Origin: Anaeromyces robustus
Taxonomy: Eukaryota > Neocallimastigomycota > Neocallimastigomycetes > Neocallimastigales > Neocallimastigaceae
DNA: 64,000 nt
Direction of reading: 5' to 3'
Assembly (NCBI GenBank): GCA_002104895.1
Contig: MCFG01000331.1
Span: 16,017 to 80,016 of the forward strand
Below are positions 1 through 64,000 of this stretch, piece after piece. Made by a program: the position numbers and the translations under genes. Positions within the stretch are counted from its first letter, which is position 1, and the number at the start of each line of letters is the position of its first letter. Under the pieces are notes generated by a model that was given only the letters and a program-made list of their open reading frames with translations, had not been told where the DNA came from and searched no databases.

Positions 1-1
1 A

Positions 2-2487
<2,486 letters not shown>

Positions 2488-2779
2488 AAAAAAAAAAAAA
2501 AAAAAAAAAGTAAAGATAATAATAATTTTTTATATATATAAAATAAAATTAAGAATAAGAATATAGTAAAAAAAAAATAATAATAAATTAAAAAAAAAAT
2601 TAAAAATAAATATTTACAATTAAAAGAAAGATATTAAATATTAAAAAAATAAAATAAAATAAATAAATAAAAAAAAATTATATATACATAATATATAATA
2701 TAGTAATAAAAAAAATTTTTTTAAGTAGTTTTATTTTATTATAATTTATTTTTTTTATTTAATTTTTATTTATTTATTT

Positions 2780-2815
<36 letters not shown>

Positions 2816-3419
2816 TTTACTTTTCATATTTATTTTTATTTTTAATATATAATGATTATCATTATAATTAGTTATTATTATTAGTGTTGTTTTTTATAAT
2901 AATTAATTTATTATTATTATTTATATTTATTTTATTTTTATTTTTGTTTTTATTTTTTATTTTATTATAATATTACTATAATATTATGATAATATATATT
3001 ATTTTAATATTAAAGATTAAATATTATTGGAATTTATTGAATAAATTAATTAAATTATCAATAGTAATTACTGTTTTTCATTTTTTTACAATTACTTTTA
3101 TTATTCTATAGAATATATTATATTATATTTTTTTTTTTTTTTTTTTGGTATATTAAATAAAAGAAAAAAAAAAGAGGGATTTTTCTTTTTCTTTTTCTTT
3201 TTTTTTTTTTTTTTTTTTTTGTTAAAATTTTCTATTCTGTTATCTTAAAAAATTATATATATATTTGCAAATTGATAAATATTATAGTATATCATATTGA
3301 TATATCAAAAAGACATAACAAATATAATATACATTAAAAATATACATTTATAGTATATTTTACTTATATGATTTTTTTTTTTGTTTTTTTAACAATTTTA
3401 ATTGCTTGATTAAGTGTTT
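2488..3419. other. Convergent intergenic spacer, GCP2 / E2
   Basis: A spacer between two convergent genes, made of poly-A, poly-T, TA and TTTA tracts. No reading frame or RNA gene is seen. Both 3' ends must terminate in it, but no discrete terminator motif can be singled out from the A/T-only background. Confidence 0.8.
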
Positions 3420-5161
3420 CTAGTTATTTTTTGCATACATATTAACATACATTTGTACTAATGATTTATAACCTAATTCATCACCACAACGTAATAAATT
3501 AGCAGCATCACAATTTAATGGACTACTTGGTTCTGGTTGTACTAATAAAAGACAAATAGCCATACAAGCTGATTGTAAAGTCCAAGCAGGTGACCATTCT
3601 GTTTTTAATAAATCTAAACAAATTTCACCAGTCTTTTTTTTTTTTTTTTTTTTTTTGATATAATAATATTTTAATAATAAATATTAAATATCAATAATAA
3701 TAATTAATAAATAATAATATAATAATAATAAATATATATTATTGATTTAATTTTATCAATTTAATTTAATATCTTTTATATATTTTTATTAAATAATTAA
3801 TAAATGTTTTTTTTTTTTTTTTTTCTTTTTTTTTTTTCTTTTCTATATATTACCTTAAAATGAACATTTGGATGGCAAACTTTTGTTACAAAACGAATTT
3901 TTGGTGGTTGTATTGGATAAGTCTTTGGTACACTAATAGCAAGTTCAAATCTACCTCCTTTATAAATTAATAAAGTAAATTATAATAAAAAAAAAATATA
4001 TATATATATATTTTTTTGACGATAAATATTAAATTTAATATTAATATTACTAATTATTACGATTTTTATATCATTAAAAATAATAAAATAAAATAAAATA
4101 AAATAAAATAAAAAAAAAATAAAAAATAATAATAGTAAAAATAAAAATATAAAATAAAAGAAGTAAAAAAAAAAAAAAATACTAACCTTTATAACAAGAA
4201 TCCTCTTGACCTAAAATAACAGCTTTCCATTCTAATAAATTATCATCACTAATTGGATGAAGTTCTGGAATTTGTTCATTTGGTGAATGTTGAAGATTCT
4301 TTAACTATATATGAAAAAAATTACATATTTTGATATTAATAATATGTATTATAAAAAATTAATTAAATTTTATTTAAATTTATTAATGTGAATAATAATT
4401 TCTTCTATAATTATATATAAATTTCTAATATGATGATAAGAAATTAATTAAATTTTATTTAAATTTATTGTGAATATAATATTTCTTCCATAAATTCATA
4501 TATTGTATTTATAAATTTTTTTATTTATTTATTTGTTCTTATCTTTGATAAAATGTTTAATGATTTATTTCCATCTTTATACTTCATTAATTTTATATTT
4601 TATTAATAATGAAATTTCAACTTTTGATTCAAATTTTTATTTTATGGCAATTATTTGAGATTTTATAGTATATATAAAAATATATATTTTAAAACTTCAT
4701 AATTGAAATTACTAATTTTAAAAAATATATACTTTATAATTCACTAAATAACAAATAAAACATAATGTAATATATATATATATATATATCATAATTATAT
4801 GTGAATAAATGTAATAATTTTTCCTTATTCTTCAATTTTTGTGACTATTTTTCTTTATTTCTAATTTATTCAAGAATAGACATTTAAAATGTAACCATAA
4901 TAATAATTTTTTTTTGTTATTTTTTTTTTGTTTGGCAAAATCATGAATTCAAAATGTGTTTTTAAAAAAGCTTGTAAATTAAGTATATATGAAATTAATT
5001 ACCTCTTTAATTAATCTTTTAATTATATAAGAATATAATATATTAAAATAAAATAAAATAAAATAAATATTAAATATAATGAATAATTATTATTATTGTT
5101 GTATTATAAAAAAAAAATACAATTATATATATATATAAAACCTTTTGGTCACAGTATCCAT
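3420..5161 (-). CDS. PEX4: Ubiquitin-conjugating enzyme E2, PEX4-like
   Basis: This is a complete 155-residue E2. Exons in transcript order are 5161-5142, 5015-5003, 4304-4187, 3957-3854 and 3632-3420, totalling 468 nt with GT...AG borders. The start MDTVTKRLIKE is assembled from a 20-nt and a 13-nt exon and gives the standard E2 N-terminal helix, followed by the PPKIRFVTKVCHPNVHFK strand. The catalytic Cys lies in TGEICLDLLKTEWSPAW. The C-terminal part (WTLQSACMAICLLL, PEPSSPLNCDAANLLRCGD) resembles plant and fungal PEX4, the E2 that ubiquitinates the peroxisomal import receptor PEX5 together with the PEX2/10/12 ligases and the PEX22 anchor. E2 identity is certain; the PEX4 subfamily is inferred from motif memory. 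A cytosolic E2 of another class is the alternative. Intron 4305-5002 is unusually long for this window at 698 bp. Confidence 0.9.
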
Positions 5162-5296
5162 TTTATATACTTGTTAATGAAATTTAAGAAAAAAAATACT
5201 ATTATTTTTAAAAAATATATAAATAAAAATATAATAATAAAAAAAAATAAAGTATGTTAATAATTTTTTTATTTAATTTTATGTTATTTTATTTTT

Positions 5297-5415
5297 ATTT
5301 ATTTTATTTTATTTTATTTTATTTTATTTTATTTTATTTTATTTTATTTTATTTTATTTTATTTTATTTTATTTTATTTTATTTTATTTTATTTTATTTT
5401 ATTTTATTTTATTTT
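5297..5415. repeat. (ATTTT)n pentanucleotide array
   Basis: More than 20 consecutive perfect ATTTT units, upstream of the E2 start and read away from it. Confidence 0.95.
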
Positions 5416-5507
5416 AGAATATAAAAAATTAAATTTAATTGAATTAAATTTCTTTTTAACTTACACAACACAATTTTTTTTACAAATAAAAAATAATTTT
5501 TTAAACT

Positions 5508-5542
<35 letters not shown>

Positions 5543-6354
5543 AAAAGAAAAACAGTTGAAAATAAATTTCGTCTACCATAAAAATTAAAATTTTTAAAAT
5601 TTTATTTAATATAAATATATATAAAGAAAATAATACAGAAAATTTTATAAATATATTAATAATAATAAATTATTGGTTTATCGACTTTTCTTTAATATAG
5701 ATATGACCCATATTTTTATTAATATATTTGTATATTTGATCTAAAATAATTTTTTTATCATTAATAATTATTATAATCATTATTATTAATAATAATATTA
5801 TTAATATTAAAATATTTCTAAATATTTTTAATAATAATAATAATAATAATATATAGCAAATAATTATAAAAAAAAAAAAAAAAGAGTAAATAATATAATT
5901 AGTATAATTTTTTTATTTTCAAATATATAATTATTAAGTGGTTATGATATATAATTATAATTTATAGATATACATTTATAATTTGAATTAATGATATATT
6001 TTTTTAATCATGAATTTCTTTTTTAATATATAAAAATTATTCGATTATTAGATGAAGTTTTAGTTTAGACTTAGATTAGTTTCATTTATATCTTAAAAAT
6101 AAATATCAGTATTAATCAAAAAAAAAAGATAATTTTGTCATAAATTTTTTAATTTATTTATTTATTTATTTATTAAGTCTTATATTCTTTTTGATGCATC
6201 TTCTTCTGATTATTTAAGGTTTATCATTATAGAATAAATAATATATAATTTGATAAAGATATAAGATATTTTATCTATATAATGATTTTTTGATATTTTA
6301 TATATATGTTTTATTATATAATATATAAATATTAAAAATATGAAAATATGATTA

Positions 6355-6393
<39 letters not shown>

Positions 6394-6459
6394 TTTGATT
6401 AGACTAATATTTGTATAGAAGTTTTAAATATATTAAATAATTATATTTTAACCAGAGTT

Positions 6460-6629
6460 GTCCTTTATTTTTATTTTATTTTATTTTTATTTATTTTCTT
6501 TTTTTTTTTATGTTTTTAATTAAATTTGCTAATAAAATAGGCATTATGTCTTTTATTTTATTTTATTTTTATTTTTTTCTTTTTTTTTTTTATGTTTTTA
6601 ATTAAATTTGCTAATAAAATAGGCATTAT
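6460..6629. repeat. Tandem duplication, units of 88 and 82 bp
   Basis: Two adjacent direct copies (6460-6547 and 6548-6629). Both begin with a GTC(C/T)TTTATTTT tract and end in the same non-repetitive segment containing TTTGCTAATAAAATAGGCAT. The T-rich part differs in length and the unique part is identical. Confidence 0.9.
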
Positions 6630-6681
6630 ATAAGAAAAAATTTTTTTATTTAATGAATAGTAAAAATAATTTAAAGAAGAT

Positions 6682-6757
6682 AGAATTAAATAGACGACTT
6701 CATAAATGACTTAATCTTGGAAATAATATTACCTTATGAAGTCGCCTATTTAATTCT
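6682..6757. repeat. 24-bp inverted repeat / foldback
   Basis: The left arm 6682-6705 and right arm 6734-6757 are reverse complements with a single mismatch, around a 28-nt spacer. The arm core is CGACTTCATAA / TTATGAAGTCG. It stands out because it contains G and C in a nearly A/T-only background. It could be a MITE-like foldback remnant or a structured RNA; no duplicated target site is obvious. Confidence 0.8.
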
Positions 6758-7787
6758 AAGTCATTATTCAATTTTTAAAAAAAATAATTATTCTATATGA
6801 TTTATTTCTCAATTGCCATACCACATTTCAATTTCAATGATACTTTAAACAAAACAAAAAAAAAACATATATTTAAAACCACACACACACAAATATCAAA
6901 TAATAAAAACACTTTTTTATTATTATTTTATTATATTTATTAATTTTATTTGTTTTTTTTTTTTTTTTTTTTTATTTTTATTTTTATTATTTATTTGTTT
7001 TATATATATATATATTATATATTATATATATATATTAATGTAGTAAAGATTTTTGTTTTTGTTTTTACGATATTTTTTTTTTTTGTTTATTACTTAATTA
7101 TTTATTTATTATTTATTTGTTTTATTCTATTTTGTTTTTTATTTTTGTTTTTGTTTTTATTTTTATTTTTATTTTGTTTTTATTTTGTTTTTATTTTATT
7201 TTTAATTTTTTATTTTATTCTTGTTTTTTTTATTTTATTAATATTTGTTGCGTTTTATATCTAATGATATAGAGGATTTTATACGCTTTTTTTTTTTTTA
7301 GTTCGTTTTGGTGTTTTTTTTTTTCGTTTTTCGTTTTTCGTTTTTTTTTTTTTTTTTTTTTTATATATAAATATAATAAATAAAAATTATATAAATAAAT
7401 GAAATCCATGATTATATATATTATTTTTATAAATATATTAAAAATAAAAAAAAAAAAAAATAAAAAGTATATGAATAACTTAGTTATAATTAATAAAATA
7501 ATATATATTAATATGATTAAAAAAAAAAATCAATAAATAAAATAAAATAAAATAAAAAATAAAAAAAAAAAAAACTATAGTTTTAAAACTTTTATAATTA
7601 TTTTTCGTTTCAATTTTTTTAAAGTATTTTTATTTTATTAGGGAATAAAAAATAAAAAAAAATGATATATATTAATTAAATTAAGAATTATGTGTGCTTG
7701 TTGCTATATATAATGCTAATAACTAAAATTATTAACTTGATTTAAAAGACTTTTATATATAATTTATCTCTATACTATATATAATAA

Positions 7788-7827
<40 letters not shown>

Positions 7828-8010
7828 TAAAAAAAAAAAAAAAATGTAAAAAAATTTAAAATTATACTTTGCAAAAGAATATATATATTTTTTAATAAAA
7901 TATAAAATTAAACAAAAAAACAAAAAAAAGAAAAAAAAATGAAATGAGAAATAAAAATTTTATATAAATAAATATAAAATAATCGTATTATATATTGGGA
8001 TGACTATAAT

Positions 8011-8042
<32 letters not shown>

Positions 8043-8364
8043 CTTTTTTTTTTCTTCTATGTATCAAAAATTAATTATTATTATTATTATTATTATTAAT
8101 GATTATTATTAGTTGTAATTATTATTAGTTGTAATTATTATGTTTCTGATAAGACTAAACATAAAACGCTTAAAATGAACCAGTTTATTACATTTACAAA
8201 AAAGAAAAATTGAATAAAAAAAGAATTATATAAAAAATTTATAAAATGGTATATTTTATTGGTGGGTTTCCAATAATGATTAATATTTTATATTTCTTTT
8301 CAAATAATTTTTTTTTTTTTCATTTTGAATACTTCCATTTGGAATTAAAAAAAAAAAAATCATT

Positions 8365-10773
8365 TTAATTTTCATTCTGTGAATTACTGCTTAAAACTTT
8401 TTCAAATGGTCCAGGTTCTGGATACATAAATTTTAAGAATTCTCTTAATTGTTCACCAGCTTCTGGATATGTATAATCATCATTTAAATTATACATTAAT
8501 AAAGTTTCAGATTCCACAATTTCTTTAAATAAATTTTGATTATGTCTACAATTATCATAAATGGCACCAAAAGTAAATAATTTTTTTACATATTCTTCAC
8601 TCATAATATGAAAACCATACTTTAAAATAGTACGTATATGTTTTTCATTATTATTATCATTATTCAAATTCTTTTCAGTTTCATCTTCAGCATAAATATA
8701 TGTCATATTATATTGTTTATCAAATTCTTCTTCAAAATTTGATGAGGAAGCTTGATAACGTAAATAAGAAAGTTTAGAAAGTGGAGGCAAAATATCAAAA
8801 CCATCACGAAAACGGTGAGTTAAAGTAAGGTTAAGATATTCCCTATAAAGTTGACGAGAAGGTTCATATAAATCACGATAGAATACATAAGGAGCATGAT
8901 ATAAAGAATTAATTCCAATATCTTGACCAAAAAATGATTTTAAACAGAAAGTTGTAATTGATTCTGCAGCCTCAAACTTTTGAGACCAAGAAGTTTTGAA
9001 AGTATCTTTATAACCAATACGTTTATAAGAATTAAGATTTTTATCTACTCTACGATTTTCCATATATATAATTGGAAAATGGAAATGACGAGCTGCATTT
9101 GGATAATAAGTCTTAGAATAAACTTTTTCTTCTTCATCTTTACTAAAGAAATTCTTAATACGATCTGAAAATTTTGAAGTTTTCTTAACTTCTTTCATAT
9201 TTACAGATTCAAGTGAATCATTTTTTTCAATAGATGTAAAATCAGAACTCCAATTTTTATTTTCATATTCTTCTTTATTAACAAGACCACTATATACTCC
9301 ATTACTTAAATCTAAAACGAATTGTTGGCCATTAATATCATCCAATACAATAATTGAATCATTTTTATTTTTTATTTCGTTTCTACCAGGAATATTTTGA
9401 TTTTCAACATTTTCCATTTCCTTTATTGCTTCTTCATCAATAGCATAATGAAACATTGGATCAGGCATTGGTATAAAATTGTTATAATCTAAAAGACTAC
9501 GACGATAGACACGTTGTGGTGGAACATCATTGTTTCTTTTCTCTTCTCTTTTCTTGTTGTTACCATATAAGAATTCCCATATGCCAGAATCAGTAATTTT
9601 TGTACCTTTTCTATGGTTATTAAACTTCTTTCTTTCTCTTATAATTTTTTCATTATGATTAAGAGGTTTAACTAAAGATGGGTTTAAATTATAGGCTTCT
9701 CCACCCCCGTAAAAGAATAAAGAAGGATGTACTGGACGTCTAAAGAAATAATCATCATTAATCTGAATAAACTGTTCAGAAATACCTTCAATTTTATCTA
9801 AATACCATTCAATTGCAAATGAATTAAAGGTTGGATTTACATCTTCACCTAATACATTCTTTTCTGGTAAAAGTTTTGATTGATCAATAATTTTTATACG
9901 ATCAAAAGAAGGATCTAACCATTCTGGAACATGATTCGTTGGTGACACTATATATATAGTACCTTTATGCCAAATTAAATTATTTATTAATGAGCGTATT
10001 GAATAACGAAGTTCATCTACACATCTATCACGACTATCTGGTTTTGCATGTCCACCATTATATTTTGCCTTTTGTTGTAAATGTAATGGTTCTGAGCCAT
10101 TAATCCATGTGTATACAATTGATATATTTGCAGCCCATTCCCATTCTGGTTCAAGTTCTGGACCACGTATTCCATTTTCAACTTCATGAGCATAACGAAG
10201 ATGAAATTCTAATTCACGCATGTCTGGATAAGCATCTCTCATATTCTTACTGACATGAGTTGTTTCTTGGTCCAATAAATCATTAGCTTCTTCTAATAAT
10301 AAATTTATAGCTGTTGGACGTAAGCTTTTTGGCAATACCTCAAGATCTCCTAATGGATAATAATGTATTTCAATATCCTATTTATAATTTATAATAAAAA
10401 ATTAAAAGAAATATATCATATTAATATAAATATTTATAAAATTTAATAAAATTAATAATCTAAATTTATATAATAATAAAAAAAGATTCTTTATAAATTT
10501 TTAATTATTTACCTTTTGTTGTTGTCTTTGAAGATGAAAGCCATATATTATTGAATCTGTTGTATTACTCATTATTAATGTTGAAAGAAACGGTATTATT
10601 TTATCAAAACGGTAATTTAACGTTATAATGAAATACAACGCTACAGCTCCCATAGACAATATGACTATGCCTGCACTAACCAAACTAAATATTTTAGATT
10701 TGGATACTGGTTTTTCTTTTGGTTGTATAGGAGCATATTTATAACTATTTCTATTTATCTTTTCAAAAAACAT
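8365..10773 (-). CDS. Stealth family sugar-phosphate transferase (GNPTAB-like), type II membrane protein
   Basis: The predicted product has 757 residues from exons 10773-10513 and 10377-8365, with intron 10378-10512 (phase 0). After a 25-residue basic cytosolic tail there is one membrane anchor (about residues 27-51, IFSLVSAGIVILSMGAVALY), giving a Golgi-type topology. The Stealth conserved regions appear in order: CR1 at about 170-181 (SIVYTWINGSE), CR2 at about 203-241 (RCVDELRYSIRSL, then TIYIVSPTNHVPEWL), CR3 at about 288-304 (QFIQINDDYFFRRPV) and CR4 at about 570-620 (YHAPYVFYRDLYEP, then LTHRFRDGFDILP). This superfamily moves hexose-1-phosphate from a nucleotide sugar to a glycan: bacterial capsule transferases, and animal GlcNAc-1-phosphotransferase alpha/beta. 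A variable insert of about 220 residues lies between CR3 and CR4. The donor and acceptor here cannot be told from sequence. The anchor exon argues for action in the secretory pathway. Confidence 0.93.
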
Positions 10774-13700
10774 TTTAATTATATATATATTTTATAAAAA
10801 TATACTTTTAAATTTTAAAAATTTACTATTATATTTTATTACTAGTATATGATATTGAGAATACTCCAAATCATATATTTTGTAAAATTATAATAGTCTT
10901 ATTATCTTAATTTAAATTACAATATATATCTCTCAAATTTTTATTTTTTATCTTTTTTTATCTTTTATTATGTTGGCTTTAGTAAAATATTTTTTAATAA
11001 TTAAATTACTTTATTATTCAATAAATTTGTTTAGTTTGTTTTTCAATTTTTATTATTTTATATCTTTACTACTATTTTGTTTATTTTATTAATAATCTTT
11101 TTTTGTTTATTTTTATTATTTTAAAATTTTGTTAATTTTTGTTTATATTATTATTTTAATTTTGAATTTTTTAGATTTAATTTTATTTTTAATTTTTTTT
11201 TATGCTTTTCTATATCATTTTTTGTTTAATTTTTTTGGTTTTATTATGTTTTTTTTTTTTTCTATTTTATTCTTTTAATTATTATTACTTTATGATTTTA
11301 TATATATCGTGATTAATTTATGGTATAACTATTATTTTCTTATTAATAGATTTTAATTAATTTGATAAAATTTATTTGATAAAAATATAGTAGTTATTAT
11401 TATTAATATTATTATATTATTATTATGATAATGATTATGATTAATAATTATTGATATAATAAAATATGGATAAAATAATAATTTTCCTTATATATTATTA
11501 ATTATATCTTGTAACCTTTAACTATAAAGATTATATTCTAATATTATATTATTTATAATTATTTATGATTATTATTGATGATATTAATAAATAAATAGAA
11601 GTTATAATAAATTTTTTTTATCCTTTTCTTTTTTTTTTTTGGTATATTTATTTTCTATTAATTCTATTATATTTTTATTATTTTTTTATTTCTTTTTCCC
11701 TTTATTTATTTTTTTTTATTGTTATTTTTATACTTTTCCTACTTTTTATTATTTTTTTTTTCTATTTTCTCTATATTTATTATAAGATATATAAATAAAA
11801 TCAAAAAATAAAAAATTATTTAAAAAATATTATAGAAAAGCGAAAAAAAAAAAAATAAAGAAATTTTAAATTATATATATATATAAAAAAATAAAAAAAA
11901 ATAATAATAATAAATAATAATAAATAAATAATAATTAATATTATAATAAGAATTAATAAAGTAATATATACTAATTAATTAATAATATATTATACAATAT
12001 ATTATTATTTAATTCAATTATTAAATTTTTTTATTATTTTAATAGTTAATAATATTGAATAATATATTTAATAAGAATTATAATATATAAAATATTAAAT
12101 ATAATAAAAAAAATATTTAATAAATATTATTAATATTAATATTAATAATTTTTTTATTTATTTTTATATTAATTATTATATATATTAATATAAAACTATA
12201 TATTATAATATATTTAATATATGTATTCGTTTAATAATTTTATTAGAATTAAATACTAACAATATATTTCAATTATATTTACTAATATAAATAATATAAA
12301 TAATTATTACAAAAAAACATATCAACTATATATTATAATCAAAACAAATTAAAAAAAAACAATATTGTATTATATGAATAATATATTATAATTTTTAATT
12401 ATATATTATATTACACTACATATATTAATATATTTCCTTTACATTCACTTAATATAATACAAAATAATAAATAATATTTCTATTGAATAAATAATATATA
12501 TATTAAATAATATATAAAAATAACATTTTGTTTATTATATTATACTAAATAAATTAATTAAAGTTCATAGGAGAGTAATATATTAAAATTTTTATAAATA
12601 AATTGTATAATATATGAACATTTTTATTAGAAAATATACACTTTATTATATAGTATAATAAATATATTTTAAATTATTGATGTAATAAATTATAAATATT
12701 AAATAACATCGAAAATAAATTGTATCCTATCATCTTTCTTACAATACAATTAAATAAATTAAATATAATACAGATTTTTGAATAATTTTATAATTTTCTA
12801 TATATTGAATAGCTGACTTAAAAAATTTTCCAAAAAAAAAAAAAAATTAGTGTAAACTATAATATATTATTACATATATTAAAATATATTTGTAATATAT
12901 TATAAATTTTATTTATTTTAACTTTAATATATGATAAAATTTAAAAAAAAATTGATATATAATATTAATACATATATCAATCTAATTTTTTTTTTTATTA
13001 AGAAATAATTATAATTTAGTTATATATTTAAAAACGTGAATAAAAATATAAAAATTTACAGCATTTCTATCACTATTATCAATAATCATTAATTTTTATA
13101 TATTTAGTATTTTTTACTATTGAAACAAATTTTTATTATTTCTTATTATCATTTTTATTAAAATATTATAAAATATAATTAATTTTATTATGTGTGCTTT
13201 TTACTTGAATATTATTGAATTATCACTTCAATAATAATCATTATTATTAATTATTATTATTAATTAGTATTATACAGAAGAATTTGATGTTGATTCTGGA
13301 ATATTTAATAAATCAATTATTTTCTATATAACATTATATAACATATTCAAATATAATAGATATATAAATTAATATATATTTATTATTTGTGTTATATTAG
13401 TTATAATGACTTATTCCTAAATTAATCTATATTTAATATATAAAATTAAAAATTAATATAAAAATTTAACTTTATTAATGGATGAAATATAGCCTAAAAT
13501 GGAAACCCTTTCAATTGTATTATAATCTATTATATAAATATATTATAGTATTATAATTTATATATAATATAAATGTTTAAAAAAAATTTTTTTTTTTTTT
13601 GATTTTTTATAATTACAATCATTAATAGTTTTAATTAATTAATTTATTTATTTATTTATTTAATATTTATTTATTAATTAATTAATTAATTATGAAAAGA

Positions 13701-15192
13701 AGAAAAAAAAAATATTGATCTCAAATCCATCAAAAAAGTATCAAAAAAAGTATTTCCATATATTATAATATATTATTAATATTAATATCAAAAAAAATGT
13801 TACAAAAAAAAAAAAAACAACCTTGTTTTAAAATAGGTATAAAATAAAATATTTGTATTGTAATACATAATTATTATTTTAAAACATTAAAACAAGTCTA
13901 TAAATAAATCTATTAATGAATTGTTATATAACTTATAATTGCCTTTTATTTTTCTAAATTTTAACATATTGATATTAAATAAAAAGAAAAAACCATTATT
14001 ATATATATTATATGCTATATTTAACGATAGAATTATAAACTACTGATAATAAATTTATTATTTATACATTTATTTAGTTATATATAGTTAATTAGTTAAT
14101 GGATTATATTCATATTCAAATTTACATTTACATTTATATTCTTAATTTGCTAAATTAAAAACATAAATGTAAATTAGTTACTTATTTATTTATTTATTCA
14201 TTTATTCATTTATTTATTTATTTATATATTTACACAGTTCATTATTTATTACAAATTAAAGTAATACTAAAAAAAGGAATAATGTAAAAAAAAAAAAAAA
14301 AAAAAATCTTTATTATGTGTTATATCACACATAATTCATTCCTTTTTTTTTTTTATCAATACCAACATCTTAATAATAAACAATAAATATTAATATTAAT
14401 ATAATTTATTTACAATAAATTTATATTTTAAAATAAATCTATTATATATATAAAAAAAGATTTTTTTTTTATTTTATTTTATATCAACAGGGAATATATA
14501 TAAAATCTGGTAAATAAATAAAAAGTTTTTTATTTAATATATCAATTATAAACATTTATAATTCAATATATTATTATTATATTTAAATTCTTTTTTCAAT
14601 TATTTTTTTAAGATTACACAAAAAAAAAAATTATTTGGAATTTTTCCTTTTTTTTTTATTTCTTTAATTAAATAAATAATTTTATAGCAATTTTGTGTAA
14701 TATTCTTTTAATTTTAAAAAATATTAAAATAATTTTTTAATATAACCAATAGTCTTATAATATAAAAAATAAAGTTTAAATATAAATTAAATTTTTAATA
14801 CTTAATACATGTAAGACACTATTTTATATTAAATCAAGCATATGTGTACATGTGATTATGATACATAAATTTATAATATACACAAAAATTATGTAAACCA
14901 TTCATTAAAATAATAAATAATATAAAAAACAAAAAAAAAATAATAAAAGTAATATTTAGTAATACTATTATTATTTGTTACTTGTTATTTGTTATTTGTT
15001 ATTATTATTATTATTATTATTATAAATTATTATTATTATTTATTATTATTATTATTATTATTTATTGTTATTATTATTATTATTATTATTATTTATGGTT
15101 ATTATCTTTTATTGGTAAAACTCTCACCTCAATCTAAAGGGAAAAAATGATATTCTTCAAAGAATTTATTATTATTTTTTTTATTTATATAG

Positions 15193-15350
<158 letters not shown>

Positions 15351-15924
15351 TTATTTTATTTTATTTTATTTTTTCTTTTTTTCTTTTTTATGTATTTTAA
15401 AAATCTAATCTCACAAAATATTATTGGTTTTAATTTTATAAATGTAATTAAATTGTAATATAATTAATAATAAAACATTTTTTTTTAGTTTAAATATATT
15501 TTCAAATTTTATTATTTATAATTTATTTATTTATTTATATATTATTAATTTTTTTATAAAATATAAGCATATATAAATAATATATTGATATATGTATGAA
15601 AATGATAAAAATAATATATTTCCATTTCAAAACATTTATTAATAAAATCTTCATCCTAAAACAGCATTATAGAATAATCTTAGGTATTAATTATTAAATA
15701 AAATTATATTTATTATATTTTATACATATAAAACTTTTATTTATTTATGTATTAATTAATAATATAATATATAATTACATATATTATTAATATAATTAAA
15801 ATAAAAAAAAACTGTCAAAGTATTTTCATAATAAAAAGTATATATATGGAAATAAAATAATAATAAAATAATTATAATAATAAAATAATAATAATATATA
15901 ATAAAAAAGAATATATAAATATAA

Positions 15925-16090
15925 ATAAACAAATAAATAATAAATAATAAATAATAAATAAATAAATAATAAATAATAAATAATAAATAAATAAATAATA
16001 AATAATAAATAATAAATAATAAATAAATAAATAATAAATAATAAATAATAAATAAATAAATAATAAATAATAAATAATAAATAATAAATA
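15925..16090. repeat. AAATAAATAAT / AAATAAT higher-order array
   Basis: Alternating AAAT and AAATAAT units form a second-order pattern of blocks about 35-40 bp long, repeated several times. Confidence 0.85.
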
Positions 16091-16284
16091 TTTAAGTAGG
16101 ATTATTTAAATGTTGTTATTAATATTTTTAATATTTAGTATTTATTATAATATTATTATTAATATTGTTATTAAAATGACATTAATATTTATTAATAAAA
16201 AAAAATTTTTATATAAATTTGTTATATAAAAATTTTATTATGACTTATTATGACCATGACTAATGAATACATAGCCAATCTTTG

Positions 16285-16368
16285 AAAAAATGATTAATAA
16301 TATAATAATATAATATAATAATATAATATAATATAATATAATATAATATAATATAATATAATATAATA
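16285..16368. repeat. (TAATA)n array
   Basis: Consecutive TAATA pentanucleotides, with a few interruptions at the left edge. Confidence 0.85.
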
Positions 16369-16737
16369 TTATTAATACTAATTAAATTAGGAAATAATAA
16401 CAAAAAATGCTAAGTGCTATTAAAAATTATTTATACCACGGTTATTATTATCAATATACTTTGGATAAATAATAATAACAAGGATAATCAAAAATTATTA
16501 TAAATAAATATTATTTTTTATATATTTAATATTTAAATTCAAATTCATATTAGAGATATTAAATATTATTATCAATGTAATAATAATACTTAATATCAAT
16601 ATAATTATAAAAATCAATTATAAATACTTAGAGTTAAATATTTATCAATTATTATGCATAAATTATATTTATATTTAAAATATAACTTTGCGAAAAACCT
16701 TCTTAAATAATAATATTCAATTATAATTTAAGTATTT

Positions 16738-16740
16738 AAA

Positions 16741-16830
<90 letters not shown>

Positions 16831-16847
16831 TTTATTTTTATTATTAG

Positions 16848-16878
<31 letters not shown>

Positions 16879-16891
16879 CTTTAATTATTAC

Positions 16892-16952
<61 letters not shown>
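16738..16952. repeat. (TTA)n array, interrupted
   Basis: Two long TTA trinucleotide blocks of about 30 and 25 units, separated by a short imperfect stretch. Confidence 0.95.
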
Positions 16953-16954
<2 letters not shown>

Positions 16955-17036
16955 AATTCTTTTTCATAATTTTATAATAAATATATATAAAAAAAAAAAA
17001 TACTTAAATTATTTAATAATAACTTATTTCCATTCA

Positions 17037-17210
17037 ATGATTCAAAAACTTTTTTTTAACATAGGGCATATTAAACTATTATTTTATTATATATTATTTT
17101 TATATTCGTCAGATAACGTAGAAATAAGTAAGACATGGAATGTAATTCCGATGCATTCATGTGATAATATATATATTAAGTCTATATGTAAAAAAAAGTC
17201 AGATAATTAA
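17037..17210 (+). CDS. Possible small secreted protein or fragment, 57 aa
   Basis: The ATG frame of 57 codons ends in TAA. The first 23 residues are basic then hydrophobic (MIQKLFFNIGHIKLLFYYIL), like a signal peptide. The remaining 34 residues have a mixed composition unlike microsatellite translation, with two Cys (VEISKTWNVIPMHSC and IKSICKK). The DNA from 17100 to 17170 contains clearly more G and C than its surroundings. It may be a real small secreted protein, the first exon of something larger, or a relic of the secreted families found at 41-52 kb. I do not recognise it. Confidence 0.3.
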   Translation: MIQKLFFNIGHIKLLFYYILFLYSSDNVEISKTWNVIPMHSCDNIYIKSICKKKSDN

Positions 17211-18021
17211 ATTTTATTTTATATGTTATTTCAAATGTTAGTAGAATTTTTTTTTTTAAAGAAAAAAAAAAAGGATAAATAAACACTTTTTGAAAATATA
17301 TTAATTAATAAAGTTATTGTTTATTAATATTGTTGGAATGTGCTTAACTTTAATAACTTTTATAAAAAAAAAATAAAAAAATATAAAATTAGCTTTAAAT
17401 TATCATAATTATTTTAAAATTAACACGATTAGATTTTCTAAAAAAAAAAAAATCAAAATTAAGAAATTAAAGTGTCTTAACTTGTTTATTTTTGATCTTA
17501 AACTAAAATATAATTTATATAATTAAATAAAACAAAATAAAATAAAATAAAATAAAATAAAATAAAATAAAATAAAACAAAATAAAATTGACAATGACCA
17601 TTAACAATTAATAGTTAATAATGAAAAGGTTTATTATATTTAAATAAAGCTGTTTCATATTTTTTATTATATCTATTAATTATAATAAGTTTGATTTCTA
17701 TTGTAAATAAAATGATAATGGTGCATAAAGCAGATAATGATAAAAAACTATAACCATATAGATATTTATATATTTATATTTAAAATAGAATTTCATTATG
17801 AAAAGGACTAAAATTTTAAAATAAATTTAGCTAAATACAGGAATAGTTTTATTTTTTTTTTTTCTAATTTATGTAGGTTAGATTATTTTATTTTGATAAA
17901 TTAACAATATTTTAGATGGCAGTTGTTTTAAATATTAGATTTTGATAATTTGATATATTATTAATTAATATATATAGAAATTTAGTCTTTTTCTGTAGAA
18001 TATACAAGTAATAATCATAGA

Positions 18022-18341
<320 letters not shown>

Positions 18342-19074
18342 CAATAATTCAGTTTTTATAATTTTTATTATTTAATATTTTCTGTATTATTTGTTATTAT
18401 TTTTTATTATATGATATTTTAAATAATATATTTTATATTTTTTTTTTTTATAATTGTTTACAATTTATAGTATTTTATTATTAAATGAATTTTTTTATTT
18501 TTAATTAATATTAAATAGAAAGGATGAATATTTACAAATTATATTAACAAAAATATATAATAAATATAAATTATGAATAAATAGAAAAAAAAAAAGATTA
18601 AAATAATTATGTTTGTGTTATTTTTTTTTTTTCTGAATTAGATATAAATAAAAATATTTTTTATTATAAAAGAACAAGAATAAATTTTAATGAATTAATA
18701 ATAGATTTAAATTATGATAAATTAGAAATTCGTATTAATAATTTAATGAATATATTTATATATTTGTGTATATGGTTATATATTTGTATATATGGATTTG
18801 TGTAGTGTATAATTTATATATTTTACGTTTTGTATTAAAATTTTGATAAAAATGATATGAATTATTTTTTATATAACTTTAACAAGAATAATAAATATAT
18901 ATATATTATTTTAAAGTGATGTTTGAAATTTTAAAGATTGAAAGTGAATATATTTTATTTAACAAATATAATGATAATGATAATGATATATTTCATATAT
19001 ATATGTTATAAAAAGAATGAATGGATAATCCAAAAAATAAAAATTTTCTATTGTTTGTTTATTGTTTATCCTCT

Positions 19075-19750
19075 TTAATATTCGTGTTCTGTCATTATTG
19101 AAAAAAATTCTTGTTCATTAACTATATTTTTATTACCATAAAAAAATTATTTTATGTTAATGAATATACATAAATAATAATTGAAATATAATAATAATAG
19201 TATATATTTATAATAATATATAATAATAATATATAATAGTAATAATGATAATAATAATTGTATTCATATTAGAAAAGAAGATATAATAAAATCATTAAAT
19301 AATTTGTAAAATATATTTTAAATTGGAATAATAATATATCATATTTATGTATTGAATAAATAATAATTACTTTCACCATCTTGGTCTAAATCAAATTCAT
19401 CAATCATTGCTTGCAATTCTTCATCATCTAAATTTTCTCCTATTTCTTTAGCTATTTTTTTTAAATTTTTTAATGAAATCTTTCCTGTATTATCTTCATC
19501 AAATAAATGGAATGCTTTTTTCATTTCTTCCATTGGGTCTCTTTCAAGAATACGTTCTACCACTGTATTATTATTATTATTTTTTATTTTTCATTAATTT
19601 TAAACAAATTTTATAAAAGAATTTTTTGATAACAAATAATTTATATTATATTGGTTAAATTGATTTATAATTAATAATTATTCAATTGAGTTATAGAAAT
19701 ATAATATTTTAATAATATATAATATAATATATAGTATATAATATATCATA

Positions 19751-19809
<59 letters not shown>

Positions 19810-20321
19810 TAATTATATTTAATAATGTATAAATATAAGTATAAATATAAATATAAATATATATAATTTATGGAAGTGTGATATCCTTTTTTTTTTTCTT
19901 TTTTTTTTTTAATAAAATTTGAAAATTTTATACATACTGATTTTATAAAAATCATCATATTCAATTAATCCTTTTCCATTTTTATCATGTTCTCTTAATA
20001 TTTTTAACACTTCAGATTTTTTTACTTCAAAACCTAATGCACGCATAGCAACCTAAGTTTTATAATTAATATAAATATTTATATTATAGAAATAAATAGA
20101 AAAAAAGGAAAATATAAATTAATTTTTCTGTGAATTTGATGTTCATTTTTTTATTGATGAATTATTCATTTTCTACTTTTTATTACTTTTAATTCATGAT
20201 AATCTAAAGCAGAATCTTTATCTGTATCAAAAAGTTCAAAAGCTTCTTTTATTTCAAGTTTTTGTTCTTCAGTTGGTTCTTGTCTAAAATTACGTAATTT
20301 TTGTTTATATAAAATAGACAT
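19075..20321 (-). CDS. Centrin (caltractin)
   Basis: A complete 162-residue centrin. Exons in transcript order are 20321-20187, 20052-19938, 19562-19371 and 19121-19075, totalling 489 nt. Four EF-hands are visible: [36 protein letters not shown] and DLDQDGEINEQE. The inter-domain segments [15 protein letters not shown] and [13 protein letters not shown] (family: ERDPREE) and the end [11 protein letters not shown] are centrin hallmarks that separate it from calmodulin. The last exon is only 47 nt; reading through its donor would give a spurious early stop in place of the fourth EF-hand. Centrins are Ca2+-binding contractile proteins of basal bodies and centrosomes, which fits a zoosporic organism. 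EF-hand 1 ends its loop in DYHE rather than the usual E at the same spacing, so its Ca2+ affinity is uncertain. Confidence 0.96.
19757..19809. repeat. (AAT)n array in centrin intron 2
   Basis: About 17 AAT trinucleotides inside intron 19563-19937. Confidence 0.9.
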
Positions 20322-20928
20322 TTTTCTTTTTCTTCTTCAAAAAAAATTTTTATATTATTTTATTAAAAAAAACTTTATATAAAGTATTATATCAACTGGA
20401 AAGGAAAGTATGAAGATATTAAATATTATATAATTTTTAATTTTTTTTTTAATTAATAATTTTTTTAAAATATTAAATTTTTATTAAATTTAAAATATAA
20501 AAAATTTTTTTAATAAAGTAGTCATTAAATATTTTAATAATATTTATACTATAATTAATTACTAATCCGTTGTAATCTTATTTTTGAATAAATTATTATT
20601 ATTATTATCACTTATTTTTTTAAAGAGTAATTTTATTATATTCAAATGTTATGAATAAGTTGGTATATTTAAAATATGTAATTATTAATTAAAAAAGATA
20701 ATATATAAATAAATATATTCTTAAAAAAAAAAAAAACAACATATTTCAAAGATAGTAATAAGTAACACATATAATATTTTAATTAAAACATTTTATTTAT
20801 TATCATTATTATCATTTTTTTTTACAGTATTTATTCATTTTTATTTACATTCTATAAACATATTTTTGATTTTAATAATATATATTATATTATTATTAAT
20901 ATATTGTTTTATTTTTTATTCTTTCTTT
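20322..20928. other. Intergenic, centrin upstream / SMYD downstream
   Basis: AT-only sequence between two genes on the minus strand. It must hold the centrin promoter and the SMYD 3' end. No specific element can be picked out. Confidence 0.7.
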
Positions 20929-22125
20929 TTATTTTAATAAGTAAAGATGAAAACGTTCAAATAAATCTTTAACATAAGCATAAGCTTCAGTTTGATGATC
21001 AAATGTTACAGAAATATCAGATTCTAATTGACGTCGAATATCATAATAATGAATATTATTTAATTTTTCATTAGCTAAGGTCATAAAGGCATTCATTTCT
21101 AATTGATATATTTCTTGATATTCTAATATTTCAGTTAATACATTATTTAATAATTCAGCCATTAATATTGTTTTATAAGATGATGGTTGATTTGGTGAAT
21201 TATACCTTTCAATACAATATTGATAAAGTTTATAATCAATAATGGCTCTCCTACCATAAAATTGACTAACGGCATCTAAGTCTTTTTCATTTGATGTTGA
21301 TGTTGATGATGTAGGTATTAATTTCATAGAGTTTTCATTGGTATCTAAATAGGGTACTTTTTGAATGGAAAGAAGATGTCTTTGATTTTCTAAATTTTGG
21401 TATATATAATAATTTTTTGGATGAAAAAGTTTTTCTTGTTCTTGTAACAAATTTTTCAATAATAATTCTTGGTCCTCTATATATATTATATTATATAATA
21501 TAATATAATTATTATTAGAAACAAAAAAATAATTAATATTAATTATAAATTTAATGATTTTTAGTTAAAAATATAATATTATTATGAACCTATAGTCATG
21601 GTTTGGGGTAAATGATCAATTTTATCAATTATAGATTTAACAGTATCTTCTATTTCTGGTGAAAGTGATTTTTGACATTTAGGACATGGATTAAACTCGA
21701 CTTTGTATAGAACATAAAAAATCCAATAAAATTAAATTAAATTAAATAAATAAATAAATAAATAATTTTTTTTATAACAATATTTTATTTCATTATTCAT
21801 AAAAGATAATTACCATGACTTATATATCCATCACAATCTTTTGTTTGACATTTAATTCCTTCTGCTGGATCTAAATAAAATTTATCCTTAATTTTATTTT
21901 ATTTTATTTATTTGTTATTATTATAATATTAAGTAATTTTGTTAATATTATTATTAAGTAATAATTATTTAATGATATAATCAAATGAAATATATAATTT
22001 TTTTTTTTTTTATTTTACCTTGTATTTTAAACATCTTTCACATTGACAAGTAAAGTAATAAATTTTATTTAAATATTCATGTCTCATTCTACAGGTATCA
22101 TATATTGAGCAATAATTTATGGTAA

Positions 22126-22176
<51 letters not shown>

Positions 22177-23976
22177 TAGGTATTATTTATTTATTAAATT
22201 ATAATATATTATTTTTATTATTTTTTAAGAAAAATGGAAATATGATGTTAGTACAGTATATTATATATTATATATATAAGTTATAATGAAATAAGAAATA
22301 TAATTTATATACTTCTTCATCTTTTTCAATATTTTGAATAGATTTTAAGTAAACGGTATTTCCTCTAAAATATATTGTACAATTTGGATTGCAATCATGG
22401 TTAATATTGGATAATTGAAGAAATAGTCCTAAATATATATATATATATATATAATATATTTTAATAAAAGAAATATTAAAAGTGATATTAATAATTATAA
22501 GTATATTTTCATATATATAAATATATTTATTAAATTAATATTTTAACATTCATAATATTTACCACTGGCATAATAATTTAAGTAACCATCAAATATACCC
22601 AAAACATTACAATTTACCTAAAATTTTATTATAAATGTACAAAGATATATTATAAATATTTAATTTTCCCTGTTGTATTTATATTATTTTATTATGTATA
22701 AAATTATTTTACTTTAATAATTTTTTCTATGAATGAATCAAGACTTCCTTGGTATCCTGAAAAAAATTTTTCTGCTGAAGCATATTCTTTCATATCATCA
22801 GAAATTTCTCCTTTATTATTGTTAAGATATTCTTGTCGGTCTTATTTTAATTATATATATATATATATATGTAATAGTTTTTTTTTTTTATAATTAAACA
22901 TATAAATTAGTATTATTAATATTTATATTATTTCTATTTATGTATTTATTTATATACTATTTATATAATATATAATAATAATAATAATAATAATAATTAG
23001 TAATAAAATATACAAAATGATATTTACGGTCAATTAATTCATTAAATAGTTTTTCATTCTTTATGTATGAATAATTATATTAGATATTGATGTATATATT
23101 TATCATATTTATCATATTATAATGTTTTATATATAAACGATATTAATAAAAGATTTTTTTAATTAAATTGAATTATTTCTTTATAAATTTTAAAATAGTT
23201 TACATTAGGATCTTCATTAATTTTTAAAAGTATTTGATTCATTAAACGACAATGATTAATTGCAGATTTCGGATGTTCTTTAATAAATTTACATTCAGAT
23301 TTATGATATTTAAATGCTTTTTTCTGACATTCCTTTTAATTTTATGTATATAATAAATTATTTTTTATTGAAAAAAAAAAAAAAAAAAAGAATTTTATTA
23401 TTTAATTTCATTTTCATTTTTTTTTTTTTTAATTATTAAAATATAATTAAAAAAAAAAAAAAATTAGTATTTAACTTAAAATTCATTTACTTATAAATAT
23501 ATAGTAATTACCCTTGAACAATAATATGAACTATGGCAACCTGCACAACGATAAAGTTTGGTTTTTTTAATTTGGTAACAATAATTACAATATTTATCAA
23601 GATATTCTTTTTCAATGTTTGAAGCTAATGCTTTTTCAGTTAATAATAATGTTCCTTTATTATATTTTCAATAACAATTACAATAATAATAACAATAATA
23701 ATAAAAAAAGATAAAGAAAAAGAATAAGAAGAAAACTATTATTAGTAATTATATAGTATTTTTTATTTGTATTACTACTTTTTTTTTAAATTATTAATTA
23801 ATTTGTATTATATTAATTATTATCATTTATTATTATTATTATTTTTTTTTTTCATGTTTATTTAAATATATTATACCTTTTTTTATATTTGTTAAAGCAA
23901 CAACTTTTCTTCTTTTTGTATTTGACTTTTTAATAGAAAGTTTTTCATTTATATTTCTTATAATAGAATCATCCAT
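20929..23976 (-). CDS. SET and MYND domain protein (SMYD family lysine methyltransferase)
   Basis: The product has 513 residues from eleven exons: 23976-23877, 23654-23512, 23332-23204, 23058-23028, 22840-22713, 22617-22563, 22428-22313, 22126-22019, 21886-21814, 21700-21590 and 21476-20929, totalling 1542 nt. The SET domain is split as in SMYDs. The N-terminal part has RRKVVALTNIKKGTLLLTEK. A MYND finger follows at about residues 57-97 (CNYC, CAGC, CSREC, HKSEC). The catalytic SET half contains the NINHDCNPNC substrate/AdoMet motif and ITINYCSIYDTCRMRHEYL. A Cys-rich post-SET (CQCERC) comes next, then a second zinc-like set (CQTKDCDG, CPKC). The C-terminal 180 residues are helical, as in the SMYD C-terminal domain. 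SMYDs methylate histone or non-histone lysines. The target cannot be predicted. The tyrosine of ITINY is present, so it looks catalytically competent. Confidence 0.93.
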
Positions 23977-24803
23977 TTTAAAATAAATCCTTTCTTATTT
24001 TTTTTTTTTTATTTTTTATTTTTTATATTTTAATAAGAAATTTGAAATATCAATTGTAATTTTTTTAATTTATATTATTATAATAATTTTAATAAGAAAA
24101 ATGGATCATCATTGATTGAAAATTTCAAAATATTTTAATTAATTTTTACATCAAAAATTTAAAAAAGAAAAAAAAAAAAAAAAACACTTGTGTAACATTG
24201 TCATAAAAAAATAAGATCTATACCAAAAAATCCATACAAAAGAGTTTTTAAGTATAATTTTCTATAAAACTGTTTATGTTACTTGAAAAGTTTTATTTTA
24301 ATAGTTTATTTTTTTTATTTAAAAAATAATTTAAACTTTTAAAATATAAATTATTAAAAAGAAAAAATACATTCATTTTATAAATAAGTTATAATTATAT
24401 ATATTATAATTATATCATAATATTAATATTTTTATTTTTTTTTTTTATTTTTTTTTTTTTTTATAAAAATATAGCATATTCAAATAATTCTATTTAAATA
24501 ATAGTTTTTTGATGATAGTATTAATTTTTTTTTCTTGAGAAAAGATTATTTATATTATATATAAATTTTATATATTATCCATATCACAATATTTTAGATT
24601 TTATTATATGGAATCATTTTAATATTTTGATAATTCTTTATCAATTAATCTATTTAAAATTAATTATAAATTTAAAAATAAATAATTATGATATATATTA
24701 GATTTAATTATAGTATTTTATACATAAAATTATATATATTATATATATGAAATGAGAAAAGTAATAATATATATATATATATTACATTTTTAATATTTAA
24801 TGC
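23977..24803. other. Intergenic, AT-rich
   Basis: The SMYD upstream region and the 3' flank of the Asn-rich gene. Homopolymers and TA runs only; no gene seen. Confidence 0.7.
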
Positions 24804-26815
24804 TTACATTATTTCATTTTGATAATATTTTATTTGAGAAGATATAAATTGAAGAAAATTTTTACTGGAAAAATTATCATTAAGATTATCATTATTTTTA
24901 ATAGTTGTATTCATCCAATTTTGTTCACCATTATGTTTATTGTTAATGTCATCAGTATTAGAATCATTTGAAGAATGATGATTATTTAACTTATTATTAT
25001 TATTAGAATTAATTACTTTATGTTCTTTATTTGTTATACATTCTAATGAATTCTCCTTTGAATTTATAGGTTGATTTGTTGATACTTTATTATTATCATA
25101 ATTATCATTAATACTATTATTAGTCATGCTATTTAAATTATTTTCTTGGATAGATTTTTCATTTATTTCTTCTTTAGAAGTTTTATTAAATTCTTGTTTT
25201 TGATTCAAATTTTTTCCTGGATTTTCGCTTTTTTTATTTATATCATTAACTATATTATTAATAGATGGTGATACTGTCTTGGAATTTATATCGATATTGG
25301 TTTTCTCCAAAATATTATTATTGTAATTATCATTATTTTTATTATTTTTATTATTGTTATTATCATTTTTCATATTAACATTTACTAAAGAAATATTATT
25401 AAAGGATAATGAATAAAAATCACTTTTTTCCATAGATTGATTACTTAAGATTCTATTTTTTTGATCAATATTATTTTTTATATCTATTTTTTCTTTATTA
25501 GTTATATTTAAAAAATCATTTTGATTAATGATATTATGAATACTAGTTACTATTTCATTTATATCTGTATATTCCTTATCAAAATAAAATTTTATATCAT
25601 TTTCACTTTTTGAATATTTTTTATCTTTAATAATTTCATTTTTTTCATTAAATTTTATACATGATAAATTATCTATGAATTGTTGTTTTGTTTTATTATT
25701 ATCATTATTAGAATATTGTTTACTTTTAACAATATTGTTAGTTGTAATACAATCAGTTTTAACATCATCATTATTGATTGAATTTTCATTATCAATAGGG
25801 TTAATATTACTGTTTGTAGTACTTCCATCTCTTTTTTCAATAATATTTTTTTCTTCATTAATATTTCTTTCATCAGTATCTTTTTCTTCATTATTTCTTT
25901 CATTAATATTTCTTTCATTAGTTTCTCTTTCTTCATTATTTCTTTCATTAATATTTCTCTCATCAGCATCTCTTTCATCAGTATCACTTTCATTAATATT
26001 TCTTTCATTAGTATCTCTTTCTTCATTATTTCTTTCATCAATATTTCTTTCATCAATATTTCTTTCATTAATATTTCTTTCATTAATATTTCTTTCATTA
26101 ATATTTCTTTCATTAATATTTCTTTCATTAATATTTCTTTCATTAATATTTCTTTCATTAATATTTCTTTCATCAATATTTCTTTCATCAATATTTCTTT
26201 CATCAATATTTCTTTCATCAATATTTCTTTCATCAATATTTCTTTCATCAATATTTCTTTCATCAATATTTCTTTCATCAGTATCTCTTTCATTAATATT
26301 TCTTTCATTAATATTTCTTTCATTAGTATCTCTTTCATCAATATTTCTTTCATCAATATTTTTTTCATCATTATTCTTATTTATTTTATCTTCTTCATTT
26401 AAAATATATTTATTGTTTTTATTGGGTTTTGTGTTAGAATTTATAGTACTTTTACTATCTATAGCTGTGAAATATTCATTTTGATCACTTTCATTATTAT
26501 CGTTACTTTTATTATTTTTGGTAGTTTTTTCATTTACATCATATCTATTTGGATTATTTTTGATAATATTATTATTTTCATTATTATTATTCATATTAGT
26601 AGTATTACTACTACAATTATTACTATTTTGTTTATTGTGATTTGAAATACTGCTTTTTTCATTTAAATTAAGAGATACTTTACTACTATTCATTATTGTT
26701 TTTTTTAAATTTATATTATCATTATCTTCATTAATAACAGTTGTAGAATGATTATTATTATTATTATTATTTTTATCTGAATTGTTCTGTTGGTTATCTT
26801 CATTATTTAGAATTA

Positions 26816-26852
<37 letters not shown>

Positions 26853-29800
26853 TTCATTATGTAAATGTTGTTTTATATCTTCACTACTAGTTATTTTATA
26901 ATTATTATCATTATTCTCATTAGATGAATTTGAAAATTTTATTAATTTTATTATATTACTAGTAGTAAAACTATTAATACTATTACATTCACTTTTAGAT
27001 GAATTACTTTTATTTATTTTATTTTCATATTTATTCATATTATTGCTATTATTATCAGATTTATTACATTTATCTTTACTATTTGTTGTAATGTCATCAT
27101 CGATAAAGAAACTTTCATAAGTATTACTATTATTATCGGAAGGTACTATATTATTATTATTATTATTATTATTATTTTTATAATCATTGATATTACTATC
27201 AATTTTTGAATTTAATGAAGTATCTGATTTTAAATTTCTATTTTTACTGTCAGGATTATTTAAATTCATATTATTTTCGTTTATAACAGTTTTTGATTTA
27301 TTAATGATGTCAATGTTATTTATAATATTTGTTGTAATGTCATCATCGATAAAGAAACTTTCATAAGTATTACTATTATTATCGGAAGGTACTATATTAT
27401 TATTATTATTATTATTATTTTTATAATCATTGATATTACTATCAATTTTTGAATTTAATGAAGTATCTGATTTTAAATTTCTATTTTTACTGTCAGGATT
27501 ATTTAAATTCATATTATTTTCGTTTATAACAGTTTTTGATTTATTAGTGATGTCAATGTTATTTATAATATTATTTATATTATTATTATTATTGATATTA
27601 TTATTTTGTTTGATATTTTCTTCTTCATTCTCAATCATATAGCAATCAAAAATATCATTAATAATTACATTTTCATTTTCATTTTCATTTTTATTTATTT
27701 TATTATTAATTATTTCAATATCTTCATTATTATCTTTATTCATAATATTTTTTAATGATTGATTTTCATTGGAATCTTCATTTTCTATTTCTTTATTAAA
27801 TATATTTATAATATTTTTATTATTTAATGAATTATTACTTAATTTTTTTATATTATCTTTTTCAATTTTTTGAATATTAACATCATTATTGTTACCGTTA
27901 TCTTTATCATTATCCTTATTATTATTTTTATTAACTATGTATTCTTCATATATTTTTTGAATAATATTATTTTTTTCATTTTCATTTAATGATAATGTTG
28001 TATTGTTAAGTTTATCATCCATATCCATATCAAGATCTTTTAAATATTTTTCTTTAATAGCTAATAAGCGATCAATATTTGAAAGTGTATTTTCTAAAGA
28101 ATTATTAATATTACTTTTATTAGTTTTATTACTATTAAGATTTCTATTTTCTATATCTTCTTGGTAATTATTATTATTGTTTGATATTAAACTATTAGGT
28201 TGATTAATTAATACAGTAGATTCATGATTATTATTATTATTATCGTTATTATCATCATCAGTTAAAAAAACAGAAACTATGTCTACATTTTCAATATTTT
28301 CAGTATTTATTTTATTATTAGATGATTTTGGTAAATTATCACAGGTATTTATTTCTGTTTCATTTAACAATACATATTCTATTTCATTTTTATTTATATT
28401 ATTAATTATATTTTTTGTATTTGTATTTTTATTCATGCTCTTTTCATCCTTTGCTTTTTTATTACTACTTTTTGAAGAATTATAAATATAATTGTTATTA
28501 TCTTCTTTATTAATATTCATATTATTATTTAGTTTTTCATAATCATTACTTTTAGTTTTTCTATTTTCATTTAATGAGTTAACTAGAGATTCTTTTGAAA
28601 GAGATAACCTATTTAAATCCATTAAATCTGAATGGTTATTATAAATATTGGAGGAAGAATCTGCTAATTTAAACATAGAAAGCTTATTATTATTTTTTAA
28701 TGGTAAATCTAATCCATTTAGATATTTATCGCTAATATATTTAGTTCTTATATTTAATTCTCTTCTTTTAGCTTTTAGTTTATATTCAAAATCATCATCA
28801 TCATTATCTCCAAATATATTTATATTATTAATATTATTAATATTATCATTACCATTATCACTATTTGTATTACTATTACTGTTATTATCATCATTATTAT
28901 AGCTATCATTCATTTTTTTTGTATCAATTTGCTTTTCAAATTCTTCATCAATATCATATCTATATGTTATGTAAGTAATATAGAAAAGGAATAATTATTA
29001 TTAATGAAAAAAAAAATAATGAAGTTATTTGTTAATTATTTTATTATTCTAATATAATATAAATTATATAAATATACTTTTTTCTTAAACGTTTTAAAGT
29101 TTCTTCAACATCAGTTTGATTTTTTTGTTCAATGTGATTAATATTATTATTGATTCTAGATAAAATACTAATATTAAATAAATTAAATAAATTAATATTA
29201 GTATTGCATATTAAATAGTACTAATAAAATTATAATTTATTAGATTTAACAAATATGTTAACAACTTACTTATTGATATAACTTGACTTTAAATTATAAT
29301 TAATATTTATTAAAGATTTTATGTTAATAGATATATATAATATATTTATGTTATTATTTTTATGATTATTATTAAAAAAAGATATTAAAATATATTAATA
29401 TAGAAAATTTATTTTTATTTAAATGATTAATACTTACATTATTGGCAATAACACTATCAGATATAGAATGATGTAAATCATTATAATTAAATAATGAATA
29501 TTTATTTTTAATACGACTAATTTCGTTATTTTCTTTATAATTATTAAATTTAATTTCTAAATTTAATTTTTTATTAGAATTAAATGAAAGTTCAGAATTA
29601 TAATTGAATGGGGGTTGATTTCTATGAAAAAATTTTATATTCCTATCATCATCATTATCATCATCATTATTAATATTCATATTATTATTATTATTTTTCT
29701 TTTTATTCATTTTATTATTTGAATCTGATAATACAGATAAGGACAAATTTTTATATTTATCTAACAATGATTTCCTATTATTTTCTCCCTTTTTTTTCTT

Positions 29801-31392
29801 TGTTATTTTTATTAATGTTGACAAGGAACGATAATATTGATGTGGATCATTAGGGTATTGATGATAATTGTTTTGATGCAGATGCCGATATTGTTGTTGA
29901 TGACCATGCTGATGATGATAATGAAATTGATCTTCATTTAATGTATAATTATTTCTATTATAAAAATGTTCTTTTTTATTTTTATTAGATGTAATAGAAG
30001 TATTACTATCAATACTACTATTATTACTACTATTACTATTATTTATGTAATAATTATTTTTAACTTTTTTATTATTAATTTTGGTGTTATTTATATTTAA
30101 ATTTCTATCTTCATTATTTTCTTTTTCTTGCTCATCTTCATTATTGTTTTCTTTTTCTAGTTCATCATCATTATTACTATTATTACTACTTTGTTTAGTG
30201 TGATTATCACTCATTTTCATAATATTTTCACTATCTAATGAAAATTCTGATGAATTATTAAAAATATATGAAGAGGATGTTGAATTGGATCTGGGAATAG
30301 AATAAGAATTATGATTATTATTAAAAAATGGTAAAGAATTTTCATCATTTTCATCATTAATTATTTTTTTTTCATTTATAGTGGTATTAGATGATTGAGA
30401 ACTATTACTATTACTTCTAGATATTATATTAGAAGAAGAAGATGAAGAAGAAGATGGAGTTGTAGTTTTAGGAATGAATGATGATACATATGATTGAGAT
30501 AAAGATACAGAAGATGTTAAATTAATATCATTTTCAGTTTCAATTCCACTTTCAGTTTTACTTTCATTTTCACCTTCATTTTGACTTTCATTTTCAATTT
30601 CATTTTCACTTTCATTTTCATACTTATAATCATTAATATTATTATTTTTCTCTATTTCAAAATCTGATTTATTTTTAACTTTATATTTTTTATTTCCTTC
30701 ATTATTATTATTAATATCATTATCATTTTTATATTTTAAATGCTGAGTACGTGAAAATTTTGAGATTGGAATAAAAGATAAAGATTTATTTTTTTTTAAA
30801 AGTGTTGAATTTTTACTCGTTGTATTATTATTACTATGTTTTATTACATATATTAAATTATTTTCACTTTTGTTTTTCTTAAAAATTTTTGACGTTATTG
30901 GTAAATCATTCTCATTCTCATTATTATTATTATTATTATTATTACTATTATTATTATTATTATTATTTATACTTTTTAATTTTTTTTGAGTAGGTTTACC
31001 TAATGGACCACTTAATAAATCTTCTAAAAGTGGATTAAGATTTGTACTTGAAGAAGATGATTTTAATTTCATTTTCTTTTTTTTATTATTTTTTTCATTT
31101 TTTGTATCATGATTATTTTGATTGCCTTTATTTTTCTTTATATTAAAAGGTAAATTCTCTAGTGAAGATGAAGAATTCTTTTTTACTGAATAATTCCAAA
31201 CATTTTGTTTCTCTTCTGTAATTCTAGATATTTTATCAAATTTTAAATGAATTTCATCATTATCTGATGATGATGAGGAAATTGTACTAGTTCTCTATTT
31301 TTTTTAATAATATATATATATATATAAAGGTATTTTTAATTTTTTTAATAAATATATTAATATTTGATACGATTTATTTTAAATCAATTTTA

Positions 31393-31431
<39 letters not shown>

Positions 31432-31469
31432 ATTACCTTTTCTTTTAATATGGGTATTTTACTTTTCAT
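24804..31469 (-). CDS. Giant Asn-rich low-complexity protein of unknown function
   Basis: I join five exons into one gene: 31469-31437, 31294-29438, 29286-29270 (17 nt), 29167-29078 and 28959-24804. The sum is 6153 nt, or 2050 codons plus stop. Support is the start MKSKIPILKEK, the donor GTAAGT after VIANN, and a coiled segment created by the junctions (NILSRINNNINHIEQ, then VEETLKRLRKKYDIDEEFEK) that has heptad character around residues 640-680. The rest is low-complexity Asn, Asp, Glu, Ser and Lys, with poly-Asn runs. Residues about 1129-1292 are two copies of an 82-residue unit, and about 1530-1700 are tandem (D/N)ERNI pentapeptides. There is no signal peptide, membrane segment or recognisable catalytic domain. 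It might be a scaffold or disordered protein; function is unknown. If the joins are wrong, it would be two genes, 24804-28913 and 29372-31469. Confidence 0.7.
25856..26366. repeat. 15-bp coding minisatellite encoding (D/N)ERNI pentapeptides
   Basis: About 34 tandem copies of a 15-bp unit (plus strand ATATTTCTTTCATTA or its CATCA variant). They encode NERNI or DERNI, with DT, DA and NE variants on the edges. The unit is a multiple of three and lacks stops in several frames. This is why long spurious frames of repeated MKEIL (minus) and LSLIF (plus) overlie it. Confidence 0.97.
27082..27570. repeat. 246-bp in-frame tandem duplication
   Basis: Segment 27082-27327 is repeated at 27328 to about 27570 with almost no base differences. 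Only the number of ATT (Asn) triplets and one A/G (AATGATGTC versus AGTGATGTC) change. Each unit encodes about 82 residues including SKTVINENNMNLNNPDSKN and ESFFIDDDITTN. Confidence 0.95.
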
Positions 31470-31695
31470 ATCTTAGAGGTATATTTTTTATTTTAATCAT
31501 TAATTTTTTTATATTAATAATTATTTATATATATATATATTTTATATACTACATAACATTTATTTGAATAAAATTTTTGAATAAAAAGAAAAAGTTTTAA
31601 AAAATAGTGATTTTAATTAAACTGAGTTTTTTTAAATATTTAATAAAAAAAAATTTTTTTTTTTTATAATTAAATTTTAATTAAAATCATTTTTA

Positions 31696-31726
<31 letters not shown>

Positions 31727-32005
31727 AAGCTGTGTAACAAACATTACAATAATAACTTTTTTTTTTTTTTTATGGCACACAATTTGTACGTCAACTTTAT
31801 TGAATTTAAATATTAAAATACATGAATCATAAAAAAAACACATAATGAAAAAAAAATGATACTACTAAAAAAAAATAAAAACCAGTAATATATTATAGAT
31901 AATAATAAATAATACTGGAGGGAAAAAAAATAGTATAATAATATTTAAAAACAATAAATCCATACAAGCCCTTAATTCTAAATATAGAATTAAAGTAAAA
32001 TTGAT

Positions 32006-35000
32006 CTATCCTATTCCACTAGGGTCGGAAATAGGATCGGCATTTGCCCTACTAGGCTGTCCTACTGTGTTATCAGCATTGACGTTCCTGGAGAGGTTGG
32101 TTTTAAATTTATTGAACAATATATGTTGTCTTTTACAGACAACAGGCATGATATCATTCAATAGAGCCGCAGATCGCAACAAGAATGGGGATATTGAATA
32201 AGTACCAGATTCAGTCTGACACTTAAACAAACATTCCCATTCCATTTTGTATGGACTATCGTTAATTCTATCACTAAAACCATAATCCCTTCCACCAATT
32301 AAAAAAATATAAATACTATACCTATTAACTATTTTTTTATTACCTAATATATCTATATTACTAATACAATTAAACCTCATATTATTACTATTTTTATAAC
32401 CCTTAACAATACTATTAATTCTATTATCTACACTAGGGTTATTACTGGTCCTAACTAAACTATTAAAAAGACTATCTAAAAAATAAAAAAAATTTCTATC
32501 TAGATCAGAGAAGTGATCAATACGAAGATTTTTAAATAAGAAACAATTTATAAACCAATGATCAATTCTCTGATAACTGTCACAATGGAAACAACATGAA
32601 CAACAATTAGGACAAGAATTATTAATCATTTTTGCAGCTTTAGCAACTCTAGCATCGATTTTATATCCACATCTTGCCCTAAGTATCCACCTAAAACCTT
32701 TGCTATATTCAGGATATTCTAGATTAAGTTTTAAGTAATTCCTTGATTCTTCAAATTTGTACATTTTATAAGTTTTAGCTTTAATTGATTTATCACTGTT
32801 CATGTCTCTGTCCCAATAGAATTCCATAATTTCTTTAGAAGAGGATGAAATATTGTTTAATTTATCATTTAATATTTTACTTTCTTTGTCCCAAGTCCAT
32901 TTTCTTGTTGTAGCAACATTATTAACTATCTTAGAGATAATGCAGTTGGAGTCCTTCCACTTATTAAAACATCTAACCTGAGCTAAAGCACATTTACCAG
33001 AAAGTGGAGGAATATTGAGTTCTTTTGAGATGCAATAAATAGAAACAAAAGAATTAGGTTTCGAGTAGCCTAAAATCCAATAAAAACCTTTGTTAATAAT
33101 TGTTTGTGTAGAACTAGTATTGTTTTTGTTAGAACCAAGCAAAGGAGCGTAATAGGAAACTTGTCCAATAACTTTTGCAGAGAATAAAGTTCTTTTAAGA
33201 GGAATAGGAATCAGATCATTTTTTAAAAAACCTTGAATTGAAAACAAAGCCTTACTAACTTTATTTTTCATTTTACTAATAACGAATTTTAAATCTAGAG
33301 ATTTGTGAAAGGGAACACCAAGGTAAGTATAACAATCTGTTTTAGGGATTGGGATTCCTGTTAAATAAAAGGTAGGGTCTTCTCTAAGAATATATTCCGA
33401 ATTTTCATGTCTAACAGCAAATGTGGCACATTTATTAATTCCAAAAGTCATCTCATTGTCCTTAGCCCATTTACTAACTGAGCGAAGAAGTTTATTCATA
33501 CGAGATCTACTAGGGGCACAAAGAACAATATCATCAGCAAATAATCCTCCACAGCAATATTCAGTATCTATTTTCACACCATTATGCAGGCAATCGTTGA
33601 AGATGTCATTGATAAACAAATTAAAAAGTATAGGAGATAAGGGACATCCTTGTCGAACTCCTTTAAGTATACTGAAGGAATCGGAAAATTGTCCATTAAT
33701 TTTAACACAAGCTTTGGAAGACAGATATAGGTTCTCCAAAAATTGAAAGCATTTTCCTTGTATACCAAGAGTATAAATTTTCGATAAAATGTTATAGATG
33801 GGCACAGAATCGTAAGCTTTTTTAAGATCCAGAAAAGCTAAATAAGTATCTTCCCCTTTGAATTTACGTCTTTGACAAATAGAAAGAATAGAGATAAAAA
33901 GACTAATACATTCTTCCTTATTCCGAAAGCCAAATTGTTCTGGTCTAATGAATCCATGACTTATACCATATTCAGAAATTCTAGAAGCAATAATTTTCGA
34001 AAGAATCTTAATACCATTATTGATAAGAGAGATACCACGATAGTTATCACAATTAGAAAGATCGCCTTTTTTTGGAATAGAAACAATGGAAGCATTATTC
34101 CAAAAAATAGGAAAATCACCATTCCAAATACGATTAATTAAGAAATGGAAACAACTAAGACCAGCCGGAACATAGGAAACATTATTTGCAGAGTCATCTG
34201 AAGAGGAATCAGGAATTAAAGCTTTATAAAATTCAATAGGGATACCATCGGGACCCGAGGCTTTAAAGTTAGGGATAGAAAGGATGGCCTTTTTGATTTC
34301 TTCAATGCTGATATCTTGGTTAATATCCCATACTATGTTATTTCCACTCTTTATACGATTGATAGCGGGAGAATACTTCCAGAATTTTTTATTCATGCTA
34401 TGTCCAGTAGAGTCATTACTAAGTTTCTTATAATAATTACACCAAACATCTAATTGATCTTTAGTACTATACTCTAAGTTATCTTGGTGGTCTCTGATAG
34501 GATGAGGTATAAATAACTCCTGATTGTTATTTTTAATATTCTTCTTAATCCATGACCATGATTTTCTGCTGTCATTTTGTAAGGTAGCCTCGCAGCCTAT
34601 TTTAATCCAAAATAAATAGTTTTGTCTTCTAAATTCATTACATTTTTTATGAATAGATTGGCATAATTTATTATAAGATGCAACAAGGATAATAAATTGA
34701 TTAGGTTCATAATCTAAATGGCTCTTTTTAATTTGTCGATACTTCAAGCTTTTAATTCTTTGAAGACAGTAAATATTACGTGACATATGGAACATTGATT
34801 TCCTAATTTCAGTAGAAGATGTAATTTCAAGATCCTCTGCAATTGAATTAGATGTATCAATAAACTTATCAACTAGATCGTCAATAGAAAGATAAGGATT
34901 ATTAAAAATCTCATTATTTAAAATAGCAAACTTGTTATTGTCAACAATATCGTTTTTCATTTCCTTACAGCGAATTCTATTCCATTGAACAACCTTTTTT

Positions 35001-36253
35001 GGGTGAGTAAAGGAGAGATCAACAAAGTTTTTCTTACAATATACTAGCATTGGTTTATGATCAGAGACTGGGTGATAATCAATAAAAGAAGCATACGATA
35101 TAAGGTTCAACATTTTATAATTAACCAAAGCATGATCAATATCTGAAGATAGATTACCTTGAACCCAAGAGATTCTTGAACTATTGAGAGGTAAAATCAT
35201 CCAACCATTAATTTGTGATATTTTTTCTTCAAGGTCCACTGTTTTCATGTTAAAATCCCCAACAAGAATAGAAGCATGATCACGATGAATATTAAGCCAT
35301 TCAATAACTTCTGCTAAAGCACACTTCACTTGTGTAGAATGAGAGCTGACGGGGATATATACATTTCCAACAGAGCATTTAGAGTCGTAGATATTATAAT
35401 TGGTTAAGGAAATAATGTAATTAAATGAATTCTCTTCAAGTATTGCTTGACAAGATTTATGATAACCTAAAAATAAATCTCTCATGCCTGGAATACTATC
35501 AACGGCTCTTCTAACAAAATAACGGTAATTGGGAATAGTGACTTTACATGGTTGACTACTATTGGAACCAGAACCATTCTTTGTTTCTTGAAAACAGAGG
35601 AAAAGAGGTTTGAATAATGTGATAAAGTATTCGATACTATCTTTCTTTTCATGGTTCCATCCATTGGTATTCCAACTGAGACAAAAAGTAAACTTATCTT
35701 TGATAGAATTAAGAGAGTTGAGATTAGAGTGTATACTAACTAATGAGTTGCGTTGAGAAGAATCTGAAGTATTAGATTGTGAGGATGTTGTAGTAGAATT
35801 ACTTTGGTTATTAATTGAATCATTAAAGTTTGTTGTAGAATTACTTTGGTTATTGATTGAATCATTAAAGTTTGTTGAAGAAGAAAATAGTTGATTTCTG
35901 GTCTGTTGAAGTGATCTTTTACGAATATAATGAGTGCAATTACTATACGACAAGCGAGCATTTGAGATATGTGATACAAATTTCTTTTTGAAATCATCAA
36001 ATTTGAAGTCAGATGATAAAACCTTGATCCTAAAATACCAACCTCTAGAACACATAGATCGTTTAACTGAAAGAATGTACTTGTTGAACTCCTTAAATTT
36101 CGATTCCAGAAAATCCATCATATATGCATTGGTCCATGAGTGAAGGCCATTGATGAAGATAATGCTAGTGTTGTTAATATCAATTCCATAACAACGGAAA
36201 CCACGAACAAACACATTACTATTTTCGTTACTATTATAAAAATTCCGTACCAT
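32006..36253 (-). CDS. LINE ORF2: endonuclease, reverse transcriptase and zinc knuckle, 1415 aa
   Basis: The reading frame is uninterrupted. Residues about 1-115 form a compact N-terminal region with a possible RRM-like pattern (IIFINGLHSWTN, RGWYFRIKVLSSDF). It is followed by a Ser/Asn linker holding two exact NFNDSINNQSNSTT repeats. An AP-type endonuclease spans about 188-400, with SWNTNGW, FQETK, LVGDFN, SDIDHALVN and SDHKP, so the catalytic Asn, Glu, Asp and His are all present. The reverse transcriptase spans about 660-960: ASGPDGIPIEFYK, LINNGIKILSKIIASRI, FLDLKKAYDSVP, GVRQGCPLSPILFNLFIN and FADDIVLC (near 904), followed by YLGVPF. A Cys/His cluster near 1210-1235 (CPNCCSC, CFHCDSY, H, C) resembles the C-terminal knuckle of LINEs. 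This enzyme nicks target DNA and primes cDNA synthesis there. All visible catalytic residues are intact, so the copy could be active. Confidence 0.96.
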   Translation of the reverse strand: MVRNFYNSNENSNVFVRGFRCYGIDINNTSIIFINGLHSWTNAYMMDFLESKFKEFNKYILSVKRSMCSRGWYFRIKVLSSDFKFDDFKKKFVSHISNARLSYSNCTHYIRKRSLQQTRNQLFSSSTNFNDSINNQSNSTTNFNDSINNQSNSTTTSSQSNTSDSSQRNSLVSIHSNLNSLNSIKDKFTFCLSWNTNGWNHEKKDSIEYFITLFKPLFLCFQETKNGSGSNSSQPCKVTIPNYRYFVRRAVDSIPGMRDLFLGYHKSCQAILEENSFNYIISLTNYNIYDSKCSVGNVYIPVSSHSTQVKCALAEVIEWLNIHRDHASILVGDFNMKTVDLEEKISQINGWMILPLNSSRISWVQGNLSSDIDHALVNYKMLNLISYASFIDYHPVSDHKPMLVYCKKNFVDLSFTHPKKVVQWNRIRCKEMKNDIVDNNKFAILNNEIFNNPYLSIDDLVDKFIDTSNSIAEDLEITSSTEIRKSMFHMSRNIYCLQRIKSLKYRQIKKSHLDYEPNQFIILVASYNKLCQSIHKKCNEFRRQNYLFWIKIGCEATLQNDSRKSWSWIKKNIKNNNQELFIPHPIRDHQDNLEYSTKDQLDVWCNYYKKLSNDSTGHSMNKKFWKYSPAINRIKSGNNIVWDINQDISIEEIKKAILSIPNFKASGPDGIPIEFYKALIPDSSSDDSANNVSYVPAGLSCFHFLINRIWNGDFPIFWNNASIVSIPKKGDLSNCDNYRGISLINNGIKILSKIIASRISEYGISHGFIRPEQFGFRNKEECISLFISILSICQRRKFKGEDTYLAFLDLKKAYDSVPIYNILSKIYTLGIQGKCFQFLENLYLSSKACVKINGQFSDSFSILKGVRQGCPLSPILFNLFINDIFNDCLHNGVKIDTEYCCGGLFADDIVLCAPSRSRMNKLLRSVSKWAKDNEMTFGINKCATFAVRHENSEYILREDPTFYLTGIPIPKTDCYTYLGVPFHKSLDLKFVISKMKNKVSKALFSIQGFLKNDLIPIPLKRTLFSAKVIGQVSYYAPLLGSNKNNTSSTQTIINKGFYWILGYSKPNSFVSIYCISKELNIPPLSGKCALAQVRCFNKWKDSNCIISKIVNNVATTRKWTWDKESKILNDKLNNISSSSKEIMEFYWDRDMNSDKSIKAKTYKMYKFEESRNYLKLNLEYPEYSKGFRWILRARCGYKIDARVAKAAKMINNSCPNCCSCCFHCDSYQRIDHWFINCFLFKNLRIDHFSDLDRNFFYFLDSLFNSLVRTSNNPSVDNRINSIVKGYKNSNNMRFNCISNIDILGNKKIVNRYSIYIFLIGGRDYGFSDRINDSPYKMEWECLFKCQTESGTYSISPFLLRSAALLNDIMPVVCKRQHILFNKFKTNLSRNVNADNTVGQPSRANADPISDPSGIG

Positions 36254-36314
36254 TGTGATTATATATATTTAATATTGAAAAAAATAAAAAAGAAAAATGA
36301 AGTGCAAAACTAAA

Positions 36315-36366
<52 letters not shown>

Positions 36367-36846
36367 AAAAAGATCGAGTTAAAAAAAATGTAGACTAGTA
36401 ATAACTGAATGTAAATTTTTCACTGTTGTTTAAATTTTACAATTGTTTATCTTCTTTACACTATTATAAAAACACTTTTAGAATATTGATAGATGTTATA
36501 AAATCTCTTTTTGCGAATGTAAATATATTTGAAATCTTGTAAATTCTTAAATTCATGAAATTAAAAAAAAAAGTTAAAGGTGAAGAACTCAAAATAACTA
36601 TTCTAAATTCTAATAAAGTATAAGCACATGCATTTGAGTGAATCAAGCTCATACAATAATTAACGCAATTACAATGGATTCATACAGTGATAATATACAG
36701 AAATACATGAAAGGTAAATTTAAAAGAAAATACAAATAACTCATTTCCTGCATACCCAACTTATACATATTATTAGAAAAAAGAACAATTATTGAGGAGA
36801 CTTCATAAAATGCCCTTAACGTCGCCATGTATCGACAGGCATTTAC

Positions 36847-36895
36847 CCTCTTCTGAGCATTCCAAATGAATGGAAGTACAGGTCCTCAGAAGAGG
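36847..36895. promoter_or_regulatory. Hairpin in the LINE leader
   Basis: CCTCTTCTGAG (36847-36857) and CTCAGAAGAGG (36885-36895) are perfect 11-bp complements around a 27-nt loop. The loop can itself pair TTCCA with TGGAA. The hairpin lies in the only G+C-rich non-coding patch near the element, upstream of the minus-strand ORF. It could be an internal promoter or RNA structure of the 5' UTR; this is inferred from position only. Confidence 0.6.
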
Positions 36896-36920
36896 TCAAG
36901 GATGGATGGATCATCATGAA

Positions 36921-36999
36921 TAAAATTATTATTTTTGTATTATTTTTGTAAAAAATTATTAAAAAAAAAAAAAATTCTTGTTTTATTTTTTATAACAAA

Positions 37000-37043
<44 letters not shown>

Positions 37044-37046
37044 AAG

Positions 37047-37081
<35 letters not shown>

Positions 37082-37448
37082 ATATCGTGAAATTAAAGTT
37101 TATATAATAAAAATAAAATAGCATCTTCATTTTAATTTTATTGTTTCTTTATATAATTATTTTAAAGTATTAAATTATAATTATAAAAATTATAATCAAA
37201 ATTAAAAAAAAAATTGTATATATAATATAGTAAACATCTCAATTTTTAATAATAAATAAAAATTTATATAGAATGAATATTGAATTATTGAATTATTGAA
37301 TTATTGAATTTCTTTTATGTTTTTGTTAATATTTTTTTTTATTCACTTATTCATTACAACTACCTTATAATAATAAAATAAAATAAAATAAAAAATGTTA
37401 TAAATTTGTATAATATTGAAATTTAATATAAAAATGAAATAATATTTA

Positions 37449-37514
<66 letters not shown>

Positions 37515-38155
37515 AAAATAATTATAAAAACTAAATAATAATAATGAAAATATTTTTATTTATGCTAATTTTGATTTCATTTAATATTTATAAAATAATA
37601 TACAAACTTTACCTAAAGTTTATTTTAATATATATATTATAATGACTTATTATTCTTGGTGTTATTTTAGATTCTATGAATAATAAAATGAATAATTAAT
37701 AATTAATAATTTATTTCATATTTATTATTATTTAATAATTTCTTATTAATAAGTTTCTTTTTTAATTTTATACATATTTTTATATATTCTTATATATATT
37801 TTTTTAAAAAAAAAGTCCTAAATGGCCAAAAGTAAATTCTTGGTGATTACTATTATTGGTTATTTGTCTAGATATAATATTGAATTAATATATTAGAATG
37901 TAGAGTAGTAATAATATATATTCATTTATAAATTATTTTACAAAAAAAAAGAATTTTTTTTTTCTTTATAATAAAAAATTAATAAGGATAATGAATAATA
38001 GAATAATAGTATATAATATGTTTATGAGTATCATTACAATCATTACAATAATTATTTATTTATTTCTTTTTATTTATTATTCATTATTTTTTTACTTTAA
38101 TATTATTATTTATTTTAATAATGTATTATATTAATATTTATTTTTATTTAGAATG

Positions 38156-38188
<33 letters not shown>

Positions 38189-38982
38189 AAATATAAATAT
38201 ATTTCTTGTTTATATCTTGTAAAAATTAAAAGTATAGAAAATGATAAAATATGTAATTATAATATCAAATATTTAACTATCATTTATAAAAAGAAAAGTT
38301 GAAATATAAAGTAGTTGCTAGTTAAAATATTGATAAGGTTCCGAAATAAAGTAGTTAAATATTTAATAATTTAATAAGTATTACTTAATAAGTAACCTAT
38401 TTTATATTTTATTATTATTTTATAAATAAAGAACATATAACCATTATTTATAAAATGTTTTTTCCATTAATGAGTATATAAAAAAAAATAATATAATTAT
38501 ATATTATTAAAAAAAAAATTAAAAAATAAAATTATTATTTTATCATTATTTTAACGATATTATATTTATTGTACTCTAAAGTATAGGAATTACATGTTAA
38601 TATTTTATATTCTTATTTTTAATTAAAATTGTTAAATATTTTAATTTTTTTTTTTTCCAAATTTTTATTTGTTATAAGTTTTTTATATTTAATATTTTTA
38701 TATGATACTTTGAAATTAATATTATATATATATATATATAAGTATTCTTTTTTATCTTTTTTTAATTTTTATTTTTAATACTTTATTTATTTATTTATTT
38801 TTATTTTTATTTTATTATTTTATTTTTGATTTAAATATTATATTTTTATATTTAAATATATAAAGTAATATTTTAATCAAACATAAACTAAAAAACGTTA
38901 TTTTTATTATTAATTATTTTATATATAAAAATTAATAGATTTTTATGTATTAAAATATTTATATATATATTTATTTATTTCT

Positions 38983-39017
<35 letters not shown>

Positions 39018-39023
39018 TTATTT

Positions 39024-39055
<32 letters not shown>

Positions 39056-39069
39056 TTATTTATTTATTT

Positions 39070-39105
<36 letters not shown>

Positions 39106-39395
39106 TTTTATCAGTAGCACAAACTTGTTTTATAATTTTATTAACTAAAAATTAAAAAAAAAATAAAAATAAAAAATAAAAATAAAAAACAAAGATAATA
39201 TATATATATATTAAACAATAAAAATATGAACATAAAAAGTGGTATATAATGTAGATTAAATTTAATAATTAATTATATAAATATTAATTAAATTAATTCA
39301 ATTGAATATATATGAATAAATATAATTATAATTTGAATTAATGTATTTTTTTTATTTTATTTTATATTATTTTTTTTTAAAAAAATAGTTTTAAA
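36921..39395. other. Intergenic AT-rich region with microsatellites
   Basis: Contains (AAAT)n at about 37001-37084, (TTA)n at about 37450-37513 and (TTTA)n at about 38966-39110, with poly-A and poly-T between. No gene seen. Confidence 0.75.
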
Positions 39396-39446
39396 ATGAT
39401 AAAATATGTAAATGAATTAAAAATAAATTTAGAATTAAAAAAATAA
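39396..39446 (+). promoter_or_regulatory. Upstream ORF whose stop overlaps the LRR start (TAATG)
   Basis: A 16-codon frame starting ATG at 39396 ends with TAA at 39444-39446, sharing its last A with the ATG of the LRR gene at 39446. If transcribed together, ribosomes would end the uORF exactly at the main start. Such overlap can lower or couple translation. It could also be chance in AT-rich DNA. Confidence 0.35.
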
Positions 39447-40895
39447 TGAGTAATTGTGAAGAAGATATTAATGATAAAAAACCCTTAAAACCATCTTCAT
39501 ATGAAAGTTATAAAGTTTGCTTAAAAACTATTAATGATATCAACCAATTAAATCAAGCAATTTATAATTATCAAGAAGAATTAGTCAATGTAACCTATTT
39601 AACCATTGAAATTCCTGAATTAGAAAGATTTCCAGAAGAATTATTTCCTTTATTAAAAAATATAAAAGTATTTAGAAGTTTCAGTAAAAATATACAATTT
39701 CTTCCAAATGATTTATGGGAGCTAAAAAATTTAAAGGTTTTACAAATTTGTAATTGTAAAATTCAAAATATTTCAGAAGATATTAAAAAATTAAAAAATT
39801 TAGATGAATTAATAATTAATCATTGTAGAGTGGAAAGTATTCCCGAAAATATAAAATATTTGAAATTTTTAACCTATTTAAATCTTTCTAATACTCGTAT
39901 AACCTTACTTCCAAAAGAAATTGGATATTTAGAAAATTTAACTACTATATTTATTTGGTTTACGAAATTAGAAAAACTTCCGAAAGAAATAGGTAAATTA
40001 ACTAATTTAGAAAAAATAGACATTTGTCTGAACGAAATAAAAGAAATTCCAAAAGAAATTGGTAATTTAAAAAAATTAAAAGAATTTAATCTTTATAAAA
40101 ATAAAGTAAAAGTTATTCCAAAAGAAATTGGTGGATTAATTTCTTTAGAAATATTAAATATAGTTTCAAATGAATTTGAATACGTTCCTGAAGAAATTAA
40201 ATATCTTAAAAATTTAAAAGTTTTACAAATGCAATTAAATGACAATTTAGTCTATCTTCCTACTCGTTCAATAGGTGAGTTGGAAAATTTAAGATTTTTA
40301 AGGGTTGATGAAAAATTTTCCATTGAGAAAGTTTTAAAAAACGATTTTGAGTCTGAAGATGATTTTTATGATTATTATAATTTAAATCCATATATATATC
40401 ATGAAAAGTTGTATCGAGATTTTAAAAAATTAAATTTAAGTCATCGTCATTTAGAAGAATTACCTCTTGATATAGTAAATATGCGAAATTTAAGAGAAAT
40501 AGATCTTCATAGTAATAATTTAACTTATTTAACACCTCTAATATCAAATTTAAATCATGTAAGAATATTATATTTATAGTTACCTTTCTGAAAAAATATT
40601 TAAAATGCCCAAAATAAGAGAAATTGTTGTGGAAGGATATTTAATACCTAGTTCTATTTTAAAGGATTTTTCATTTAATTTTAAATATTTATATATAAAT
40701 AAAGATTATATAATTTTTCTACTTTGGAAAAGAAAAAATAAAACACCAATAAGTACAAATGAATTAAATATTATGCATGTCCGTAGTAGTCATAAAATAT
40801 ATAGGATTTCATTTGTCAATAAAAAACTAATTCCTTATAAAAAAAGTGAAAATCAAAGCAAATATATTGATTATAAAAATTTAAAAGGAAAATAA
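39446..40895 (+). pseudogene. Leucine-rich repeat protein with a frameshift
   Basis: The first frame (39446-40579, 377 aa) is an intracellular-type LRR protein with no signal peptide. A 45-residue head (PSSYESYKVCLKTIND) is followed by about 12 repeats of roughly 23 residues, with recurring LPKEIG, IPKEIG and VPEEI at fixed spacing (for example LEKLPKEIGKLTNLEKIDI). This is the plant/fungal Ras-group LRR type used for protein binding. It stops at TAG after HVRILYL. A second frame that is open from just before that stop reads YSYLSEKIFK, then MPKIREIVVEGYLIP and on to 40895, and continues the fold naturally. One indel near 40570-40580 therefore splits what was a single gene. No intron can repair it: the only GT...AG pair there is 21 nt, does not change frame and runs into a stop. 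Confidence 0.8.
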
Positions 40896-40995
40896 TATTT
40901 ATTTTGTATGAGGATAATCATCACTATATATGTTTTTTTGAAAAAAGTTATTTTTTAATAAAATTGGATTTTTTATTAATAGTTTTTATATATAT

Positions 40996-41058
<63 letters not shown>

Positions 41059-41189
41059 AAATAAAATAATATTTATTTCTTTTTTTTTCTTTTTCTTTTT
41101 TTTTTTTTTTTATTTTCTATTTTATTTTTTTTTTATTTATAAATTGATTTTATTATTCTGAATAAAATTTTTATAAAAAAAAAGTATAA
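40896..41189. other. Spacer with a long poly-A run
   Basis: Includes about 54 consecutive A residues near 41000-41053, then T-rich sequence. No gene. Confidence 0.8.
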
Positions 41190-41454
41190 TTGAATATGAA
41201 TTTGCTTACCCTTTTTGTAATTTTGGTATCCGTTAATTATAATTTGGCGAAAGAACCAAAGATATTTTGTCGTTATAATTATCAAGGCATTTCAAAAATT
41301 TATGATCCAGCGTATTATGATAATCAAGGTCAGATAGTTTATGCACAAACTATTAAAGAATATGCCAAAGTATTAGGGCCAACATGGTATGGAGTTTCAT
41401 GGTGTGATAATAATACTATGGTTGAATAATATTGGATTATATAATTTTTTGTAA
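41190..41454 (+). pseudogene. Secreted DPxY/CGNNT-module protein, copy 1 (truncated)
   Basis: A 79-residue frame (41190-41429) starts with a signal peptide (MNMNLLTLFVILVSVNYNLA). The mature module follows: IFCRYNYQGISKIYDPAYY, IKEYAKVLGPTWYGVSWC, DNNTMV. It aligns closely with copy 2 (45233) and more loosely with copy 3 (51207). The frame ends at GAA TAA after MV. Relative to copy 2 an extra G follows ATGGTT; without it the frame would read through 11 more codons to TAA at 41454. Everything that follows the module in the other copies is missing. Family not recognised. Confidence 0.7.
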
Positions 41455-41944
41455 TAATAAAAAAAAATAAAAAAAAAAAAAAAAAGATAATTAAAAAATG
41501 TTATTTAGTATTTTATTAGTTTATTAATTAATTAATAAACCTTTATATAAATCTATTAGAAAATATAATAAATATTATTATATTAAGAATTATAATATAT
41601 TATTTAGATATATCTAACCCCTAAGTATAAATTTTTTATATTCTAAATAATCTTTTATTATTATTAATAAATATTTATTGTTTTTTATATATATTTAAAA
41701 GCAATAAATATATAAAAAAAAATTAAAATTATAAAATATGAAATGAAAAAGAAAAAGAAAATTTAAATAGATAAAAATTAAAAAAAATAAAAAAAAAAAT
41801 CTATTAAAATAGAATAAATAATTAAAGTATGAAATAAAAATAGATAAAAATAAAAAATAATAAATAAAATAAAATAAAATAAAATAAAATAAAATAAAAT
41901 AAAATAAAATAAAATAAAATAAAATAAAATAAAATTAAATAAAA
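41430..41944. other. Spacer with (AAAAT)n array
   Basis: AT-only spacer; an AAAAT pentanucleotide array runs from about 41872 to 41975, into the end of the next frame. Confidence 0.8.
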
Positions 41945-42960
41945 TTAAATAAAATAAAATAAAATAAAATAAAATAGAAAAGAAGATTCCAATTTCTTAT
42001 TAAGATAATCGCGTTGAACAATATAACTATTAGTAATCTTTTTTATATCATCATCTTTAAGTGATTTATTTTGTTGATTTGAATCAATAATTTTATTTAA
42101 CGAATCAATTAAGCCCGTAAAAAATTGTACATTATTATTATAAGCATTTTTATATATATCTACTAAATTATATTGTAATATATCATTAACCCAATGATTT
42201 GTATATTCAAAGTCTCTAATAATCTTTTGTCCTTGACTTTTTTCATTATATTGATTTAAATTTCTTAAATATGTATGGAGTTCATCTAATTGTTTCGGCA
42301 AATTTGTATTTTTTTGATCATCGGACATTACCTCTATTATATAGTCTAATACATCAATATTTTTATTATCATTATCATTTTAACCTAATATGTACTTCCC
42401 ATTACCATTTATATTAACCCTATTAAGATCTACAACTCCTGAATTCTCATATTGATAACCTTCTACTGTATATCCTGAAATATATAATCCTAAATTAATA
42501 TTGTCAACTTGAGGAATATATTTTTTATTATTAAAACGCGCATCCCTAAATACTACTCCTGTTTTTATATTTAATTCTATTAAATCACTTTCAATATATT
42601 CTAAAGATTCAGTGTTGTAGACATATCTTTTATTAAAAAAATATTTATAGATTTCATATTCTTTTTTTCATTTTCAAATGAACAAAAATGTACATTCTTT
42701 ATGTTCATATTCTTAATAAATTCTTTACGATTTAACAATAAATTCAATTTACTTTTAACATTTTCATCAATTTTTGGTTCATTTTTGTTATTGTTTAATT
42801 TTGTAATAAGATCAGAATCATTTGTAACAGGAATACCTTTATGAAAAAAAATTTCATATTTAATTTCCGCAATTGTGTAACCAAAAAAAAAAAAATGGAG
42901 AAAATAGATAATAGATATAGATATTTTATTGAAAATTTTAAATAATAAATTAAAAATCAT
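41945..42960 (-). pseudogene. Secreted protein of unknown family, broken by a frameshift and a stop
   Basis: Read on the minus strand from ATG at 42960, the N-terminus is hydrophobic (IYFLHFFFFGYTIA), a likely signal peptide. About 90 residues of mixed sequence follow, to a stop at 42601. A one-base shift near 42625 opens RYVYNTESLEYIESDLIEL, then LGLYISGYTVEGYQYENSG and VVDLNRVNINGNGKYILG. An in-frame TAA at 42380-42382 comes next, and the same frame then resumes as a helical C-terminal part (MSDDQKNTNLPKQLDEL to 41945). The pieces are consistent with one former secreted protein of about 330 residues. I do not recognise the family. The C-terminal frame ends in an AAAAT array, so the original end is probably lost. 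Confidence 0.6.
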
Positions 42961-43273
42961 TTTAAAATAATAACATAAATTTAAGTTTGTTAAATGAATT
43001 TTATATATTTATTTATTTTTATAAATTGATTAATTATTATACAACATACAAAAAAATATATATACATGAATATAGATTAAATTAAATGCAATTAATAATA
43101 AATAATAAATAATAATAATTATTATATAATATTATAAATATTTTAATAAATATATATATTTAAAGAAATATATAAAAGAATTGTTAGTTGATTTGAAATA
43201 TTATAATATATATTTTAATTTTATCGTATTTATAAAATTATTATTAAAAATAATTATTATTTATAGTTAATCT
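42961..43273. other. Divergent spacer
   Basis: AT-only sequence between two divergently oriented broken genes. It would contain both promoters; nothing specific seen. Confidence 0.7.
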
Positions 43274-44786
43274 ATGTTGTCAATTAAGGAAGAAAATACA
43301 AAATTATTTTTCAAGGAATTAAATAACAATCCATGTAATATTGAATTACTATGTTCTCTTTCAAAAAAAGGAATATTTTTATTTGATATTTTATATAAAT
43401 ATGAAAATATAAAATATCATGAATGTGTGGTTGATTTGAGTTTAGAAAATAATCAATATTTTATGATATATAATGATAGACAATATAAAAGATTTATTGA
43501 ATTAATGAAATTATATAAGATTAAATCAAAAAAAAAATTGTTTTGCTATAGATTTATATTTTAAATTAGCAATACCTAATGAATTTTTTATATCAAAACT
43601 CATAAATGATGAAGATTTTTTAATTAATTTATATGATACAGAATTCACGGATTCAATATTTTATTTTTTGTTAAAATATAATTATATTCCATCTAGTATT
43701 TTTCAAATGTTTAACCGTGATTATTGTTACGAAAGTACTATTACTTATATTATTTTTATTGATATGATTTATTTAAAAAATGAACAATATGATTTAACAA
43801 AAATGAATAAATTCATAAATTCAATAGTATTTTTCAATTTAATAGAGTCGGATGTTGGTAGAAATATTGAAGGTTTAGAATTTATAATAAATAATATTAT
43901 TGATAAAATTGGAGTTAATTATTGCTACACTGAAATTCGTATTCATTATAACTATCCACTTGAAATATTAAATAAATATTCCAATAAATTATATAAACCA
44001 AATATTTTATATTTTAAACATCCAAATAAATATATTGAAAGTGTTATTAATAATAAATACGGAGATAGAGGTTTAAAGCATATACATACTTCTTTAAAAT
44101 ACAATGGAATTATCCCATCTATATATATAGATGAGTTGTGTCAACCTTTTGATATATATAAGAAACCTGAAACTTATAGTAATTATGAATTATTAAATGA
44201 TAATATATATAAAGAAAAAGATTGTAATCACTTAACATTATATGAGAATTCCGAATTATGGATGGGAAATAAAGATTTATTTAACTTAAACTTTAATATG
44301 AAAAAATATGTTTTTGACGACGACGACGACGATATATATGAATATTCTTATGAAATGTTACAAAATCTCAGAGATACATTCATAGAAAAATATTTAAATG
44401 ATATTGAATTATTAAAGATATTAAAAGACTATAATTATATTATTGATAAATATAACAATGATAATTTACTACAAAGTAATTATTTTTATTATATTTCAGT
44501 TAAATGTTGTATATTAGGATCGTTAATTTATAATAATCATAATAAATTTATTATTTACATATTAACTCAAATGATAAATCATTATGAACAGATTAACATG
44601 TATTATAAACCTCAAGAAAATAAAATATATTTTTACGATGGTGGAGGAAGAAGTGAATATTGGCCATATTCTTTAAGTGAAATGATATGGGAAACAGTTT
44701 GGGTAATGATAAATAAAAAATCACAAGATATATTTCGGTTTGATCCAAATACTAGAAATTTAGAAAGTATGTTAGAGTCTGATTAA
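43274..44786 (+). pseudogene. Unknown protein, split by an indel in a poly-A run
   Basis: Frame 1 (43274-43564, 96 aa) starts MLSIKEENTKLFFKELNNN. It ends just after a run of nine As (near 43528) that encodes the last Lys residues. The +1/-1 frame opens at that run (NCFAIDLYFKLAIPNEFFIS) and joins the second frame, which is open to 44786 (including LLKYNYIPSSIFQMFNRDY, MINHYEQINMYYKP and a last segment rich in aromatics, SEYWPYSLSEMIWETVWVM). An indel in the A-run is the obvious cause. The protein is all-helical-looking, with no signal peptide and no motif I recognise. It is loosely like the divergent N-terminal part of the ankyrin gene at 50403. A (GAC)5 run encodes six Asp at 44316-44333. 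Confidence 0.6.
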
Positions 44787-44870
44787 TATTAAAATTTTAA
44801 AGGTAATATTTTTTAATATTATATAAATTAAAAATTTCTGATAAATATTATATATAATAATAATAATAAC

Positions 44871-44922
<52 letters not shown>

Positions 44923-45232
44923 TGTAGAATATTTGAATATTATATATATATTTTAAAAATAATAATAATAAATTGTAGAATATTTGAATATTATATATAT
45001 TTTTTAAAAATAATAATAGTAAATTGTAGAATATTTGAATATTATATATATTTTTTAAACATAATAATATATAAAAATAAAAATTATATTTATTATTATG
45101 AAATGAATTTATTGTAATTATAAAATGATTTTTTTGTAGAAATTTTTTTATATTTAATAAAAATTAAATTATTTAAATATTAGTTTTATTATATTTAACA
45201 TATTATAATAAATATTACAATTTAGATAATAG
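44787..45232. other. Spacer holding an AAT array and a minisatellite
   Basis: Contains (AAT)n at about 44855-44921 and the 52-bp repeat listed below. No gene. Confidence 0.8.
44915..45066. repeat. Three-copy minisatellite, unit about 52 bp
   Basis: Three tandem copies share the core TTGTAGAATATTTGAATATT, each followed by a TA run and T/A tract. Copies differ by one substitution (AATAGTAAA) and small length changes. Confidence 0.95.
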
Positions 45233-46492
45233 ATGAAGTTAATTATTTATTCGATTTATATATTCTTTGCCAATTATATTTTAGCCAAAGAATTAAAGAA
45301 AGAGTCTAGAGTATTTTGCCGTTACAATTATAAAGGGATAACAGAAGTTTATGATCCAGCCTATTTTAATGAAAAGGGTAAAATCGTATTGCTAAAACAA
45401 TTGAAGAATATGCTAGGGTATTAGGTCCTACTTGGCATGGTATGTCTTGGTGTGGTAATAATACAATGGTTAATAGTATTGGTATTTATTATGATATATC
45501 TAAAATTCAAAATAAATTAAGAAAAAGAACTGATAAAAATACAAATAAAGAAACACCTCTAGAACCAAATAATACCGATCAATTGACAATCCTTTTTCGA
45601 GAGGAGATAATACAATCGACGATTATAAAAATCGAACAGAAGTTTATATTGATAGAATTTATGATAAATTAAAAAATGGTAATAAAAAGTATATTCCATT
45701 AGTAAGTCAAAGTCCTGAATTTAATCCTTATCATAAATCCTTAATTAGGGGCATTGATCGTGCACCAAATATTAGATATGCTACTGGAATAAATTTTTCA
45801 GAATCAATTAATTCTATTATTAGTAGTATTCCAGAAGGTGTAACTAAATGTGCATCAGTAAATAACTGTGCAGGATGTACTGTTGTTTGTAATGTTCTTA
45901 TTTCCGCTACAAATGAAAAACAATATTCTATTACTAATTCCAGTGGAAATATTTCAACACATACAATAGGTGATGTTAATAATAATACAGACACTTTAAC
46001 TGATGAAATATCTAATACTATTGAAGTAGCATCCACATTAACTCACACTGATAGTATTACACAATCAGATACTGATTCAAAATTATTGATAATAATAATA
46101 GAGTCATTTGGAGTAATTGGTTTGTAAGAAAAAATAATTACCATAGAAGATATGTAGAACCATTAGTTTATTCAATATCATCATGTAATGAAGAACTTAG
46201 ATTACCATATATATTTAATATGTATAGTTATGAACAACCAAACCATGATAATATACAAGTTGATCCATATTTTAATAATTTATTGCCCAGAGAAAAGTTA
46301 AGATTTGAACATAATGATGAAGCGTATTTGAAATTAACTGATACGGAATTGATTTGGAATAATTTTGTTAAAAATGAAACAATTGCTACTTGTTCAAAAA
46401 TTAAAGAATTAAAATTATTAGATAATGGTTTATTTTTATATTGTGAAGATAAAACTGAAACTATAGCTTCATTGAATAATAATAATAAATAA
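45233..46492 (+). pseudogene. Secreted DPxY/CGNNT-module protein, copy 2 (multiple frameshifts)
   Basis: A signal peptide (MKLIIYSIYIFFANYILA) and VFCRYNYKGITEVYDPAYF start the gene. A missing base near 45388 shifts frame; the continuation reads IEEYARVLGPTWHGMSWCGN then NNTMVNSIGIYYDISK. Near 45590 a second shift leads into IPLVSQSPEFNPYHKSLIRG, then VTKCASVNNCAGCTVVCNVL and a Ser/Thr/Asp-rich stretch. A third shift near 46090 leads to the last frame (ELRLPYIFNMYSYEQPN, NETIATCSKIKELKLL) ending 46492. The middle aligns with copy 3 (NPYHPALIKI, FEDCASITREPDSVISCTV), which confirms the paralogy. Original length would be about 415 residues. The C-terminal 120 residues are not present in the other two copies. 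Extracellular role unknown. Confidence 0.75.
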
Positions 46493-47117
46493 AAAAAAAT
46501 AAAAACAAAAATAAAATAATAAATAAAAATAAAAATATTATAATGTAATAAAAACAAAATATAATAAAAAAATAAAATAAAAATAAAATAAAAATAAAAA
46601 CAAAATAGAATAAAATAAATAATGAGGTAAAAAAAAATAATTAAAAATATAAAAGTAATATAAAATAAAATAGAATAAATTCTATTACGTTTTATATATA
46701 TATATATAGTTAAAAAGTAAGATATCTAAATAAATTAGATATTATTTAAAATTATATATCGTATTTTTATTTTTTTAATTTTTTTTTTTTTTTTTAAACT
46801 AGATAAATATTTTTTTTGTTTAAATTTATTAATTTAAATTGTATTCATATGAATTTATAAAGTAATAAATAAGATGTTTTATTTTTATTTTTATTTTTTG
46901 ACTTGTTATTATGCTGAAGACATAGTAGTACTATAAAACTAGTTTTTATATATATATTGTTTTTTTGTTTTTTATATTAGTAAAAATATTATTTATAAAA
47001 AAATAATAATAAAGTTTTTTTATAAATAATCTAATTAACAATTATAATATTAAATATTGAATATAAAATTATTTTTTTAAAAAAAAAAAATAAAAAACTT
47101 CAAACAAATATATTAAA
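46493..47117. other. Spacer, AT-rich
   Basis: AAAAT-like and TA repeats; no gene seen. Confidence 0.75.
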
Positions 47118-48009
47118 ATGTTTTTTAAATTATTTATCATCTTTAGCGTTTTAAACAAAATTATCTCTTTACCTGGAGGTTCAAATAGCAATAATAATAA
47201 TGCGGCTATTTGGATATACAATGAATATCTAGATAGTTGTTTATATGGTACAAAATTTTCAGTGGAGACATTAATTTATGAAACTTGTGATAATAGAAAA
47301 AATTAATAAATGGTATATTGATGAAAATGATTATGGCATCATTTTAAGATCTGCCATTAATCCTGATATATGTATATCAGTTATTACCAATGAAAACGTA
47401 TTAGATAACTGTGGCGGAAATAATATTATGTATTATAATAAAGGTTCCAAATTTATCAACAGTGATGATGGTATGTGCTTAGGCGTTAATGATGATGAGG
47501 ATTACTTAACATTAAATAATTGTAATAGAAATAACAAAAAAATATTATGGGAAATATCAGAGAGTAAACCTACTGTTACAACAACAACTACTACTACTAC
47601 TACAATAAATTCCACTCCAACTTCTAAACCAGTATAGATATATAATGAATATGCTGATAAATGTTTGTATGGTCCCGAATATGATGATGAAATTCCAACT
47701 TATGAAAATTGTGATAATAGTTAAATCTAAATGGGAAATTCCTGTTTCAGGAGATCTTTTCTTTAAATCGGTAGAATATGGTTGGTGTATTGCTAATACT
47801 GTACCAAGTACAGGTGGTCTTAATATGAGTTTTTGTAAAAGTGAAGATATTCTTATGAGAGATAGTTTCTCTTTAAGTACTATAAGACCTCCATATGATG
47901 TGAATTTATGTATGGGTATCTTAATTCAGGTAGTGCTACTGAAACTCGTTTAAATATGAATAAATGTAAGGTTAGTTATGGAACTTTCTATTTCATTATT
48001 ACTAAATAA
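47118..48009 (+). pseudogene. Secreted protein with two beta-trefoil-like (ricin-B-lectin-like) repeats, frameshifted
   Basis: A signal peptide (MFFKLFIIFSVLNKIISL) is followed by two homologous domains separated by a Thr-rich linker. Domain 1 has IYNEYLDSCLYG, ETCDN, NKWYIDEND, then GMCLGVNDDEDYLTLNNCN and KILWEI. Domain 2 has IYNEYADKCLYG, ENCDN, SKWEIPVSG, GWCIANTVPS and LNMSFC. The CLG...L..C...W pattern resembles the QxW carbohydrate-binding trefoil fold (inference, not certain). The gene is broken in at least four places: a frameshift after CDN in domain 1, an in-frame TAG at 47635, a frameshift after CDN in domain 2, and another near 47915. The last codons overlap the decayed tail of the convergent ankyrin gene. 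Confidence 0.65.
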
Positions 48010-50403
48010 AATATTACTATTTGGGTTATTATTTACTTTATTTTTATATAAATTAGAAATATTACTTTCCATACTTTTAGATAATCTTAATCTTTGTTCA
48101 ACTGTTAAATCAATATTATTATAATCAGAATATTCTTTTATTTTATCAAATATATCCTGTTTTAATAATTCATTAACATTTTTAATCTGAGTTTTTTATC
48201 ATTGCTAAGACTATTAAAATTTGAAGTTCCTCTTATTTATTCACATTTATTTAAATAATCAAGAATAATATTATTATTACTATAACTATTTGCACCAGTA
48301 AATAATTGAATAAAAGAAGTAGCATGATTATTTAAATTATTATTATTATTATCAAAAATAGAAAGAGGTTTATAAAAATATACTTCTTTTGAAGCAAATT
48401 TCTCGTCTACTTTATATTTTATATTACCTTCACTTTTTGTAGTTTTAATTACTGTAATAGGATGAGCAGTAGTTAATTTAATACCATCATTTATTAATAG
48501 ATGATATCTTTCAATACCATTAATTATACTTTTGAAAATACTAAAATTGATATAATTTTCATTGTTATGTTTTGTAAAATAATTTTTGCATATATCATCA
48601 TTTCTACATTCATTGAAAATTTTTTCTAAATCTTTATTATCAATAACATCTAGAGGTTCATTAATATAACTTGTTTCACCAATATGGTCTAAATTTCTAT
48701 AATTTGTTTCTCCAGTGATTTTCGGAAAATCGAGAGAACTATCCTTCATATATTTTATAATTTCATTAATGTAATGATTAGCTCCAACTTTTTTATCTTT
48801 TGAATAGATATATAATTTTTTTATATAATTATCTGAAAATAATGAAGGGGACTCATTTAAATCTCCATTTGAATTTAATAATTCCGCAATTATATCTTTA
48901 TTTCTTAAATTTAAGCGAATATTTTCAATCATCATATCAGCATCATTATTATCAATAATACTATCTACTCCTAATTCATTAATGATATTTTTCATTAATG
49001 GAAATAATTCTTCCTTAAAAAAACTCTCTGCTTCATCTTTACTAAGTCTTCTTAATTCCTTTACTTATAACAAATTCTGTACCATCAATATTACCTATGT
49101 ATCTTTCATGTCCTTTTAACTTTGTTTTAGCAGTGGTTATATCTAAAAAATCTCCATTAAATTTATTATAATTCATAGTATAATCTCCGTTTGCATTATT
49201 TTTTTTTGATACTGAAAATCGATAAATATCTTTTTCAATATTATTGCTGTTATTATCAGTATATGTAACAATAAAATGATATTTATCATCGCTCTCTTTA
49301 ATTAACGAATATTCTGGATTTCCATATTTAAATAAATTATAGCATTCCGATTTTCTGTAACATAACCTTGATATTGTTCTAAATTCATCAAGATATTTTA
49401 AATCACTATTACTAGTAATTTCTGTATCAGTATTATCAATTGGTCTAAAGTTAGATTTATATTTTATAGAATTTCTAAATTTTTCATCATTTTCTTTATA
49501 TTTATCATCATTATAACCATACTTATAAAATGAAAGTAAATCTAGTTCATTATTATCATTAACTAATCTTAAGCCGAAATGGTTAAGTGCCGTATTTCCA
49601 TCTTTATCTTTTATAAAAACATATGCTCCTTTTTTTATAAAATAATATACAGTATGTGTATTATTTAAATGACATAATTCCATTAATGGAGTTTTTCCAT
49701 TTTTATTTCTTTCATTAATATCAAACCCTATACTAAGTAAAAAATCCAATACATTTAATTCAATATTTTTATAAATACCTAAATATTTAGAATAAATATA
49801 CAGAGCTGTATTACCTTCATTATCTTTTATAAATGGATTTGCACCATTCCTATATAATATATATGGTACACCATGATTACAATTACTAATTTTACAATTT
49901 AAAAAAAAAGCAGTTTCACCCTTATTATTTTTAATATTTAAATCTGCTCCATAATTAATTAATAATTTCATTGCTTTCATACTTACATAAAAAGTAGCAG
50001 TATGTAAAGATGTAACTGTTTCATCTATTTTGTAGCATACATATTCACATTTTGTAAAATAATAATTATATTTTTCAGAAATTTTATTTTCTATTTGGAA
50101 ATTAATATATAAATTTAATTTATCTTCTTTAGATATTATTTTTTTAAAATTTTCTTTCGAAATTGCAATTTTATTTTTATAATATAAAAGTAATTTTATA
50201 ATAATATTATTATCATATTTAAATAAAACATTAAATAAATTCTTTAAAATATCATTATGATTATATTTAACTAATATACATATTAATAATCTTATTTGAT
50301 ATAAAGAAATTATTTCATTGTCGTTATAAATTTTAAATTTTTTAAGAAGATTAATTATTAATTTATTATTGTAATTAGTATTATATTGATTAACAAAATT
50401 CAT
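47997..50403 (-). pseudogene. Ankyrin-repeat protein, frameshifted and with a decayed 3' end
   Basis: The main frame (50403-49042, 453 aa) has a helical N-terminus. Ankyrin repeats then run from about residue 130 to 290 (TSLHTATFYVSMKAMKLLIN, YGADLNIKNNKGETAFF, GNTALYIYSKYLG, FDINERNKNGKTPLMELC, KDGNTALNHFG). A non-ankyrin domain follows (FRTISRLCYRKSECYNLF, YHFIVTYTDNN, ERYIGNIDGTEFVISKG). One base near 49045 breaks the frame. The next frame reads LSKDEAESFFKEELFPLMK and continues to a TAA at 48237. Beyond that stop, further in-frame and shifted fragments (TQIKNVNELLKQDIFDKIKE, LTVEQRLRLSKSMESN) persist to about 48000. The second domain repeats a pattern of the first (KSECYNLF / NDDICKNYF; TAKTKLKG / IKLTTAHP), suggesting an internal duplication. 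There is no signal peptide, so it is probably a cytosolic adaptor type. Confidence 0.75.
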
Positions 50404-50888
50404 TCCTTATAATAAATCAAAAAGCAATAAATTTAACTAAATCTTTACTTATATTTATAAAATAATGGAATTAATAAATCATTTTATTTAAACAATTTTT
50501 TCTTAATTTAATAGTGTCTGTTTATATAAAATACCATAATTTTTTTTTATTTATATTTATAAAAATAAATAATATTTATTTATAAATTATCAGAAATATA
50601 AATACTAAAATATATATCATAGATATATTTTAACGAAATATAATTAAATATCAAACCACAATAGTATAATTAAATATTTATTATTATAGGAACAATTGTT
50701 AAATAAATATTAAATTTAAAAAACTTTTTTATTAAAACGAGTTTTTACTTATATATATATATATATATAAATATTCATTCATTCATTCATTTATTTATTT
50801 ATTTATTTATATATTTATTTATTTTTACATTTATATATTTATATATTTATATATTTAATTAATTAATTAATTAATTAATTAATTAATT

Positions 50889-50933
<45 letters not shown>

Positions 50934-51206
50934 TTAAATACATTAAAAAATTATAATTTTTTTAAACATATTATATTGTGAACAATGTGCCTTTTAATTA
51001 AATTTACATCCACTTTTAAAATTTTATATAAAACATTAAAATAAAATATATATAATAAGGAAGTACAATAATATTTTTATTAAAAAATTTTAATGAACAT
51101 TGATATTAAAGTAATTAAATATTTTAAAAATATTTAAAAGATTTTAAATTGATTTTTATTCGATTTTTTAAAAAAAAAAATTAAAGTTATTTTAATAAAA
51201 TTTAAT
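50404..51206. other. Divergent spacer with ATTC/TTTA/AATT arrays
   Basis: Short ATTC, TTTA and AATT tetranucleotide arrays occupy about 50774-50935. No gene seen. Confidence 0.75.
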
Positions 51207-52364
51207 ATGTTATTATTAAAATATTTGTTATTTATTACTAGCATCACAGCTAGTAGTAGTAAAACAGTTTCAAATACCACAGCTAGTAATAGTAAAACAG
51301 TTTCAAATGTTGAAACTAAAAATTCAAAAATATCAAAGAATGATATACATAGTGATTCACATTTGGAAACAACAAATGTTACAAAAAATAGTATGATCAA
51401 AATATTTGATCCATACTATGTTGATTCTTGTAATAATACAATCTATTTTGATAACATTGAAGATTATGCTAGATATATCGGTCCGGATTGGTTCGGTGTA
51501 GGTTATTGTGGTAATAATACAGTAGTTAATAATGTTGGAAGTTATTTCAAAGTTTCTGAAAATAAAAAAAGTAAAAGAGAAAAGGTGGAGATTAAAAATA
51601 TAAATCAAAAAGAATATGATATATATGAAAACGAAGATGATAAAAATGAAAATATGGAAGATAATACGTATGACGATGAAGATGAATTGTCTATTTACAG
51701 AGCACGTACTAAAGAAGATTATAAAAAAGAAATTAAAAAACTATATGAAAATTTTATAGAAAATGGTATGAAAAGTATTTCACTAACGAGTAAAAATCCT
51801 GCGTATAATCCGTATCATCCTGCATTAATTAAAATTAAAGATATAAATGAAAATGAAATTAATTATATTATTACAATGGGAATGCCTTATGAAGTAGATA
51901 AATCATTATATGAGGAATTAATTAAAGATGGACAATCTAAATTTGAAGATTGTGCAAGCATTACTCGTGAACCTGATTCCGTTATTTCATGTACTGTTGC
52001 TTATACAGACGATATTCAAAATACTATTAGTATATCTAATAATGATGGAAAATCGTATCATAAATCGTATAGAAAAGTTTATAGTAAAGGTGATGCGACT
52101 ACAAAAGAAATTAGTGAATCACTTCAATTAGCTAATGCTCTTTCTTATAGTAAATCTACTCATGAAAGTGATACAAGTGGGTATACGGAATCTCTTGAAA
52201 AAGTACATAATGTCATTGATTCCGAAAGTTTAGCTAGAACCCAGAGTAAAGAAAATACTCATATGGAATCTACAGAACATACTACTTCTCATATGAGTGA
52301 AGAACATGCTCATACACTTACTAATAGTAAAGAAATAACTGATGAAACCAACTTCAATAAGTAA
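51207..52364 (+). CDS. Secreted DPxY/CGNNT-module protein, copy 3, probably 3'-truncated
   Basis: A 385-residue open frame. The signal peptide is at about 1-16 (LLLKYLLFITSITA). Two copies of a (S/T)ASxSKTVSN repeat and a Ser/Thr/Asn spacer follow. The module is IKIFDPYYVDSC, IEDYARYIGPDWFGVGYCGN, NTVVNNVGSYFKV. An acidic linker and a middle domain (YRARTKEDYKKEIKKLYENF, NPAYNPYHPALIKI, FEDCASITREPDSVISCTVA) lead to a Ser/Thr/His-rich end (ESTEHTTSHMSEEHAHTL). Compared with copy 2 it lacks the last 120 residues. The stop lies where the sequence texture changes abruptly, so the 3' end was probably lost there. It is the only member of the three without an internal break. It was probably exported to the cell surface or medium; function unknown. 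Confidence 0.7.
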   Translation: MLLLKYLLFITSITASSSKTVSNTTASNSKTVSNVETKNSKISKNDIHSDSHLETTNVTKNSMIKIFDPYYVDSCNNTIYFDNIEDYARYIGPDWFGVGYCGNNTVVNNVGSYFKVSENKKSKREKVEIKNINQKEYDIYENEDDKNENMEDNTYDDEDELSIYRARTKEDYKKEIKKLYENFIENGMKSISLTSKNPAYNPYHPALIKIKDINENEINYIITMGMPYEVDKSLYEELIKDGQSKFEDCASITREPDSVISCTVAYTDDIQNTISISNNDGKSYHKSYRKVYSKGDATTKEISESLQLANALSYSKSTHESDTSGYTESLEKVHNVIDSESLARTQSKENTHMESTEHTTSHMSEEHAHTLTNSKEITDETNFNK

Positions 52365-54350
52365 AACTAAGACTGCAGCCCTTCAAGTAACCTATATATA
52401 AATTTACTTACAATATATATTAATTTTGATAATTTATATATTTTAAAAACCATATATTCATTATATTAATTTTTTTAACTTGGAGAAAAATTCAATGGTT
52501 TGGAACATTTACTCAATATTAAATTTTTTTATTTATTTTCAATCTATCTTTTAATGAATATTTTAAATGAATCAATTAAATTGTAAAGATAATAACTAAT
52601 AATATGTGTTTATTTTATTAAATAACAATGTAACACCAAAGTTAATAGTAATATAACATATAACCTATATGTAAAATATATAGCTATATATATATTATAT
52701 ATACATATCATATTATATATGTATATATATTACATGTTATACTTTTTTTATTACAATATATGTTTTTATATAAAATTCAGATAAATGATGAAAAAAAAAA
52801 AAAGATGTAACATGCATATTAATTTGTATATATGTTATCACATATGCTATTTATACAAAATATATATATCAAAATATATATTTTATATGATAAATAAATT
52901 AAACAAATAAATAAATAGATGCTATCATAATATTTATAATACAATGTATGGTATATAATTATATATACATTCAATTAATAAAAAATAATCTAAGTATATA
53001 TATTAAATATAATATATATAACAATATAAGTTTTTAATATATTAAATATAAACATTTAAATAAATAAATCAATAGAGGTAACATTTATATTAACATAAAT
53101 GTATAAATGTTCCAATATAATAAATATATTTAATATATAGACTCTAAATATCTATATAGATTATATTGATATATATAATTATATACACAATATTTAATAT
53201 ATATCATATATTTTCTGTATAAAAACTCTATAAATTTACATATATATATGTATATATATGTAAATTTACTTACAATATATATAAATTTACTTACAATATA
53301 TATAAATTTACTTACAATATATATTTATACATATATTCTTTGTATAAAAACTCTATAAATATGTATATATATAATATCTGAAGTGAAATGTACTATATAT
53401 TAATTTAATAAAAAAGAGGCAACATTTATGGTAATATTTATGTTAAATTAATATTCTACCACGTAAGTTCAATATATACGTAATATATCTATATATATAC
53501 AGTATTTAATATATATGATGCTATATATCCATATATATTGTATTTAATATAGAAGAATATTTAATATATATAATATTCTGAATAAAGTATATGGATATTC
53601 ACCCATATGCTACGCTATATACTATATATAGTGTAATATATATAAAGAGATAGATAAACATATATACTGAATACATTATATATATAATAAAGTATTTATA
53701 AATCATATATATTATATATAGGATATGTATACCAATATTTATATTTAAATGAGTCTTAAATTTAAAATGAATTATGAAATGAATAAATAAATGTGACATA
53801 GATGTTGATATGGAAGCTAAAATGAATGTTACAACAATAATGTGATATAAACAAAGTAGATATTAATATATCAATGTATATATGCCAATTTGTATATTAA
53901 AGTATATACATCTATACAGTATTTAACATATATAATATATTATGATTATATATAATTAAACTCTATATTCATTATAAATAGTATATGTGAAGTAATGTAT
54001 GTTTTTATATCCAAAAATGAACTATAAATTATGATGTAACATTCATATATGTTACAGAAGATCATATATAAATGTACTAAATATATAATATATATATATA
54101 TATATATATAAAGATAAAAAATATAATGGTTTAACATAAATAATTTTTCATTATAAATAAGTATAAAAGTATAAAAGTATGTATTCTTATATATCAATTA
54201 TGATATATAATATTAAACCTATGCATGCATTTGTATATACATTTTAAAATATATTATTAATAATGTCATAATTATTAATAATAACTTATATAGATCAATC
54301 TAATATAAGAAATAAATCATATAATTATATATTATATTTTTTTAATTTTT
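52365..54350. repeat. Non-coding patch with diverged interspersed repeats
   Basis: The texture differs from other spacers here: few homopolymers, many ATAC/GTAT steps. Related segments with a GTAACAT(T/G)(C/T)AT...ATGTTA core, often preceded by an AAATAAATAAAT run, occur near 52793, 53080, 53412, 53790 and 54033. A 21-mer TAAATTTACTTACAATATAT(A) occurs once at 52399 and three times in tandem at 53261-53322. No coding frame is supported. It may be a decayed satellite or a mobile-element corpse. Confidence 0.6.
53261..53322. repeat. Three-copy 21-bp tandem repeat
   Basis: The exact unit TAAATTTACTTACAATATAT plus A is repeated at 53261, 53282 and 53303, with an isolated fourth copy 860 bp upstream at 52399. 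Confidence 0.95.
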
Positions 54351-55738
54351 TTTTTCGATGGATAGAATATCTCCCGAAAAATATCTCTAACTATGTAATC
54401 CTATGTAAGATAGATAAGATTTTATAAATATAAATCTATATAATAATGATAACCTTTTATGACTATATGTCTTTAGAATATCTCTTACAACATAATATTT
54501 AAATTATTTACATTACATTACGTTTAATTGGGTGTTTATAAATCAGGTCCTAGAATATTCCTTTAACTTGTGGAACATTTTTCTTTATAATTTTTATTAC
54601 TTAATAAATGTTTTAAATTGATTAAAGTTAAAAAATAGAATATAACAATAATAAGTGAGAATAATTATAAATCATAATCATCATAATAATAAATGAAAAG
54701 TAATGAGTATAATAAATATAATAATAAAATAAATATATAAGAATATAAATAAATAAAATATTAATAAATAAGTGAATGAATAAATAAGTTTATGAAAAAG
54801 TAATAATAACAAGTTCATAATGATTAATTAATTTGCTATTTTTTAATATTTTATTATTATGTTTTTTTTTTTTTTTAAATTAATTTAATTTATCCTTATT
54901 ATAAATTTTGTTTTGTTTTTTTTTAATTAATTTATACATAAAAAATTTTTAATTTAAAATTTAAAATAAAATATATTAAAAAAAAAAAAAAGCCATCAAC
55001 CTACAGTTTATTTTCATATATTTTATATTTATATTTATTATTATTTATTATTATTATTATTAACTATTAACTTTAATTAATCCGTAATAATAATAAAAAT
55101 AATAAATAATAATAAAGTTTTTATAATTAAATAAATAATAATAATAATAATATATATATATCTATAATTAAATAACATTTATTATTTTAATAAAATTATG
55201 AAAATATATAATCTATAATTAAAAATGTTGATATTATTATAGAAATAATTTTTTTTTGATTTAAATAAATAATAAAGTTCTTGGCTAATTCTACTACTCA
55301 CAATGAAAGAATTAAATCACAACTTTGAAAATAAAATTATATAATTAATATATCATATCATATCATATCATATAATCTATGAAATATTTTTCAATGATAA
55401 AATAAGGGTATAAAGGAGAGAAAAAAAAAGAATTAAATGAGTATGATAACCATGGAAAATTTTTAATAATAATTTTTAATTATTTTTAATTATTATTATA
55501 TAATTATTATTATTTTTTATTAAAAATAACGTTTTTAAGCGAAATGAATATTAAATATTAATTATATGAATATTAAATATTAATAGTTATATATTATTAT
55601 TTATATTTTATTTTATATTTTTTTATTTTATATTTTTTATTATTTTTAACCAAGAAACAAATTGAAAAATAAATTAAATATATATTAAGAAAATAGAATT
55701 TATTTTGTGGTACAAAAAAATATTAATTAATTAATTAA

Positions 55739-55770
<32 letters not shown>

Positions 55771-55850
55771 ATAGATAGATAAATCAATATTAATTAAAAA
55801 AATAAATATTAATTAAAAAAATAAATATTAATTAATTAAATAAATCAATA

Positions 55851-55882
<32 letters not shown>

Positions 55883-56533
55883 ATATTAAATAAATAAATC
55901 AATTAATTAATTAAATAATTAATTAAATATTTAATTTAATCAAAATCCATCGTTTGATTGTTTTTTAAATTTGGTTTTGTTATGAAACATAAATTAAAAA
56001 AATAGAAAATTTGGGATTTTAATTGAAATAAAATTTTTTATTATTATTTTTATACTTTATAAGAAAAAAAATAATAATAAATAAAGTTTTTTTTGTACTA
56101 CAATAAAAATAATTATTTTGATTTTTGAATTTTTTTTTATATTTATGATAATTGAACATTGAACAAAAAAAAAAAAAATAAATTTATTAGTTAAATTATC
56201 CTTCTATTATTAATTTTTATTTTTATAGTTAAAAAACTTTATAAATTTTATTATGCCATTTATAATATAATCAATAAAAGGTAATATTAAAACAATTATT
56301 GTTAAGGGAAAAACTATGTATATATAATAATATTTTATATTTTATTATATTATTAATTTATTTATTATTTATTTATATATATATACAATTGTATATAATT
56401 ACAATTATATTTTAAATATATTTCTTAATAAAAATCATAGAAATTCCAGGTATATTCTATTTAATAATTATTAATATATTTATATATTTTCTTTTTAATA
56501 TCTAAGCCATTTTATATCTGAAACATTTAGACT

Positions 56534-56572
<39 letters not shown>

Positions 56573-57013
56573 TTAATTTAAGTATGTTTTGGTAAAGAAT
56601 ATGTATATTATTTAAATAATTTGGTCATTTTCATTATTCAGATAGATATACTTTTATTTTATTCATTAGATAAAGTTTTAATAACTTTATAACTTCTATT
56701 GGATATTTAATGAATTTCTATCATAATATTACACTTTAAAACTATAAGAGAAAAGTTGACGAGCGGTCTAGACAATTCAAAAAAAAAAAAACATTATGAA
56801 ATATTTGAAAAACACAAGATTATTAAGGATAATACTATATAATAATAATAATAATAATAATATAAATATATATTGTAATAAATTTAAATAAAATAATAAA
56901 ATAATATTTATTGCTTGATATATTATTTGTAATCAACTGATTTAATTACTATTAAAATTGTAAAAGTTATAATAAATGGTAATCATCATAAAGAAATTAA
57001 AAAAAAAATTGTA
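54351..57013. other. Gene-free AT-rich region
   Basis: Homopolymers, (AAAT)n at about 55740-55900, and AATT runs. No gene or RNA was recognised. A short G+C-containing string at 56757-56780 (GACGAGCGGTCTAGAC) does not extend into a tRNA cloverleaf. Confidence 0.7.
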
Positions 57014-57669
57014 ATAAAAGTGTACAATTCTATTTTATTATAATATAATATATTAATAATAATAATAATATTATTATTATATAAAATACAACTTCGACAA
57101 TTCATACAAATAAATATATGTTTTATGTCATTAACAAAAAATGTTATTTTTTATATATATATTTATATGTTATAGAATATTCTATTATTCTGTATAATAT
57201 AAAATAATAATAATAATAACATTTTAATAGTATATCATACTCCATTAATAATAATTAATATAAAAATAATATTTGAAAGAAAAACAAAAAACAAAAAACA
57301 AAAAATTAATATGAATATTAAAAATTGGAAGATGGAAAATTAATATTAATTTAAATATAATAATAATAAAAGTGTACAATTCTACTTTATTATATAAAAA
57401 ACAACTTCAACAATTCATACAAATCAATATATGTTTTATGTCATTAACAAAAAATGTTATTTTATATATATATATTTATATGTTATAGAATATTCTATTA
57501 TTCTATATAATATAAAATAATAATAATAATAACATATTAATAGTATATCATACTCCATTAATAATAATTAATATAAAAATAATATTTGAAAGAAAAAAAC
57601 AAAAAACAAAAAACAAAAAATTAATATTATTAATTTTCCATCTTCCAATTTTTAATATTCATATTAATT
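57014..57669. repeat. 290-bp direct duplication; second copy bounded by perfect 42-bp inverted repeats
   Basis: A segment starting AAAAGTGTACAATTCTA at about 57017 recurs at about 57369 (offset 352) and runs in near identity through TATGTTTTATGTCATTAACA and the ACAAAAAACAAAAA tail. The second copy is flanked by inverted arms 57304-57345 and 57628-57669, identical over 42 bp (core ATTGGAAGATGGAAAATTAA and its complement). The whole 57304-57669 block (366 bp) has the form of a non-autonomous terminal-inverted-repeat element. Confidence 0.85.
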
Positions 57670-58171
57670 TAAATATAAAAATTATTCCTGTTTTATAATT
57701 AGATTGATTAATATAAATATTTTATTAATAAATAAAATTTATTATATATATAAATATTAAATGTTTATTTTTTATTATTATTATTTAAAGTTTTTAATTA
57801 TTTTTAATTCTTTTTTATATTTTTTATCAAAAAAAATTTTTTTTTTGATATTTTAATTATCAATAATGGCTAATTAATAATTAATATTCAAATATATTTC
57901 CTTAATATCAATATTTTTATTATTATTATTATTTTCTCCATTTTTTTTCATATAAATAATTAAGAAATTCCCTTTTTATTTTTAAAAAATATATAGAAAA
58001 AAGAAATATTTTTCTTTATTCATTTTATATTTGTTATTAAACGAAACTTCTTTTCAAAGAAAAAAAATTTTTTTTTTTTCTTTTACAATATAAACTACAA
58101 AAAAAAAAAAAAAAAACTCTAATAGATTATAATTATTATTTAAATCTAAAATACTAAATATATAATTATAA

Positions 58172-58256
<85 letters not shown>

Positions 58257-58784
58257 TAATTGTATTTTAACAAAGTATTATACAAAAAAGATATTATTAA
58301 TTCTACAGAATAAAAAAAAAATTTATATATTTATAAATTGAAAGGAAAAAACTTTTAACTCTGATAATAATCAAAAAAAAATTAATTATTTTTTTTATTA
58401 AATAATATCAAAAAATATTTAATTATAATTTTTCATAATTTAACAAAAAACTAATAATTTATTAAAAAAAAATAAAATTAATATAATATAATATAATATA
58501 ATATAATATAATAATTTTATATAAATTATTTAAAATATAAAATTATTCAGAGATTAACATCTAATAATTTAATATAATATAATAACAATAAAATATATAT
58601 TAGAAAAATTTTATTATAATTTTAAATAATATATATTTTTTAAAAAAAAAATACACTATAATAATTAAAGAAATATAAAAATAATAATTTTAATTTAATA
58701 TAATAATATTTTATATTAAAAAAAAGAAAAAAAAAGATTTTTAAAGTAATTTTTTTTAAAAAAAAAAGAAGAAAAAACGTAAAC
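57670..58784. other. NRPS upstream region with (AAT)n array
   Basis: Upstream of the peptide synthetase. AAT trinucleotides run about 58175-58254, then poly-A-rich sequence leads to the ATG. No earlier C-domain coding sequence is present here, so the missing half of the first C domain is not hidden upstream. Confidence 0.75.
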
Positions 58785-61700
58785 ATGAATCATTTAACAA
58801 ATGGTCATAATCTTAATTCCAAGGAAAATTCTGAAAACCAATTGACTTTCTTAAAAGAAAGATTTAATTGTGATTTCAATGTATTAGCCGTTCCTAAAAA
58901 GGAATATTACCATAAATTTAGAGGAAATGAAAAAGTATTTAAACATCAAGAATCATTAATTATTAATGATTATTATAAAAAGGTTAAAGGGTTTGTGGAG
59001 TCTAATCATTTAAATCCTGTTTCTCTTTTACTTAGTATTTATGGTTTTGTTATGTACAAGTACACCGGTCAAGAAATTATTTATACATTATTTAGTGGAA
59101 ATGATATAGGAAGAGAAGGAAGATGTAGTGATGAAGAAGATATTACCACCATCACCACTCAACCATTTTTAATTAAATGTAATAAAAATGGTACATTAAT
59201 GGATATGTTTAATGACATTGACCATTGTTTAACCTATTATTATAAAAATCCATCGATTTTATTTTCAGAAGTATCTGAAAGTTTAAGCTTACTTAAACCC
59301 AATAATTGTTTCTTTTTTGAATCTTTTGATCAAATAAATTATGGATTTGATAAATTTTTAAAAGAAAATAAAAATTTGGATGTAGCTTTCCGGGTTATGG
59401 ATCAAAAGGATGGTTACCTTATTTCTTTGGATTATAATACAAATTTGTATGATGACACTTTAATTCAAAATATTTTAGAAAATTTCATCGAAGTCGTTAA
59501 AGCTCCCGATAATTATGGTAAAATTTTAAGTGATATTGAATATATTACTGAAAAGGAAAAGAATAAAATTCTTTATGGCTTCAATGAAAATATTTATGAT
59601 TATGGTTACGAAAAAATTTATCCCACTGAATTTAGTAAAATTGCAAGATTAAATGCTGAAAAAACAGCTCTTGTTTTCAAAGATCAAAAATTCACCTATG
59701 GTACCTTAAATGAAATGACGAATTCTTTAGGTCATTATTTAAGAGAACTTGGCGTTAAAAGAAATGAGGTCATCCCTATTATTTGTGAACGTTCGTATTA
59801 CTATGTTATTGCTTCAATTGCTAATATGAAAGCAGGAGGTGTCTTTTTATTTATTGATCCAGAATTCCCTAAAGATCGTGTCAAGTATATGGTCAATGAA
59901 GTCAGGGCTAAAATTATTTTGGAATATATTCCTCATCAACCCAAGGAAAATACATTTGATTTTGACGATTCTATTTTTGAATATTCATTAGACGGTCATG
60001 ACTACCGTCAAAATACGCATGATGTCCCCAATGTCAACACTAGCGATGATATATGTTGTATGTTCTTTACTTCCGGAACTACTGGTAAACCCAAAGGTAT
60101 TCTAATTAATCATGATAATGTAATTAATAGTACTCAATATGCTCTCACCTATCAAGGAGGAAGGGATATCTATGATAATCCAGAAGCTGTATTAGCTTTC
60201 AGTAAATTTACGTATGTGATGTGTTTCGCTGAAATATTTTTCCCGTTAATTAAACATGTTATCGTTATCTTGTGTAGCGAAGAAGAATACAATAATCCAA
60301 GTTTGTTGGGCGATATTATTTTAAAGTATAACACAGAAATTGCTGTTTGTACCAGTACTCGAATCCGAAATTATTTAAATAATGAAAAATTTAGAAAGGC
60401 CGTTGCCAATTTTAAAACTTTATTCTTTGGCGGAGAAAGTTTAACGAGAGATGTACTACAACTATTTATTCAGCATACCAATGCTAAAATTTATTATAGC
60501 TATGCCTTGACAGAAACTACGGCTTTTGGTGCTTTAAGTTATATTAGTCATGATGATATTATTAATAATAGAACGATTAGTATTGGTAAACCTGCTTGTA
60601 ACTATCAAGTCTATATTTTAGATGAAAATTATAAACCGGTTCCTGTTGGAGTAGAAGGTGAAATCTATCTTGGGGGTCGTAGTATTTGTAGTGGTTATCT
60701 TAATTTAGAAAAATTAACCAAAGAAACATTTATTGATTGCCCTTACACCCCCTATAAAAATTCTCATAAAAAATTAAAAATGTACGGTACCGGAGATCTT
60801 GGTAAATGGACTCCGGATGGCAGAGTTATTCATTTAGGTAGAAAAGATTTTCAAGTTAAAATTCGGGGTCAAAGAATTGAATTACCGGAAATTGAACAAA
60901 TTGTAAAAGAAATTAAAGGTATTGACTACACCGTTGTGATTGATAAAATGAAAAAGGGAAGTAATGAAAAATATTTAGTTGGTTATTACATTACCAAATC
61001 TGACGATATCACGGGGGAAGATATTAGAAATTATTTGAAAACAAAACTTCCAATGTATATGATTCCAAGTTATTTCATTCAAATTGATAAAGTTCCAGTG
61101 ACCGCTCATGGTAAATTGGATAGAAAATCCTTACCTGAACCAAATATTGATCGTTTATTAAGTAGTAATTATGTTGCCCCAGAAACTAAAATTGAAAAGG
61201 CCATTTGTAAAATTTATAGTCAAGCCTTTCATATTGATTTTGATAAAATTGGTAAGTATTCTACATATTTTGAAATCGGTGGAACAAGTTTAAGCGCTAT
61301 TAAGACGGTTGCTGCTATCGAAAAAGAATTAAAAATTAAATTAAATATTAAGGATATATTTACTTATCCAAAGGTTTGTGATTTGGGTAAAAGAATAGAA
61401 GAAATTCAAATGAATGGAAATGACCATTTCCATAAAGTGGAAATCATCAAAAAACAAAATAAAAAGGAATTCCCGGTAACCACTCAACAATTGGGTGTAT
61501 ATATTGATTCCATTAAAAACCCCGAAAGTACTATTTATAATATTCCAAGTTATTTCCAATTAAATCACGAAATCGATATTGAAAAGATAAAGAAAGGATT
61601 CACGCAATTATTTGAAAAGCAAGAAATTCTTAGAACGAAATATACCGAAAAGGAAATTAATAATAAAATTGAAATTTACGGGGAAGTGGATGATGAATGT

Positions 61701-62135
61701 CAACTTGAATTTGAAAATTACACCTATGATAATAAAAATGAATTTGTTAGACCGTTTGATTTATCGAAGGCACCATTAATTAGAGTAGGTTTTATTGAAA
61801 ATGAGGTATTATTAGTGGATATGCATCATATTATATCGGATGGTTCAACAATTTTAGCGCTCAAAGAACAACTCAATCATTATTATAATACGGATCAGAT
61901 TCACGAATTAGACATTCAATACAGTGATTATGCGCTTCACGTCAACGAAAAAATGAATCATGGCGATTATAAAGATCAAATTGAATTTTATAAAAATTTA
62001 TTTTCGTCCAATGACTACGAAATCCTAAATCTTCCAAAAAAGAGAAAAAATAATGAAACGGAAAAAGACGATGATTCCGATATATTCATTTTAAACAAAA
62101 ATATTGATAAATCCGCTAGTCATTTAATTAATTAA
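58785..62135 (+). CDS. Non-ribosomal peptide synthetase, first part: (C)-A1-T-C2 (N-terminal half)
   Basis: 1116 codons, no introns, composition less AT-biased than neighbours. Residues about 40-270 match only the second half of a condensation domain (no HHxxxDG; start of C5-like GNDIGREGRCSDEEDITT). A1 spans about 285-790: FFTSGTTGKPKGILINHDN, YALTETTAFG, IGKPACNYQVYILDENYKPV, YGTGDLGKW, GRKDFQVKIRGQRIELPEIE and GKLDRKSLP with the A10 Lys. The carrier domain at about 805-875 holds the phosphopantetheine Ser in FEIGGTSLSAIK. C2 starts at about 900 with MHHIISDGST (catalytic His present). A TAA at 62133-62135 interrupts C2, and the same frame continues with normal C-domain sequence after it. 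In A1 the core motif reads KFTYVMCFAEIF where A2 has KFTFDMSLSEIH, so the amino-group-binding Asp is Val. NRPS genes in anaerobic fungi are often of bacterial origin; that is background knowledge, and the lack of introns is consistent with it. Confidence 0.9.
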   Translation: MNHLTNGHNLNSKENSENQLTFLKERFNCDFNVLAVPKKEYYHKFRGNEKVFKHQESLIINDYYKKVKGFVESNHLNPVSLLLSIYGFVMYKYTGQEIIYTLFSGNDIGREGRCSDEEDITTITTQPFLIKCNKNGTLMDMFNDIDHCLTYYYKNPSILFSEVSESLSLLKPNNCFFFESFDQINYGFDKFLKENKNLDVAFRVMDQKDGYLISLDYNTNLYDDTLIQNILENFIEVVKAPDNYGKILSDIEYITEKEKNKILYGFNENIYDYGYEKIYPTEFSKIARLNAEKTALVFKDQKFTYGTLNEMTNSLGHYLRELGVKRNEVIPIICERSYYYVIASIANMKAGGVFLFIDPEFPKDRVKYMVNEVRAKIILEYIPHQPKENTFDFDDSIFEYSLDGHDYRQNTHDVPNVNTSDDICCMFFTSGTTGKPKGILINHDNVINSTQYALTYQGGRDIYDNPEAVLAFSKFTYVMCFAEIFFPLIKHVIVILCSEEEYNNPSLLGDIILKYNTEIAVCTSTRIRNYLNNEKFRKAVANFKTLFFGGESLTRDVLQLFIQHTNAKIYYSYALTETTAFGALSYISHDDIINNRTISIGKPACNYQVYILDENYKPVPVGVEGEIYLGGRSICSGYLNLEKLTKETFIDCPYTPYKNSHKKLKMYGTGDLGKWTPDGRVIHLGRKDFQVKIRGQRIELPEIEQIVKEIKGIDYTVVIDKMKKGSNEKYLVGYYITKSDDITGEDIRNYLKTKLPMYMIPSYFIQIDKVPVTAHGKLDRKSLPEPNIDRLLSSNYVAPETKIEKAICKIYSQAFHIDFDKIGKYSTYFEIGGTSLSAIKTVAAIEKELKIKLNIKDIFTYPKVCDLGKRIEEIQMNGNDHFHKVEIIKKQNKKEFPVTTQQLGVYIDSIKNPESTIYNIPSYFQLNHEIDIEKIKKGFTQLFEKQEILRTKYTEKEINNKIEIYGEVDDECQLEFENYTYDNKNEFVRPFDLSKAPLIRVGFIENEVLLVDMHHIISDGSTILALKEQLNHYYNTDQIHELDIQYSDYALHVNEKMNHGDYKDQIEFYKNLFSSNDYEILNLPKKRKNNETEKDDDSDIFILNKNIDKSASHLIN

Positions 62136-64000
62136 TACGTTAAAAGTCATAGTATTAGTAAGACAGCATTTTTCATTACTATTTATGGATATGTTTTATC
62201 AAAGTATAGTGGTCAAGATAGGATTTATAGTTCGATTATGAGTGCTAATCGTCATCATCATTCTATTGAAAATATGTTTGGTATGTTTGTGAGTACTCTT
62301 CCTATATTATTAAAATATGATCATGCGGATACCTCCTTCCTAACTACCATTAAACAAAATATGAATATGGTCATGGAAATTTATAATAATCAGGAACTCT
62401 CTTTCTCCGAATTATCAAGATTATTATATTTAAAGAATATATGAAGAATTCATTCATCTATCAACCCAAAAATAAATTAGAAGAAAAAAGTAGTACAGTA
62501 TCTTCCAATAATGGCCATGGAACAGATATTTTTGTAAGTTATGAAGATCCAAATGAATTAAACAGAAATGATCTTAACAAATTTGACTATACCATTTCTA
62601 TTAATTATAATCATGAAACGTATGATTCCAAAATTATACGTCGTATTCTTGACAGTTATGAAGTCGTCATTAGAAATATTACGAAATTTGATGATCCTCT
62701 CAAAACTATTGAATATATTCCAGAAGGCGAAAAAATTCAAATGATGGAAGAATTTAATAGAAATTCCTTTACCTATGGTTTTGATCGATTATATCATGTT
62801 GAATTTAGTAAATTGGCTAAAGAAATTCCTGATCAATGTGCTGTCGTGTTTAATGATACTATCATTACGTATCGTGAATTGGATGAAATGAGTAATTCTT
62901 TAACTTATTATTTAAGAAAACAAAATATTGGAAGAAATGCCATTGTTCCAATTATTTGTGAAAGATCCTATTATTTTATTGTTGCCTTTATTGCTGTATT
63001 GAAATCTGGTGCTGCCTATTTACAAATTGATCCAGATTTCCCAATGGAAAGAATCGAATATATGGTAAGGGAGGTTAATGCAAAATTTGTTCTTGAATTC
63101 ATTACCGATAAAGAAAATAGAAATAAGGTGCAATTCAAAAATAAGGGTATTGTGGAATATCAATTACAACATCATAAATACGATGAAAATACTTTCGGTG
63201 TTGATAATGTCAATGTCAGTGATGATTTAAGTTATGTACTATTTACTTCAGGAACTACAGGAATGCCAAAGGGAACTTTATTGACTCACAATAATTTAAT
63301 TAATTATTGTCTTTATTGTCAAAAGATTAATGGTCAGGATGATCTTTATGAAGAGAGTATTCATAGTGTTTTAGCATTTTCAAAATTCACATTTGATATG
63401 TCATTATCTGAAATCCATTATCCCTTACTAAGAGGTAATAAAATTGTCCTTTCTAACGATGAAGAATTTAATGATCCAATTGCCATTAGTAAATTAATTC
63501 AAAAACATCAAATCGATTGTTTATGGAGTGTTCCTTCAAGAATTGAAAATTATATAAATTACAAGGAATTTTTAGAATCCATTCAAACTTTGAAATTTAT
63601 GCTGCTTGGAGGTGAAAAATTGGAATATCAACTCGTAAAGAAACTTATTAATAATAACATAAAAGTTTTAAATGGTTATGGTCCAACCGAAACCACGGTT
63701 TGTTGTATTATCAAAAAGTATACCAAAGAAAATATTGAAAATGATTATAAAAATGGTTTATTTAATTCCATTGGTAAACCTTTATGTAATACCAAAGTTT
63801 ATATCTTAGATAAATATCTTAAACCAGTTCCAATTGGAGTTGAAGGTGAAATCTTTATTGGAGGTTATGGCGTTGGTAAGGGATATCTTCATCGTGAAAA
63901 TTTAACTAAAGAAAAATTCCTTGAAAATCCATTCAATTTTAATTATGATGACCATAACAACATGATGTATAGAACTGGGGATCTTGGTCAATGGACAGAA
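62136..64000 (+). pseudogene. NRPS continuation: rest of C2 (frameshifted) and A2, cut by window end
   Basis: After the stop, the original frame resumes (YVKSHSISKTAFFITIYGYV, IYSSIMSANRHHHSIENMFG, the C5-C6 part) until TGA at 62442-62444. A one-base shift near 62440 then opens a frame that runs uninterrupted from ATG 62441 to the window end. This gives the end of C2 and A2: FSKLAKEIPDQCAVVFNDTI, VLFTSGTTGMPKGTLL, KFTFDMSLSEIHYPLL, NGYGPTETTVC, IGKPLCNTKVYILDKY, MYRTGDLGQW. A2 looks canonical, with the substrate-binding Asp present. With one nonsense and one frameshift confined to C2, the synthetase as written would end inside C2; either it is dying or these are sequencing errors. Further modules may lie beyond the window. 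Confidence 0.85.

Follow-up and report, generated by a model that had tools for sequence, protein, structure and literature searches.

An accessory gene cluster in the gut fungus Anaeromyces robustus as a patchwork of broken secreted-protein, ankyrin and LRR copies

The question raised by this locus is whether a 13-kb accessory cluster with many interrupted reading frames is a site of real gene decay or an artefact of faulty sequence. The window (the whole stretch of DNA analysed, 64,000 nucleotides) contains between 39.4 and 52.4 kb a patchwork of broken secreted-protein, ankyrin and LRR copies, whose relatives are found elsewhere in the same genome, several of them intact. We consider it highly probable that this accessory locus follows a birth-and-death pattern, in which segmental duplication has built it up and deletions, fusions and point lesions are eroding it. 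As judged from its reading frames, the cluster would most likely yield few or no full-length products.

Comparison with relatives, together with stop maps, placed nine gene remnants and about 14 disabling lesions in the cluster (Table 1). This confirms the first-pass annotation in its listing of LRR, ankyrin (ANK) and trefoil-like (RIC) genes, of two secreted families (F1, in three copies, and F2) and of a gene labelled helical (HEL), in mixed orientation across 39.4-52.4 kb, and in its claim of at least a dozen breaks. Its count of seven genes with six broken holds as to the breakage and fails as to the number, there being nine remnants and the supposed ankyrin gene being ANK fused to F2 and joined to a second F2. 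None of the remnants can be called intact; F1 copy 3, which has a longer open frame (403 aa stop to stop) than the other two F1 copies, is only the 5′ fifth of a family with members open for 1975-2268 aa. The description of the breaks as mostly single-base was wrong, for only 6-7 of the approximately 14 are small frame changes, the others being 2 in-frame stops and 5 lesions at larger deletions. Among the neighbours that it used as clean controls, the Stealth gene was confirmed to have an open frame of 670 aa. Breakage extends beyond the cluster, however, as the NRPS gene from 58.7 kb onward is also interrupted. The larger losses against open relatives amount to about 900 codons in F1 copy 2, the deletion in RIC and, tentatively, about 290 codons in F1 copy 3; a further 11.6 kb is lost in ANK/F2 relative to a near-identical copy. 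It may be noted that the lesions in HEL, F1 and RIC were confirmed against open paralogs by frame-aware alignments and tblastn, and that for LRR and ANK the relatives used in the comparison are broken or partial as well. The base context was examined at seven break sites, which include one belonging to the RIC deletion and leave aside that of F1 copy 1; a run of at least 6 identical bases lies within 8 bp at 3 of these and is absent at 4, the longest run varying from 2 to 8. The HEL break of the window is one of the 3 homopolymer-context sites, and base-calling errors concentrate in such runs.

Table 1. Features of the accessory cluster and of the adjoining NRPS gene (window coordinates)
Feature	Position	Strand	State
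LRR gene remnant	39446..40895	+	377-aa open frame, frame break, then 110 aa in another frame
F1 copy 1	41195..41500	+	signal-peptide-like start (by eye) and ~75-aa N-terminal module, remainder lost
F2A, F2-like secreted gene	41945..43008	-	frame change at 7-base run and one in-frame stop
HEL, ~500-aa protein of unassigned fold	43275..44786	+	one frame change in run of ten A
F1 copy 2	45237..46492	+	N-terminal ~330 codons joined to ~140 codons from close to where the aligned family ends
RIC, secreted ricin-type beta-trefoil gene	47119..48009	+	four interruptions, 331-codon loss relative to C122
F2 copy 2	48237..49064	-	275-aa open frame; deletion junction took the N-terminus
Deletion junction	49050..49066	.	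5-bp microhomology; C492 11.6 kb longer at the same point
ANK/F2 fusion	49067..50403	-	in-frame fusion, near 49586, of ANK with the C-terminal half of F2 copy 1
F1 copy 3	51210..52364	+	N-terminal module open 384 codons from ATG, then stop
NRPS adjoining cluster	58785..64000	+	in-frame stop within condensation domain and one frame break

The F1 family, so far uncharacterised, consists of secreted proteins of about 2000 aa at 27 merged places in the assembly, 5 of which belong to the contigs of the window and its second copy (C259, C492, C431). Six long relatives, which were picked for openness as the longest open among 33 rows, together hold 12,466 open codons, and the three copies in the cluster have about 5 breaks, with some 915 codons aligned. 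Copy 1 is identical to the F1 protein of C504 at 58 of 97 positions in the frame-aware alignment and is also supported by tblastn with L055. Copy 2, besides its absent middle, has two small frame breaks. In copy 3, a 13-codon match tentatively suggests that the homology resumes farther along the family; on shuffling, the score against C122 was reached by 1 of 300 and its L055 counterpart by 23 of 300. No Pfam match above the cut-off was found in the parts of F1 scanned, save for chitin-binding domains ending the C320 variant, and the matches below the cut-off include SseC (0.0021, C504 copy) and PilA4 (0.012, window copy 3). In PDB, the L055 protein has weak matches to plant-agglutinin-like lectins (best E 0.0073), which we take to be of the GNA type (GNA/bulb-type lectin domains).

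Among the other remnants, LRR (LRR_14 6e-31, LRR_8 2e-22) has its break near 40.58 kb, where it lacks a few bases present in its C203 relative, itself broken, to which it has 79% and 91% amino acid identity on either side of the break. F2A, otherwise open in the three-frame stop map, is 87% identical in DNA over 261 bp to C348, next to the HEL gene of that contig, and its assignment to F2 is weak. The C348 paralog of HEL is open for 498 aa; the HEL profile had a best E of 0.63 against PDB sequences, and a single-sequence structure model was useless (mean pLDDT 33.9). The window piece of RIC matches Ricin_B_lectin below the cut-off (7.9e-5), against 2.1e-23 for the open C122 paralog; in C758 and C767, RIC probably forms one of the domains of F1. 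ANK (Ank_2 7e-14) and F2 are separate genes in C310 and C504.

A second copy of most of the region, about 99% identical, is present on contigs C492 and C431 of the same assembly, which cover the window in complementary parts. On comparing the copies from HEL onward, the RIC lesions are found to be shared (no differences in 46692-49058 on C492), while those of HEL, the ANK/F2 fusion and the adjoining NRPS differ from copy to copy. The HEL frame change is not seen in C492, which has a 5-bp deletion farther on instead. The breaks of F1 copy 2 are the same in C492, with one 1-bp and one 6-bp difference added, and F1 copy 3 is identical on C431. Both window lesions are missing from the NRPS of C431, which is instead interrupted by a different stop and, outside the window, by a frame change. 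Both F2 genes continue past the 11.6-kb junction in C492, so that the deletion is on the window side; for the same reason we rejected the reading of the extra DNA of C492 as a transposon that entered at 49.05 kb and duplicated a 5-bp target. C492 and C431 are probably the other haplotype. However, collinearity between C492 and the window is lost at both ends (a CotH gene lies on one side and unrelated sequence follows window position 51280), and it is C431, not C492, that continues the window to 64 kb; C492 may therefore be a recent segmental duplicate from elsewhere rather than an allele. In that case the decay would be real and only the statement that both haplotypes are broken would be wrong. 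This is possible, though we think it the weaker reading given the identity of about 99%, the same as for C431, and the complementary coverage.

The blocks of the cluster, of one to three genes each (LRR+F1; F2A+HEL; RIC; F1+ANK+F2), have the closest relatives found for them in different loci at about 76-95% DNA identity, with values of 87% and 81% for C203, 92% for C348, 95% for C122 (RIC 3′ end) and 90-95% for C310. Such similarity, which was compared irrespective of the direction of copying, fits an origin of the cluster copies by duplication of other loci. RIC is itself a mosaic against the C122 DNA, as its 3′ part is 95% identical and its 5′ part about 82% (global) or 76% (local), a difference with Fisher p 4e-10, which suggests sequence exchange. 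Outside C259, C492 and C431, members of these families also form 21 neighbouring pairs no more than 15 kb apart, where uniform placement would give 1.33. The rows used were all 33 F1, 18 HEL, 14 F2 and 17 RIC, 37 of 72 LRR, and 15 ANK hand-chosen from 191 and 225 matches after dropping generic ankyrins. The 21 pairs were reduced by hand to 12 by merging C504, C390 and C190 (ANK proteins 97-98% alike) and same-locus repeats, and by dropping C758 and C767. The recurring neighbours are ANK with a secreted F2 gene after it, HEL in divergent orientation to a secreted F2 gene, and F1 beside HEL or ANK; the pairs LRR-HEL, LRR-F2, LRR-ANK, LRR-RIC, HEL-ANK, HEL-RIC, F2-RIC and ANK-RIC are absent from this set. 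Segmental duplication by itself could explain the excess. That the neighbours are functional pairs of a secreted protein with an intracellular partner, perhaps for recognition or self/non-self competition among gut fungi, is a speculative idea that we regard as unlikely; if true, it would mean rapid turnover, and each haplotype would have its own versions of the pairs, broken or intact.

Errors of assembly or base calling may mimic broken genes where a genome is very AT-rich, and the homopolymer runs at some break sites, the frequent occurrence of inter-copy differences as length changes in simple repeats and the missing HEL break in C492 are in line with this. Yet base-calling error is ruled out for deletions of several hundred codons or 11.6 kb, and the in-frame stops, the RIC lesions common to two contigs and the long open frames within the same F1 family also go against it. 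As an account of the locus, error is therefore very improbable, and the earlier judgement that sequencing error is insufficient is upheld by the large deletions, the junction, the shared lesions and the six long open paralogs. We give still less credence, indeed almost none, to the possibility that introns or programmed frameshifting restore full proteins. Introns were reported by the first-pass annotation in neighbouring genes, and HEL and F2A are otherwise open with one or two breaks each, but the break contexts are unlike one another, the open F1 and HEL paralogs do without such devices, and large deletions cannot be bridged in this way.

That the locus is decaying or rapidly turning over, as had been proposed, agrees with the differing lesions on near-identical copies and with the mosaic blocks; its further description as a source of variation for surface or secreted proteins goes beyond what is shown, the single RIC tract only suggesting exchange. 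A working reservoir, from which pseudogene segments are copied by gene conversion into intact paralogs so as to diversify secreted proteins, would account for the juxtaposition in RIC of a 3′ part close to the open C122 gene and a more distant 5′ part, but there is just one such tract, and we hold this reading to be improbable. Under the preferred birth-and-death reading, the blocks would have spread via segmental duplication or ectopic recombination, the redundant secreted lectin-like copies and their neighbours would be under weak selection, and each haplotype would then lose copies through its own lesions. Open relatives of F1, HEL and RIC do persist elsewhere, while the cluster copies carry the lesions described.

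Between the copies, the cluster differs by 8 nonsynonymous substitutions and 1 synonymous one (the HEL nonsynonymous excess is not significant, p 0.31), and the NRPS by 10 and 11 respectively, with 2 stops in addition. The ratio of frame-shifting indels to coding substitutions is 4:9 in the cluster against 1:23 in the NRPS (Fisher p 0.04). The dN/dS has a wide interval for HEL against C348 (1.64, 0.77-5.53) and for ANK against C310 (0.91, 0.39-3.10); the other HEL comparisons gave 0.58-0.71 and the older F1 comparisons 0.36-0.45, the set being without LRR against C203 (36 codons aligned) and RIC against C122 (13 codons).

Many CBM_10 (fungal dockerin) and CotH domains are diagnostic of Neocallimastigomycota. 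At least 150 CBM_10 matches were obtained (150 scored of 683 candidates), all those listed being above the cut-off, against none in 14 control genomes, and a CotH domain matched at 1.2e-38. In bacterial and archaeal genomes, the F1 profile was confirmed in one of 35 pattern matches, on a 7.3-kb contig in a Methanosphaera MAG; the protein is open for 1364 aa to the contig end, so this is likely a mis-binned gut-fungus contig. In viral contigs, none of 25 pattern matches of F1 and none of 105 of HEL was confirmed, and an integrated viral element was rejected on these two profiles. Among the papers listed in literature searches, no title or abstract opening concerned pseudogenes of anaerobic gut fungi, and in PMC8106346 the word "pseudogene" occurs once, within a reference title.

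For an anaerobic gut fungus, the locus illustrates at base level how accessory loci of secreted proteins arise and are then lost, probably with an allelic comparison inside one assembly. It draws attention to the F1 family and to recurrent gene pairs, and it cautions that, in clusters of this kind, automatic annotation would list truncated genes as real.

Birth-and-death families with pseudogene-rich clusters include the olfactory receptor and plant NLR clusters, which resemble the present locus in having duplicates both in tandem and scattered, a large share of disabled copies, intact relatives at other places and copy-specific lesions; they differ in the protein families concerned, and here several unrelated families are mixed in one cluster. 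In trypanosomes, an archive of VSG antigen genes feeds expressed genes by segmental conversion. The cluster is like it in its pseudogene segments and in one mosaic tract with an open paralog (RIC), a likeness at the level of sequence, as distinct from the expressed site, switching and directed tracts of such an archive. As for lectins, the likeness to the ricin-type beta-trefoil group lies in the C122 RIC paralog and that to GNA/bulb-type lectins, which is weak, in the L055 F1 protein; the difference is that F1, apart from the chitin-binding domains of the C320 variant, has no Pfam match above the cut-off in the parts scanned.

The cluster at 39.4-52.4 kb is a real, decaying, mosaic accessory locus. 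Nine gene remnants were found in it, namely a leucine-rich-repeat gene (LRR), copies 1, 2 and 3 of the main secreted family (F1), F2A (weakly assigned to the second secreted family, F2), HEL (a protein of about 500 aa), a ricin-type gene (RIC), F2 copy 2, and an ankyrin gene (ANK) fused to F2 copy 1. On comparison with relatives from the same genome, about 14 lesions were seen in the window copy (LRR 1, F1 copy 1 1, F2A 2, HEL 1, F1 copy 2 3, RIC 4, ANK/F2 1 and F1 copy 3 1); 6-7 are small frame changes, 2 are in-frame stops and 5 lie at larger deletions. About 900 codons are missing between the two ends of F1 copy 2, and RIC lacks 331 codons present in its paralog on contig C122. In F1 copy 3 homology ends near codon 350, and a further 13-codon match in the C122 protein (codons 652-664) suggests that about 290 codons have been lost (1 of 300 shuffles reached this match with the C122 protein, and 23 of 300 with the protein of L055, an F1 relative outside the genome).

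Contigs C492 and C431 carry a second copy, whose long alignments to the window have 98.4-99.5% identity. An extra C492 match of 662 bp near 36.9 kb has 92.9% identity owing to simple-repeat length. C492 may be an allele or a recent duplicate; both its ends leave the window's sequence. RIC shows zero differences between the window and C492, and both carry the breaks of F1 copy 2, with two further differences in C492, of 1 bp and 6 bp. F1 copy 3 has the same sequence on C431; C492 departs from the window sequence inside this gene. The ANK/F2 fusion in C492 is interrupted later, by an 8-bp deletion. At the 49.05 kb junction both F2 genes extend further in C492, copy 1 by about 270 codons and copy 2 by additional N-terminal sequence; the window copy is therefore the one with a deletion, which shows 5 bp of microhomology and joined the two F2 genes out of frame. 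The first-pass annotation had put a break in the ankyrin gene; the break exists, and its site is this deletion junction. The extra C492 sequence includes a PI-PLC-X gene (weak beta-trefoil match) and a methyltransferase.

Coordinates of the features described
Sequence	Position	Strand	Feature
Window	24804-28994	minus	1396-aa open frame with long NIDER/NINER-like repeat run; no Pfam match at E 0.01
Window	32006-36268	minus	Upstream of cluster: 1420-aa open reverse transcriptase/endonuclease frame of a non-LTR-type element
Window	43.3-51.3 kb		Covered by C492
Window	46692-49058		Equal to C492 over 2.4 kb, with variable stretches on both sides; possible conversion tract
Window	49.05 kb		Junction with 11.6 kb more in C492
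Window	50.1-64 kb		Covered by C431
Window	50096-54087		Equal to C431 over about 4 kb including simple repeats, diverging beyond; shared contig end or homozygous tract
Window	58785-64000		NRPS gene with in-frame stop within condensation domain and one frame break
C320 (L024)	6746-8635		F1 variant ending in chitin-binding (PF00187) repeats, replacing the usual long C-terminal part
C599 (L033)	1-585		AAA-ATPase_like (PF09820) frame adjoining an open HEL gene
SUTP01000084.1 (L055)	1-4183		Codes for an F1 relative; probably gut-fungus DNA mis-binned into a Methanosphaera stadtmanae MAG

The breaks are not mainly sequencing error, which had earlier been called an insufficient explanation; that view is borne out by the kilobase deletions and the lesions identical on two contigs, which are not base-calling errors, and by six F1 copies elsewhere in the assembly that are open for 1975, 2268, 2201, 2029, 1991 and 2002 aa. 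If these six were broken about as often as the window copies, by a rough estimate, their 12,466 codons would contain about 68 breaks. They are the longest of 33 rows and were thus picked for openness, but they show that the assembly is able to carry F1-type genes unbroken. Single breaks at homopolymers could still be base-calling errors; a run of at least 6 identical bases lies within 8 bp at 3 of the 7 break sites checked, and the HEL break falls at a run of ten A where C492 has a 5-bp deletion instead. The dN/dS of 0.36-0.45 in F1 comparisons indicates that this family was constrained. HEL gave 1.64 (0.77-5.53; nonsynonymous excess p 0.31) against its C348 relative and 0.58-0.71 in its other pairs; for ANK and C310 the value was 0.91 (0.39-3.10). 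Between the two copies, 8 nonsynonymous and 1 synonymous differences were counted in the cluster, and 10 and 11, plus two stops, in the neighbouring NRPS; the ratio of frame-shifting indels to coding substitutions was 4:9 in the cluster against 1:23 in the NRPS (p 0.04). This fits a recent relaxation of selection in the cluster, without being proof of it. The C431 NRPS is free of both window breaks and has its own stop, with a frame change further on.

F1 proteins of about 2000 aa look secreted, the signal-like N-termini of F1, F2 and RIC having been judged by eye. The N-terminal module of F1 had no Pfam match above the cut-off, and a region of the protein is weakly like plant-agglutinin-type lectins. 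As the contig from the Methanosphaera MAG carries a relative open for 1364 aa, the family is probably present in another gut isolate. Judged by its C122 paralog, RIC is a ricin-type beta-trefoil protein, an identity which by itself would say sugar binding, not toxicity. HEL had no match in Pfam or PDB, and its single-sequence structure model was useless.

Among the loci compared, the closest relatives by DNA identity lie on C203 for LRR and F1 copy 1 (87% and 81%), C348 for F2A and HEL (92%), C310 for F1 copy 3 and ANK (90-95%) and C122 for the 3′ part of RIC (95%). The 5′ part of RIC has about 82% (global) or 76% (local) identity to the same C122 gene, a significant shift (p 4e-10) positioned at the 331-codon loss. 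The DNA matches of F1 copy 2 are all more distant (72-74% to C504). C310 and C504 have ANK and F2 as separate genes; in the window the two form an in-frame fusion, which C492 shares. Several neighbours recur outside the window: ANK then F2 (C504, C390, C190, C328), HEL with F2 (C348, C88), F1 near HEL (C435, C450, C320), F1 near ANK (C310, C504, C390), F1 with LRR (C203) and F1 with RIC (C122). Cluster-family pairs at most 15 kb apart numbered 21, or 12 once reduced by hand, where 1.33 were expected; the excess is due at least in part to duplicated blocks. The window is part of contig C259 in a 70.2 Mb assembly of 769 contigs. For fungal dockerin-type CBM_10 this assembly gave at least 150 matches, as many as were scored out of 683 candidates, and 14 control genomes gave none; these matches, the CotH gene on C492 and the GC content of about 17% suggest that the source is an anaerobic gut fungus. 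The cluster is unusual in detail and ordinary in kind.
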